Assembly: GCF_036669915.1 (NCBI RefSeq)
Contig: NC_089322.1
Span: forward strand, 19,330,219 to 19,394,218
DNA length: 64,000 nucleotides
Direction: 5' to 3'
Source of the DNA: Pocillopora verrucosa
Lineage: Eukaryota; Cnidaria; Anthozoa; Scleractinia; Pocilloporidae
The position numbers and the translations under genes were made by a program. The notes beneath the pieces are model-generated. The model saw nothing but the letters and a program-made list of their open reading frames with translations. It was not told the DNA's origin and searched no databases. Shown one piece after another: positions 1 through 64,000 of the stretch (position 1 is the first letter of the stretch; each line of letters opens with the position of its first letter).

Positions 1-298
1 AAAAAAGTATATAACTTGGTTTGGCAACATAAAAACAAAAATTATTTTTGATGGCATTACGATGAAAACCAGATATTGATATGTAGTAGTGCTAATGTCA
101 TGTTGGAAAAAGTGTTACACTGTAATTAGTGTACTTACAGGGAACAAATAAATTTAAAAATATTGCAGTAAATGTAGAAATTACAGTTTATATGTTGATT
201 ATAATTATGTTTGAAATTGTAAGTCCAGACGTTTTGTTTCTGGGTGTGTTTCTTTTTATATTTCAAGTTAATAAAGAATGCTTCTTACTCAATAGGTT
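1..298. other. AT-rich gap at the left edge
   Basis: This stretch is AT-rich with no supported coding sequence. It lies downstream of the last exon of the minus-strand gene 299-3577 and so would hold its 3' UTR. I see no repeat I can name. Confidence 0.4.
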
Positions 299-3200
299 TT
301 AGATCCACACAAGTAGTAATATGCAACATTTTATTATTTCCAAGTGTAAGATCGTACCATAATAAAATCGTTTCAATGCTCTGAGCACTGTTTCTCCATG
401 ACTCTGGGACTTTTCATTTTCTGCATCCTTTAAGAAAAGCCTGCCACTACCTGGAGTGCCATAATAATCAAAAATGTGGCGGTCAGTCTCCCGACCAGGG
501 ACACAGGAATGAAAAAACACTATGACATCATAATAGTGTTTCTGGTACAAAGTGTCTGCCTAAGAAAACATATACACAAAATTTCAGTACTTATTAAAAG
601 GCACTAACATTAACATGATAGGAAATACTGTCCAAACAAAATTCAGGAATGCAATTAGGTCTTTGTCACACCCTTAACTGCAGGCACCTCTTCTGAACAG
701 TTACATTTGTCTTGCCCTTTTCCCTTATTTTTTGACAGTAGGCATCATGAGGATCTTGGGGATCATCACTGAATCTTCTCTAAAATGACAAATGCAGTAT
801 AATAATAAAAATACTAATAATAAAATGTATTTATGTAATACGTGTATATGTAATGCATGTACTTAATTAAAAGTCATAAGTTAACTTAAAAGTTATTTAG
901 TTGTTATACAAAATAGGTAATTGTCATGTAAAAACTTGACTGCTGACTATAATTTACCAACAGTTTTTCTAATCACCATTGGCACTGACAAACTAACAAA
1001 CACTGACCACACTGGTACGACATTCCATCCCCACAAAATCTTGAATGACAAATGCTAGATGTTAAATTAAAAACTTTAATGTACAATCCACTGAACTTGA
1101 ATGTGGAATGCAAAAACTTGCATACTAACTAAGACAAGGTGAATGTACAAGGCAAAAACTTGAATTTTGCTCAAGGAAAGTTGAATGGCGAAAGTGCAAA
1201 CTAAGAATTTGTACAACAAATGTAGAAGCAAATGCAAAAAGAAGAATGAAAAAGCAAACATTGAATTTTGACAGGGATAAAATGTCATACCAATGCAGCC
1301 AAAGATGATTTTATTAACAATATTTTGACTACTTAATTTGATGGAGTATGTCTATGATTCAAGACTGAGAAATGTAATTGTAATGTGACCCATTGACTCC
1401 CCAGTCATTTTTGCATGTTAAAAAGAAAAGTAGAATAACTGGTAATTATTTAATATAGCACTTTGACTTCACTCGAAGAACACTGGGGGGGAGGGGTGCA
1501 TGGAGAAGTTACAACTTATAATATCCAAAGTGTTTAGATCCTAAAATAAGAACATAATTTAACTTCATGGCTATTAGATTATTGATCTTTAATACTGAGC
1601 AAGGAGAAATAAACATGGATTATTGAAAGTAAAAATACGTTGGGTATTTTTATCTGTCTACCTCAAGAAGTTAGAAGCAAAGAGACTAATACCATACAGA
1701 TTTTGCTAAATAGAGGATTGTTTAATAAACTAGAAAACCGGTTTAATTTGAAAAGCAGTTATTCACGAAACTACAGATAGTCTACTAGCTAAAGTAAGAA
1801 AACTTCAAACTCCTTTGAAAGATGATCGTTTTCTGATGTTGACTTATTTTGGAAATAACTTCAGGAGCATTCAATGTGCATTCTGATGAATTAGAGCTAC
1901 CAGGGAATACAATAGGTCTATCCTATAGCATGGCGGTCTCTGTTAAACCAAAGCATCACAATTTTTGATTCACTAGAATGAAATCTGATGCACTCCATGC
2001 TGATAATCTTCTGTATCATCTTTTAAAGTATTCTTCACTTAAAGGACCCTAGTCAGCCAAGCCCTGAAATTCTTGAACTCCGCCATTCTTGATGCCATTG
2101 AAATTATGAAAATTGTGTGGTGAAGCAAAATCTTATTGCAGCACCGCAAGTTGTGTTACTGGAAGTCTGTTAAAGCACCTTTAGCAGTTTCGAGGGGATC
2201 CCTTCATTTTGACATGCTCCGCATAAAATATAATACCGGAAAACCCGTATGTAAACAAAATCAAAGGCGTGGCTGCCTAGGGTCCTTTAACACCTCTTAA
2301 AGGCGATGGATGCAAATAACAATTTTTTTTTGTTCAGAAAATTTTCACATTCTCAAATAACTTGGGGGAGAGGGGATGGGGACGTATTTAAGCGGCCACA
2401 ATTGGGACTTTGAAAACTAGCCACATAATAGAGGTTGGCCGTTTAATAGAGGTATAAATACTTTAATAAGGTAGAAAAATGACAGTAAAAATAATTTATT
2501 GATCTGTATAGGAAAATGTTCCTTGAAAAGTGTAAATATGTGAGTGTACATAATTGAGTATGGGAGGCACGGAGAGATGTAAAGTGAAAAACCTTTCCAT
2601 AGCTAGGGCAAGGTACTCAGGTAACAAAGCCAGGGTTAATCAGTGATGTGCATACCCCTACGGCCTCTGCAAGTCTCTTGAACCATAGAATAGTCATTCA
2701 ATCACCACCAATTTGGCTTGAAAAGCAATAAATAATAACCTTGTGACAGCCAAAAGGTAGCTGAATAGACTAATCGAATACAGCAGTTTACTAACAAATA
2801 ATTGGAGACTTTGGGAAGTGGCCACCTAATTATGGAGGGTGGCCGCTTAATAGAGGTCCTACTGTAGTACAAAGTACAGTAGAATAAAAAGGTGTTACAC
2901 TTTAAACACAATCAACAATCTATACTGTATTTCCATGTTAAACTGAGATGACAATAGAGTGGATCAAGCAGAAGCCTACCTTTTTACGTCTAGGCTGTGA
3001 AGAATTGGATTCTGATGAATCACTGAACTGAAATTAAGAAACAAATACTAAATACTTGAGGTAAAAAAATTAAACGAGAAAATCAGAAAGAAGAACTACT
3101 TCTATCAAACGACGTATCGGCAGTGATCGCAAAAAGTTTTCACGGTAAAATGCGGCCATTTCGACACATCATTTGGCGCCGTCGATGGCTACGGTGACAA

Positions 3201-3577
3201 AAAGCGCGAAATAAAAAGTAAAATTGAACAGTTCAAAACGTCAAATCGACAAAACGGATGTAAATTAGTTTTATAACAAAGTGGACGCATTGCTCAACTA
3301 TGCTTAACGCCGAGTAAAATGTAGCGCTGCGAATTTGGAGTACAAGTTGATTGGCGAGACTGATCAGCTATTCAATGAATATTCAACAGGCAACACAGAA
3401 ATTAGCATTGCAAATTGTATCAAAATGCATACGAAATATGCATATATATATATACAAAAAGAAAGGTATAGGATTATTTCCTTTTCACGGAAAAAAAAAA
3501 TAGACAAAGAAATAAAGGAGAAAGACCAAATAAAAATAAAATTATACCTGTTCCCTCTTTTCGCTTTGCTCCGCCAT
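299..3577 (-). CDS. Small four-exon gene, unrecognised protein
   Basis: Four exons on the minus strand join in phase 0 with GT-AG borders: 3548-3577 (start MAEQSEKREQ, donor gtataa), 2980-3027 (FSDSSESNSS, then PRRKK; donor gtaggc), 705-779 (RRFSDDPQDPHDAYCQ; donor gtaact) and 299-559 (ADTLYQKHYYDVIVFF to stop). They give about 137 aa. The N-terminal half is Ser/Asp-rich and ends in a basic RRKKRR stretch that could be a nuclear signal. The last exon is a compact aromatic-rich block with FHSCVPGRETDRHIFDYY and ends in a hydrophobic tail. I do not recognise a family. Support is the clean phase match of three introns and the promoter and start block shared with the gene at 34.5 kb. The donor of exon 3 is the weakest point: without that splice, exon 3 runs 12 codons further to a stop. 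It could also be the front part of a domesticated or dying transposon gene. Confidence 0.42.
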
Positions 3578-3596
3578 CTTGTTTCTGAAGAGCGCG

Positions 3597-3710
3597 TTGC
3601 TTGGGATCCACGCTTCCTTAGCATTGCCTCTTGTTTTACTGATTATTGGTAAAACAAGACTCTGAGCCAGTTACTGATTATTGGTAATTCTAGAATGAGG
3701 ACATGTTGTC
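3597..3710. promoter_or_regulatory. Shared 5' block, copy 1
   Basis: About 110 bp just upstream of the minus-strand start at 3577 are nearly identical to 34516-34625, just upstream of the minus-strand start at 34510. Both include the stretch ggatccacgc, an AAACAAGAGGCAATGCTAAG-type leader read on the minus strand, and two GATTATTGGTAA motifs (CCAAT-like on the other strand). The match ends at acatgttg in both places. Placed directly in front of two different genes, it is probably a duplicated promoter and 5' UTR. Confidence 0.55.
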
Positions 3711-3717
3711 CCAGCAT

Positions 3718-4010
3718 GGGTCAGCATTAGATTCCATCCACCAAAACCACCTTGGTCGAGAGGGAATGAGATGGAATGATGGACAACTCATGACTTGTTA
3801 TACTAAATAAAAATTACGAAGCTACGACAACATGCCGACTTATCCCGATGACCTAAGTGTATCATTTGTTTGGGAAATTGCGTTAAAACTTTTTACTCAA
3901 GAAATGGTAAGTATTAATTTATTGTTCGATTGTAGTATTATAAAACATTTTACGCAATTTTATGCAGATATTTCACGTATTTAAAAGGTGCCCAGATGTT
4001 ACGTAGTTTT
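3718..4010 (+). repeat. Left terminal inverted repeat
   Basis: This is the left arm of the element 3718-7356. It begins GGGTCAGCATTAG and runs through the exon-like piece MPTYPDDLSV...FTQEM to the donor at 3907, then to the sequence acgtagttttggtagatgtc. The right arm matches over almost its whole length with few mismatches. Confidence 0.65.
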
Positions 4011-5940
4011 GGTAGATGTCATTAGGGAACATCCACCAAAACTTTGACCAAAACCATCAACAATATATTTTTTTAATTTTATCTATAGCCACTGTTAGAT
4101 GTTCAGGGAGACAAAAGATTTATACCACTAATTAGCAGTTAGTGCTCTGGCTAATTATTCTTTATGGTGCACAATTGCTGACCGACCAAACGTTCATAAT
4201 GATTATCATAACTTAATTAACACATAGAATAAAGTGGTTTTGGTGGATGTTTCTCTCCATCCACCAAAACCACCATAGCAATTTCTGCTACTTCCTTATA
4301 GAAGACTGATGTGACCTGCTATTTGGAGTACATAACCACAATCTATTTCTTTGTATGTAGAGTTTTTGCAAAGTTCTTGAGTCAGCACCTTTTATTATTG
4401 AAACCGTAATCATAACATGGTGCACAGTATAGAATACAAAAGGTTCTGGTGTGGTAATCGTGTAATCTTGAAACAGGAGAGTTTTTAACTGACTTAAACT
4501 GATTTAAACAGACATTTGCAACAAAATTCCAGGTCCAGAAATTTCTTCCACTATTTCTGCTAAAGTCATAACCTTTAAGTACAACAAATCAGCACATTAG
4601 TTATTGTTATCAGGGGTCTGAAAATCCTATAAATCTTTCACATTTATTTCAAGTAACCTTTAATTTCACATGGATGAATAAGTATACGTTCAAGATGCAG
4701 AATGTCTTACATTTTACAAACTATTTCCCTTTTTATGGATAGACAGTGAAAGGCCTTTGCCACATTGGTGAATCAAACCATTGTATACCATGCATTTTGT
4801 GATAATTGTTTGTTTTTGCTCACAATATCCAGAAAAATGGAGGGGATAAATTGGTTAAAATTGAATAACATTGGAAGATCAAATTAACTTTGTACTGTTT
4901 AAAATTCAGTTTTGGTTTCTTGCTTATTCCAGCCTCTTAATATTCAAAAGCATTCCTTGTCATTTTTGTGTTCTTCTGTGTACATAACTTGAAAAATAAA
5001 CACAGAGAAAGGAAACCACAAAGAATTAAACTTGAAGCTAAAGCAAAGTTTAAGTTGAGCCATAGCTGATCCAAATACTGAGCACTTTGTATTGTAACCC
5101 ATTTAGCAGTAAAGTTTATCTATATGTCTGCCAGCTTGTCACAAGTCTTACCCCTCTCCTTCAAAGGTCTTTATAAATACATTTTTCTTTGGGGTCCCTA
5201 ATTGATGATAAGTATATTACAGCTCCTCAATTTTCCTCTTTCAAGACAAGGTTACTCTAAATTTAACAAAGTAATGGACTTGATAAAACTCAAACTATAA
5301 CTCAGCTGGCTGCTACTTGCAACCTTAATTTCTAGATATCATTATACAATAATCAATATGTTATGAAAAAGAACCCTAATGCTTAATTTTGCAGTAATCA
5401 CCTTCCTCCTTTTCATTTGCAGACCAGACTGGAACCTATATAGGTGTGTTTGCTTGTTTTGAGTGGGGATGGAAGAAAAGGAGTCATGCCGCATATCTGA
5501 TTTATTAAATCGCATTTGTTCTGTTTATACATGAGTAGAACTACCTTGTTCTCTGAAAAAAATAAAATTTCTCGCATTTTTATCTGTGCTTTGCAGTCAA
5601 ACTTCCTTGTGTCTTGGACAAGAAATCTTATTTTCTTGAAAACAAAACCTTTGTTTCCAGCCTTCTGTAATAGGTAAATATAATTGTGTAAGATGAGTGA
5701 CAGTGTATTTCTCAAGTTATTTTTTGGAATGTGACAAAACGGAAGTGTCATAGCGTGATAAGGAGCAAACATATGATTGCTTGATAGAAAGCAAAAAATG
5801 CAGAATTGCATATATTTTCTCCTTTGTCAGCAGCATATGTTAGTGAAAAGTTCTTATAATTGTTAACTTCTAAACCATCTTCAATTTAGCCAAGATTGAA
5901 CTGTTATCACGTTTGTCATAAAAGTATTCTGAGATCAATG

Positions 5941-6135
5941 TCATATGACCCATTCAAGTATTTGACCTTTCGAATTAGCAAGCCATAGTTGACAGAAACA
6001 CAAAGGTTGAGGATAAAAAGAAATTATTATATACAGTACTTCTTCTGCATCTTTTCGTTTCCTTTTCTCTCCAGCTGTTCTATCTATGCCGTGCTGGCAA
6101 TTGAACACTTTCCTTCCCAAAATTAGGAAAGGCAC
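5941..6135 (-). pseudogene. Transposon exon-like fragment, CQHGIDR motif
   Basis: This minus-strand open stretch lies inside the TIR element and contains PFLILGRKVFNCQHGIDR followed by a basic GEKRKRKDAEE segment, then runs into an AT-rich intron-like region. A Cys/His pair followed by a basic tail is what one sees in DNA-binding domains of some cnidarian transposon proteins. I infer it is one exon of the element's own gene. No intact product can be assembled here. Confidence 0.3.
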
Positions 6136-6338
6136 ACCAGTAAAAAACGAATTTTTGCTCTTTTAATATCTCATGCATCTTCTCCCAGTATTTTGTGACT
6201 TCTGTCCGAGGAAGGAGGTGTAAGCATTAAACTAACCCGAGTGATTCCACAATTGTGGTATCATCCAAGCCATGCCAGAGGACTTGAACTAGATAAACTA
6301 GTGAGAATGCACAATAGCGATAGCAAAGCTTTGTAATG

Positions 6339-6650
6339 CTAAAGAGCTATATCAATATATATATATGTGTTCCCGAATCCTTTGACAGCTTTAAAGAAAG
6401 AAAACTTCGTCGTCAATCCTGTTTCAAATTCCGCAATAAGTTTATGCGCCGCATCAACAGAATTTACGTATCCTAAATTATCTGCATGTCTACCATCAAT
6501 GGTTCGCGACTTAAAATTCTCGCTATGCTGTTTCTGTTTGTTCCTCAAGAATCATGGCATTTACAGCTTCGAATGTTCGGCTACATCACTTGCGGATTTC
6601 CGAGAATCTTCGGTTATGTTTTGCAAGTCATTAAATATTCCATCTCAGTC
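6339..6650 (-). pseudogene. Transposon exon-like fragment(s)
   Basis: Two coding-looking pieces lie in different frames on the minus strand. One (about 6570-6650) reads NITEDSRKSASDVAEHSK; the other (6350-6548) reads RTIDGRHADNLGYVNSVD and then AAHKLIAEFETGLTTKFS. They are separated by about 20-30 bp with a possible gtaaat donor between them. The amino-acid composition looks like real protein rather than chance, but I know no family. Probably part of the element's gene. Confidence 0.3.
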
Positions 6651-7063
6651 CCTCTCGACCGAGGTGGTTTTGGTGGATGGAATCTAATGCTGACCTCTTC
6701 CTTCGAAAGCTGAACGGAAGCACATGGTTGTTGACGAAGTTGACGTTTCCTTTTCTCGTATTTGATTGGTTCCGAGTCTTTCCGGAAATTAGTTGTGTGC
6801 CACGAGCTGTTGGCTTTGTCCATTTCTCAAATCCGATTGGTTCCAATATTCCCCAGAGGAACGAATTTAACCCGAAAGTATTACACCCGAAAGTATTACA
6901 GCTACCGAAAGTATTACACTTTGAGAATAATTCATGTAACGTGTCACGAAATGGAATCCACGGTGAAACGTCATGAGAAAATCCGCGATTTTATCTTATA
7001 TGAAGTAATGGTCGCGCGTTTTGCAGCTTATCATTGTGTCTGCATGCAAATGCAGCAGACACA

Positions 7064-7356
7064 AAAACTACGTAACATCTGGGCACCTTTTAAATACGTG
7101 AAATATCTGCATAAAATTGCGTAAAATGTTTTATAATACTACAATCGAACAATAAATTAATACTTACCATTTCTTGAGTAAAAAGTTTTGACGCAATTTC
7201 CCAAACAAATGATACACTTAGGTCATCGGGATAAGTCGGCATGTTGTCGTAGCTTCGTAATTTTCATTTAGTATAACAAGTCATGAGTTGTCCATCATTC
7301 CATCTCAGTCCCTCTCGACCAAGGTGGTTTTGGTGGATGGAATCTAATGCTGACCC
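7064..7356 (-). repeat. Right terminal inverted repeat
   Basis: This is the reverse complement of 3718-4010, ending ...GAATCTAATGCTGACCC at 7356. Family unit 1 begins directly after it, so the element's edge lies about 104 bp upstream of the ATG at 7461. Confidence 0.65.
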
Positions 7357-7460
7357 TCCCAGTCGCTTGCCTAGGAGAGCTGCCATCTTGTACTTGTTGT
7401 CTTTTCAAGTCTGGTTCAATCCATCTCTTTAAAAACCATCGTCCTCGATATTTAACAACC

Positions 7461-8810
7461 ATGATTCAGAACTTTATTGAAGGGTACGAAAGCGTAATAA
7501 ACGTCTGCTACTATCTTGGTATTTTACTTCTTACGAGCGCCCTCGCTATGGTTCCATATTGGACATATAGAAACTTCAGACAGAAGGATCGAAATTACAA
7601 GGAGAGTTGCAGACAGGAGGATCGAGATCACAAGGAGAGTTGCAGACAGGTGAATAGAGATCACAAGGAGAGTTGCAGACAGCAAAAGCTGCTAGACCAG
7701 GAAATTTCCAAACAGGCTGATCGGCTGTACCAAACGGATTGCAAACAGAAAAAGCGAACAGAATATCAGAATCTGGAATGGCGCCTATTCGCGAAAGAAA
7801 TTTACGAAAAGTACACAGGGAGTCAAGACATCCTAGAGAAATTGTCAAAGGTAAAGAACACTGCTGAATGTATGCCAATCCACTCTGAGGTAACAGGCCT
7901 CGATGTGTTACGATACATGCTTTCCAATGCTAACTACCGCAATTTTGAGAGCAAGTCACCTGAGTTGAGGGCCCTTCGTAAAAACTATTTCGGGATTTTC
8001 TCTCTACTAGAATACTGTTCTGCCTCGCTTCCCTCTGGAATAGCGCCAGAAAACATAATGAAATATTTAAGAGAATTGGTGGAAGAGTTGTGGAAGGTAG
8101 TAGAGCCTTTCCTCGCAAGTGAAGAACAAAGGATCGCTTTGAAATGTCGTGAACGTTTTGGCAGTAACAGAGCATCAAATACAGCGACTGAGCATGACAC
8201 AAGAAGAGAGAGCGAGGTTGATGTGAAATCCATTATTCCGTATGTTGACAGCTTACAGTTTGGTGGTTCTGATGCTAAGATGTTCCTAATATATTTGCCT
8301 GGGGTGGACAAAGCCTTGGAAGATTGCAATGACAATGAGAGAAAGAATCTCCAGTTTCTCAGAAAACTAAACAATTATCTACAACTTGAGACACAATCTG
8401 CCACATTCTTCAGTGAACATCAGGCAAAACAGCCTGTTGGATCGGTTGAGCAGATCAGGAATCATGATAGCAATGAAGTAATTCTAATGAAAGTACGACA
8501 TGAAGTCCGTCTGTACATCCATCTGATCCTGAGCCAAAGCCGGAACATTTCAGAAAATGAACAAGTTAAGAGAAACATAAATAGTCTGCATGAGATTTAT
8601 GTGAACAACATGACATCAAAACCAATGGAGGATCAGATTAAAGAAGTTTCTTGCCATGTCCATAGAAAATTGGAGGCTATTGAGAAGGACCTACCAGAAG
8701 ATCTAAGAGACCAGGACTTCCTCAAAATGTTGAGGGAGTTAGAAAAATATCTGCCAAAACTCAGTTCAGAGGAGAATCTTTGTGGTGAAACAGCTGACAC
8801 CCCTGTATAA
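7461..8810 (+). CDS. Hendecad-stalk membrane protein, paralog 1 (subfamily A)
   Basis: An intronless 449-aa protein of a family I do not recognise. Residues 1-12 are short and acidic (MIQNFIEGYESV). Residues ~13-34 are a membrane segment, followed by basic WTYRNFR, which suggests the long C-terminal part faces the cytosol. Residues 41-106 are six exact 11-residue repeats of the type QEDRDHKESCR, coded by 33-bp DNA repeats (7581-7778), with Cys at 50, 61, 72 and 94. Residues 107-449 are predicted all-helical with TGLDVLRYML, FGSNRASN, YVDSLQFGG and HEVRLYIHLIL, the motifs kept in all paralogs. An upstream Met at 7347 is in frame, but alignment with the other copies and their conserved leaders puts the start at 7461. 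A transposon edge lies ~104 bp upstream. Compared with the copy at 13730, nearly all differences change the protein. Confidence 0.8.
   Translation: MIQNFIEGYESVINVCYYLGILLLTSALAMVPYWTYRNFRQKDRNYKESCRQEDRDHKESCRQVNRDHKESCRQQKLLDQEISKQADRLYQTDCKQKKRTEYQNLEWRLFAKEIYEKYTGSQDILEKLSKVKNTAECMPIHSEVTGLDVLRYMLSNANYRNFESKSPELRALRKNYFGIFSLLEYCSASLPSGIAPENIMKYLRELVEELWKVVEPFLASEEQRIALKCRERFGSNRASNTATEHDTRRESEVDVKSIIPYVDSLQFGGSDAKMFLIYLPGVDKALEDCNDNERKNLQFLRKLNNYLQLETQSATFFSEHQAKQPVGSVEQIRNHDSNEVILMKVRHEVRLYIHLILSQSRNISENEQVKRNINSLHEIYVNNMTSKPMEDQIKEVSCHVHRKLEAIEKDLPEDLRDQDFLKMLRELEKYLPKLSSEENLCGETADTPV
7581..7778 (+). repeat. Six in-frame 33-bp repeats (hendecad stalk)
   Basis: Six consecutive 33-bp units encode residues 41-106. 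The first three are nearly identical (QKDRNYKESCR, QEDRDHKESCR, QVNRDHKESCR); the last three are more diverged. The unit boundary is set by Q at position 1 of each repeat. The copy at 13850 has three units, a difference of exactly 99 bp. Confidence 0.85.
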
Positions 8811-9603
8811 AGTTTGTACCTTATCCTTGTTGTTTTTGTATGATAATGACACGGTAATACTTAGATAAATTCAGGCCTTGCTTAATTATAGTAAGCCCAA
8901 GCAATTCAGTTATGAATATATCTGAGTTTGAATTAGCAACAGTTCCTTGTAATTAGTGTAATTAAGTATGAGAAAGACTCCAGTATGTTGTAAAAGGTTT
9001 ATTCGTGTGTTGTGAATGCAAACCTCAGAAGGATCCCCTTTTGTGTTTATTCATGATATATTGCAGACTTAGTGTACATGTACTCACTGCAAGGTTTTGT
9101 GTTCATGTATCATGCGATGTATGAGATTAGGATAATCAAACCTACAGTTAAATAGGTAAATGTCATCTTAATTCTACAACACTAGGCCACACAAGCTGAA
9201 ATAGATTAATTTTTTGCCAGAGAGTGTGTTTCCATCTCTATAGTGTTCCATTTATATTATGGCAGTTACACTTCATTTAATAGTGCTGAACCTATTTTTC
9301 TCACGAGGGACACCTTCAAAGGTTTAATGTATCCTTTAAGATGGTACAGCAAATGTCACCAGCAGTTCCTGACCCCTAATGAGACATGTAAATAATGTTG
9401 AATTAAAAATTAAAAAATATTCAACCTAACCGGCAAGGCAGATGTAATGTTTGGCAGATGAGTGCTCAGTGACCCTCAGTATTTCCTCAGTGAAAATCAT
9501 AGCTGCTATCTTTTAAATTTTACAATGGTGGAAGACAGGGGAGAGTAAGAACCAAGGGGGTGAGCAAGGGTTAAAAGGAAGGAGATGGGAGAGGGTGGTC
9601 CAT

Positions 9604-9815
9604 TTAACCCTTTAGCCCTCAAGATCTGATTGCTAATTCTCCCCTCTAGCTGCTATACATTTCCATACAAATAAGTAACAAAAATTTGGTGTTAGATCAA
9701 GACAACAACTTCTACCTGATAAGTTTGAGTATTCTCGTCACCTGTTTCCTGGATAATGTATAGATGTTACAGAGAGAAGTTACATGTTAATCACTTCGAG
9801 GAGTTAAAGGGTTAA
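9604..9815. mobile_element. TTAACCC-ended MITE, type A
   Basis: About 210 bp with ends TTAACCCTTTAGCCCTC and its inverted form GAGTTAAAGGGTTAA. The middle carries GATCTGATTGCTAATTCTCC and ATCAAGACAACAACTTCTACC, seen again at 15771, 43690, 50789 and 63277, and truncated at 37440. There is no coding capacity. It is a non-autonomous DNA element by structure. Confidence 0.65.
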
Positions 9816-10239
9816 GAATAAAGATAATATCTTCTGGCACTTTTCAATGAAATTTTACTAATTAAAAAAAAAACAAAGCAATTGAACTAACTAACCAAAT
9901 ATTAAGAATATTGTGGTAAATTTTTTGGCTGAACTAATTGTAACATTCAATTAAATAAAAGACTACTACAAAGAACCAATGAGAAGTCAGAGTATTTGTA
10001 ATAGTAATAGGACCCAGTGGAGTTCAATCTGGTCTGTGATTAAAGAAGTGATGAACAAAATCAGATGACTATGAGGTTGGAGTCTAATTTGTCAATTATG
10101 AGTATGATTACAGAAAGAATTGGACAACATGAAGTCCTGTTACCAATTGATCATAACTTATTGTTACCTTACAGTTTTAGAAAGTAGTCTTTTTGTTGCT
10201 ATGGTTTGCATTATGTTTATTTTTGTTAATGGTTTTAAC

Positions 10240-10443
10240 TTAACCCCTAATATCAGTATGCATATTCTCCATACTGTCCATCATACATTTCTTTCAGTGC
10301 TGATGAGGAGAATTTGTTTAACAATCTAGAGCCTCTTTCATTAATGATCATTTCCTTTGTTCTTGTGACCTTTAAGTGTGATTCAGGGAAGATATTGCAA
10401 GGAGAAATTAGATGTTAGTCATTCTTTGGAGTGAAAAGGTTAA
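10240..10443. mobile_element. TTAACCC-ended MITE, type B
   Basis: About 204 bp. The core includes ATCAGTATGCATATTCTCCA, GAGGAGAATTTGTTTAACAA and GGAGAAATTAGATGTTAGTC. Other copies of the same type are at 16407, 38309, 42710, 52058, 54083 and 62534. It is non-coding. Confidence 0.6.
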
Positions 10444-13205
10444 TGTATTTCCTCGAAATATTAGTACCCAGGCGCTTTTTCAAAATTTCAGCTTGAGGAG
10501 GGGTGCTTACTAGAAGTAGGACACTTATTCAAGGGGGGCACTTCTCAAGTTAGCACAGCAATAGAATTAAAATTTAAAGAACAGATAATGCTCATTAAGG
10601 AACTCTGTTAGCACATGGAGATAGGAATGAGGAAGAAACTATTATCTTGTGCTGATTCCTTTGTAGTTGATTCTTAAAAAGTTGTAAATAAAGTGGCAGT
10701 AGAAATAGGTTTCTCTTGAGTTCTTACTATTTATGAAAGTGGAGAGGGGGGTGGGGGGCTTATTTGCTTATTCGAGAGGGACGCTTGTTTGACATTATGG
10801 GTAATTATTAAGGGGGGTTGGTGCTTTTTATAGTGTGGGAGCTTTTCTGCCCAGCTTTCAGTAGAGCATGGTCAATGAGTTTAAACTCAGAGTTGTTGAT
10901 TTTTTCAAGAAAAATTGACAATCAAATCCAGCTCTTGGGTAGGGCATTTAAACACAATTTAATGCCCTGGGCGGGGTATTTAAGCAAGCCAATCTTTAAA
11001 AGTTCACATGCCCATGGGTTGCCTATATTAAATCTTTGAATTGACCTACGCATAAAATTTTGACAGTTGGTGCGTGACATAGTCATGAACATGCATGTGG
11101 ACCTCAGGCCATCAATTGACACCAAGATTTTCTCAGCTTAAGGAGTTACCATCAGAGGAAGTGTGCAAAAAAAGCCACTTGCAACTTCAAGAAGATCAGC
11201 CAATAAAAAAGTGAATGTTTACGCATTTCAGACTATCATCTCATCCATGATCAGTTTCCTCAGTATCAACTGTTTTTATCTCTTGTTCCAGATGGAATAC
11301 AATGATTGTTACCTCAAAGTTATTCAGTGCGCTTTGCGGGATTGCCACCTTTTTTGTAATACTTTTTGAGTCTTGCCTCAATCATTTCCAGTTTTGGCAT
11401 TTTTTTTCTCTGTTATGGTGGGAATTTTCCAAATTGTCCTTTTGGGCTTGAAGTGCTAACTAGAAGGAAAACCTTGGTAGAACCTATTCAGTATCACATG
11501 GGCCCAAATCCCTCACCACTTGTCCATTAACTTCCAAAAAGAAAGGATGGGCTCTGTCTCATGAGTTTAAACTGGTGCCATTTTCTTCACGTTCATGTGT
11601 TATTCAAAATGAATGGCATCAGCCTCATTCAGTCTTGCTTATTTCAATAGAATGCTGCCATGTGAAATGAATTTTAAGTCGAAGTGGACTATGATGTTCA
11701 CAGATTAAAATAATGCAACTTGATTTGATTGTTAAAACATGAGATGAGTGACACAATAAATGGATAATAACTAAGGGGGCTGGAACTCCTTGTTTCTTTG
11801 GAATGTTGAATACAGTATTTCTGTCTGATTTAAAAATGTATTCAAACCAGTTTTACTTGTATTTCACTTTGCTAGAAATGTCGTGATCCTTCAATTGTTA
11901 TTTCTTAATTGCGATTGATGATACAAATTAACTTTTATGTTCTCTGTTGTTTAAGGAGATGTGAAGTGACCCCTATACATGTAGTTGGTACTATTGACAG
12001 AATAGATTGGTGTGACATTTACTGTGGCAAGCTGGTATTCCAGAGATTGTCATTAGTACCAGAAGCTTACTGTTGGTTTAAACTATCAGTCTTTTGTTCT
12101 CTCTATGCAACTTGCCTCGACTAGCTTATGCTGTATGCAAATTTTGTCTATTCTTTGTGATATTATGCTATTATGCCATATGCAAATTGTGTCTATACTT
12201 TATTTGTAACTGTAAAATTACCAATTAAGTTTTGAAATTTTGTTCAAATTTCATTGGATAAGAATATGAGGAGAGATTAGTTGAAATATTGTCATATTCC
12301 TTAACAGTGTCTGAGCTTCCAGGATGAGAGCTATAAAATTTCTTAAGTGACTGATGTAGGATTTGTCTGCCATAAAATTGGAGCAGCTAATCACTCGCCT
12401 TTAAAACTATAAATTACTTCAAATAGGCAGCCAAGTCGATGCCCACTATTAAATAATATGCAACATCAAAGTTCCCTTTTGACTTAAGTCTCTAAAATCT
12501 GATTGATGTAAATCATCCATTTTCATAAAGAGATCAACTAAACTCTCCACATTATTTTAATCTGACTTCATTCAGTCTTGTTCCCAGGAAAAAATTGCTT
12601 TATCCTCAGTAATAATCTTACTAGTTCCTTGTTTTTTGGTTGGTAAAATGAGTCTTTTCAGACCATTGAGAGGATACATGAATTTGGTATTTGTTAGGAA
12701 ATAATTGATTTATTAACTATTCTCATTACAGAAGGAAGCAGAAACTACTACTTGTTTTACTTCACAATTTTGCCACCTTTCACACAGCATATCTAGAAGC
12801 TAGGCATGTAATCTTCTGATTTGATGGAAAGCAAGGAGAGAGAATGTGAACTAATCATTCCCATTACCGGCCACACTTTTGGGCTTGCTAGGCAGCGGCT
12901 GGTTCCTGTCTTTGTACACACTTCTCCACTCATAGTGAAATTCTCCTCTGTTGAGGCTTAGGGGTAGTTTGACCAAAATAAAATTTTCAAATGTTAATGA
13001 AATTTGTCGAATTAATAATCAGATCTGATGATATTTACGACACTAATGATTGAAAAGAACTTCTTTACTCTGAGGAAATCTATAATTAATCCTCCATTTC
13101 TGACAAGCTCTCTTTGATGTAACGACCGTATTTTTAGTACTGACGTTATCTTACTTTTCTTTAGTTGACATTGACCTCTTTTGTTTTGGTAATTTTGTTT
13201 TTGGT

Positions 13206-13343
13206 CGAAGCCATTTTACGGAAAGGTCTCGGCAAAAAATTGAGCCTCTCAAAACTATTTCGACGTCACTCTGAACATTAAATAGTCAAGCTTCCTCAGT
13301 AAATACGAAAATCGAGCCTGATTTTTGTGAAGAAAGTTTGACC
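13206..13343 (+). promoter_or_regulatory. Conserved 5' leader of subfamily B (orphan copy)
   Basis: About 138 bp match, as reverse complement, the sequence just upstream of the minus-strand gene at 47126 (47127-47268). Shared landmarks are GAAGCCATTTTACGGAAAGG, ATTGAGCCTCTCAAAAC, a GACGTCACTC box and GCCTGATTTTTGTGAAGAAA directly before the ATG. It is probably promoter plus 5' UTR. Here it now drives only the truncated copy 13344-13508. Confidence 0.6.
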
Positions 13344-13508
13344 ATGATTCAGAGGTTTGCTAAAGAGTACAAGGAGTCAATAACCCTTGTCTACTTTTGC
13401 GGTAACCTTCTTCTTATCATCGTCGTCTTTGTAGTTGGAACCATTTACTTCTGGTCGAAGGGACCAGGAGAGGCGCTTACAGAAGGATCGGGAATAACAA
13501 AACATTGA
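13344..13508 (+). pseudogene. Truncated subfamily-B paralog
   Basis: The start and membrane segment match the gene at 47126 almost exactly (MIQRFAKEYKESITLVY, then GNLLLIIVVFVVGTIYFW). Right after the Trp a small deletion shifts the frame within the first 11-residue repeat, and the frame stops at 13508. The underlying DNA still shows the repeat (agggaccaggagaggcgctt) for a short way, then homology stops. About 85% of the protein is gone. It could still make a 54-aa membrane peptide, but nothing suggests it is kept. Confidence 0.75.
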
Positions 13509-13729
13509 TATTTCATTGTTCCGCTTCGTTACATGCGGTCAACAGTACTCACGTGCAAGGAAAATAACTTAGGAACTTTTACTATTTTTATAATCCAATC
13601 ACAGGTCGGAGCCATTCCTGTCTTCAGTCGCTTCTCCAGCCAAGGAGAGCTGCACGTTGTAATTTTTGTCTTTTCAAGTCTAGTTCAATCCATCTCCTTA
13701 AAAACCATCGTCCTCGATATTTAACAACC

Positions 13730-14977
13730 ATGATTCTGAACTTTATTGAAGAGTACGATAGCGTAATAAACGTCTGCTACGGTCTTGGTATGTTACTTCT
13801 TACGAGCCTCCTCGTCCTAGTTCCAGCTTGGACAGTTAGAAACTACAGAAAGGAGGATCGCAATTACAGCGACAAATGCAGACAGGAGGATCAAGATCAC
13901 AAGGAGAGTTGCACACAGCAAAAGCAAACAGAATATCAGAATCTGGAATGGCGCCTATTCGCGAAAGAAATTTACGAAAAGTACACAGGGAGTCAAGACA
14001 TCCTAGAGAAATTGTCAAAGGTAAAGAACACTGCAGAATGTATGCCAATCCACTCTGAGTTAACAGGCCTCGATGTTTTACGATACATGCTTTCCAGTGC
14101 TAACTACCGCAATTTTGAGAGCAGGTCACCTGAGTTGAGGGCCCTTCATAAAAACTATTTGGCGATTCTCTCTCTACTAAAATACTGTTTTGCCGTGTTT
14201 CCCTCTGGAATAGCGCCAGAAAACATAATGGAACATTTAAGAGGATTGGTGGAAGAGTTGTGTGAGGTAGTAGAGCCTTTCCTCACAAGGGAACAACAAA
14301 GGATCCCTTTGAAATGTCTTGAACGTTTTGGCAGTAACAGAGCATCAAATACAGCGACTGAGCATGACACAAGAAGAAAGAGCGAGGTTGATGTGAAATC
14401 CATTATTCCGTATGTTGACAGCTTACAGTTTGGTGGTTCTGATGCTAACATGTTCCTAATATATTTGCCTGGGGTGGACAAAGCCTTGGAAGATTGCAAT
14501 GGCAATGAGAGAAAGAATCTCCAGTTTCTCAGAAAACGAAACGAACAACTTGAGACACAATCTGCCACATTCTTCAGTGAACATCAGGCAAAACTGCCTG
14601 TTGGATCGGTTGAGCAGATCAGGAATCATGATAGCAATGAAGTAATTCTAATGAAAGTACGACATGAAGTCCGTCTGTACATCCATCTGATCCTGAGCAA
14701 AAGCCTGAGAAGTTCAGAAAATGAACGATTTGAGAGAAACATAAATAGTCTGCGTGAGATTTATGGGAACAACAACATGGCATTAAAAGCAATGGACGAT
14801 CGGATTAAAGAAGTATCTTGCCGTGTCCGTAGAAAATTGGAGGCTATTGAGAAGGACCTACCAGAAGATCTAACAGACCAGGACTTCCTCAAAATGTTGA
14901 GGGAGTTAGAAAAATATCTGCCAAACCTCAGTTCAGAGGAGAATCTTTGTCGTGAAACAGCTGAAACCCCTGTATAA
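13730..14977 (+). CDS. Hendecad-stalk membrane protein, paralog 2 (subfamily A)
   Basis: An intronless 415-aa tandem partner of the gene at 7461, with the same layout: acidic N-terminus (MILNFIEEYDSV), membrane segment ~13-34, stalk, then the helical domain with TGLDVLRYML, FGSNRASN, YVDSLQFGG and HEVRLYIHLIL. The stalk has three 11-residue repeats (residues 41-73) instead of six. The leader ttttcaagtctrgttcaatc and ...gatatttaacaacc before the ATG are shared with paralog 1. By eye, after the stalk there are about 48 amino-acid-changing and 3 silent differences from paralog 1, plus two small in-frame indels. The N-terminal 40 codons also differ almost only at replacement sites. The frame is fully open, which argues for a working gene. 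Confidence 0.8.
   Translation: MILNFIEEYDSVINVCYGLGMLLLTSLLVLVPAWTVRNYRKEDRNYSDKCRQEDQDHKESCTQQKQTEYQNLEWRLFAKEIYEKYTGSQDILEKLSKVKNTAECMPIHSELTGLDVLRYMLSSANYRNFESRSPELRALHKNYLAILSLLKYCFAVFPSGIAPENIMEHLRGLVEELCEVVEPFLTREQQRIPLKCLERFGSNRASNTATEHDTRRKSEVDVKSIIPYVDSLQFGGSDANMFLIYLPGVDKALEDCNGNERKNLQFLRKRNEQLETQSATFFSEHQAKLPVGSVEQIRNHDSNEVILMKVRHEVRLYIHLILSKSLRSSENERFERNINSLREIYGNNNMALKAMDDRIKEVSCRVRRKLEAIEKDLPEDLTDQDFLKMLRELEKYLPNLSSEENLCRETAETPV
13850..13948 (+). repeat. Three in-frame 33-bp repeats (hendecad stalk)
   Basis: These encode KEDRNYSDKCR, QEDQDHKESCT and QQKQTEYQNLE (residues 41-73). The block keeps the first, second and last repeat types of paralog 1 and lacks the middle three. Confidence 0.85.
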
Positions 14978-15770
14978 AGTTTGTGCCTTATCCTTGTTGT
15001 TTTTGTATGATAATGACATGGTAATACTTAGATAAATTCAGGCCTTGCTTAATTATAGTAAGCCCAAGCAATTCAGTTATGAATATATCTGAGTTTGAAT
15101 TAGCAACAGTTCCTTGTAATTAGTGTAATTAAGTATGAGAAAGACTCCAGTATGTTGTAAAAGGTTTATTCGTGTGTTGTGAATGCAAACCTCAGAAGGA
15201 TCCCCTTTTGTGTTTATTCATGATATATTGCAGACTTAGTGTACATGTACTCACTGCAAGGTTTTGTGTTCATGTATCATGCGATGTATGAGATTAGGAT
15301 AATCAAACCTACAGTTAAATAGGTAAATGTCATCTTAATTCTACAACACTAGGCCACACAAGCTGAAATAGATTAATTTTTTGCCAGAGAGTGTGTTTCC
15401 ATCTCTATAGTGTTCCATTTATATTATGGCAGTTACACTTCATTTAATAGTGCTGAACCTATTTTTCTCACGAGGGACACCTTCAAAGGTTTAATGTATC
15501 CTTTAAGATGGTACAGCAAATGTCACCAGCAGTTCCTGACCCCTAATGAGACATGTAAATAATGTTGAATTAAAAATTAAAAAATATTCAACCTAACCGG
15601 CAAGGCAGATGTAATGTTTGGCAGATGAGTGCTCAGTGACCCTCAGTATTTCCTCAGTGAAAATCATAGCTGCTATCTTTTAAATTTTACAATGGTGGAA
15701 GACAGGGGAGAGTAAGAACCAAGGGGGTGAGCAAGGGTTAAAAGGAAGGAGATGGGAGAGGGTGGTCCAT

Positions 15771-15982
15771 TTAACCCTTTAGCCCTCAAGATCTGATTGC
15801 TAATTCTCCCCTCTAGCTGCTATACATTTCCATACAAATAAGTAACAAAAATTTGGTGTTAGATCAAGACAACAACTTCTACCTGATAAGTTTGAGTATT
15901 CTCGTCACCTGTTTCCTGGATAATGTATAGATGTTACAGAGAGAAGTTACATGTTAATCACTTCGAGGAGTTAAAGGGTTAA
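15771..15982. mobile_element. TTAACCC-ended MITE, type A
   Basis: The copy carried inside duplicated unit 2; identical to 9604-9815 by eye. Confidence 0.65.
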
Positions 15983-16406
15983 GAATAAAGATAATATCTT
16001 CTGGCACTTTTCAATGAAATTTTACTAATTAAAAAAAAAACAAAGCAATTGAACTAACTAACCAAATATTAAGAATATTGTGGTAAATTTTTTGGCTGAA
16101 CTAATTGTAACATTCAATTAAATAAAAGACTACTACAAAGAACCAATGAGAAGTCAGAGTATTTGTAATAGTAATAGGACCCAGTGGAGTTCAATCTGGT
16201 CTGTGATTAAAGAAGTGATGAACAAAATCAGATGACTATGAGGTTGGAGTCTAATTTGTCAATTATGAGTATGATTACAGAAAGAATTGGACAACATGAA
16301 GTCCTGTTACCAATTGATCATAACTTATTGTTACCTTACAGTTTTAGAAAGTAGTCTTTTTGTTGCTATGGTTTGCATTATGTTTATTTTTGTTAATGGT
16401 TTTAAC

Positions 16407-16610
16407 TTAACCCCTAATATCAGTATGCATATTCTCCATACTGTCCATCATACATTTCTTTCAGTGCTGATGAGGAGAATTTGTTTAACAATCTAGAGCC
16501 TCTTTCATTAATGATCATTTCCTTTGTTCTTGTGACCTTTAAGTGTGATTCAGGGAAGATATTGCAAGGAGAAATTAGATGTTAGTCATTCTTTGGAGTG
16601 TAAAGGTTAA
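16407..16610. mobile_element. TTAACCC-ended MITE, type B
   Basis: The copy carried inside duplicated unit 2; one clear difference from 10240-10443 (GTGTAAAGG for GTGAAAAGG). Confidence 0.6.
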
Positions 16611-19287
16611 TGTATTTCCTCGAAATATTAGTACCCAGGCGCTTTTTCAAAATTTCAGCTTGAGGAGGGGTGCTTACTAGAAGTAGGACACTTATTCAAG
16701 GTGGGCACTTCTCAAGTTAGCACAGCAATAGAATTAAAATTTAAAGAACAGATAATGCTCATTAAGGAACTCTGTTAGCACATGGAGATAGGAATGAGGA
16801 AGAAACTATTATCTTGTGCTGATTCCTTTGTAGTTGATTCTTAAAAAGTTGTAAATAAAGTGGCAGTAGAAATAGGTTTCTCTTGTGTTCTTACTATTTA
16901 TGAAAGTGGAGAGGGGGGTGGGGGGCTTATTTGCTTATTCGAGAGGGACGCTTGTTTGACATTATGGGTAATTATCTAGGGGGGTTGGTGCTTTTGATAG
17001 CGTGGGAGCTTATCTGCTGAGCTTTCAGTAGAGCATGTCACAACTCACAATCGTTGATTTTTCAAGAAAAATTGACTATCAAATCCAGCACTTGGGTAGG
17101 GCATTTAAACACAATTTAGTGCCCTGGGAGGGGTATTTAAACAAGCCAGTCTTAAAAAGTTCACTTGCCCATGGGTTGCCTAGGGGGGATATTAAATCTT
17201 TGAATTGACCTATACATAAAATTTTGACAGTTGGTGCGTGACATAGTCATGAACATGCATGTGGACCTCAGGCCATCAATTGACAACAAGATTTTCAGCT
17301 TAATGAGTTACCATCAGAGGAAGTGTGCAGAAAAAGCCACTTGCAACTTCAAGAAGATCAGCCAATAAAAAAGTGAATGTTTACGCATTTCAGACTATCA
17401 TCTCATCCATGATCAGTTTCCTCAGTATCAACTGTTTTTATCTCTTGTTCCAGATGGAATACAATGATTGTTACCTCAAAGTTATTCAGTGTGCTTTGCG
17501 GGATTGCCACCTTTTTGTAATACTTTTTGAGTCTTGCCCCGATCATCTCCAGTTTTGGCATATTTTTTTCTATGTTACAGTGGGAATTTTCTGAATTGCC
17601 TTTTTGGGCTTGAAGTGGTAACTAGAAGGAAAACCTTGGTAGAACCTATTCAGTATCACATGGCCCCAAATCCCTCACCACTAGTCCATCAACCTCAAAC
17701 CAAAACAAATACATGGGCTTGTCTCATGAGTTTAAACTGGTGCCATTTTCTTCATGTTCATGTGTTATTCAAAATGAATGGCATCAGCCTCATTCAGTCT
17801 TATTTATTTCAGTAGAACACTTCTGCCATGCAAAATGAATTTTGAGTGGAAGTACAAATTATGACGCTTTCAGATTAAAATAATCCAACTTTCTTGGATT
17901 CTTAAAACATGAGATGAATGGTACAATAAATGGATAATAACTTAGGGGGCTGGAACTCCTTGTTTCTTTGGAATGTTGAATACAGTATTTCTGTAACATT
18001 TAAAAACGAATTTCAAGTCAAAAGTATATTCAACCCAGTATTACTTGTATTTCACTTTCTAGAAATGTCTTGATCCTTCAATTGTTATTTCTTAATTGCA
18101 ATTGATAATAGGAATTGACTTTTATGTTCTCTGCTGTTTAAGGAGATGTGAAGTGACCTCTGTACATGTAGTTGGTACTATTGACAGAATGGATAGGTGT
18201 GACATTTACTGTGGCAAGCTGGTGTTCCAGAGATTGTCATTAGTACCAGAAGCTTACTACTGGTTTAAATCATCAGTCTTTGTTCTCTCTATGTTCATAT
18301 AGCTTATGCAATATGAAAATTTTGTCTATTCTTTGTGACATTATGCTATATGCAAATTGTGTCTATACTTTATTTGTAACTGTAAAATTACCAATTAAGT
18401 TTTTGAAATTTTTGTCCAATTTCACTGGATAAGAATATGAGGAATGATTAGGTGAAATATTGTTATGTTCCCTAAGAGTGTCTGAGCTTCCAGGATGAGA
18501 GCTATAGAATATTTTAATTGACTGATGTAGGATTTGTCTGCCATAAAATTGGCACAGCCAAACCCTTAGCTAAAAAACTATAAATTACCTCAAATAGGCA
18601 GCCAAGTAGATGCCCATTACTAAATAATATGCAAATCAAAGTTCCCTTTTGACTTAAGTCTCTAAAATCTGATTGATGTAAATCATCCATTTTCATGAAG
18701 AGGTCAACAAAACTCTCCACATTATTTTAATCTGACTTCATTCAGTCTTGTTCCCAGGAAAAAATGGCTTTATCCTCAGTGATAATCCTACTAGTTCCTT
18801 GTTTTTTGGTTGGTAAAATGAGTCTTTTCAGACCATTGAAAGGATAAACGAATTTGGTATTTGTTAGGAAATAATTGATTCATTAACTATTCTTAATACA
18901 AATGGAAGCAGAAACTACTGCCTGTTTTACTTCACAATTTTGCCATCTTTCAGAAAGTATATTTAGAAGCTAAGTATGTAAAATTCTGATTTGATGGAAA
19001 GCAAGGAGAATGTAAATTAATCGTTCCCATCACTGGTCACACTTTTGGGCTCATTAGGCAAATGTAACAGGCTGGTTTTCCTTGCCTTTGTACACACCCC
19101 TGCACTCAAGGTGAAATTCTCATCTGTCGAGGCTTTGGGGTAGTTTAACCAAAATAATCATGAAATTTTTTGCATCATTGATCATATCTAACAATATATC
19201 GGAGACTAATGATTGAGAATAACTTCTTTACTCTGAGGAAATCCACAATTGTTCCTCCATTTCCAACGAGCTCTCAGCTCTCAGACC

Positions 19288-19592
19288 TGGTAATTTTACA
19301 GTTACAAATAAAGTATAGTCACAATCTGCATATAGCATAATAGCATAATGTCACAAAGAATAGACAAAATTTTCATATAGCATAAGCTAGTCTAGGCAAG
19401 TTGTATAGAGAGAGAACAAAAGACCGATAATTTAAACCAACAGTCAGCGCTTGCCACAGTAAATATCACACCTTTCCATTCTGTCAATAATACCAACTAC
19501 AAGTATGGATGTCACTTAACATCTCCTTTAACAGCAGAGAACATAAAAGTTAATTCCTATCATCAATCGCAATTAAGTAATAACGACCGTAT
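19288..19592 (-). repeat. Inverted copy of 18085-18395
   Basis: The stretch from ggtaattttacagttacaaa to caattaagtaataacgaccg reads, as reverse complement, like 18085-18395 (same landmarks: acttttatgttctctgctgt, tgacatttactgtggcaagc). The two arms face each other across about 0.9 kb. It marks the end of unit 2 and the start of unit 3's upstream region. Confidence 0.6.
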
Positions 19593-20158
19593 CTATATCT
19601 GCCGTGGTAAACTTACTTTTCTTTACTTGATATGATGGACATTGACCTATTTTCTTTTGGCCATCGGCCCCGCCGGTTGTGGTTCATGTCAAAAAAACTT
19701 TCGAAATAAAACAGAAGTCTGCAAACTTAAATTCGTCGCTAGCAGAACTATTGAAGCTCTACAAAACGCTCACAGGAAAGTGAGTGCCTCAAATGATCAA
19801 CCATAACTTGAGATAGCAATGAAACGATCAAAGTATACTATGAAATACGTCTGCGCTCTTCGGCAGGCCTCTTGCATTTTTCACAAATAACATCTAAATC
19901 GATCGCCCAGACAATCTTAAAACAAAGACTCGAAGTTGTTTGTATACTCTTTTGCTTTTTGAAAATCACTTCCTTCCACGCACCACACGACAATTTTAAG
20001 ACTTTGACGCTTCCAACCAAGTTACAGAGGGAAAAATGACAAGAAAGGTGATGTCAAATACTCGATCCACTGTTGTTTTCCGACGCACTTTCTTCTTCAG
20101 CAGTAATTTAGCGAAGAACCGACGCAGGCGCATACCAGCGGTTCTCACATCAAATTAA
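19593..20158 (+). repeat. Upstream region of unit 3, shared with 39850-40680
   Basis: There is no gene here. Pieces match, inverted, the upstream region of the broken copy at 38779-39774. Examples are the ccgccggttgtggttcatgt region (against 40600), the clocked pair cgtctgcgctcttcggcagg (against 40410) and the gatccactgttgttttccga stretch (against 39920). It is therefore ancestral 5' flank of subfamily B units. Confidence 0.55.
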
Positions 20159-20342
20159 CAAATAGATTCCAAGCTGCCGCGCGTCCGTTCAGTAATACAT
20201 CACAGATGACGTCAAAATGTGGTAAGAACAAAAAAGTGGCACACGAAGCGCAGCCGATTGTGACATTGATGTTCTTACCACATTTTGACGTCCTCTGTGA
20301 TCTATTACTGAACAGACGCACGGCAACTTGGAATCTATTGTT
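20159..20342. mobile_element. Fold-back element, ~70-bp arms
   Basis: The left arm (20159-20230: aatagattccaagctgccg through tgacgtcaaaatgtggtaag) and the right arm (20271-20342) are reverse complements with few mismatches, leaving a ~40-bp loop. Each arm has a TGACGTC or GACGTCC box. It is non-coding and would form a hairpin. Confidence 0.65.
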
Positions 20343-20484
20343 TTATATAATAAAGAATTTTTAAAAAAAAGTTTTTTAATGATGACGTCATCTATACGTC
20401 TGTCCTCCAATAGATCATAAGTGAGAACCAATCAGAATGCGTGTATAACTGAGCTTATTATTATATTACAAAAATTGGATCAAT

Positions 20485-20604
20485 ATCAGTATCTGGGCAA
20501 TTGCCCACCTACCCCTCCCCTAACCCAACAACAATCTATTGATAACAATTTGGGGTAAATGTTGAGTTATGGGAGCGGTAGGTGGGCAGTTGACCAAATA
20601 CTGA
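20485..20604. mobile_element. Small fold-back MITE, copy 1
   Basis: About 120 bp. The arms CAGTATCTGGGCAATTGCCC and CCCACCTACCCCTCCC are answered by AGCGGTAGGTGGGCAGTTG and CCAAATACTGA. A second copy of the same element is at 62752-62860. Confidence 0.65.
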
Positions 20605-20639
20605 CAGAACGTAATGTAATCCCTCTCTGCTCTAAGCTT

Positions 20640-20677
20640 CCTAAATCGAGCCTGAGTTTCGTGAAGAAAGGTTGACT
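20640..20677 (+). promoter_or_regulatory. Conserved subfamily-B leader
   Basis: AATCGAGCCTGAGTTTCGTG followed by AAGAAAGGTTGACT directly precedes the ATG and matches the leaders at 13317, 47127-47156 and 39776-39806. This fixes the start at 20678. Confidence 0.6.
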
Positions 20678-21988
20678 ATGTTTCAGGCGTTTGCTAAAAA
20701 TTATGCGGAGTCAATAACCCTGGTCTATTATTGTTTTACTGGCCTTATTGCATTCGCAGCCTTTGCAATTGGAAACGTTTACTTGTGGAAAAGGGATCAA
20801 AAGAACCAGAAAGAGCGCAGTAAGGAGGAGAGGGAATACCAAGAGAGACGCCAAGAGTACGATCGGGAATGCCATGAGAGACGCAGAAAGGAGGATCGTG
20901 AACACCAAGACAGACGTTACCAAGAAGAATCAAGAGACCATCGGAGGCGGGAATGGCGCCAGTTCTCGGATCGAATCAACGCCGATTACAGCGAACTGAA
21001 AAGTAAAGACATCCCACGGAAAATTTCAAAGGTAAAGGACACTTTTGAACATATGCGAATCCACTCAACAGTAACTGGCCTTGATGTTTTACGATACATG
21101 CTCAACGATGATAACTACCGCAATTTAGTGAGCGAGTCACCTCACCTGCAGGCCCTTCGTGAAGACCTCCATATGATTTTCTTGCCGCTAAATGTCTGCT
21201 CTTCTTTGCTTCACTTGGGAGAAGTGCCACCATATATAAAGGAAGAATTAAGATTTGTGGTGGAAGAGTTGGGGAATTTAGCAAAGCCTTTCCTTACAGG
21301 TGAACAACAAAGGGTCGCTTTGAAATGTTTGGAACATTTTGGCAGTAACAGATCATCAAATGAACATGGTCAAAGAGGGGTGGAAGGGCTTGGTGTGCGA
21401 ATTAAAGCCATTGTTCCGTACGTAAACAGCTTACAGTTTATATCCATGGAAGATTGCGATTATAGCAAGTGCAAAAAATTTTCGTTTAATTTGAAAGAAT
21501 CGATTATGTTTAACAACCTCGGGAATCTCAAGTTTCTCAGAGAACTACTGGAGTATCTAAAAGGTGTGGCGCTCCTTGCCAGAATCTTCAGAGGACAACC
21601 AGCAGAACTGCCTGTTAAATCGATCGAACTGATCAACGACAGTGATAGCGATGAAGTGATTTTAATGAAAGTGCTCCATGAAGTGCGTCTATATATCCAT
21701 CTTATTCTGAACGAAAACCTATCCAGGGAAGATAATGAACGAGTTGAGAGGAACATAGAGCGACTGCACCAGCTTTATGAGAAAGGAGGGAAGGAGATCA
21801 AGTTCGAAGATGAAAAGATTAAAGGCATTTGTCAGCGCTTCATATTGGACCTCCAGAGAATTAAGAATGAAATACCTTCACATCTAATTAAGCAGGGCTT
21901 TGGCACACAGTTAGAGGATTTATACCTAAAGCAGCTTAGTCAAATGATGCTTGTTAAGAACCCTGGTTCAGGGGGTTCAGTAGTATAG
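20678..21988 (+). CDS. Hendecad-stalk membrane protein, paralog 3 (subfamily B)
   Basis: An intronless 436-aa member. Residues 1-12 are MFQAFAKNYAES; ~13-36 form the membrane segment (TLVYYCFTGLIAFAAFAIGN); basic residues follow it. Residues 38-92 are five 11-residue repeats (KEEREYQERRQ, EYDRECHERRR, KEDREHQDRRY and so on), rich in Arg/Glu; most of the regular cysteines of subfamily A are replaced by Arg. The helical domain keeps TGLDVLRYML, FGSNRSSN, YVNSLQF and HEVRLYIHLIL. It is closest to the gene at 47126. The end differs (MLVKNPGSGGSVV). A non-ATG in-frame start 6 bp upstream is possible, but the conserved leader favours 20678. Its 3' flank lacks the long shared block of units 1, 2 and 4. 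Function unknown. Confidence 0.8.
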   Translation: MFQAFAKNYAESITLVYYCFTGLIAFAAFAIGNVYLWKRDQKNQKERSKEEREYQERRQEYDRECHERRRKEDREHQDRRYQEESRDHRRREWRQFSDRINADYSELKSKDIPRKISKVKDTFEHMRIHSTVTGLDVLRYMLNDDNYRNLVSESPHLQALREDLHMIFLPLNVCSSLLHLGEVPPYIKEELRFVVEELGNLAKPFLTGEQQRVALKCLEHFGSNRSSNEHGQRGVEGLGVRIKAIVPYVNSLQFISMEDCDYSKCKKFSFNLKESIMFNNLGNLKFLRELLEYLKGVALLARIFRGQPAELPVKSIELINDSDSDEVILMKVLHEVRLYIHLILNENLSREDNERVERNIERLHQLYEKGGKEIKFEDEKIKGICQRFILDLQRIKNEIPSHLIKQGFGTQLEDLYLKQLSQMMLVKNPGSGGSVV

Positions 21989-22700
21989 TTGGCTGTAGAA
22001 GACCACTTTGAAAAGAGATCTCATGCAAATGCCAACTCTCTTAACTACTTTCCATATGATGGAATTATTTAATGGAATTATGTAATGAACTTATTTGATG
22101 AAATCATTCATGAAATTATATGATTAGGCAGTTTTTTAAAACTATATATTTTTATATATTATCTATAGACTATACTATCACAGTGTTTTTTCATTGCATG
22201 ACATTCTCAGAAAAAGAGGAAATCAATGATGTAATACAACAGAGACTTTCCCGAGGAAATGAGTCATAGCATTGCTGTTGTTTTGATGTCATATGATAGA
22301 TTTTCAACCAGTCAAAGACTTCACAATTTCACTTCACAATCGTGAAATTTTTCAGTAGAGATGGAGATGCCTTCATCACTTAAACAACTGGATCAATGCT
22401 ATAACAATGTCTGTGTTTACATTTGGATTTTGTGATGACCATAAGTGCGAGATGTTATACCATCTTATGAATGTATTGCTTACCATCAAAGTAGCTGAGT
22501 GATACTTTATTGAGTTCATAGCTACCAGGTTGATGATTGTAGCTTCTGGTGGTTTTCATTTTGTGATGTAATTGTTTGTTATTGAATAATATGTTTTATT
22601 AGCCTTAATGTTTGATGTTCTTTTTTGTAACATTTTTCTATATTCCTTTTGCTGTTCAGTCACTTTTTTCTTTGTCTTTTATGTAAGAGTACATTTTTGA
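21989..22700. other. Gap after paralog 3
   Basis: AT-rich. I see no gene and only weak similarity to the other units' 3' flanks. It would hold the 3' UTR of the gene ending at 21988. Confidence 0.4.
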
Positions 22701-24400
22701 TCTTAAACTGACAAAGTCAATTATTGGTATACCAGAAGCCTCATCTTTGAATTTTTCAATTACTTTCTGTTTGTTATATTAAAATAAGGAGAATTTTCTA
22801 GATAATCACTATTGTCAAATTTGTCTTTATCATTCCAAAAATCTCTATACACATCTTCAGTTCCAATTTCATATGTTAGACTGTCTGTGTCTGTAAAAAG
22901 TAATCTTGCTTTGTTGTTATACTTATTTTTAATATAATTATCATGGAAATCATACATTAGTGTTTTACTAAGATTAAGAATACACATGCCTATATATGCC
23001 TGTATTTTCAGAGTGATTGTGATTGATTCTTTACTCTAATGAACAGCTATAAGATGCTCATTAAAAATTTATCATGATACATGAGTTGGTTTCAAGCCAT
23101 ATTTAATAATTTTTTTTCATCAGTTTAAAGTTTAATGGTAACTCTTTTGCAAATATTCTCCATAGTTTTTAGTTTTGAAGTCTTTTTCAAATAAATTTTC
23201 AGCATTAGTTCTCTTGTTTGTGTTAAAATTTATGTACTGTTTCAGCCACACTGGCTGATTGAATTGTAATACTCAATGAATCTTTTTTAATTTTATTCCC
23301 AAATCAAGATATAATTGTAGGTTTCTGTAATGGAGTACGCACTTTTCTTTGTCATTTAATGTTCATACCAGCTTTTTAACTTCACCTATTGTTATGTTGT
23401 ATTTATGTCATTTCTTCACGTTAATTTAAAAGCACATCTTTTGTTACATTTATTTTCTCAGCACCAAGTGGGTAGTCATTATATACTGGTATTATGCAAT
23501 TTCTGTGGGTACTTGAGATTGACATCTAATATTAAACCTTTTTTACTGTCTTATGTGTATTTGACTAAGTTTATCTTTTCAATTTCTTTTTCTATCATCC
23601 ATTTAAAACCATCAGTTGGTAGATATTGGCTATATATGAAATACCACCTCTCATTCCTTTTTCAAGAAACTGAAACATATCTATGCCTGTCATCAATTCT
23701 AATTTTATCAGTCATTTTTAACATAGCATCCCAAGATAGCCCAGGACTCATAAAATAATGCATGGTTCAAGTTTACAGTATTTCAGACAAGTCTTTCTTA
23801 AATTTTCAAATACATCAGAAAGTAGAAGAATGTCTGACTTCAAATATAAATTATGATAATCTCCCATCAAACATTTATTGCATGTTTGTATTGGTTGTCA
23901 TCATTTAGGATATGGTAAAATTGATCTTTTGTTGGTGATTGTTTATCATTGAATTTATCAAAAGTGTTCATATGGTCATAGGGATAAACTCCTTTTTTTT
24001 TCATGAGCTTGAATTGCTCATTTTGAAAGACTTGATGTATATCTGAATACTTTATCAGGGAGATCACTTGCTAGTTTATCAAGACTGGAGCTCATGAATT
24101 GAAAACTATCAAGGAACACAACATGCTTCCCTAACATGAAAACAATGTATTTTTCCATGTTGGTTGGTATTACATTTATGTCCATCTGTTTTTCTTCAAC
24201 TTTTTGTTTTTGTAGGTTTGCTTTTTAGCTATTTTACCTATCTCTTGCATCATGAAGTGATTGTTATATCCTTGTAAATTATGGAAGATAATAAGTATCT
24301 TAATTTCTTCAGCCTTTAACCTGAAGTGGTTGATATTACAATCTTGATGAGCCAACCCTCTGTATTTTCCAGTTATGTGACAATGGTCTCTCACCCGAAT
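22700..24400 (-). pseudogene. Decayed Polinton/Maverick-type DNA polymerase B
   Basis: Four collinear pieces on the minus strand belong to a protein-primed family B polymerase. 24176-24394 reads RDHCHITGKYRGLAHQDCN, then FHNLQGYNNHFMMQEI (zinc-like and exonuclease region). 23867-24067 has KKGVYPYDHMNTFDKFN. About 23640-23765 has HYFMSPGLSWDAMLKMTDK and, after a frame break, EKGMRGGIS. 22760-22987 has LSKTLMYDFH, then LLFTDTDSLTYEIGTED, the polymerase C motif with its DTDS aspartates. The pieces lie in different frames with stops, and the stretch between GMRGG and LSKTLMYDF (polymerase A motif region) is missing or unreadable. This is an old copy from a virus-like mobile element. I saw no capsid, integrase or terminal repeats beside it. 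Confidence 0.75.
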
Positions 24401-25300
24401 ATCTTAATCAACCTTACCAACCAAATCTTCAACAAGTAAGTGCACCACAAAAATAAGTTTGTAAAAAAAGTTTTTGGGTTTACATGATTCAGGCAGGTTT
24501 CAGCTGAATTTGAATGAAATTTGAAGAGGTTTAAAGAAGGGATAGAAGAAAGAAAATGAGTTGTGGAACACCAACAGACAGTTGATATCCATGCAACAGC
24601 AACCCAAGTTGCTGGTGGACTAACTTGGAGTACATCTATTAATTACTAACTACAAATTCTAATTTTTAAATTCACTAAATCTTCAAACTTTCTTATTTCC
24701 CTAAATTTTTCAATCTTTCAAGAGAAAATCTATTTCCTCCAAACAAACCCAAAAATTGACCAAAATTTACAAAACACTTGATAACTTACATTTATGTTTT
24801 GATGATAGGGTTTTTTATTACTTGAAACATGAATGAGATACTTCAATTAAACCCAAGTTAAGTGGCAAAAAATGGCATTCAGGTATAATGCCCCCTTAAG
24901 TATATTTAGCCAAGCTCCCTCATCTTGCATTTTATTCTTTCAGTTCAAGGATACATTCACCCGCTCAGCCCTGTAAAGACTGCCAGCAACACAACCACAA
25001 ACTACTTTGATTGTCACATGCAAACAGATGAAAAATTGCATTGTTCACCTTTTGAGCTACAGTCCTCAAAAGAGAACTAAACTCCAACAAGTATATGAAA
25101 GGAAATCTTCTGTTAGAATAACCGATACAAAACCAATTGCCACCAAAAGATTTAGCACTGAAAGAGAGGGATATAGCATTCCAAAGATTGCAAAAATAAC
25201 ACCCACCACAGTAGATTTTCCTTTAATTGAAGCTTGTGACAACCATCTGCACACTGTAAAGGATGCTTAAAAAGCAAATGCGTACATAAGAATAGATTTG
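24401..25300. other. Gap with a possible transposon exon
   Basis: Mostly AT-rich. On plus, 25007-25270 holds an open stretch with SYSPQKRTKLQQVYERKSSV and DTKPIATKRFSTEREG, ending HLHTVKDA. A ctttcag acceptor at about 24945 could introduce it. The style resembles pieces of cnidarian transposon proteins, but I cannot name one, so I give it no gene call. Confidence 0.25.
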
Positions 25301-25302
25301 AA

Positions 25303-25379
25303 TTACATTACATTACATTACATTACATTTAATTACATTACATTACATTACATTACATTACATTACATTACATTACATA
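25303..25379. repeat. ATTAC pentanucleotide microsatellite
   Basis: About 14 units of ACATT/ATTAC with one interruption (catttaattacatt). Confidence 0.95.
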
Positions 25380-25619
25380 TAAAAGTAAAACTTTTGGGAA
25401 ATGTATCCTCATTGTAAATTGACCAACAAAGGACTATTGCAATGCCCCTGTGAAGCTTAGAGTAAATGGAAACGCCCCAAGCATGTTCTTATTTTAAAAT
25501 ATTCATTTGCCTTTGGCCACTTACCGTTAAAGGACTACTCAAAAGATGCGTTTGTGCTAAATATTAGACCCTAGTTGCATGGATCAATTAAAGCCCATTT
25601 ATCACCTTTCTGAGAAAAG

Positions 25620-28600
25620 TCTGTAGTTAGGGCCCCAAGCCGTAAAATGGTCGCACAAATCATCCTTTTTTTCGTATGTCTGTGGAAAGTACGTAGTTTG
25701 GGCAACTTGTTTTAAAATGATTGCTCAAAGGATGTGTTTCGACTGAATATTGGACCCCATTCACATAGATCGATGAAGTACGTTTTTCTGCCAAAAAGGC
25801 TGTATTTTGGGCCACATGCCGTAAAATGGTTGCGCAGAGTAAACCTTTTGGCTAAAGATTGGACTCATTCGCATGGATCAGTGGAATTCCATTTTCGCCT
25901 TTTTGCAAAAAGTCTTTAGTTTAAGCCAATGGTCGTAAAATGGTTGCACAAAGCACGGGGTTTGGCAAAATATAGGACTCGTTCACATAGAGCAATTGAA
26001 GTCCATTTTTCGCCTTTCTGCGAAAAAGTCTGTAGTTTTGGCCAATGGTCGTGAAATGGTTGCACAAAGCATTCGTTTTGGCTAAATATTGGACTCATTT
26101 GCATAGATCGATTTCAGTCTAGTTTTCGCCCCAAGTTCTGCGAAAAATTCTGAGGTTTGGGCCACATGCCGTAAAATGGTTGCACAAAGAATACGTTTTT
26201 GCTAAATATTGGACTCATTCCCATAGATCAATGAAAGTCCATATTTCGCCTTTCGCGCGAGAGAGTCTGTAGTTTGGGCCACATGCCGTAAAAAGGTTGC
26301 ACAAAGCATGGGTTCTGGCAAAATATAGGACTCATTGGCATAGATCGATTTCAGTCCAGTTTTCGCCATTCTGCGAAAAAGTCTAAAGTTTGGGCTACAT
26401 ACCGTAAAATGGTTGTACAAGGTATACGTTTCTGCTAAATATTGGACTCCAATTGAATTCCATTTTTCGCCTCTCTGCGAAAGAGTCTTTAGTTTGGGCC
26501 ACATGCCGTAAAATGGTTGCACAAAGCATGGGTTTTGGCAAAATATAGGACTCATTCGCATAGATCGATTTCAGTCCAGTTTTCTCCATTCTGTGAAAAA
26601 GTCTGAGGTTTGGGCCACATGCCGTAAAATGGTTGCACAAAGCATACGTTTTTGCAAAATATTGGTCTCATTCGCATTGATCGATTTCAGTCCATTTTTC
26701 GGCATTCTGCGAAAAAGTCTGTAGGTTGAGCCTCATGCCGTCAAATGGTTGGACAAAGCATCGGTTTTGGCAAAGTACAGGACTCATTCGGATAGATCAA
26801 TTTCAGTCCATTTTTCGCCTTTCTGCGAAAAAGTCTGAGGTTTGGGCCACATGCCGTAAAATGGTTGCACAAAGCATACGTTTCTGCTAGATATTGGACT
26901 CGTTCGCATGATCGATCTCAGTCCATTTTTCGCCTTTCTGCGAAAAATGCCGTAAAATGGTTGCACAGGGCATACGTTTTCGCTAAATATTGGCCACATT
27001 CGCATTTATCGATTTCAGTACATTTTTGGCATTGTGCGAAAAAGTCGGAGGTTTGGGCCACATGCCGTCAAATGGCTGCACAAAGCATACGTTTTCGCTA
27101 AATATTGGAATCATTCGCATAGATCAATTGAAGTCCATTTTTCGCCTTTCTAAGAAAAAGTCTGCAGTTTGGGCCACATGCCGTAAAATGGCTGCACAAA
27201 GCATGGGTTTTGGCGAAATATTGGCCTCATTTGCATAGATCGATTTCAGTCCAGTTTTCGCCGACTTTGCCATTCTGCGAAAAAGTCTGAAGTTTGGGCT
27301 ACATGCCGTAAAATGGTTGCACAAAGCATACGTTTTTGCTAAATATTGGACTCGTTCGCATGATCGATCTCAGTCCATTTTTAGCCTTTCTGCGAAAAAT
27401 GCCGTAAAATGGTTGCACAGGGCATACGTTTTCGCTAAATATTGGCCACATTCGCATTTATCGATTTCAGTCCAGTTTTCGCCATTCTGCGGAAAAGTCT
27501 GAAGTTTGGGCTACATGCCGTAAAATGGTTACACAAGGCATACGTTTTTGGCAAATATTGGCCTCATTCGCATAGATCGATTTCAGTCCATTTTTCAGCA
27601 TTGTGCGAAAAAGTCGGAGGTTTGGGCCACATGCTGTCAAATGGCTGCACAAAGCATACGTTTTCGCTAAATATTGGACTCATTCGCATAGATCAACTGA
27701 AGTCCATTGTTCGCCTTTCTGAGAGAAGGTCTGTAGTTTGGGCCAATGGTCGTAAAATGGTTGCACAAAGCATTCGTTTTGGCTAAATATTGGAGTCATT
27801 GGCATATATCGGTTAAAGTCCATTTTTCGCCTTTTTGCGAAAAAGTCTGTAGTTTAAGCCAATGGTCGTAAAATGGTTACACAAAGCATCGGTTTTGGCA
27901 AAAAATAGGACTCATTCGCATAGATCGATTTTAGTCCAGTTTTCGCCAAGTTCTGCGAAAAAGTCTGAGGTTTGGGCCACATGCCGTAAAATGGTTCCAC
28001 AAAGTATACCTTTTTGCTAAATATTGGACTCGTTCGAATAGATCAATTGAAGTCCATTTTTCGCCTTTATGCGAAAGAGTCTGTAGTTTGGGCCATATGC
28101 CGTAAAATGGTTACACAAAGCATCGGTTTTGGCAAAAAATAGGACTCATTCGCATAGATCGATTTCAGTCCAGTTTTCTCCATTCTGCGAGAAAGTCTGA
28201 GGTTTGGTTCACATGCCGTAAAATGGTTGCACAAAGCATACGTTTTTGCTAAATATTGGACTCGTTTGCATGAACGATTTGGGTCCATTTTTCGCCTTTC
28301 TGCGAAAACGTCTGTAGTTTGGGCTACATGCCGTAAAATGGTTGCACAAAGCATACGTTTTTGCTAAATATTGGACTTGTTCGCATAGATCGATTTCAGT
28401 CCATTTTTTGCCTTTCTGCAAAAAAGTCTGAAGTTTGGGCTACATGCCGTAAAATGGTTGTGCAAAGCCTGCGTTTTGGCTATTTCTGTGAAAAAGTCCG
28501 CTTTTTGGGCCACATGCCACAAAATGAATGCAGAAATGATGCGTTTTGGCTTAAAATTGGACCCCGTTCGCATGCATTGATTAAAATGCATTTTTCACAT

Positions 28601-28900
28601 TTGTCTGTGGAAAAATCCGTGGTTTGCGCCACTTGTTTTAGAATGATTGCACAAAGAATGTGTTTTGCCTAAACATCGATTGAAGTCAGAGATCGATTGA
28701 AGTCAGTTTCTATCATTTCAGCCAAAAAGTCTGTAGTTTGGGCCACACGCCGTAACAAGTGATAGCAAAAAAGAAGCGTTTTGGCAAAACATTGAACTCA
28801 TTCTCATACATTGATTGAATTCAATTTTTCATATTTCTGCGAAAAAGCTCACAGATTAGCCCACCTACCGTAAAACGATTTCACAAGCATGCGTTTTGGC
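25620..28900. repeat. Satellite array, ~115-bp unit, about 25 copies
   Basis: The landmark CCGTAAAATGGTTGCACAAA recurs near 25820, 25934, 26049, 26169, 26287, 26402, 26507, 26621, 26737, 26855, 26948, 27066, 27181, 27308, 27402, 27520, 27638, 27751, 27866, 27989, 28100, 28214, 28329 and 28447. Most steps are 113-120 bp; two short units of ~93 bp occur (26855 to 26948, 27308 to 27402). Each unit also has TTTGCTAAATATTGGACTCA, CATAGATCGATTTCAGTCC, TTTTTCGCCTTTCTGCG and AGTTTGGGCCACATG. Units are most alike in the centre and decay at both edges. Since 115 is not a multiple of 3, the many open frames seen on both strands are by-products. Confidence 0.92.
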
Positions 28901-31900
28901 TTATTATTGTAAACATGGTATCCCAAAATGTCGTGAATCCAAAGCTGACGTATGCACAAATAGCAATCTTGGCGAATTCTTATTCTGATTATGTATCGTG
29001 ATGACTCAATTTAGCGTCCTCCTTTCAACTTGCGCCCCTGTTCGAATGTGTTTTTGTTAATAAGCTCCCCTATTCCAATAAGCACTCCCTATTCTAGTAA
29101 GCGCCCACATCAAAACAAGCGCTGCTATTCTAATAAGTGTCATTCCTTTAAGGATCCTTATTCAGTTCACGCGACAAGGATCCTTTCCACGGGATCACAG
29201 AAGGGAAGCTGTCTACAGAACAGCACAACAAAGGCAAACCGGCGTCCTATAGTTGACTGGCCCCGGTACCACCTATGCAAACTTAGTTTGCATTGGTTAT
29301 TATCATTATTAAATCCCTTGGGATTGTATGAATATCCTATATAATAGATTGCATTGTACCACACCCTGTCAATCCACTTGAGACCGCGACCTGAAGTCAT
29401 GTTTAGCTTCCCACCCTCGAGTAAGTCGGGTTGAACCTGTTTTGACACCTTTCCTCGGTCTGGTCTTGGCGCGTCCCAGGCCAGAGGGATTCCCCATACC
29501 TTAACTACATTTCATGAAAAACAATACAAAGGGGGGAATATTACACTTTGTGCGGCCTTCGAACCAGCCGGAAGAGACATTTCAACATACCAGGTAAACA
29601 AAATGCGATTCCGAATTTATTTTGATATTTTCATCTGTTTCAAATATCAAAATTTCATCAGGCAAACAAAAAATATACATCCGCCATTACAAATGAGCAA
29701 CACATTTTCTGTGCAATTAATTTGGGAGTCTCAGAGTGATATTTGCCGAGTCAAACTTGACACTAGGAAACTTTAAATAGACAGCGTAAAGCAAAACGTA
29801 CTCCCGTACATACTATCTATGGGGTGTCAGTTGCTGTGAAGGGTGTGGCGCAGTGAATCAGTTTTTTGATCTGAATATGATTTCATTTACTTGGACACTG
29901 TCCAGTGGACTGATCAGTAGCCCTGCTGGAATTAATTAACCGAATGAAAAGAACGGTACAGAATAGAAACTTCAATTTAAATTGAATTTCATGTTACCGA
30001 TGCACACGCACATAGATATGCACGTAATTGTAACAAAGATTTAGTGGACAAAAGCAAGTTTGGGGTAGCCGGTAGGAAAAGAACGGTTACAAAATTCATC
30101 GTATCTTGTTCTAAAACACAATAAAGGGTTTCAGATTCCTAGTAGTACACCCCCGCCCAAACAGTTCTTGAGTATTCCTTCCTACCAACTAAAAAATAAA
30201 ACATTGTTTAAGCCTTCAGAATGAACATTCAAATTATTTCCTCAGGAATTACAGAAGATTTGAAAAAACGGGTATATTTCTGCTTCAAAAAATTATGGAC
30301 TAAATAGCTGCAAACAATGTTAATTTGTGATTGCTTCCAACACTTCCAACTTCCCTTGGGTTGGATATTACGCGGTTCTTACTTAAACGAATTTAAAGAT
30401 AAAGAATGCACACAACACTCCTCAGCTACCAACATAAACGTTTTAATATCGTTATTATTTCCTACTGGAATGCCTTTAGAACCTACAACACTTTCTAGAG
30501 TTTAGGTAAAGCGTTTGACATGTTCAGCTTCTAAACTGAAACGTTTCTTCGACTTTTCAATAGGAAGAACTGTTGCCATTCTTGCTTTAATACATGTGAC
30601 TTTTGTTTTCTGAAGAATTTTACACTAACTTTAACTGAAACTGGTACAGTTAGCCTTATGTAATTACTGCACCTGATTATACAGTTTGCTCATAAACATT
30701 CGAATCACGTGAACTTTTACTTTGTTCGAGAGAGATTTCCCATTGGTAAAAAAAATAAATTGCATGTCTAGTTTTAACCGGTGCATCAGTTTTATTATCT
30801 CGGTGTTGGAGCTTTTTATCTCAAAATAAATGTTTGTAATGATTTGTTGTCGAAGCGATTTACGTTTTTTCCTGGCGCAACTGCACTCGTCATGAAGCCA
30901 AATTTGGGATTTTGTTCAGAGGTTTTGTGTTTTACAATTTACAACGATTGCTCTGCGTGCAGCAGTTTCTTATATGCATGTTCGCAAATTTCTCAACAAT
31001 GACATTGACATGCTCGAAATAAAAAAATAAATTCATTTCAGTTGCTTTAAATTTAGTACAGACTGAAGTGAAAGAATCCTGAGTCTGAGGACCATGTAAA
31101 CTGACTTGGAAGGCTGAGGAGTTGATCTTCAAAACCTTCCTCATCGCTAATTAATAATGACGAGTCAATACTTATTTATTTGATTAATTTGCAATGATCT
31201 GAAAATATTGAAGTTTAAAAAAGCAACAGAATTGATTTGATGACTGGCAATGATATAACCGACCCTACTAGAGCCTTGATTTCCATGGAAGGTAATTTTT
31301 CCAAGCTAGTCGCCTGGGTATCTTCCATTCAAGATTCGTAAATGTAGAGATTTACACATTGCAAGTAGCTGTTTTCCCAGTTATCATTAACGAGAATATC
31401 GAAACTTTTCCTGGGTGTTATTATTGTTGGTGCAGGGGAAATACCCCCTGGTGCAAGATCACAATTGTAGTAATTTATAATATCATGTTCTTTTTGTACA
31501 CCCGTGGGTGCATTAAACACCATGCCAAAGCTAGTAAATAATCTCTCTTGTAAAGGCTACTATCATTTTTTTTAATTTTGAAGAGTGTTAGGTTTAAAAC
31601 AAGAAAAACGACTAGGTGGAACGTACATGAAGAGAATAGAATCAGCGTACAAAGAAGTTCAGGTCCGATAGCCCCAGGCTAGAAGAATTTATCCTTATCT
31701 ATCCTTTTCGGGGAGATTTTTCTTTGAAATCGATTAATAGGAGCACTGTAAAACCTTGAAAATTTTCCGGCTAGTAGAAGCGACCTCCGGTTTAGTACAT
31801 CTTAGCTGCAGCTTACCTGAAGGGCAGGCTGGAAAATAAAACTTCTTTGTACCCTGAGAATGCAAATGTCTTTGGTTATAGAATTTTCAAAAACATTGAC

Positions 31901-31957
31901 CATGCAGTACATATTGCATTGTTTAGAGGAAGGATTATTTGATCATATTGGCAATTT
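28901..31957. other. Gene-poor stretch
   Basis: I support no gene here. 29020-29150 has a run of imperfect ~20-bp units of the type CTATTCTAATAAGCGCCC. The remainder is AT-rich, unique-looking sequence with short chance frames. I found no tRNA or other RNA gene by eye. Confidence 0.45.
29020..29150. repeat. Short imperfect tandem units (AATAAGCGCC type)
   Basis: Units such as CTATTCCAATAAGCACTCC, CTATTCTAGTAAGCGCCC and CTATTCTAATAAGTGTC follow each other. Related wording (AATAAGCACCC) occurs in family flanks near 38270 and 42370. Confidence 0.5.
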
Positions 31958-32770
31958 AAAGTGCCTATGAAATGAAAAATCAAGCTATTAAAAAATAACC
32001 TTATTTAAAAGGCCTTTCAAAGCAAAGTATCATGGTGCTTTTCTTTTTGTGATATCTTCTTTCTTCCCAGAGATATTCAGGTTGTTTCTAATATGCAAAT
32101 TAGGTACTGATGACGTCACAAGGTGAGAAGGTTAAGGCTCAAAACACAAAATTAAGAATATCTCTGGTAATAATTGGACAAGGTACTTTAAACTTGCCAA
32201 GCTTGTTACACCCAAACAAATACACCAGACGGTGTATAATTTGATGTTGCTATGGCAACATACTCGGTTCCAGGACTCTGTCGTGCAGAAATGATAATTC
32301 CTGTATTTGATCTTCAAGAAAGGTTGTCTGCTTCCTTTAGTTTGGTTAGAAGACCTAGTGTAACGTAATCGTTGTATATTTTTCAAAAAGAGCCAAGTAT
32401 TTTGCCCTGTAAGGTAAAAAAAAAGGCTAAATTTGAATTAAAGAGGAAAGGGACTGGAACTGAGACAATTGCTATGGCAACAGCAAAGTATGTACCATGT
32501 CATGTATTATGTGGGGTTTACTAACCATGCAAAGTTTCCATTGCATTGCTTCATTCTTTCCAGAGATAAGCTTGGTTTTGTGTTTTAACCCTCACAAACA
32601 CATCTTGTGACGTCATCAGTACCTAATTTGCAAATTAGAAGAAACTTGAATAACTCTGGAAGTGAAAAAGATATCGCCAAAAGAAAAACGCCATCCTTCT
32701 TTGCTTTGAAAGGCCCCTTTAATAAGCTTATTTTTTAATAGCTTGATTTTTCATTTCATAGGCACTTTAA
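31958..32770. mobile_element. ~810-bp MITE with ~205-bp TIRs
   Basis: The left arm 31958-32165 starts TTTAAAGTGCCTATGAAATG, and the right arm 32565-32770 is its reverse complement with scattered mismatches. Both arms contain GTACTGATGACGTCAC or its complement. The interior (32166-32564) shows no convincing gene. The right end lies only 3-5 bp past the stop codon of the gene 32775-34510. Confidence 0.75.
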
Positions 32771-32774
32771 ATAT

Positions 32775-34510
32775 TCAGGAATTGTAAGGTCGAACACGAA
32801 CTGAACCATCGGGATTCATTGTAACTAGAGACAGTGCCTCCACAGGAAAAGCAAAGAATCCTCCGTTGAAGAGCTTGCCATTCTCTGATGGGTCGCCAAG
32901 TATACAAGGTGGCACATGATCCCCTTGAACAGACGTAACCATCATACACACATGACCAGTTGGAATTGGACAACCATGTATCATGGACCGGCCTCTTTGT
33001 TCATATCCACCGGCAACAACTTTATTGTTTACTTTGTAAACCAGCATCTCTGTAGGTACATACAAATCAGGTAAGTGGCAATTTTTGCTGTTAAAGAATT
33101 CATAATTTTAGTATTCCCATTTATAACAATATTTTTCATAAAAACAAACTTCACTGACTGAAACTTCAAAGTTAAGGCAAAGAACATACTTACTAATTTT
33201 GTAGAGACAGCAGATAATTAAAAAACTAAACAAAATTGATTGTGACCTCATGGCTTAATAAAGACTACTAACATTATTGCATTAGAAAAAGTACATCTCA
33301 AAGTACTACTCATCCTAGACTAAGTATGTCATGAGACAAAGTAAACAGTGTTTATCTTGACTCACACCTGTTACATTTTTGGACTCTTGGTGCAGAGCAC
33401 TTTAGCATTGATTCAAATAAATGGGTCCTCGAAGCTTGCCAATTTGCATTAACTGACTCCATTCTTTTTCCCCAATCATTCGATTGGGAGTCTCTAAGGT
33501 CTGTCCAACCATGAAGAAGGTCGTCTGCTTCATTTAGAAGAAATTCATAATTACCTAACAAGGAAAAGATAAAAATTAAAAATAAAATGATATGCAGCCA
33601 AAATTAGGTGGAATGTGTGATACAGCAGATTGGGTGAAATAATATAGGTGGCTGTGGTTGATGTTGTTGAATATATATGTTGTTGTGGCGATGTTGCTGT
33701 GGTTGAAATAAGGGTGATACATAGCACAATTACATTACTATATGTCAAAAGCCAGTGGGCAATAAAGTTAGTACATTATAAGGTAAAATATATAAACAAT
33801 GAAGTGGCATTGATGGTGAAAAAAAGGTTATTCCAGTTTTTGCGTGTGATTTGTTGGGCAAAACTTCACAGAAATTCATTTCTTCAAATTAATAAACGAC
33901 AACAACAATTGTTTTACATATACCCACGCGGCAATGTAATATCATCTATAAATATGCATAAACTGATTTGACCGGGTTCTGGCCGTTCAGTTGCAGCAAA
34001 TGTCAAACTAAACTTATACCCAACTAACGATATAACTAACAATTTTTTGATTAATACCATCTGAATCCTGGTCTGTGCACTGTTCTATGAAAGGCTCACA
34101 AGAATCATGCATTTCTTCATCAAGGCCAGTGTCATTTGTACTCTTAGCTCCTAAAAATGCAGTAAAAAGAATTCAGGAAATGTAAAATATATGCGTAAAA
34201 AAAGCCCAAGTCACTAAACGCGAAAAGAAAGAGAACACTTTATGACTTTACACAAGGCTAAAACGTCTGGAAACAGTACCAGTACCTACGTACCCTGGCT
34301 TTTCCTATTTGGTCTGTATTTCGATTTATAAACTCGTCGGCCAGTTAGAGGATCTCGCCGAAGTTCCATGATTGTAGCCTTCTTTTTGGTTTCCTTAACG
34401 GCATTTTGATCCAAAAGTTTAGCAAGACCGGCAATAATATCCGCAGATGACTCTTTAATTCCCTTTTTCTTTGGCCTTTTCCTAGATCTGCTCTCATCTT
34501 GATCCGCCAT
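32775..34510 (-). CDS. Four-exon gene, unrecognised protein (269 aa)
   Basis: Four minus-strand exons splice in matching phases: 34294-34510 (donor gtacgt, phase 1), 34058-34150 (donor gtatta, phase 1), 33368-33554 (donor gtgtga, phase 2) and 32775-33087 (acceptor aacag, stop TGA). They total 810 nt, 269 aa. The protein starts MADQDESRSRKRPKKKG with a strongly basic, probably nuclear N-terminus, then a basic Arg/Lys stretch RRVYKSKYRPNRKS. An acidic linker follows (GLDEEMHDSCEPF), then LLHGWTDLRDSQSN, a cysteine pair in QKCNSKNC, and a C-terminal block with GCPIPTGHVCMMVTSV and GGFFAFPVEALSLVTM. I do not recognise the family; the W-rich part followed by CxxxxC is loosely like N-termini of some transposon-derived proteins. 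Its promoter and start resemble those of the gene at 3577. The stop abuts a MITE, so the last exon or 3' UTR may have been reshaped by it. Confidence 0.55.
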
Positions 34511-34515
34511 TTTGA

Positions 34516-34625
34516 TTCCTTGGGATCCACGCCTCCTTAGCATTGCCTCTTGTTTTACTGATTATTGGTAAAACAAGACTCTGAGCCAGTTACTGATATT
34601 GGTAATTCTAGAATGAGGACATGTT
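34516..34625. promoter_or_regulatory. Shared 5' block, copy 2
   Basis: Near-identical to 3597-3710 and located just upstream of the minus-strand start at 34510. On its other side the duplicated NDUFB11-like segment starts at about 34627, so only 171 bp separate the two divergent start codons. That arrangement could act as a two-way promoter. Confidence 0.55.
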
Positions 34626-34681
34626 GGCTGGGAAGATCTTAGCCGGACTGTATCCTGGGAAGAGATCTAAGTGATTTCAAA

Positions 34682-36051
34682 ATGGCGGCTCGAAATCTCC
34701 TTAGGGCTGCTGCTTCATGCAGACGAAATCTCGCTTTCAGTAAGACTTTTACTCGGAACCAAAGCATATTCACGAAGTACAGAGAACTGCCTAACAGTTT
34801 CCTATTCAACGAGAAGGTAAGTTATTGAATTTGCTGCCATCCAAGCACAATTCAATATTACTTCAATATGGCGTACCACCTAAAGGTTCTTGAAATAATA
34901 CTATTTAGCTGACTTCGCTCTTAATAGTGATGTTTTCTTTTAAGTAAGAAAAGTATAACATCTTATTTCTAATTTTTTACTCTTTTTTGTGCTTTTTGCG
35001 GTAAAGTTCATCTGTAGATGCACTGGTCTAGATTTTTGAAGTTCAAATGAACGACGTTTATGTGCATGTGAATTCTCTTAGATATTACCCAGTTCATTAT
35101 GCTTATGATGCATTCGGTACTGCTTTTGTATTTTGAATTTACGCTTACATTCTACGATGTGTATGCACTTTCAAGGCAAATGATCCTGTAGAGGATCATG
35201 TACATGTGCATGTACAGTTTTCAAAGTGCCTCTCATTTTGATTATGAAAAAAACTTAGCACTGACAGCTGCCATTCTCTGCAATCTATGCCACCACATGT
35301 TAAAGGAATCATCAACAAAGCAAAGATGTGATAGAAGCCACCTACTAAAAATACACAACAATCACTTGAAAAATAGTTTTTAAATAGGTTAAATTTTAAG
35401 TTTAAATAAGCAATATAACTCACCATATATTATTTTACCTTTTTGAATTGTTAGTGCTTGTTGGTATTTCAGTCACTTAATGTTCTCCATCATAACCTTT
35501 GATATGTATTTTATTAAATGAATAAATGAATCAAATGAATCAAATAAAATTTTCTATGATATTTCCCTTGAGCTAGGTTGAACTTGGAAATAGTTAAGGA
35601 TAGGATTAGGAAGCAGCAGATTGTAGTCGATAGAATGTAATCATTAGAATAAAATAACTATGTGAAATGAGACCTATGACAGATTTTAATTTAATTAAGT
35701 TATACTATATTGTAGGGAAAGAATTTTAGTGAAATAAAGACATCATTATTATTATATTATTATAGCTTATGCAAATTATATTGCATAAGCAATTGAAAAT
35801 AAATGTGTTTGTCCTTGTTTGTAACTTCATATTTGACTGCCGTTAAAACCAGGAGCTTCTGCCTATGAAAATTATGTTGTATAAACAACTGAAAATAAGT
35901 TTGAATGTCTTTGTTTCTAACTTCTTAACTGACAGCCCTTAAAACCAGGAGAGAGGCGAAAATGGGAAGACTGGGAAGAGCCTTGGTACAGATGGTGGGC
36001 TCTCATTCTAGTTTCAATTCCTGTTTTGTTCTACTACAAGCCTGAAACTAG
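34682..36051 (+). pseudogene. Partial NDUFB11-like duplicate, exons 1-2 only
   Basis: Exon 1 (34682-34816, 45 aa, start MAARNLLRAAASCRRN, a typical mitochondrial presequence) and exon 2 (35936-36051, with WEDWEEPWYRWWALILVS and the membrane segment) are open and keep their gtaag donors. They match 48048-48182 and 49289-49404 with a few replacements. The duplicated stretch runs from ~34627 to ~37588 and then stops inside a type A MITE, so exon 3 is absent. It is therefore probably a dead 3'-truncated copy, unless it splices into unrelated downstream sequence. Its upstream sequence differs from that of the complete gene. Confidence 0.7.
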
Positions 36052-37590
36052 GTAAGATCATGTCCAACTTTTGTCATTTTTAAGAATAGTCACTTCAGAA
36101 CTTAACAAGTGCATTTCAGCACCAAACCTATGTATGTTCATTTCCTGACCTGTGTTGGCAATTTATGTCTTAGTTAAAGTGTGCATGGGAAGTACAAATA
36201 GTTGTTGCCCAGCTTTGTAGTTATTTTTATTTTCCGCTAGGTGAGATGTTGTCCAACTTTTGTAGGTTTTTAGAGTACTCACCTCAGAACTTAACAAGTG
36301 CATTTTAGAAACAAACCTAGGTGTGTTTATTTCCTGACTTGCGTTAGCAATTTTTTTCTATTAAGTCAAAGTGTTCGTGGTTTAACAAATTCTTGTTGTT
36401 TAGCTTTGTAGTTATTTTTATTCGCCATTTCTCCTAAAAGTTAGTATTTCTCACAAAAGTTAGTGGGCTGCACTACAGTCCACCTGAGTTTGACTATAGC
36501 CTTGGTCAAGGTACTTTTAGATCAAACAACCAAACCGTGCCTCACCATTTATTTGGAAACTGTTAGTGACACTTCTTAGAATGTTTCCTTCTTCCTTCTT
36601 AACCCTTTCACTCCCATGAGTAACCAAGACAGAATTTCTCCTTAAAATATCAATACAATATCAAGCAGACAAGTGATGAGAATAAAAAAAAATATCAGTT
36701 AGAGGACTATAAGATGATTTAATACCAAATTCTCCAAACTGACCTCACAAAAACTGTATAGGAGATAGTAAGGAGAATTACTAATGAGATCTTGAGAGTT
36801 AAAGGGTTAAAGGGATCAGATGTAAAATGAAGATCAATTTGAACCTGGTAGATGGAATACATGTATTTGCTTTGAATTGTTGATTGTTAAGAGTACTCTG
36901 GATTACATTCATTTTGTGTTTGGATTAAAAAACTGGCCACCATCTCGACAAATCTGATGCAAGACTTAAACTTATCCTAGCCAGATCATTTACAGTTTTC
37001 TTTTCCTGATAATGTCTATATGTTAATTATAACAGTGACTATTTCATCAAATGTGATTGGTGCATTAGCTGTTTTATTCTTCACTGATCATTCTGTACAG
37101 TTGTAATCGGATGGTGTAACTGGACAGGTGGCTGTAATCGGACACCTGTAATCAAACCAGCCAATCATACTTAGTCCAGTCAGCTAAATACACCTATCAC
37201 AGTATTGATCACAATAACCACAGCAAATACTCTGACTTCTCTTTGGCTCTTTGTAATCATCTTTTATTTAATTGGATGTTACAATTAGTTCAGCCAAAAA
37301 TTGTTATACTAGGATATTCTAATATTTAGGGGTGCCTTTTTTGTTTTTGTTTAGTTAATTCAATTGCTTTGTTTATTTAATTGATAAAACTTAATTTAAA
37401 AGTGTCTGAAGAGCTTATCTATATTTGTAAACTGTTTAACACCTGTTAGTGATGAACATGTAACTTCTCCCTATAATATCAATACATTATCTATGAAACA
37501 GGTAACGAGAATGTTCAAACTTATCAGGTAGAAGTTGTTGTCTTGATCTAATACCAAATTCTTGTAACTGATTTGCAAGGAAATGTGTTT
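36052..37590. repeat. Duplicated intron of the NDUFB11-like gene
   Basis: Collinear with 49405-50938 at high identity. It contains a type C MITE (36599-36810), a block shared inverted with family 3' flanks (about 37240-37400 against 9870-10000) and a truncated type A MITE (37440-37588). No other gene. Confidence 0.65.
36599..36810. mobile_element. TTAACCC-ended MITE, type C
   Basis: Ends TTAACCCTTTCACTCCCATG and GAGAGTTAAAGGGTTAA. The core has GATGAGAATAAA and GAGGACTATAAGATGATTTA. Related copies: 49957-50168 (the duplicate) and 61674-61889. Confidence 0.6.
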
Positions 37591-38520
37591 CATTTCACAT
37601 GGCAGAGGCATACTACTGAAGTAAACAAGACAAAATGAAGCCGACGCCACTGTTTCAAATAACACATGAAGATAAAGAAAATGGCACTAGTTTAAACTCA
37701 TGAGACAAAGCCCATGCATTTTTTGTGGTAAATAGACTGGTGTTGAGGGATTTGGGGTCATGTGATAAAGTAAGTTCTATTGAGGTTTTTTCCTATCCTT
37801 AACACTTCAAGCCCAAAAGGCAATTAGGAAAATTCCCACCAAAACAGAGAAAAAAATAAGCTAAAACCATTAACTCATTAACCAAGCTCTACTGAAAGCT
37901 GGGCAAGTCAGCACCCACGTTATAAAAAGGACCAAACCCCCCCACTAAATAAGTACCCACCTACTAGGCCATAATGTCAAACAAGTACCCCTCTTGAATA
38001 GGCACCCCCCCTCCCCCACCCTCCTCCCTTACTTTCATGAATTGTAGGAACATAAGGAAAACCTGTTTTGCCACTTTATTTACAACTTTTTAAGTGTCAA
38101 CTACAGAGGAATCAGTACAGGAGAATAGTATCTTCCCTGTTCCTGTGATTTCTATCTCCATGTGCTAACTAACAGAATGTCTTATGTGCATTATCTGTTC
38201 TTTAAATTTTTGTCCTGTTGCGATTAAGTGTCCAACTTCCAGTAAGCACTTCTCCTTCAGCTGAAATTTTGAATAAGCATCCAGGTACTAAAATTTCAAG
38301 GAAATACATTCACCTTTTCACTCATAAGAGTGACTAGCATCTAATTTCTACTTGCAATATCTTCCCTGAATCACACATAAAGGTCACAAGAATAAGGGAG
38401 ATGATCACCAATGAAGGAGGCTCTAGATTGTTGAACAAATTCTCCTTGTCTGCACTTTAAGAAATGTACAATGAACAGTATGGAGTATATGCATACTGAT
38501 ATTAGGGTGTATAGGGTTAA
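37590..38520 (-). repeat. 3' flank of family unit 5 (inverted)
   Basis: As reverse complement this matches parts of 10440-11690: catttcacatggcagaggca against the region near 11650, cttcaagcccaaaaggcaat against 11440, and the type B MITE at 38309-38520. It lies downstream of the broken minus-strand copy 38779-39774, in the same order as in the intact units. Confidence 0.6.
38309..38520. mobile_element. TTAACCC-ended MITE, type B (decayed end)
   Basis: Carries GGAGTATATGCATACTGATA and TAGGGTTAAG at one end; the other end is decayed (ttcaccttttcactcataag). Confidence 0.5.
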
Positions 38521-38778
38521 GTCAAGAAAAATTAGAATTCATAGAGCTGATACTCTAGTTATGCCTAATGAGGAATGGGTAAATATAATACTGGCTGTGC
38601 CTAAAGTGAAAAAAATTATTACTAAAAGTAAACATAATGCAAACAATAGCAACAAAAAGACTACTTTCTAAAACTGCATGGTAACAATATGCCTACACTA
38701 TATTTAACCAGTCTGAAAACTGCCAACATCTTTCATGCAATCCTCAATTAGTAGCCAAAAGCAGGAATCTTTTACATT

Positions 38779-39652
38779 TCACACTTTGGTTTCTTCAGGA
38801 CGATCTAATGATTGGTCTTCATTGTTCTCCCCATTGATTTCCAAAGGCAAAGAATCAGGAAGTTCTAATGATTCAACTCTCTCATTCTCCCCATTAGATC
38901 CCAAAGGAAAATGAGGCTGGCGGTACTGCTCAGAAGGCCGGAGACTTTGCTCAGAATGCAGGGGACTTTGCTCAGAATGCAGTGGATCCTGCTCAGAAGG
39001 CTGGGGGGGCGGAGGTGTAGTTAGAAATTTTGTCATTACTTCTTCCGCCCAGAATTTCCCAAAATCGCGAAAAAGCTCACCATCGTCAAGAACATCTGGA
39101 GAATCATTGACACTTTTTTGAAGATTAAATATACAATTCTTCAAAAATTCTTTGAACGCATTTTCTATCAATGTTCCCATTATTTCCTTATGAACCTGAC
39201 TTAGTCTATCCACATTAACTACTGTATTTGTTCCATCAATCTCCCATAGCTCTCTGTTGTTCTGAAGATGATGGATATAGTAACGTACCTCATGCAGCAC
39301 CATTGCGAGAACTACCTCATCGCTATCCTCGTCACCGATAGGGTCGGTCAAGTTTAGAGGCAGCTCTGCTTGTCGATCTTTAAACATTCTGACCAAAAAG
39401 GTCTTACCTTCTCCCTTTTCTAGATTATCATGGAGCTTCTGGAGGAAATTATGTTCGTTGTTTGGCATGCTCACATTAAACAAAATTTGGACTGGCTATA
39501 ATATACAGGAGGGGGTGGTGATGATGTTGAACTAGCCCTATGATCATTATCACCAAACTTTAGGCTATCTAAATACGGAATGTTTCCTTCAACCAACTCA
39601 TGAAGCTTTTTTTCTTCTTCTTCTTCTCCTCCTCCTCCTCCTCCTCCTCGTT

Positions 39653-39703
<51 letters not shown>

Positions 39704-39774
39704 CTCCTCCTCCTCCTCCTCCTCCTCCTCCTCCTCCTCCTCCTCCTCCTCCTCCTCCTCCTCCTCCTGATTCA
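38779..39774 (-). pseudogene. Broken family copy with Glu/Asp triplet-repeat N-terminus
   Basis: The subfamily-B leader (39776-39806) and start codon survive, but after MNQ the membrane segment, stalk and first ~130 helical-domain residues are gone. In their place is a run of GAG, GAC, GAG and GAA codons (39602-39768: long Glu, Asp, Glu, Lys tracts). Homology resumes one frame off with ELVEGNIPYLDSLKFGDN (compare YVNSLQF), breaks frame again near 39483, then continues to the end as DSDEVVLAMVLHEVRYYIHH. The tail is extended, with SEQDPLHSEQSPLHSEQ-type repeats, and stops at 38779. At least two frame breaks make it a pseudogene as read. The last 234 codons form one long open frame, so partial expression from an internal start cannot be excluded. 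Confidence 0.7.
39602..39770. repeat. Compound triplet microsatellite (CTC/CTT, GTC, CTC)
   Basis: About 168 bp. On plus it is TTC/TCC units, then ~17 GTC units, then ~19 CCT units. Read on minus it encodes Glu, Asp, Glu and Lys tracts inside the broken gene 38779-39774. Confidence 0.95.
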
Positions 39775-39775
39775 T

Positions 39776-40680
39776 GATTAACTTTTCTTCACGAAAATCA
39801 GGCTGGTTTAGAAGGGAACTTTATTGGCGCGTATTCTGTGAATCTTTGTTTCATGCGAGAAACCGCTGGTATGCGCCTGCGTCGGCTGATTAATCATTGT
39901 GGAGTGAAAATGCGTCGGAAAACAACAGTGGATCGAGTATTTGAGACAACCTTTCTTGTCATTTTTCCCTCTGTAACTTGGATAGAAGAGTCAAAGTCTT
40001 AAAATCGTTGTGTGGTATGTGGAAGGAAGTAATTTTCAAAAAGCAAAAGAGTTTACAAAGATGTTTTACCTTTGCTTTTGGAGAGGCATGAGTGCAAAGT
40101 GGGGTATTAACCGTCTCAAAACCCCGCAAAATCACTCGAGACAACACAGAAAAACGAAGTTTAGTGAACTTTATTTATCTGACTATCATTAAGCGGATTT
40201 AGGGGATAAAATGTTACGATGTACGGAATTTATGAAACATTTCTCGGGATCACTTGCGTCTTGCCGAGATCGACCGTTGCAAGTTACAAACAAAGTAAGA
40301 GTGCAACTAGCGTATCAAATAACTGACGTCACGCAGCCTTAAACCCACAGGGTCTTTGTGTTATGTTTGTCTGAGCGATCGATATAGATGTTATTTGAGA
40401 AAGATGGAAGAGGCCTGCCGAAGAGCACAGACGTATTGCACAGTATACTTCGATTGTTTCATTGTTTTCTCAAGCTATGGTTGATCATTTGAAGTACTCA
40501 CTTTCCTGCGAGCGTTTTGTTAAGCTTCAACTGTACTGCTACTGCAATGTACTTGCAGTAAAGAAGTTTGTTTGTTTCAAAACTTTTTTTCGACATGAAT
40601 CACAACCGGCGGGGCCGATTACCAAGACAAAAAACGTCAATGTCGAGTAAAGAAAACTTAGACAACGTTAGTACTAAACG
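39776..40680 (-). repeat. Upstream region of family unit 5 (inverted)
   Basis: As reverse complement this matches 19593-20158 in several blocks, plus the leader GCCTGATTTTCGTGAAGAAA next to the ATG. It holds a TGACGTCAC box at about 40324. No gene seen. Confidence 0.55.
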
Positions 40681-40689
40681 GTAGTTTGA

Positions 40690-40925
40690 TAACGGCGTAA
40701 TATGTGACTGGCGTAAAATCTTACATATATACACTACCGACCGAAAGACGTTACGCCGCTAGTTAGTCGGTGATCTATATATGTTAAATTTTACGCCAGT
40801 AACTAACAGCGTAATATCTTTCAGTCAGTGATGTATATATGTAAGATATTACGCCAGTAACTAACGGCGTATTATCTTCCAGTCGGTGATATATATTATG
40901 TAAATTTTACGCCAGTAATACAGTT
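40690..40925. repeat. Tandem ~60-bp units with palindromic cores
   Basis: About three and a half units share AGTCGGTGATNTATATATGT and ATTTTACGCCAGTAACTAAC. Each unit contains GGCGTAA or TTACGCC boxes in opposite directions, so several hairpins are possible. Confidence 0.7.
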
Positions 40926-41029
40926 TAATTATATATTAATTTATTATAGTTAACCTACCGACTAACATAGTGGCGTAAAATCTTGGCTTGGCTGCGTATA
41001 TGAGGAATTTTTTTAGTTTTTCAGCCAAG

Positions 41030-43015
41030 CCTTTGGCTGTGCCAATTTTATGGTAGACAAATCGTACATCAGTCACTTAAGAAATTTTACAGCTCCTATC
41101 CTGGAAACTCAGACACTCTTAAGGAACATGACAATATTTCACCTGATCACTCCTCATGTTCTTTCCCAATGAAATGTGGACAAAACTTTTAAAGAAAACC
41201 TTATTGTCTCACAATCGTCTCCACATTCAATTTCATGATTCATAGAAGTAAGATATTAACATCTTAATAAATAAATCAATAAATCAAATCTCAAACTTCA
41301 AGTTTTCGGCCTTTTTTAGCGTTTTCTTCTCACTTTCATCATCACAACATTCTCATCCGAAGAGCCAGCAAACCATTTGAGTATCCGCAGAGTTAGAAAT
41401 GATGGTAAACTTAGAATCCTCTTTAATCCCTCTTCAAAAAGTATTACAAAAAGGCGGCGATCACCTATTTGAAATCCCAGGAAAGCGCGCTGAATAAACT
41501 TGAAGTAACAAAACATTGCGTTCTATCAGGATCAAAAGATAAAGACAGTTGATACTGAGAGAATTGATCATGATGAGAAGATAGTCTTCTGTTACTCCAT
41601 GGGAACAAGTCAATTTAAAAAAAGACTGGTACCGAGACTAGAAATTGTGTGAAAGCTAAACTAAGCGTGAGACGAGTTTAATCTCCACAGCTAACTGACC
41701 CTTTATCAAATTTAAGAAGAGGCTGACTTATCAGCTAAATGGTGTTCTTCGGATGTGCACAGTCGAACGTCTCTCTTGTAAGCTTCCAGGGAAGATTTCC
41801 TTTTATTTGTTTTTGTTGGAGCTCGAACAGAAGTTAATTCACAGTGTCCCTCGGGAGTAAGCAACGCATCTGATGATTTGAAACCTGCAAACGTTCAATT
41901 TTTAATGGGCTCCTGGGCAAACTGATCTTCTTGAAGTCGTAAGTGGCTATTCCTGCACACTTACACTGATGGTAACTAATAAGCCGAGAAAATCTCGTTG
42001 TCAATTGATATGGCCCAAAGTCCGTATGCACGTTCATGACTGTGTCACACCTCGACTGTCAATATTTTATGCGTCGGTCAATTTGAAGATTCAACATCCC
42101 CCCGGGGCAACCCGTAGGCATTTGAACTTTTTAAGATTGGCTGTTTAAATCCCCCGGGGGGGGAGGGGTTCAAATTGTGCTCACATGCTCAACCTAAGTG
42201 CCGGATTCGGTTGTCAATTTTTCTTGAAAAAAACAAAGACTGTGAGTTAATACTCATTGACCAAGCTCTACTAAAAGCTTGGCAAATAAGCGCCCACGTT
42301 GTAAAAAGCACAACCCCCCAAATAAGTACCCACTTACTGGGTCATAATGTCAAACAAGCTCCCCTCTTAAATAAGCACCCTTCCCCCCCCCCCCACTCTC
42401 CTCCCTCACTTTTGCAAATAATAGGAACACAGGGAAAACCCTTTTCTACTACCACTTTATTTACAACTTTTCAAGTGTAAACTACAGAGGAATTAGTACA
42501 GGATAATAATTTCTTCCTCATTCCTGTGATTTCTATCTCCATGTGATAACAGAGTTCCTTCATGTGCGTTACCTGTTCTTTCAATTTTTTTTGCTGTGCT
42601 AACTTGAGAAGCGCCCCCCCTCAATCAAGTATCCTACTGCCAATAAGCACCCCTCCTCAAGCTGAAATTTCAAATAAGCGCCCTAGTACTAATATTTCGA
42701 GGGAATAAATTAACCCTTTCACTCCAGAGAATGACTAGCATCTAATTTCTCCTCGCAATGTCTTCTCTGAATCACACATTAAGGTCACAGGAATAAAGGA
42801 AATGATCACCAATGAAAGAAGCGCAAGATCATTAAACAAATTCTCCTTAAGCACCTTAAGAAATATCTGATGAACAGTATGGAGAATATGCATACTGATA
42901 TTAGAGTGTAAAGAGTTAAGTCAAGGAAAATTAGAATTCAGGGGGCTGATACTCTAGTTATGCCTAATGAGGAATTGGTAGTGGTTCTTCCACTACATGT
43001 CTTTATTCTTTTTAT
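41030..43015 (-). repeat. Distal 3' flank of family unit 4 (inverted)
   Basis: As reverse complement, 41040-41180 matches 12235-12380, the stretch around 41530-41580 matches about 11240-11290, and 42240-42700 matches 10440-10830. It includes a C-run (42383-42396) and a type B MITE at 42710-42919. No gene supported. Confidence 0.6.
42710..42919. mobile_element. TTAACCC-ended MITE, type B
   Basis: Starts TTAACCCTTTCACTCCAGAG and ends GAGTGTAAAGAGTTAA. Confidence 0.6.
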
Positions 43016-43019
43016 TCTT

Positions 43020-43365
43020 TTATATTTTTCGGCACTTCTCCTAAATGGATCAATGAAGAGCAGAAATTTAGCTGAAAGGAGATCGTGAGGTGGTCCTCAC
43101 GGAGGGCCCTCAGCTGGGGAGACTCACTCGACAAATTTCGGAGGGGATCATCGGCGAGCCATTATCTCAAAACATCAACGCCAGTTGGTTCTGAATGAAT
43201 TGGAAATATTTCAAAAGTTTTCTTTACTTTTAACCTGTTCTCTAGGATCTGTTTACGTCTCAGACTGCTGTAATTTGTGTAAATTCTTTCCGCGAACTTG
43301 CACCATTCCCGCCTCTGTAGATCTCTTCGGTCTTCTTGGTCACATCTGCTTTGTTATTTACAGGT
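43020..43365 (-). pseudogene. Internal fragment of a subfamily-B paralog
   Basis: As reverse complement this matches the middle of the gene at 45780-47126 (about 46560-46900): the stalk end and the first part of the helical domain. Shared landmarks are tcttcggtcttcttggtcac, aaattctttccgcgaac and cttctcctaaatggatcaat (against cttctcccaagagaaacaac). Stops and indels interrupt every frame. It sits inside the 3' flank of unit 4, so a second gene once lay here or was inserted. Confidence 0.65.
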
Positions 43366-43389
43366 GTTTTTTTTTTCTTTTGGTTAGTT

Positions 43390-45779
43390 AGTTCAATTGC
43401 TTTGTTCTTTTTTTAATTTGTGGTGTTTGTTCCCATGGGAAAAATACCTTAACTGTGACATAATCTTTATTTTAATGGTTAGCACACCCTTGACCACAGT
43501 CATGTGATTGTGCTTATACATTATAGTGTATAATTAATTTCACTGTATTCTAATAAAGCAGTTGTGTAGAGCAATTGGTCTGTGCGTTACTCTATAGTAG
43601 TATATAACGAACCCTAATACACAGCAAATGGCAACGAGGATGAGACATTTCATTGAAAAGTGCTGGAGGAGTTTATCTTTATTCTCAACCTTTTAACTCC
43701 TAGAAGTGATCAACAAGTAACTTATCTCTATAACATCCACACAATATCCAGGAAACAAATAATGAGAATACTCAAACTTATCAGGTAGAAGTTGTTGTCT
43801 TGATCTATCACCGAATTCTCGTTACTTATTTGCAAGGAAATGTATAGCAGTTAGAAGGGAGGGTTAACAATCAGATCTTAGGAGTTAAAGGGTTAAATGG
43901 ACCACCCCCTCCCCTCCCCTTCCTTTTAACCCATGCTCACCCCCGTGGGTCCTTCTCTCCCCAGCCATCCACTACTGTAAAGTTAACAGATGGCAGCTAT
44001 GATTTTCACCAAGGAAGTACTGAGGGTCACTGAGCCCTCGTTTGCCAAACATTATGTCTGCCCTGCCAGCTAGGTTGAGTATTTTTCATTTCCTTGAAGT
44101 TTCTGTCTCTGTGGGGTTCTGAAACTTCTGATGACATTTGCTATACCATTTTCAAGGATACGGTAAACCTTTGAGAGTGTCCCACATGAAAAAATAGGTT
44201 AAGCGTTATTAATTGAAGCATAATCGCCATAAACAATATATAAGTGGAACACTATATTAATGGAAATACGCTCTCTAGCAAAAATTCATCCCTTTCAGCT
44301 TGTGTGACCTTGTGTTGTAGAATTAAGACAACATTCAATCACCTATTTTACTATAGGTTTGAGTATCCCAATCTCGTACTACGCATTATATATGCACAAT
44401 AAATCTGGCAGTGAGTACATGTACACTGAGTCCAAAATAAGTCATGTATAAACACAAAAGGGGACCCTTCTAAGGCCAAGGAAACTGAGGTTTGCATTCA
44501 CATCAAACAGGGTACTTGCTTGTAATCCTCTCTTCTAGGATGTACATGTAAGGTTAAAGTTCTTGGTCCACACAAAATGTTTACTCTGGTGATCAGATGG
44601 CACTCTGAGGGTACTAATAAAGCTCATAAAGTGAGTCATCAGTAGTAGTAGCGCACTTGGCTCTAGACAGGGCATCTGGTACAATGTTATTTCTTCGAAG
44701 GCGATAGATGATGTCAAAACTGCACTAAGAGAGTTCTGGTCTCCAACACAGGAATTTTTTGTCCTTTATTTTTCCTTTGTGACATTTTTCGCACATGTAG
44801 GATACAGATTTCTGATCAGATTTAAGGATGAAGTGTCCTCCAGGGAAGTGTCTCCAGTACTTTAGTGCGTCAATTATTGAGTGCACCTCTGTCCCTATGG
44901 ACGCAGGGTTCGTGAGAAGAATTAAGCAACAGGTCTTCCATTCTGATTGCGTGTGGCTGCCAGTAGTACTTCAAATGCCTAATCAGCTGGCTGTGACAGA
45001 AGGAATGATTTACATCTGTCAGATCTGACAGCAGTGCAAAGTCAAGAATTGGTAAAATTCTCCCAAGGAGCAGGCTTGAGTGAGTTTAGTTATTTCTTTA
45101 TCTCTATTATTAATAGGGGAGAGGAGGGCAGGATGGGAAGGGGGGAAAAAAATGACAAATACCTATATACCCTCTCAAGATTCCAGTGAAAACCATACCC
45201 TATTGAAGATGATATTGGTCAAAATTCATATCCGATTCCGAACAAAACTACTCAGAACCCAAACCGTTCGGGCGACCATATATTGATGAGTGCCTGTCTC
45301 CTCCCCTGGAAACAATTAACAAAAACATTTATTTACTGCTAATACAACCCTAATGGAAGCAATACATTGCAATTTAAATTAAGGAAGCAAAAGCAAAAGG
45401 GGTATTGGGAATTTTACAATCACCAAATTAAGAAAACACTGACTCTAAAAGTCAAGCTCTGTATTTTATCAAATCCTTGGCCAAAGGAGTGTCTCAAGTA
45501 ATGTAGCAAGATTCATAATCAATATTTCAGTTGCAAATTACAATGATGCTGTAAGCTGCAATTAAACCTTTGCATACTTGCTGAAGTCTTTCTCATACAT
45601 AATTACAGTAATTAAATGGAACTGATGCTAACTCAAACTCAGATATAGTCATAACTTAACTGCTTGGGCTTACTAATTAAGCAAGGCCTGAACTCATCTT
45701 GGTACTAAAATGTCACTATCATACAAAAACAACAAGGATAAAGCATGAACTTTATAAAGAGGTCTCAGTTGTGTTAGTG
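43390..45779 (-). repeat. Proximal 3' flank of family unit 4 (inverted)
   Basis: As reverse complement this follows 8811-9900: ttatccttgttgtttttgta, caggccttgcttaatta, then a type A MITE (about 43690-43896). It is more diverged from units 1 and 2 than they are from each other. The stretch 44520-45400 is mostly unshared and I see no gene in it. Confidence 0.6.
43690..43896. mobile_element. TTAACCC-ended MITE, type A
   Basis: Reads AACTTATCAGGTAGAAGTTG and ends GGAGTTAAAGGGTTAA. It is inverted relative to 9604-9815, as expected for the inverted unit. Confidence 0.6.
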
Positions 45780-47126
45780 CTATACCTCCTCACCAGTGAT
45801 TATTCTTAGAAAATTTTCTTCATATAAGTCACTAAGCTGTTTGAAAAACTTCTCGCCAGTTAGATGACGTGGTGGGTACCCCTCTATAGCCCTCTTAATG
45901 CGCACAAGATCGTCACTGAATCTCTGACATAACTCTTTAATTTGGACCTTTATCGGTTGCAATCTCTCACGAAGCTTACGCAGTCTATCCACGTTACTCT
46001 CAACTAGTATTTTAACCATCGTGAACTGGTTTTCGCTCAGAATAATATGGATATATAGACGCAATTCATGTAGAAATTTCATTAAAATCGCTTCATCGCT
46101 ATCACTGTCGCTGATCTGCTCGAACGATTCAGCTGGCAGTTCTTCCAGTTCTTCTCTAAAGATTCTGGCACAGTGAGCCTCAAGTTCTTTACACTCTAGA
46201 TCCTCGTGTAGTTGTATGAGAAACTTGAGATTCTCGTGCCTGTTTTGCATGATCATTGTTTTATTAAGCCAAAATTTTCTGCACTCGCTATAATCTTTCA
46301 TGTCTGTGCCCATCTGTGGGAAATCGTTTCGGAACTCCTTACTATTGGGACCACCAAACTGTAAGCTGTTTACGTACGGAGCAATAGCTTTAATTCGCTC
46401 ATCAAGCTCTTTCACGCTTCTTTGAGCATTTTCAGTCACTGTATTTGATGATCTGTTACTGCCAAAATGTTTCAGACATTTCAAAGCGACCCTTTGTTGT
46501 TCACCTGTAAGGAAAGGCTCTGCTAAATTCCCCAACTCTTCCACCACAAATCTTAATTCTTCCTTTATATTTATTGGCACTTCTCCCAAGAGAAACAACG
46601 AAGAGCAGATATTTAGCGGCAAGAAAATCATGTGGAGGTCTTCACGTAAGGCCTTCAACTGAGGTGATTCGCTCGCAAAATTGCGGTAGTTATCATCGGT
46701 GAGCATGTAACGCAAAACATCAAGGCCAGTTACTGTAGAGTGGATTAGTATACGTTCAAAAGTGTTCTTTACCTTTGAAATTTTCTGAGGGATGTCTTTA
46801 CTTTTCAGTTTGCTGTAATCGGTGTAAATTCTTTCCGCGAATTGGCGCCATTCTCGCCTCCGATGGTCTCTTCGGTCTTCTTGGTCACGTCTGTTTTGGT
46901 ATTCCCGACCCTCCTGTAAGCGCCTCTCCTGGTCCCTTCGGTCTTCTTGATCACGCCTGTTTTGATATTCCCGATCCTCCTGTAAGCGCCTCTCCTGGTC
47001 CCTTCGATCTCTGTGCCAGAAGTAAATGGTTCCAACTACAAAGACGACGATGGTAAGAAGAAGATTACCGCAAAAGTAGACCAGGGTTATTGACTCCTTG
47101 TACTCTTTAGCAAACCTCTGAATCAT
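45780..47126 (-). CDS. Hendecad-stalk membrane protein, paralog 4 (subfamily B)
   Basis: An intronless 448-aa member on the minus strand. Residues 1-12 are MIQRFAKEYKES; ~13-36 are the membrane segment (NLLLTIVVFVVGTIYFW). Residues 38-92 form five 11-residue repeats: HRDRRDQERRL, QEDREYQNRRD, QEDRRDQERRL, QEGREYQNRRD, QEDRRDHRRRE. The alternation shows a 22-residue duplication. The helical domain keeps TGLDVLRYML, FGSNRSSN, YVNSLQFGG and HELRLYIHIIL. A non-ATG start 6 bp upstream is in frame, but the leader and start are the same as at 13344, so 47126 is preferred. It is closest to paralog 3 and to the fragments at 13344 and 43020. The stalk is extremely rich in Arg, Glu, Asp and Gln and would form a long charged helix. 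Function unknown. Confidence 0.8.
   Translation of the reverse strand: MIQRFAKEYKESITLVYFCGNLLLTIVVFVVGTIYFWHRDRRDQERRLQEDREYQNRRDQEDRRDQERRLQEGREYQNRRDQEDRRDHRRREWRQFAERIYTDYSKLKSKDIPQKISKVKNTFERILIHSTVTGLDVLRYMLTDDNYRNFASESPQLKALREDLHMIFLPLNICSSLFLLGEVPINIKEELRFVVEELGNLAEPFLTGEQQRVALKCLKHFGSNRSSNTVTENAQRSVKELDERIKAIAPYVNSLQFGGPNSKEFRNDFPQMGTDMKDYSECRKFWLNKTMIMQNRHENLKFLIQLHEDLECKELEAHCARIFREELEELPAESFEQISDSDSDEAILMKFLHELRLYIHIILSENQFTMVKILVESNVDRLRKLRERLQPIKVQIKELCQRFSDDLVRIKRAIEGYPPRHLTGEKFFKQLSDLYEENFLRIITGEEV
46850..47015 (-). repeat. Five in-frame 33-bp repeats (hendecad stalk)
   Basis: Encodes residues 38-92 of the gene 45780-47126. Repeats 2-3 and 4-5 form a 66-bp tandem (Q-EDREYQNRRD plus Q-EDRRDQERRL). 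Confidence 0.85.
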
Positions 47127-47268
47127 GGTCAAACTTTCTTCACAAAAATCAGGCTCGATTTTCGTATTTACTGAGGAAGCTTGACTATTTAATGTTTAGA
47201 GTGACGTCGAAAGAGTTTTGAGAGGCTCAATTTTTTGCCGCGACCTTTCCGTAAAATGGCTTCGACGT
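47127..47268 (-). promoter_or_regulatory. Conserved 5' leader of subfamily B
   Basis: Reverse complement of 13206-13343 at high identity, ending AGAAAGTTTGACC before the ATG. It contains GAGTGACGTCGAAAGAG (a CRE-like ACGTC box) and the stretch TCAAGCTTCCTCAGTAAATA. Conservation well upstream of the ATG suggests control sequence moves with the gene. Confidence 0.6.
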
Positions 47269-47993
47269 TGAGGATTATTTCAAACTGCTGACGATCTCTT
47301 CGCTTTCCGTGCCTCTCTTTATTTCCTTTTGCTAATTCGAAACTGATTGTCGGGTATTTTTCATTTTCTTGGAGTTTCTGTCTCATAGGCGTGTTTGTAA
47401 CAGTATATCAGACTCTAAGTGATTGTTACCGGGATGCACAGATTACTTCTAGTATTACTAAGACTAGAATAAATCAATAAACTTCTGTGGTGCAATAGCT
47501 ATTGTTTTAGTGAGGAATTGAGAGGAACAATTACCTCATAATTACATGGCTCAGATATTTTATTTTTTTATTCGCAGTTTTCGTAGAGTCAGAATAAAGA
47601 GAGATTGTCGAAACTGAAACATTGTTTGAAAATGCAGCACTATACGAACTATTTCAATTCCTCGAAGATCTACCGAGGGATTAGTAGCGAATAGTCTTCC
47701 ATATCTTTAAGCTTCGTACACTTCTTTATGACGATTACAAAATACTTATTTATCGTCGGAATGTAATGGAAGAGGTATTTTGTGTAAATAACCTATTTCT
47801 CTGTTTCCGGATGTGGGTTTTTTGTTCCCGGAAAACGTTAAGCTTGAATAGTAGCAAATATGGAACCTTACAAGGCCAGCGTTAAATTTGATATTTCATA
47901 TGAGCCGCCCCGACATTTTTTACGTCAGCGGGAGTCTCACATCCTCTCTGAACCTGTGTCAAATTTATTTTCCATCTATACACGCATGCGATG
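47269..47993. other. Gap between paralog 4 and the NDUFB11-like gene
   Basis: Unique-looking AT-rich DNA between two divergently oriented genes (start codons about 920 bp apart). No gene seen. Confidence 0.4.
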
Positions 47994-48047
47994 ACGGGAA
48001 GATCTTAGCCGGACTGCATCTTGGGAAGAGATCTAGGTGATTTCAAA

Positions 48048-51000
48048 ATGGCGGCTCGAAATCTTCTCAGGGCTGCTGCTTCATGCAGACGAAATCTCGC
48101 TTTCAGTACGACTTTTACTCGGAACCAAAGCATATTCACGAAGTACAGAGAACCGCCTAACGGTTTCCTATTCAACGAGAAGGTAAGTTATTGAATTTGC
48201 TGCCATCCAAGCACAATTCAATATTACTTCAATATGGCGTACCACCTAAAAGTTCTTGAAATAATACTATTTAGCTGACTTCGCTCTTAATAGTGATGTT
48301 TTCTTTTAAGTAAGAAAAGTTTAACAACTTATTTCTAATTTTTTACTCTTTTTTTGTGCTTTTTGCGGTAAAGTTCATCTGTAGATGCACTGGTCTAGAT
48401 TTTTGAAGTTCAAATGAACAACGTTTATGTGCATTTGAATTCTCTTAGATATTACCCAGTTCATTATGCTTATGATGCATTCGGTACTGCTTTTGTATTT
48501 TGAATTTACGCTTACATTCTACGATATGTATGCACTTTCAAGGCAAATGATCCTGTAGAGGATCATGTACATGTGCATGTACAGTTTTCAAAGTGCCTTT
48601 CATTTTGATTATGAGAAAAACTTAGCACTGACAGCTGCCATTCTCTGCAATCTATGCCACCACATGTTAAAGGAATCATCAACAAAGCAAAGATGTGATA
48701 GAAGCCACCTACTAAAAATACACAACAATCACTTGAAAAATAGTTTTTAAATAGGTTAAATTTTAAGTTTAAATAAGCAATATAACTCACCATATATTAT
48801 TTTACCTTTTGGAATTGTTAGTGCTTGTCACTATTTCAGTCACCTAATGTTCTCCATCATAACCTTTGATATGTATTTTATCAAATGAATAAAATGAATC
48901 AAATAAGATTTTCCAGGATATTTCCCTTGAGCTAGGTTGAACTTGGAAATAGTTAAGGATAGGATTAGGAAGCAACAGATTGTAGTCGATAGAATGTAAT
49001 CATTAGAATGAAATAACTATGTGAAATGAGACCTATGACAGATTTTAATTTAATTAAGTTTATACTGTATTGTAGGGAAAGAATTTTAGTGAAATAAAGA
49101 CATCATTATTATTATATTATTATAGCTTATGCAAATTATAAGCAATTGAAAATAAATGTGTATGTCCTTGTTTGTAACTTCATATTTGACTGCCGTTAAA
49201 ACCAGGAGCTTCTGCTTATGAAAATTATGTTATATAAACAATTGAAAATAAGTTTGAATGTCTTTGTTTCTAACTTCTTAACTGACAGCCCTTAAAACCA
49301 GGAGAGAAGAGAAAATGGGAAGACTGGGAAGAGCCTTGGTACAGATGGTGGGCTCTCATTCTAGTTTCAATTCCTGTTTTGTTCTACTACAAGCCTGAAA
49401 CTAGGTAAGATCATTTCCAACTTTTGTCATTTTTAAGAGTAGCCACTTCAGAACTTAACAAGTGCATTTCAGCACCAAACCTAGGTGTGTTCATTTCCTG
49501 ACCTGTGTTAGCAATTTATGTCTTTTAGTGAAAGTGTGCATTGGAAGTACAAATAGTTGTTTCCCAGCTTTGTAGTTATTTTTTTTTTCCGCTAGGTGAG
49601 ATGATGTCCAACTTTTGTAGTTTTTTTAGAGTACTTACCTCAGAACTTAACAAGTGCATTTCAGAAACAAACCTAGATGTGTTTATTTCCTGACTTGTGT
49701 TAGCAATTTTTGTCTATTAAGTCGAAGTGTTCATAGTTTAACAAATTCTTGTTCTTTTGTTTTATAGTTGTTTTTATTTGCCATTTCTCTTAAAAGTTAG
49801 TACTTCTCATAAAAGTTAGTGTGCTGCATTACAGTCCACTTGAGTTTGACTATAGCCCTGGTCAAGGTACTTTTAGATCAAACAGCTAAACAGTGCCTCT
49901 CACCATTTATTTGGAAACTGTTAGTGACACTTCTTAGAATGTTTCCTTCTTCCTTCTTAACCCTTTCACTCCCACGAGTAACCAAGACAGAATTTCTCCT
50001 TACAATATTGATACAATATCAAGCAGACAAGTGATGAGAATAAAGAAAAATATCAGTTAGAGGATTATAAGATGATTTAATACCAAATTCTCCAAACTGA
50101 CATCACAAGAACTGTATGGGAGATAGTAAGGAGAATTACTAATGAGATCTTGAGAGTTAAAGGGTTATAGGGATCAGATGTAAATTGAAGATCAATTTGA
50201 ACCTGGTTGATGGAATACATGTATTTGCTTTGAATTGTTGATTGTTAAAAGTACTCTGGATGACATTCATTTTGTGTTTGGATTAAAAAACTGGCCATCA
50301 TCTTGACAAATCAGATGCAAGACTGAAACTTATCCTAGCCAGATCATTTACAGTTTTCTTGTCCTGATGCTTTCTATATGTTAATTATAACAGTGACTAT
50401 TTCATCAAATGTGATTGGTGCATTAGCTGTTTTATTCTTCACTGATCATTCTGTACAGTTGTAATCGGATGGTGTAACTGGACAGGTGGCTGTAATCAGA
50501 CGCCTGTAATCAAACCAGTCAATATAGTCCAGTCAGCTAAATACCCCTATCACAGTATTGATAACAATAACCATAGCAAATACTCAGACTTCTCTTTGGC
50601 TCTTTGTAATCATCTTTTATTTCATTGGATGTTACAATTAGTTCAGCCAAAAATTGTTATACTAGGATATTCTAATATTTAGGGGTGCCTTTTTTGTTTT
50701 TGTTTAGTTAATTCAATTGCTTTGTTTATTTAATTGATAAAACTTAATTGAAAAGTGTCTGAAAAGCTTATCTATATTTGTAAACTGTTTAACACCTGGT
50801 AGTGATGAACATGTAACTTCTCCCTATAATATCAATACATTATCTATGAAACAGGTAACGAGAATGTTCAAACTTATCAGGTAGAAGTTGTTGTCTTGAT
50901 CTAACGCCAAATTCTTGTAACTGATTTGCAAGGAAATGTATAGCAGCCAGAGGGGAGAGTTAACAATCAGATCTTGGGAGCTAAAGGGTTAAATGGACTC

Positions 51001-51166
51001 TTATTTGAAATTTTGTAGACCTGAAGTATGGGCAAGGAAGAAGGCGCACGAGATAGTAGCTGCTCGTGACGCTGCTGATGCTGAGGCTGCTGCACGGGGT
51101 GAATCTGTGGATGAAGGAGAAGACATTGGAGATTTTAAACTGAGTGAACTTAGAAGACTTCCCTGA
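48048..51166 (+). CDS. NDUFB11: Complex I subunit NDUFB11-like (ESSS), complete
   Basis: Three exons: 48048-48182 (donor gtaag), 49289-49404 (acceptor gacag, donor gtaag) and 51019-51166 (acceptor tgtag, stop TGA), total 399 nt, 132 aa. The N-terminus MAARNLLRAAASCRRN is a mitochondrial presequence. WEDWEEPWYRWWALILVS leads into one membrane segment, followed by YYKPETRPEVWARKKAHE and an acidic C-terminus ending in LRRLP. The order presequence, Trp-rich loop, single membrane helix, then Y-x-P-(x)n-W-(x)n-R-(x)n-E resembles the ESSS subunit of the membrane arm of NADH:ubiquinone oxidoreductase, which is an accessory assembly subunit. The match is by pattern only, and the Asn-Pro-Asp-His-Gly stretch usual before the helix is not seen, so the name is tentative. 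A poly(A) signal AATAAA lies at 51709. The second intron carries MITEs; one ends 27 bp before exon 3. Confidence 0.55.
49957..50168. mobile_element. TTAACCC-ended MITE, type C
   Basis: Duplicate of 36599-36810 carried in the NDUFB11-like intron. Confidence 0.6.
50789..50992. mobile_element. TTAACCC-ended MITE, type A (complete)
   Basis: The complete form of the element that is cut short at 37588 in the partial duplicate. It ends GCTAAAGGGTTAA, 27 bp upstream of exon 3. Confidence 0.6.
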
Positions 51167-53345
51167 AACATGTTTATTTGTTGTAATTATATATATTTTT
51201 ACCAGAAACATTTGAGACAATTAATACAGTGAATTTTGGCTAATTGTGGCAAAATGCAACTTCAGTTTGAGTATAGTAACCTTTCCTTGTAAGTGGCTGT
51301 AATCATCTTGTGACTGGTTTTTAAATCACAATGTTCTAGTGAGCTGTAATAGATATATCACCTGGTTTTTCAAATTAATTGATACTACACTTTTGTTGGA
51401 TGAGATAATCACAGACTCATCATTTCCACTAGGACATCTATTAGGAAATTTCAGGAAAGAACAGCTAATTGTTGAACTTGGCTTTACAATCTTAAAAATG
51501 CAAAGCATTGGTCAACTTAGATGTATAATGGGGTGATGCAAAGCATTTGCCTTTGTATCTAAATTTTCCAGTTTGTTGTCATTGTTTATTTCTGTGTAAA
51601 TACCACCCCAGGGGCCAGTTTCTAGAAGGTCCTGCTAACTTGGCAGGCCCATAAAGCTGTTCTGTTTTCATTCAAAATAAGGGTTTCAAAAATTTTGAGA
51701 ATCATGCAATAAAATTAGCATCTTGAAAAACAAAATTGACCAGTTAGGGTGCCAGAACCTGCTTCTTTATTCTTGAACTTTTGATGTTTTAATATGTCTT
51801 TGGGCCCATTAAGTTGCTGGAACTTTCAAGAAATAGGCCCTTGCAGATAATCACAACTTGCCTCACAATGTTGTGTGACAATGACAAAACAGTGGTAAAA
51901 GTGAAGTCATATTGGCAAAGGATAATATTTTACATGTGATCTTTAATAATGGGTCTGTTATTTTGCTCAGGTTTGTTTTGATCTTCAGGTAATATTTGTA
52001 AATAAATGTGGTAAAAATAGAGGAGGTACAGTCAAACCTGTATTAAGCAGCACCATATTAACCCTCTCACCCCTAAGAGTGACCAGCATCTAATTTCTCT
52101 TCACAATATCACCTCCAAATCACACATTAAGGTCTTGAGAATAAAGGAAATGGTCACCAACTAGAGAAGCTTTGGATTATTGCGCACATTCTCCTTGTCA
52201 GCACCTGAGGAAATGTATTGGGAACAGTATGGAGAATATGCATACTGATATTAGGGTATAAACAGTTAAGCTGTCATCCTGTAGTTCCAAAATAATTTTC
52301 TCTAGACACTGTCAGATAGGTCGAAGGTTGGACTTCCATCTCTCAAGGCTTATTTCAAGGTATCATAGTAAAAATGTGTGATGTTCACGTGGTTTTATTT
52401 TACGCGAGATCTACTTTTTTATTAAAGGATACAATCAACTTTTCTTATTGAAACAATTCAATTAAAATACACAATTTTTAAAAGCGTTCATTTCCTAGTC
52501 GGAGGCGCCAAAAAAAATTTGTGTGTGATCGAATATAAATTTGATGTGCAAAGCGAAATTAATGGTTAATTTCTCACCTTTAATGAAATTTGTTTACTCA
52601 AGGTATTTCATGATCAATAATTATTTACATAAGCGGCCGCCGATGGTGTAACAGGCAGCTGAACCCGGGAAAGGGGGTCTGGGGGCAAGCTAAACAGACG
52701 ACAATAGAGATCTTATAGGCGGCGGTATACCAACCGTAACCTGCTTTTATTGAAACCGCTGTACTCAGTTTTTTGAAAAAGTCCTCAGATAACGACTGAT
52801 TTACTAGAGGACAGCGATTTATTTCGTCGAGCGAACCAGAAAACGAAATAATAATTTTCTACTCTTCTCTCGGCATATCTATTTCACTTAGTGGATTTTT
52901 TTTTTCTTAGCTCAAAGGACAAGTACTGATATACGCTTCTTAGAAAAAAAGTTTCGGCTGATAGCAGGAGTGATGATAGAACTACTGGAGGATTTGGATT
53001 GTGTCACGACATAGATAAAAATGACTAGTTCTGCAATATGTTCCTCTTTCATTGACAGTTAATTGGCAATCAATTTTTTAAAGTCCCCCTCTATACTCCA
53101 TTAGCGACGACTTAGCCCCTCTTTTTCCCCTCTATGATATGTGATCCCATCACCATCCGCACCAGCAACTAAATTGAGATGCTTTCCGTATTTTATTGGG
53201 AAAAAAAAGGCAATCTCTGCCAGATTGCAATGTTGAATCTCTACACATATTTATCCGTCACTCTTTAATTTAATTTAACTTTACTTCTTAGTTGAATCAT
53301 CTTTCCCTTAACACCGTTATCTATTCAGTTCAGATGATAACATGG
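51167..53345. other. Gap between NDUFB11-like and CTHRC1-like genes
   Basis: Two convergent genes. It contains the 3' UTR of the first (AATAAA at 51709 and 52002), a type B MITE (52058-52269) and AT-rich DNA. On minus, AATAAA at about 53195-53200 would serve the CTHRC1-like gene. Confidence 0.5.
52058..52269. mobile_element. TTAACCC-ended MITE, type B
   Basis: Starts TTAACCCTCTCACCCCTAAG; contains GAGAATATGCATACTGATAT. Confidence 0.6.
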
Positions 53346-56300
53346 TTACTGCGGTGGTGGTACCTCTTCAATCATAATCCGGGACACTGAATTCCATCCT
53401 GTGTAAGCTTCGCCCAGTGGAAACCTAGCGCACTTGCCTACCCAGAGTTCAACCCGAACCGTGCCTTGAGGAAGATTCTCACAGAAACCTTCGAAGAAGT
53501 GAGGATGGTGGATTCCAGACGGTGAACTACTACTCCAGAAGTTGTAAAGGACTGAGTCAATCGGCATGGGACCACTGCATTCGTTGCCGTTAAACTTAAA
53601 ATACCATCTGTTGCATTTGGCATGAGAATATTCACGAATATTGCCTTGGTATGAGACTTTAAGAGTCGTATTGATGTACAACTTGTTGAAGGAGCATTCC
53701 TGGAAAAAATATATAAAAACAGAAAAATGAATTCTATTTAGAAAAATGAACACATGTCTTCGTTCGACACAAACTATTTTTCAGCACTGCAAATTTAAGA
53801 AATGTGGAAATGGAGTCTGTGAAATGGAGTCTGTTGCTGATGAGAACCGTCTTTATACATATAACTTTTAAAACATTGTATTTCCTAGGATCACCAGCAC
53901 TTCAAATCCGTCGAAATCAGGCTCAAATTTTTTAACCAGGGCGGTGTTTGAAAAGAAGTCTGGGTAAATGTATATGATCATGATTAGGTGGGCAAAGGTA
54001 TGAAAATACTGTAGCGAAGATAGGCTTCTAAATCGAGAAGTTAAAGATCTCTTTTAACTACGCCATCGTCCTTCCTTCTCGGTTAACCCTTTAAACCTCA
54101 ACATCAGTATGCATATTCTCCATACTATTGTCTATACATTTCTTTATGTACTGGCAAGGAGAATTTGTTTATCAATCAAGAGGTTTTCAGTTGGTGATCA
54201 TTTCCTTTATTCTCATAACCTTAATGTTTGATTCAGGGGTGATATTGAAAGGAGAAATTAGATGCCAGTCGCTCTCGGTGATTAAAGGGTTAAGCCGATT
54301 GGAACATTGACTAAAACGACGCGCATGCAAATAATCATCAAACTCAGAGCCGAGTGTTCTGATTAGTTTAATGAAGCAAAGTAGTCATCGGCCAATTTAT
54401 CTGACAATTCGGCTTGGTCTTGTTAAATTTTTCGATGCGATTCAACTGAAGCTAGCAGAAGCTAATAACCAGGGGGGCTCACCTTTTCAAGTACATGACG
54501 GGAAACGTTTAGTATCGGAGCCAAAAAGCGTAGCAACAAAATTCAACAAGTTTTTTGCTGCCATTGGCAGCAAAGTTGCTGGTCGATTGCGCCCTGTGAG
54601 TAAGGACGCATGGAAGAAATATGAAACAGTGAAAGAAGCAAACAAGCAGAGTGATATCAAATCCACCTTGGACTTTCAACGGGTTGAACAGAACACTGTT
54701 CAAAGCATTTTGCATTCTTTGAAAGTTAATAAGGCAGCTGGACTTGACAGAATTCCAGCAAGGCTGCTAAAAGATGCTGAGGCGGAGCTTCTTCCGTCAA
54801 TCACCTATCTTGTGAACAAATCAATTAGCGATGGTATTGTCCCTGATCTGTGGAAAGTTGCACGTGTTACTCCTTTATACAAATCTGATGATAAACTGCA
54901 AGTTGAGAACTATCGGCCTATCTCTGTGTTGCCAGTATTGAGTAAAGTCGTTGAATGCCCATCTACATCAGCTAGATTTTCTGTATCAACACCAGTATGG
55001 CTTTAGGCATGGGCATAGCACTGAACAAGCTATCACACAATTGAACAACTAGGTTCTTCAATCTATAGACAAAGGTAAAGTAACTGGTCTACTGTTTGTC
55101 GATATCTCCAAGGCGTTTGACTCCCTGAACCACAAAGTGCTACCACGCAAGCTCGAGCATTTAGGACTGTCTGAAAGATCTTTAAGATGGTTCAGATCAT
55201 ATCTTGCTCATAGACAGCAAAGTGTTTTGATAAACGGAGAATTATCAGAGCCACATACCATCACACTTGGCGTGCCATAAGGCAGCATTTTGGTTCCCTT
55301 GCTATTTAATGTGTACATTAATAGCCTGCCAAATGCTGTTAAAGAGACCCAGATGATTTTATATGCAGATGATGCTGTTTTCTTTTGCGACGCATCAACA
55401 CGTCAAGAATTTCAAATTGCTCTGGAACGTGAATTTACTGAAATCAGTAACTGGTACACTGATAACAGGTTGACTATAAATGTCAAGAAGACCAAATTTA
55501 TGCTGGCAGGCAGTAAAAGGATGCTATCCTTATTTGAAGACTTTGAGTTGGAACCAAATGGTACACAAATCGATCGCGTGCAGTCATTCAAATATCTGGG
55601 AGTAACAACGGATGCAAAATGGAGCTGGAAGCCACATATCAGCAATTTGCTAAAGAAACTAGGTCATCGTCTTTCTTTGTTTAATCGCATATTTCATATG
55701 TTAGACAATAGAACTAGCATAGCCTTCTACAATGGGCTAGTGCTGCCACACCTAGACTATGCCGACACGGTGTGAGGAGATCAACCCGGTCTAAAATCAG
55801 AAATGGAAAAATTGCAAAGTTTTCAGAACAAATTTGCGAAGAAAATTAAATTAGGCAAGATGTCTTCTTCAGAAGCTCTGAAGTGTCTGAATTGGCTCCC
55901 TCTGGCTGGAAGACGTCTATTTCATCGTTGTACCACCGTAGAAAATGCAATCAAAGGAGACATTCCGCAACAATTTGAAAGTTTTAAATCGACATTGAGA
56001 AGTTCGCATGGCTACAACACTAGAAATGGCTACTTACCTAGACTGCCTAAACCTAAAACGGAATTCGGAAAGAGGGTGTCCTACTTCCGTTTTACAAATG
56101 ACTGGATGTCCCTCCCAGTATTTTTAAGAAAGCCAATGCCATGCACAATTTTTAAGGAAAACTTTACAAGATTCTTAATGGATAAATATTTTAAATGATG
56201 GATAAAAATTTTTAGATATACGCCGTATATTTTATATTTTAGATCTGTGACATTTGTATTTCCTATTTTAGCTTTTAATACTTTTTATTTTTTACGGAGG

Positions 56301-56372
56301 ACCTCCCTGAAAACCATATATTTACGTGACGGGCGCTTCCTCCTTGAAGATTGTTTATTATTATTATTATTA

Positions 56373-56416
<44 letters not shown>

Positions 56417-58197
56417 TAACATCCTATATGAAACTTCGAATAAAGCAGGTTTATTTTGGATGTGAGTTTGATAACGCATTTAGCTAAGAGAATATCAGCT
56501 GTTGACATCCTCTTGACATAGCACAATATTTTTTATCAGAGAAGGTTTCAGAAGTATCTCAACAATTTAAACCGTAAATGCACACAGCTATTGAGAAGTC
56601 ATTCCAGTATCGAAAAGTTTTATTGGAACAAATAACCTACCCCTTAGGGCAACGAGAGGAACGGGAGGGGGGGGGGGAGGGAGGGGAGTGGGGGGGGGGA
56701 GGGAATGTGGGGGAATGGAAAGGGATGTTCGTAAAAATTATGAAATAAATGAATTATACAAGAGAAGGGGGTGGGGGTAGATAGAAAGGAGCTGGATGCC
56801 TTCCCACTAAGTTAAGTTATTCATTACTTCTTCTAAAAATTTGGTCGAAACTTTCTGAGAGGGGAAGTGACTCCAAGAGGGAACTTAAATGCAACTCAAC
56901 GAGCTTGAAATAAATTTCAACGCTCGAATGTTTGATTATACTCGTTCAGTTCATCCTTCCAAATAGCTGCCTCGTTTCCTCCGGGTTCCAAAAATAATTA
57001 TTGTTACGTATAAAGGTTAAGGTTACTTACCTTTATTTTCCCGCTGTCTGTATTCGATTCTGCCCTCCACACACACTGTTTCCAGTTGGCCAGTTGTCTT
57101 GAGTCAATGTTTGCTGCATCTCCTTTTTGTCCCTTTGTTCCACTGATCCCTCTTTCTCCTTTGAATCCTTTGGAGCCCCTAGGGCCAATGTTCCCTGGGA
57201 TTCCCGTACCATTAACTCCTTTCTCTCCCATCTGCCCTTTGGGACCCTCAGGGCCTCTCGGACCAATTTTCCCAGGGATCCCTGCTACTCCTTGGGCACC
57301 CCGCTTTCCGGGGCTACCTCTCTCTCCTTTAGTGCCGTCCCTACCGGGAAAACCTGGGTTTCCCGGCATGCCTGGAACGCCGTTTGATCCAGGTATTCCA
57401 ACCAATTGGCAAGACTGACATGTCTGTTGAGATAAAAATACGGTATAAAACTTTTTAGACCTTCCTTCCCGCACTTTCTCGCGAAGCTAGAAAAAGCTAA
57501 AGCTTGACGCTAACAGTAGACCTCGAGGGAAAAAAAAAGAGACACAGAGAGAGAGAGAGAATATGTTAACAGACTATATTCATGCTTTAGAATGCGTCTT
57601 CTTCAAATTATCTAGGAACGATACCGACTTTTCTGGACTTAAAATTATCCAATGTAATATTAACGGGGATTTCGTACCCTCGTGAATCGTTTCATGTGTT
57701 TGAGAAAGCATGTTTTTGCGCGAGGTTAAAATAAACAAACTTATCGACCGGAGCGTTGAGGGAAACCTAAATTTTCTTAGATGTTTTACGAGGAAATGCA
57801 TTGCAGCTTGGGGAGAGTTACGGCTCAGATCTTGGAAATTCAAGGCTTAGTGGGTGTAAGAAGGACTGCAAGGCTTGGGTCTGAAATTTGTTCACTAGTA
57901 TGTCACATTACTAATTCACAATTATCGTAACATACAACTTTTTATGAAAAACAAAATCATATTATCTGAGGATGCTTATGAATACCAATTAACAACTGAC
58001 TGATACCGAACATTTCAATTAGATAGTGTAGAGTTAGATCCATAGAATACTTGTTTAAATAGTCTGAATGTTTTGCAGCTAACATTTTTTGGACTAACCT
58101 TGCAGCTTGATGCTGAAGCATTTCCTTGATCTCCGTTGGCGTGAGCTGCTGGGTACAGGGAAACGAAGATAATGAAGTGAGGCAAAACACCTTGCAT
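53346..58197 (-). CDS. CTHRC1: CTHRC1-like secreted short collagen
   Basis: Three minus-strand exons in phase 0: 58099-58197, 57031-57423 and 53346-53699, about 281 aa. Exon 1 codes a signal peptide (MQGVLPHFIIFVSLYPAAHA) and a short linker ending SSCK. Exon 2 begins TCQSC, then has about 32 Gly-X-Y triplets (GIPGSNGVPGMPGNPGFPG and on), one interruption at GVNGTGIPG, then NWKQCVWRAES. Exon 3 is the globular domain: ECSFNKLYINTTLKVSY, CNRWYFKFNGNECSGP, CENLPQGTVRVELWVGKC, GWNSVSRIMIEEVP. This matches the vertebrate collagen triple helix repeat containing 1 domain motif by motif, including the exon junction before ECSF. In vertebrates the protein is secreted, acts on matrix deposition and Wnt/PCP signalling; the role here is inferred. 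The collagen part is longer than in human. A dead retrotransposon lies in the 3.3-kb intron between exons 2 and 3. Confidence 0.88.
54083..54293. mobile_element. TTAACCC-ended MITE, type B
   Basis: In the intron of the CTHRC1-like gene. It starts TTAACCCTTTAAACCTCAAC, contains ATCAGTATGCATATTCTCCA and ends GGTGATTAAAGGGTTAA. Confidence 0.6.
54371..56415 (+). mobile_element. Dead non-LTR retrotransposon (CR1/Jockey-like RT)
   Basis: Collinear reverse-transcriptase pieces. 54371-54960 has FNKFFAAIGSKVAGRLRP, KVNKAAGLDRIPARLLK, WKVARVTPLYKSDD and ENYRPISVLPVLSKVVE. A frame break near 54955 follows. 54990-55285 has TGLLFVDISKAFDSLNHKVL (catalytic Asp) with two in-frame stops, one in the GVP*GSIL motif. 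55290-55775 has MILYADDAVFF (the YADD site) and a thumb-like part with FKYLGVTTDAKWSW. A stop follows near 55773, then the C-terminal part to 56198 (NGYLPRLPKPKTEFGKR). The 3' end runs into a TTA/ATT microsatellite (56344-56410), as in several LINE groups. No endonuclease domain was found upstream, so it is 5' truncated. It lies in the intron of, and antisense to, the CTHRC1-like gene. Confidence 0.85.
56344..56412. repeat. TTA microsatellite
   Basis: About 20 TTA/ATT units ending in tatatatata, next to the 3' end of the LINE copy. Confidence 0.9.
56655..56715. repeat. G-rich run
   Basis: Long G tracts separated by single A, AGG or AGT on plus (gagggaggggagtggggggg). It could form G-quadruplexes. 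It lies in the large intron of the CTHRC1-like gene, so C-rich in the transcript. Confidence 0.75.
57424..58098 (-). other. Intron 1 of the CTHRC1-like gene
   Basis: Donor gttagt at 58098, acceptor ending caacag at 57424. It contains a GAGA run at 57547-57560 and no other gene. Confidence 0.6.
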
Positions 58198-60515
58198 GAT
58201 CTTTTGAGTAGCGAGCCGCTAAAGCTTTGGGGATTCTCTCTCTTTCCAAGGTACTTCTGGTACGGTCCGATGATGCTCGACAAGGCGAGGTTCTCAACCC
58301 TTATTTGAGCATTCCCTCCAACTCGTCTGTGTATATATCAGGAACATCGTTCGGTTGGTGTGCACCTGGAATTGATTGACATTTCATCAGTGTCAGCGTT
58401 GTTTAAGAGATCAGCTGACGCGTGCGAAAATTTTAATCTTTCTGTATCGCCATATAAGGCTTTTTAAGTTCAAATCAGCGACAGCTGGAAGATACATGTA
58501 AACTTGCCTGTAGAGCACCAAACATCACCTGATGTTTCAAAAGGGCTAATATTCAAGCTCTCTTGAGGAGAAAAATGCCGTTGTCTCACTTCACTGATCC
58601 GGTTTTACTCGATAGTTTAAATCCAGTTTGAGAGAAAACAGTTGTTATTTGGAGTCAACTTGGACCAACTCGCTTTCGCGCATGCTTTAGTATCAGTAGA
58701 GATTCAGCGCGCTCTAGGTTCAACCACAAGTCATACATTTGAAGAAAGCAGCGAAACTAAAATGTGACTTAACAATAAAGCTAACGGATAATATTGCGTG
58801 CCAGGACCATGCAACTTTTAATCTACTGCTACTTCATTTACCATCTTCCTTGTTCTATGAACTCACAGGACGCTTTTTACCTAATGCAAATCCTAGCAGT
58901 ATGAAGATTCTAGTCAGCTCTGTAGTAGAGCCTCGTGTCGCGGGAAGCGAAAGCCTGGATTCCGGTTCACGCTGGATTCGTTCGTTCTTTTAATTCATTA
59001 CCAGGCCCTCTTTCTTATTCTAATCATTTCCTGTTTTTTTTAAGGTAACGTCGCGAGGTATGACGTCAGAACTTTTTGGCCGTGTTACGGCTATCGGTTA
59101 ACCCCATTGATATCCTCTCTCGAGAGCTCATCCTATCTTTGAAGCTAACTCTTTGAAACTGGTTTCCAGTGATCTTGTCACAGTAACCTTGTCTTTCCCG
59201 GTGTTAATCTCGTCTTAAGTTTAAGTTGTCTTGCCTGGTGTTGAGTTTGAATCCGTGGGTTAGCCCTAATCCTGACATAATATTTTCTTTGTTTTAGCAC
59301 CCTTAGGCCGGCTAACTACTTTTAGACTTGGAGAAGTTTAAAATCTCCTTCTCGTGCAACTGCTGCACGAGCGCTGTGACTTATTATGAGTAGTGGCTTT
59401 CATGGCCATGATTTCAGGCGTGCATAAGCCATGTTACAGATTATCACGCTACAGTATTTGGTAGGTCACGTAGGGTTTTTTCGATGAGAGAAAGAAAACA
59501 ATATATTAAGTTCTTCAATCCTCGAACGGTTTTTATTAATATTAGGCAAATCCAAAAATGACCAGCGGGACGCGTACTTTTCCCTAACGGAGAGCGCCCA
59601 ACACATGCAAAAGAATTATGAAGAGATGAGACGAAAGAATGGCTTCAGTCTGGTGCGTTGTATCGCTTAACCCTTAATGAGAAAATATAGTATTTTTGAG
59701 AACAAATAATAAGCAAAATAAAGAACGAGCAAAACAAAGAAAATATTATGTCAAAGTCTGTTCTCTGAAGGGTCTTCTTATTAATAACAATAATAATGAT
59801 AATGATAAGAACAATATTAATAACAATAATAATAACAACAATAATAAAACCAATAAAGCCGATAACAGCAAGTCTATGATCCAGATATATCATGTCACTG
59901 ATTATTAAAACTCTCAGTTTTCAGAACTATGCGCTCGGGAAACTGTGTTTTCAGATTTTGATAAGGTCCACAAGGCAAAAGATTCTGCAGACCCACTCCT
60001 CTTGTTTCATTTTCTTGCCAAATGCAGACTGTTTTTGATATGTCCTGTGGTCAATATGAAGTTATTGTTTGTGATAACCGAGGAAAGTCAAGGCTTCTTT
60101 CATGATCAGCTTCATTGTGAAGATCTGTCTCACATCTGAAGTGTGAGCTTTCTTCCTTTTGAAGAAAGATATTCCCAAAAATATGAACCTGCATAATCCA
60201 GTCAAAAGCAATTGCTCAGGCAAAAACCAGTGAATAGTGATTCAAGGCGTAACAACTTTAATTTTGCTGAACAAAAGCAAATGCACTCATTTATCTGCCA
60301 GAAAATCCCAGCATATGACCATTCAATGAGAGGTTTTTCAAGCTGTTAAATTTTTCTTTTATTATTTTGCATTTTTCTTATTGCTTAAACCATAGCATTT
60401 ACAGGACACAAAATGATATTGTGTAAAGTGTCCGAAGAAAGAAAAAAAAGGGAAAAAAACTGTAGTTCTGTATCTCTTCCATTTGTCACTATTAAGATCC
60501 CTCCTTTGTGGCCTC
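58198..60515. other. Gap between CTHRC1-like promoter and NAA10 3' end
   Basis: It would hold the promoter of the CTHRC1-like gene (just above 58197) and the NAA10 3' UTR (AATAAA on minus at 60358-60363). There is an AAT-type microsatellite at about 59780-59850. The open frames at 58739-58993 and 59945-60139 have no support. Confidence 0.45.
59780..59850. repeat. Imperfect AAT/AAC microsatellite
   Basis: Units of AATAAC, AATGAT and AATAAT. Confidence 0.8.
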
Positions 60516-63500
60516 CTACTTTTCTTCAAGAGTGGTTCTTGGACATCTACTGGGTGGCTCCTCCTTAGCATGTCTGGAGTAGGAACAACATTTGCGCTCA
60601 CGGCAACTGTCCTCTGAAGCTTTTTCCTCTGTTTCTTTAGATTGATCCCCAAGATTTAATGCCTCAAGACCTTTAGCAACAGCAATATTTTCCTAAATAT
60701 ATTGGATAATCAAAGTTTTAATGACTATTGTACATCAGTAGGAAGAAGTCACTTTCATACAGAGCACTTACAAGACAAAAAGCATATCCCGTCACACCCC
60801 CCCCCATACCTTCCCCTACCCTGACAGTGGCAGAGCCAAGGGGGGGACACAGGGGGCCTGTGGGCCCCCCCCCCCCATTTTAGGTGGACCAAAAATTAAT
60901 ATCAGTGCTGAACTGATTTTTTTAAAATCAAAACTAACTCTCACTCTAAGAAAGGTTCTAAAAAATATCAGACAACTTTCAAGATGTAACTGGCATCAGT
61001 TGTAGCCCAAACCTTTGTTGTAAATGACAAATAGGCCATTGAGCTGTGGGTGCAGTGAATTGGAGGCTGCCAATTATGAACTATGCATTTTCATGCCTCC
61101 AGACCCCCCCCTAGAAAGCTCATGGTGCCCCCCCCCCTTTGATAATCTTAGATCCACCCCTGCCTAACAAACCCACACCCACATCTTATGGCTTCCCAAC
61201 AGTCCTTTTGGAACCCATTAATGCCCTTAGGGGAGGGGGGAGGCATTGTGAGACTTAACTAAACCATACCAGGGATTTCATTTTCACGTGACACTGCAGA
61301 GTTCATTGTGAATATGGCATGTAAGAAATTAAAACCATAGCACTGGATGTTGTTGAGGATGGTGGTAGGGGTGGAAGAGGTCATGAGAGTGTTTTAAAAT
61401 CAGTATCCAGCTACTTGTACAAACAGGTAACAGAACACAAACCTCCAGTCTCAGACCAGTCAGATCTCTCTTCATGGCATAAGCATCTTCACCATCAGCA
61501 TAATATTTGGGTTCAATCTCAGAAATGCTGTTTATGAAAAAAAAAGGAATATTTCTATAACAGTCTCATGGTGGTATGTGTGATTCAAAGCAAGAAGAAG
61601 AAAACTTAGGAAATAACCAAACTGTCTTTCTCTACTAAATATCCAAACCCACTCTACTCTGGATCAAAGACAATTAACCCTTTAACTCCTAAGATCTCAT
61701 TAGTAATTCTCCTCACTGTCTGCCATATAGTATTTGTGATGTTAGTTTGGAGAATTTGGGATTGGATCAACCTATAATCCCCATGATGATTGATGTTTTT
61801 CTTTATTCTCATCACTTATCTGGTTGATATTGTATTGATATCGTAAGGAGAAATTCTGTCTTGGTCACTCATGGGCATTAAAAGGCTTAGAAGCCAAAAA
61901 TCCACCTCCAACACTCCACCCCTCCAAAACTGATCAGCTTACTGCTTTGCTTCTCCCACATAATCAAAAATATTTACTATTAGAACTTCCACCCCTGGCT
62001 GCCTTAGCTGATGTGGGTGTAGAAACATATGGAGCCACACAAAGTGCAAGTTTTTGTTCCAGGTGTTACTCTTTTTATGAAGCTAACCTGAATCCCAGAG
62101 TCTTGTTGTAAAGATGAAGAGCTGCCCTGTTACTGTTTGAAAAATAAATGCACAGTGTGTTACATCAGTGGAGTGTGACCCTGTATTTTAGAGGAGGGTG
62201 GAACTCTTAAGTTACTAGTCATTGCAGATATTTCACATCTGCATCACTTGAAGTGATGCCAATGGTTATGTGTAGTTTTGGGGTAAGTAGCATAGACTTT
62301 TTAATTTAGCAATGCCTCTATCCACCCAAGATTATCACTATTGTCAAAAAGTACCATCAATTTTTGAGAACAAATCATAAAATTCTCAGATGTTATCATG
62401 AAATAGAGTCTGGAAAGAGTAAAGCTTGTAATTTTCACACTTTTGCAAAGGATGTTGTGTGTAATAAAGGCTATAGTTTAACATGCTAATAGGGAAACAG
62501 AAACAGACCTATTCCCATTCCAAGAAAACAGTCTTCACCCTTTATACCCTAACATCAGTAAGCACATTCTCCACACTGTTTTCTGTACATTTTCTAAGGT
62601 GCTGACAAGGAGAATTTGTGCAACAATCAGGAGCTTCTTAGGTTAGTGATCATTTCCTTTATTCTCCTGGCTTTAACATTTGATTCAGGGGTGAAATTGT
62701 ATGGAGAAATTAGATGCTGGTCACTCTTAATGGTCAAAGGGTTAAGCAAAAGCATCTGCCCACCTACCCCTCCCCTGACCCAATAACAGTCAATTGATAA
62801 CAAGTTAGGGTTAATGTTGGGTCAGGGGAGGAGTAGGTGGGCAGTTGCCCAGATACTGATATTGATCTGATTTGTCTTACCTTTTTCTTACATGAAGTGA
62901 AACATACTGAGCATTAAAACATTCAACCATAGCACGGGATGCCTATATTCAGAACAGATTTTACATATTATTTAATATATAAATCAAAGTATTTTAGAAA
63001 TCAATTCTTAGAAAATTCCATAATCACCATAATTGAATACAGAAAGTGTATCTTACCTGTTCCATGAGTTTTTGAGCCAAACCTAGTCTTCTGTGTGAAC
63101 GTTTAACTGCCTGTAAAGTATAATATAATATTAGTCATTTACAAAATTGTACAAGCACTACCAAATTCTGTTTATGAGCTAGAGATCCTGTGAGGAGATT
63201 TTACTGGCCTTACACTAGGCTACCCAAATATATATTTTCAGTCCTTGATTTTATTTTCTTGCTCCTTAAATATTCTTTAACTCTTTAACTCCCAAGATCT
63301 GATTGTTAATTCTTCCCTCTAGCTGCTATACATGTCCTTGTAAATTAGTTATGAGAATTTGGTGCTCAATCAAGATGGCAGCTTTTACCTGATAATTTTG
63401 AATATTCTTATAACCTGTTTGCTGAATAATGAATGGATATTATTGGGAGAAGATTCATATTAATCACCACTGGGAGTTAAAGGGTTAAGTACTGTACCAC

Positions 63501-63785
63501 TAGTATTTAAAGAAAAGAATGGGGATACCAGTATGTAATTTCAGGGGAGAGGGGTGGAGATACCATTGAAAGGGTTTCCAGGGGGGTGGACAAAATTAGG
63601 CAATGTAGTGGCAGAGGCTGGTGTGCAACAAAAAAATTTCAGACATCAAAGCTCAAGAACCAAGCATCTGGGGAGAAGTAATCCCATATCATAGCATCAT
63701 TGTTGATTATTAACAATTCACAAATTACACAATTATTACCAAAGAAGTAATATGTCCATGAACAGCTTCATCAGGCTCTTCTTCC
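60516..63785 (-). CDS. NAA10: N-alpha-acetyltransferase 10, 3' six exons (partial)
   Basis: Catalytic subunit of the NatA complex, which acetylates N-termini of nascent proteins at the ribosome with NAA15. Exons on minus: 63740-63785 ([15 protein letters not shown]), 63057-63110 ([18 protein letters not shown]), 62881-62942 ([20 protein letters not shown]), 62088-62132 ([14 protein letters not shown]), 61443-61527 ([20 protein letters not shown]) and 60516-60692 (tail to TAG, 58 aa). All phases match. RRLGLA is the acetyl-CoA binding Q/RxxGxG/A loop, and the Tyr-Tyr-Ala-Asp-Gly-Glu-Asp stretch is the family hallmark. The first ~70 residues are coded beyond the window; the first visible exon starts with the last base of a codon. 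The tail is Lys/Glu/Ser-rich like other NAA10 proteins but ends with an unusual Cys/Arg-rich piece ([12 protein letters not shown]). Poly(A) signal on minus at 60358-60363. Introns hold MITEs. Confidence 0.93.
60822..61170. mobile_element. Possible ~350-bp MITE with C-run ends
   Basis: In an NAA10 intron. It starts CAGTGGCAGAGCCAAGG followed by G/C runs, and ends with C runs then TTAGATCCACCCCTGCC. The ends are imperfectly inverted (CAGxGGxxGATCCA type seen in hAT-like MITEs). Evidence is the ends only. Confidence 0.4.
61674..61889. mobile_element. TTAACCC-ended MITE, type C
   Basis: In an NAA10 intron. Starts TTAACCCTTTAACTCCTAAG; inverted relative to 36599-36810; the far end is decayed (attaaaaggctta). 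Confidence 0.55.
62534..62745. mobile_element. TTAACCC-ended MITE, type B
   Basis: In an NAA10 intron. Ends ttcaccctttataccctaac and GGTCAAAGGGTTAA; contains GACAAGGAGAATTTGTGCAA. Confidence 0.55.
62752..62860. mobile_element. Small fold-back MITE, copy 2
   Basis: The second copy of the element at 20485-20604: CATCTGCCCACCTACCCCTC answered by AGTAGGTGGGCAGTTGCCC and AGATACTGA. It begins a few bases after the type B MITE and ends about 20 bp before exon 62881-62942. Confidence 0.65.
63277..63488. mobile_element. TTAACCC-ended MITE, type A
   Basis: In an NAA10 intron. Carries CCCAAGATCTGATTGTTAAT and ends CTGGGAGTTAAAGGGTTAA. Confidence 0.6.
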
Positions 63786-64000
63786 CTAAGAACAAAAATA
63801 TCAAAAAAAAGAAAGAGATAATTATGGAAAAAGGACAACTTAAGCATTTAATTACAGATTTGAAGTATGTTTTATATCTGGGACATTGTTTGAAAACTAT
63901 ATTCCATGTTCTCTACTGTTCATTTGCAGATCTGCTGACAGATGACACAAAAATGAGTAACGAACAATGACATGTAATAAGAACTGCATGCAAGAGTATC

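Follow-up and report, generated by a model that had tools for sequence, protein, structure and literature searches.

Neighbouring copies of a gene family in the coral Pocillopora verrucosa differ in protein sequence with almost no silent differences between them, which points to natural selection pushing the copies apart. Strong diversifying selection on the protein sequence of the p1/p2-type copies is well supported. Our full explanation, to which we give a probability of about 0.6, is a clustered family in which p1 and p2 diversify under selection, gene conversion levels the DNA between them, and a membrane-anchored body would meet a rapidly evolving partner of microbial, viral or symbiont origin.

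The window, that is, the whole stretch of 64,000 nucleotides analysed, contains paralogs 1 to 4 (p1 to p4; Table 1). Together with their relatives they are one clustered gene family, apparently single-exon. In one search of the genome (353,415,432 bases, 52 contigs), all 16 matching stretches lay within 103 kb. Outside the window are p1i, p2i and p3i, on the inverted arm, and p4d, a direct copy of p4. The cluster also includes broken copies: p6, p3i (which has an 8-bp deletion) and three 5' stubs. In the relic upstream of p2, the reading frame breaks after about 40 codons.

Table 1. Positions of family members and associated features (window coordinates unless prefixed)
Feature	Position	Strand	Remark
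Paralog 1 (p1)	7461..8810	+	single open frame, 449 aa
Tandem repeat of p1 stalk, 33-bp unit, 3.2 copies	7577..7682	+	encodes 11-residue stalk repeat
Paralog 2 (p2)	13730..14977	+	415 aa
Paralog 3 (p3)	20678..21988	+	436 aa
Paralog 4 (p4)	45780..47126	-	448 aa
p1 3' flank, conversion tract	8811..10800		near-identical to p2 3' flank
p2 3' flank, conversion tract	14978..16967		counterpart of 8811..10800
p1-unit distal flank	10801..13112		unconverted yardstick
p2-unit distal flank	16968..19275		counterpart of 10801-13112
Relic 5' end of a p4-like copy, immediately upstream of p2	13204..13510	+	94.8% to 47266-46958
Truncated family member	38779..39495	-	C-terminal part only
Decayed family fragment	42985..43413	-	6 in-frame stops; C11:19373203-19373631
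Right arm of 15-kb inverted duplication	7060..22087		carries p1, p2, p3
Left arm of inverted duplication	C11:19296171-19311243		outside window; inverted, 26 kb away

The divergent p5 was kept in the alignment and the tree and, as too divergent, was excluded from the pairwise counts and from the four- and eight-copy models; p6 and the fragments, which are broken, were excluded from the counts. In the alignment, the last codon is missing from p2i, p3i and p5. For p3i, reading was started at an internal ATG that lies downstream of the deletion, and its first few N-terminal codons are out of register with p3.

A preliminary description of this DNA had counted about 48 replacement and 3 silent changes between p1 and p2 after the stalk. 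Base-by-base listing and NG86 counting gave 50 replacement and 3 silent changes in this core (from 7776), with 801 sites classed as replacement and 225 as silent, and the silent changes were exactly the three named there (GCT/GCA, GTG/GTT and GTT/GTA). The two in-frame core indels that it reported measure 6 and 3 bp; a third indel, of 99 bp in the stalk, is also in-frame, and stalk indels between family copies are 99, 33 and 33 bp long. The same bias had been claimed for the N-terminal codons and was recovered in the N-terminal part and stalk, where 20 codons differ by replacement and 1 silently. The dN/dS ratio of the p1-p2 core is not at or below 1: codon analysis, which the preliminary description had proposed, gave a GY94 omega of 5.6 (P = 3e-4 against omega = 1). 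When omega was set to 1 in simulations, a silent share as small as the observed one arose in 12 of 20,000 replicates with the fitted kappa, in 98 of 20,000 with kappa 1 and in 4 of 20,000 with kappa 4. As a control, we read the unconverted noncoding flank of these two units as pseudo-codons, and the replacement:silent counts ranged from 94:44 to 113:25 over the six frames. Charge is altered in 25 of the 47 core amino-acid differences, and the private core changes of p2 among four copies are 22 replacement and 1 silent.

Gene conversion is responsible for the homogeneity of 2 kb of 3' flank between the p1 and p2 units. This flank has 5 differences in 1990 aligned bases (0.25%), with none between 8853 and 10433; the distal flank, measured on 10800-12950, has 182 in 2114 (8.6%). 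Because the silent count is low, we consider that the core was also homogenised. Conversion alone cannot produce the replacement bias, but the replacement differences could be old, dating from the original tandem duplication, if conversion levelled the flanks and silent sites and selection rejected those conversions that erased amino-acid differences. The core replacement divergence of p1 and p2 (6.5%) is indeed near that of the unconverted flank, the zero-difference tract opens only 43 bases after the stop codon, and site patterns among the copies are mosaic (31 runs versus 54.3 when shuffled), as segment exchange would make them. However, with a replacement roughly every 20 bases, neighbouring silent differences should have survived too. 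Had the replacements the age of the distal flank, 8.2 silent changes would be expected within 2 codons of a replacement; there is none (P = 3e-4). We regard such an origin as unlikely, and it would itself be a kind of diversifying selection. It also leaves aside p2 and p2i, a comparison that requires no conversion, in which silent divergence agrees with flank divergence and yet replacement divergence is three to four times higher.

This excess of p2-p2i core replacement over noncoding divergence supports diversifying selection most directly. Noncoding sequence differs between the arms at 184 of 11,048 sites, and the adjacent 3' flank of p2 and p2i at 45 of 1987. The core silent sites (4 of 228) are on par with both (P = 0.79 and P = 0.81, respectively). 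The core replacement sites (57 of 798) exceed the noncoding arms about fourfold (P = 2e-17) and the adjacent flank about threefold (P = 5e-9); NG86 counts were rounded to integers for these Fisher tests. The core counts of 56.7 replacement to 4.3 silent correspond to an omega of 4.9 (P = 2e-4). The arms do not diverge evenly in their noncoding sequence: one 250-bp noncoding stretch from 16810, with 17 differences in 245 sites, is as divergent as the replacement sites of the p2 core (P = 1.0).

An assembly artefact would offer another origin for these differences, either through collapsed or chimeric copies or through an allele set beside its own locus, as p2 and p2i might be. Passages of PMC10236652 give the heterozygosity of two corals as 1.14 and 2.3%; the arm divergence of 1.7% lies within this range, so the arms could be two haplotypes. 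On the other hand, the 142 kb examined contains 0 N, and the 8.6% between the distal flanks of the p1 and p2 units is excessive for ordinary alleles. Sequencing or assembly errors are expected to strike silent sites as well, and the sparing of these sites would be unexpected. If p2 and p2i were alleles, the same selection would still show. We consider an artefact very improbable.

The excess is not uniform across the family. The p3-p3i pair has a weak excess (omega 2.1 at P = 0.06; 32:7 when counted in codons, binomial P = 0.27), with differences mostly in the C-terminal third; p4-p4d has none (7 silent and 11 replacement in the core, omega 0.5); and p1-p1i (1:6; core P = 0.44) has too few changes to test. 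Core replacement divergence is highest in residues 351 to the end in p1-p2, p2-p2i, p3-p3i and p4-p4d, and not in p1-p1i. Coding indels of p1-p2 and p2-p2i are multiples of three in 8 of 8 cases; among the 18 indels of the distal flank, 4 are. One 6-bp coding indel was counted in both pairs and is probably a single event seen twice.

Codon maximum likelihood was performed with purpose-written code using M0 branch proportions, not with PAML. In four copies (341 gap-free core codons), the variable core sites comprise 85 replacement and 5 silent, and M0 omega is 4.4 (P = 7e-6). The site models, whose P values presuppose one tree whereas the copies are mosaics, favoured positive selection in the four copies (M8a/M8, P = 1.5e-6 for the core and 5e-11 for the full length) and in eight copies (M1a/M2a, P = 5e-10), where omega was 3.4 at 34% of the sites in 311 gap-free core codons and 0 at about 15% of core sites. 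Thus the diversifying selection proposed in the preliminary description is supported by pairwise and tree codon models, by simulation and by p2-p2i replacement above noncoding divergence; the recognition, defence or toxin role that it linked to such a pattern is putative.

Relaxed constraint after duplication, with copies decaying as pseudogenes and omega near 1, would fit the broken copies of the cluster and the Ka/Ks values near 1 in the deep pairs. Nevertheless, omega = 1 is rejected for p1-p2, for p2-p2i and for the four-copy tree, and relaxation cannot lift replacement above noncoding divergence, as seen here. The frames are open, coding indels come in threes, and part of the core stays at omega 0. 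We give relaxed constraint marginally less credence than an artefact. A mutational or conversion bias that inflates replacements, GC-biased gene conversion for example, is the least probable account of all. Polarised core replacements do lean from AT to GC (38 versus 21 from GC to AT), but changes from GC to AT are equally one-sided (21 replacement and 1 silent, versus 38 and 2), singletons in the flank show no such lean (44:41), and a base bias should strike silent sites as well. We know of no mutator that spares silent positions, as this account needs.

We read the protein as a predicted membrane helix at the N-terminus and a repeat stalk, followed by a probably helical body. In p1 we placed the helix at about residues 12-30, the stalk at 41-105 and the core at 106-449, boundaries set by our own judgement. 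Both p2 and p4 contain a further stretch of fairly high hydrophobicity (mean over 19 residues of 1.74 at 144 and of 1.72 at 167), which might be a second membrane segment. AlphaFold2 with the four window sequences gave poor models (pLDDT 43 for whole p2 and 55 for a 169-residue p4 core).

No known domain is recognised in the protein by the libraries searched. Pfam gave none at the curated cut-off (p1 to p4 and the fragment, then p4 and two cores with the limit raised to E = 10; best E 0.0081), nor did NCBIfam (p1 to p4; best E 0.0029); NACHT, NB-ARC and TIR domains, and Ig, lectin or other ectodomains, were not found in either. PDB sequences, searched with p4 and with a four-sequence profile, yielded no family (best E 0.48). 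A Foldseek search of PDB with the 169-residue p4-core model returned no match at E <= 0.001; thus, we claim no fold. No relative was confirmed in viral contigs or in bacterial and archaeal genomes, and across the window nothing reached the Rfam gathering score. A supposed likeness of the core to DUF4760 (PF15956) or a HEPN domain was dropped for want of Pfam support: DUF4760 was absent from the matches at E up to 1 (p1 to p4 and the fragment) and, for p4 and two cores, from those up to 10, where filters drop most matches above 0.1. In p1 to p4 no toxin family of Pfam was above cut-off. Since the hydrophobic segment at residues 12-30, with a charged stalk after it, looks like a putative membrane anchor, a secreted toxin seems to us rather unlikely. 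In the literature searched we found no such family named, which is weak evidence of novelty for a family without a searchable name.

We propose that tandem and inverted duplication would generate copies, that conversion would re-level silent and noncoding DNA between units, and that selection would then fix new replacements, often charge-changing and densest near the C-terminus in the most-changed copies, leaving each copy with its own putative binding surface. The N-terminal helix would anchor each protein, and a coiled-coil stalk would bear the helical C-terminal body, which, from the charges, most likely faces the cytosol and may contact a fast-changing partner of microbe, virus or symbiont origin. 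That host-microbe conflict is the cause of the selection is our guess. A rival source of the selection would be self/non-self or gamete recognition by an extracellular body (type II orientation), or a selfish toxin-antidote pair; such systems, too, would fit a membrane-anchored protein encoded by tandem copies that undergo conversion and diverge fast. The weak, sub-threshold likeness of p4 to the Ly49 N-terminal model PF08391 (E = 0.012, 16.6 bits versus 31.5 required) leans that way. Positive charges past the helix in p1 (YRNFRQKDRNYK), less clear in p4, instead favour a cytosolic C-terminus. No Ig, lectin or other ectodomain was found, and of the 2-3 N-glycosylation sequons per protein, one at residue 224 is common to p3 and p4 and none to all four. 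We hold this rival possible, but clearly less likely than a partner of microbial, viral or symbiont origin.

Several known systems invite comparison with this family. In snake venom phospholipase A2 and primate opsin gene pairs, coding changes exceed flank or intron changes through conversion and selection; those are known secreted enzymes and photoreceptors, likened here by evolutionary pattern alone. Tetherin- and TRIM-type restriction factors are coiled-coil, membrane or cytosolic antiviral proteins under positive selection, but p1 to p4 have no Pfam match above cut-off. Hydractinia Alr is a type I receptor with an Ig-like ectodomain, whereas in p1 to p4 neither Ig nor any other Pfam domain passed the cut-off, the helix is N-terminal and the body is predicted, with low confidence, to be helical. 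The family also differs from coral NLR/TIR receptors in its lack of their domains, and from Ly49-like type II receptors in that p4 falls below the PF08391 cut-off and no C-type lectin domain is listed. Tachylectin-2 of the coral Oculina, described in PMC2880987 as a proposed immunity gene in which replacement variation is high and positive selection has left a signature, is a comparable cnidarian case. There, however, the variation is among alleles of a lectin whose model rests on a known structure; here a membrane-anchored protein with no domain recognised is encoded in an array of several copies that has undergone conversion. PMC3102110 reports that positive selection is commoner in taxonomically restricted, fast-evolving coral genes, with immunity/defence, reproduction and sensory classes enriched; that was a two-species orthologue screen, whereas we compared paralogues of one genome with a flank yardstick.

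The duplicated block contains its own neutral yardstick, so selection is readable as replacement excess over flanking DNA, and the p1/p2 cluster is an unusually clean case of such excess. Coral tandem arrays, mostly tied to immunity by the authors in the relevant parts of PMC10236652, share the array form; they differ in that a clear conversion tract is present here, and this tract bears on the rarity of conversion among coral tandem duplicates stated in the same parts, where it is held to be very rare in corals. Because none of the libraries searched recognises a domain, domain-based searches for immune genes would miss the family. It is possible, and we suggest it tentatively, that an early-branching animal here has an undescribed, hypervariable recognition system, membrane-anchored, confined to a single locus and without a known immune domain, in which duplication, conversion levelling and selective re-diversification of a cytosol-facing or surface helical body would serve pathogen/symbiont discrimination or self/non-self recognition. 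The single small locus is open to resequencing in natural populations. If recognition of microbe, symbiont or self is its role, the family would add a recognition or defence class beyond the TIR, NLR, Ig and lectin kinds.

All 16 stretches that matched p2, one of the clustered membrane-protein paralogs, in one search of the 353-Mb genome lay at 19.274-19.377 Mb of the contig (C11); some are parts of one gene, so that 16 stretches do not mean 16 genes. The window spans C11:19330219-19394218, and both the genome size and a CTHRC1-like gene within the window point to an animal. As p2 was the only query, the family may be wider than this cluster. Eight copies are intact as judged from the open frame: p1, p2, p3, and p4 in the window, and p1i, p2i, p4d, and p5 outside it. 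The cluster also contains p3i, which has an 8-bp deletion near the start, a broken member (p6), and several fragments. A 15-kb arm carrying p1, p2, and p3 is repeated in inverted orientation about 26 kb leftward with an overall identity of 96.5%, and its copies are designated p1i, p2i, and p3i; p4d is a direct copy of p4 (96.9% identical in protein sequence). No N bases were found across the 142 kb examined. The open reading frames of p1 and p2 lie where the preliminary description had placed them.

In p3i, an internal ATG opens a long frame that includes the membrane helix. The broken 5' ends of a p4-like gene sit upstream of p2, upstream of p2i, and in the spacer between the arms. The inverted repeat pair just upstream of p1 is perhaps a short mobile element, and the 3-kb direct duplication overlapped no listed family member. 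The satellite-like array also reads with periods of 232, 452, and 466. The reverse-transcriptase element lies between two minus-strand reading frames, as if inside an intron of one CTHRC1-like gene.

Features of the window and of the neighboring cluster (window positions unless marked C11)
Feature	Position	Strand	Remarks
p1	7461-8810		449 aa, open frame
p2	13730-14977		415 aa, open frame
p3i	C11:19296273-19297541		8 bases lost near start
Broken 5' end of p4-like gene, three copies	13344-13503; C11:19304795-19304954; C11:19320256-19320415
Inverted repeat pair	3718-4013; 7061-7356		296 bp, 98.6% identity
Direct duplication	34630-37586; 47996-50939		3 kb, 95.5% identity
Satellite-like array, large	25512-28909		116-bp unit; 78-82% matches in main rows
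Reverse-transcriptase element	55281-55772 (PF00078)		whole region 53349-57486
Collagen-repeat ORF	57007-57486	minus
CTHRC1 C-terminal domain ORF	53349-53780	minus

The preliminary description had proposed diversifying selection from about 48 replacement and 3 silent differences between p1 and p2, a statement that proved correct in essence and numerically almost exact. In the core, the protein part after the stalk, we found 50 replacement changes on 801 sites and 3 silent changes on 225 sites (NG86). The GY94 omega was 5.6, and omega = 1 was rejected (P = 3.1e-4). A silent share as small occurred in 12 of 20,000 simulations with omega = 1 and the fitted kappa of 2.24 (98 with kappa 1, and 4 with kappa 4). 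As a control, pseudo-codons in the unconverted p1-p2 flank gave ordinary ratios, from 94:44 to 113:25. Coding indels of p1-p2 and p2-p2i were multiples of three in eight of eight cases (seven if a 6-bp indel common to both pairs is counted once); among 18 distal-flank indels, 4 were (P = 3e-4, or 7e-4 with the single count). The one 8-bp indel of p3-p3i breaks the frame.

Relaxed constraint can raise replacement to the neutral rate, never past it, and the inverted arms served as a neutral yardstick. Their noncoding parts differ at 184 of 11,048 aligned sites (1.67%), and their coding parts at 14 of 1350 (p1), 46 of 1303 (p3), and 84 of 1248 sites plus 84 gap columns (p2). In the p2-p2i core, silent sites (4/228) changed at the noncoding rate (P = 0.79), and replacement sites (57/798) exceeded it with a P value (2e-17) that is too small because noncoding divergence is uneven: 0.5% upstream of p1, 2.3% beside p2, and 17/245 in one 250-bp window. 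Against the directly adjoining 3' flank (45/1987), the replacement excess stayed (P = 5e-9) and silent sites matched (P = 0.81). Relative to the most divergent noncoding window alone, there was no excess (P = 1.0). We assign a probability of about 0.93 to diversifying selection.

Among the p1, p1i, p2, and p2i cores, variable sites comprised 85 replacement and 5 silent sites. Split by branch, the replacement:silent changes were 22:1 (p2), 32:1 (p2i), and 23:2 (both p1-type versus both p2-type copies), and the silent share fell under the 23.6% expected at omega = 1 in all three large classes (combined P = 1.2e-4). With our own GY94 code, the four-copy tree gave an M0 omega of 4.4 (P = 7e-6), M1a/M2a P values of 2e-5 (core) and 8e-10 (full gene), and M8a/M8 P values of 1.5e-6 and 5e-11, respectively, and M2a on eight copies gave omega 3.4 at 34% of sites (P = 5e-10); these P values are nominal, given the mosaic nature of the copies and the use of fixed M0 branch proportions. 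Omega classes on eight copies were 4.2 in the p1/p2 clade, 1.25 on deep branches, 1.5 in the p3 pair, and 0.45 in the p4 pair. The replacement excess was absent in p4-p4d (core codons 11:7) and weak in p3-p3i (32:7; binomial P = 0.27, GY94 P = 0.06), and p1-p1i (6:1) had too few changes to judge. Replacement changes in p3-p3i were conspicuous in the C-terminal segment (24 replacement on 230 sites, 4 silent on 64), but the silent rate was raised there too. It is the p1/p2 types that carry the selection signal.

The 3' flanks of p1 and p2 are nearly identical at 8811-10800 (5 of 1990 bases differ, all of them outside 8853-10433), and the distal flanks at 10800-12950 have 182 differences in 2114. 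Of the sites separating both p1-type from both p2-type copies, 144 lie in 10801-12950 and 2 in 8811-10800; the core has another 25, of which 23 are replacements. Core site patterns fell into 31 runs versus 54.3 in shuffles (as few in 0 of 20,000), and segments were therefore probably exchanged between copies. In a rival account, the p1-p2 replacements date back as far as the distal flank divergence and were only shielded from conversion. Silent neighbors should then have survived, but none was found within two codons of replacements versus 8.2 expected (P = 3e-4), and we retain this account as the less probable one. We therefore favor homogenization first and new replacements later; both accounts require diversifying selection. 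Biased conversion was rejected as the cause: GC-to-AT changes (21 replacement, 1 silent) are as one-sided as AT-to-GC changes (38:2), and flank singletons are balanced (44:41).

In all four window copies, the most hydrophobic segment lies near residues 12-31 and is followed by a charged stalk, encoded by a tandem repeat (33-bp unit, 11 residues, in p1; 66-bp unit in p4). The body behind it is predicted, with low confidence, to be helical. Further along, p2 and p4 have fairly hydrophobic stretches (mean values of 1.74 at residue 144 and of 1.72 at residue 167) that may form a second membrane segment. Judged from the charges that follow the first helix, the C-terminus would be cytosolic. The core varies most from residue 351 to the end and least at 241-350 in both p1-p2 and p2-p2i; the p1 and p2 cores have 47 amino-acid differences, 25 of which alter charge. 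The block DSNEVILMKVRHEVRLYIHLIL (p1 residues ~336-357) is well conserved in the alignment of p3i and the eight intact copies; even p5 retains HE.R.YIH. The block is a candidate for a functional motif, although the protein around it changes fast. No Pfam or NCBIfam family reached the cut-off, and PDB and fold searches gave no credible match; the family, matchless among the sequences and families searched, may be undescribed.

Gene clusters that evolve fast under positive selection are already known as a kind, and such selection has been reported in corals (PMC2880987 and PMC3102110). The p1/p2-type copies were duplicated, underwent conversion, and experienced diversifying selection at their replacement sites. 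Their product would be a membrane-anchored, stalked helical body with a changing binding partner, and we consider these events and this product, taken together, fairly probable. Self/non-self, gamete, or selfish-element roles are less likely causes of the selection than host-microbe conflict, which has slightly less than an even chance of driving it, and the changing partner would most likely come from a microbe, virus, or symbiont.
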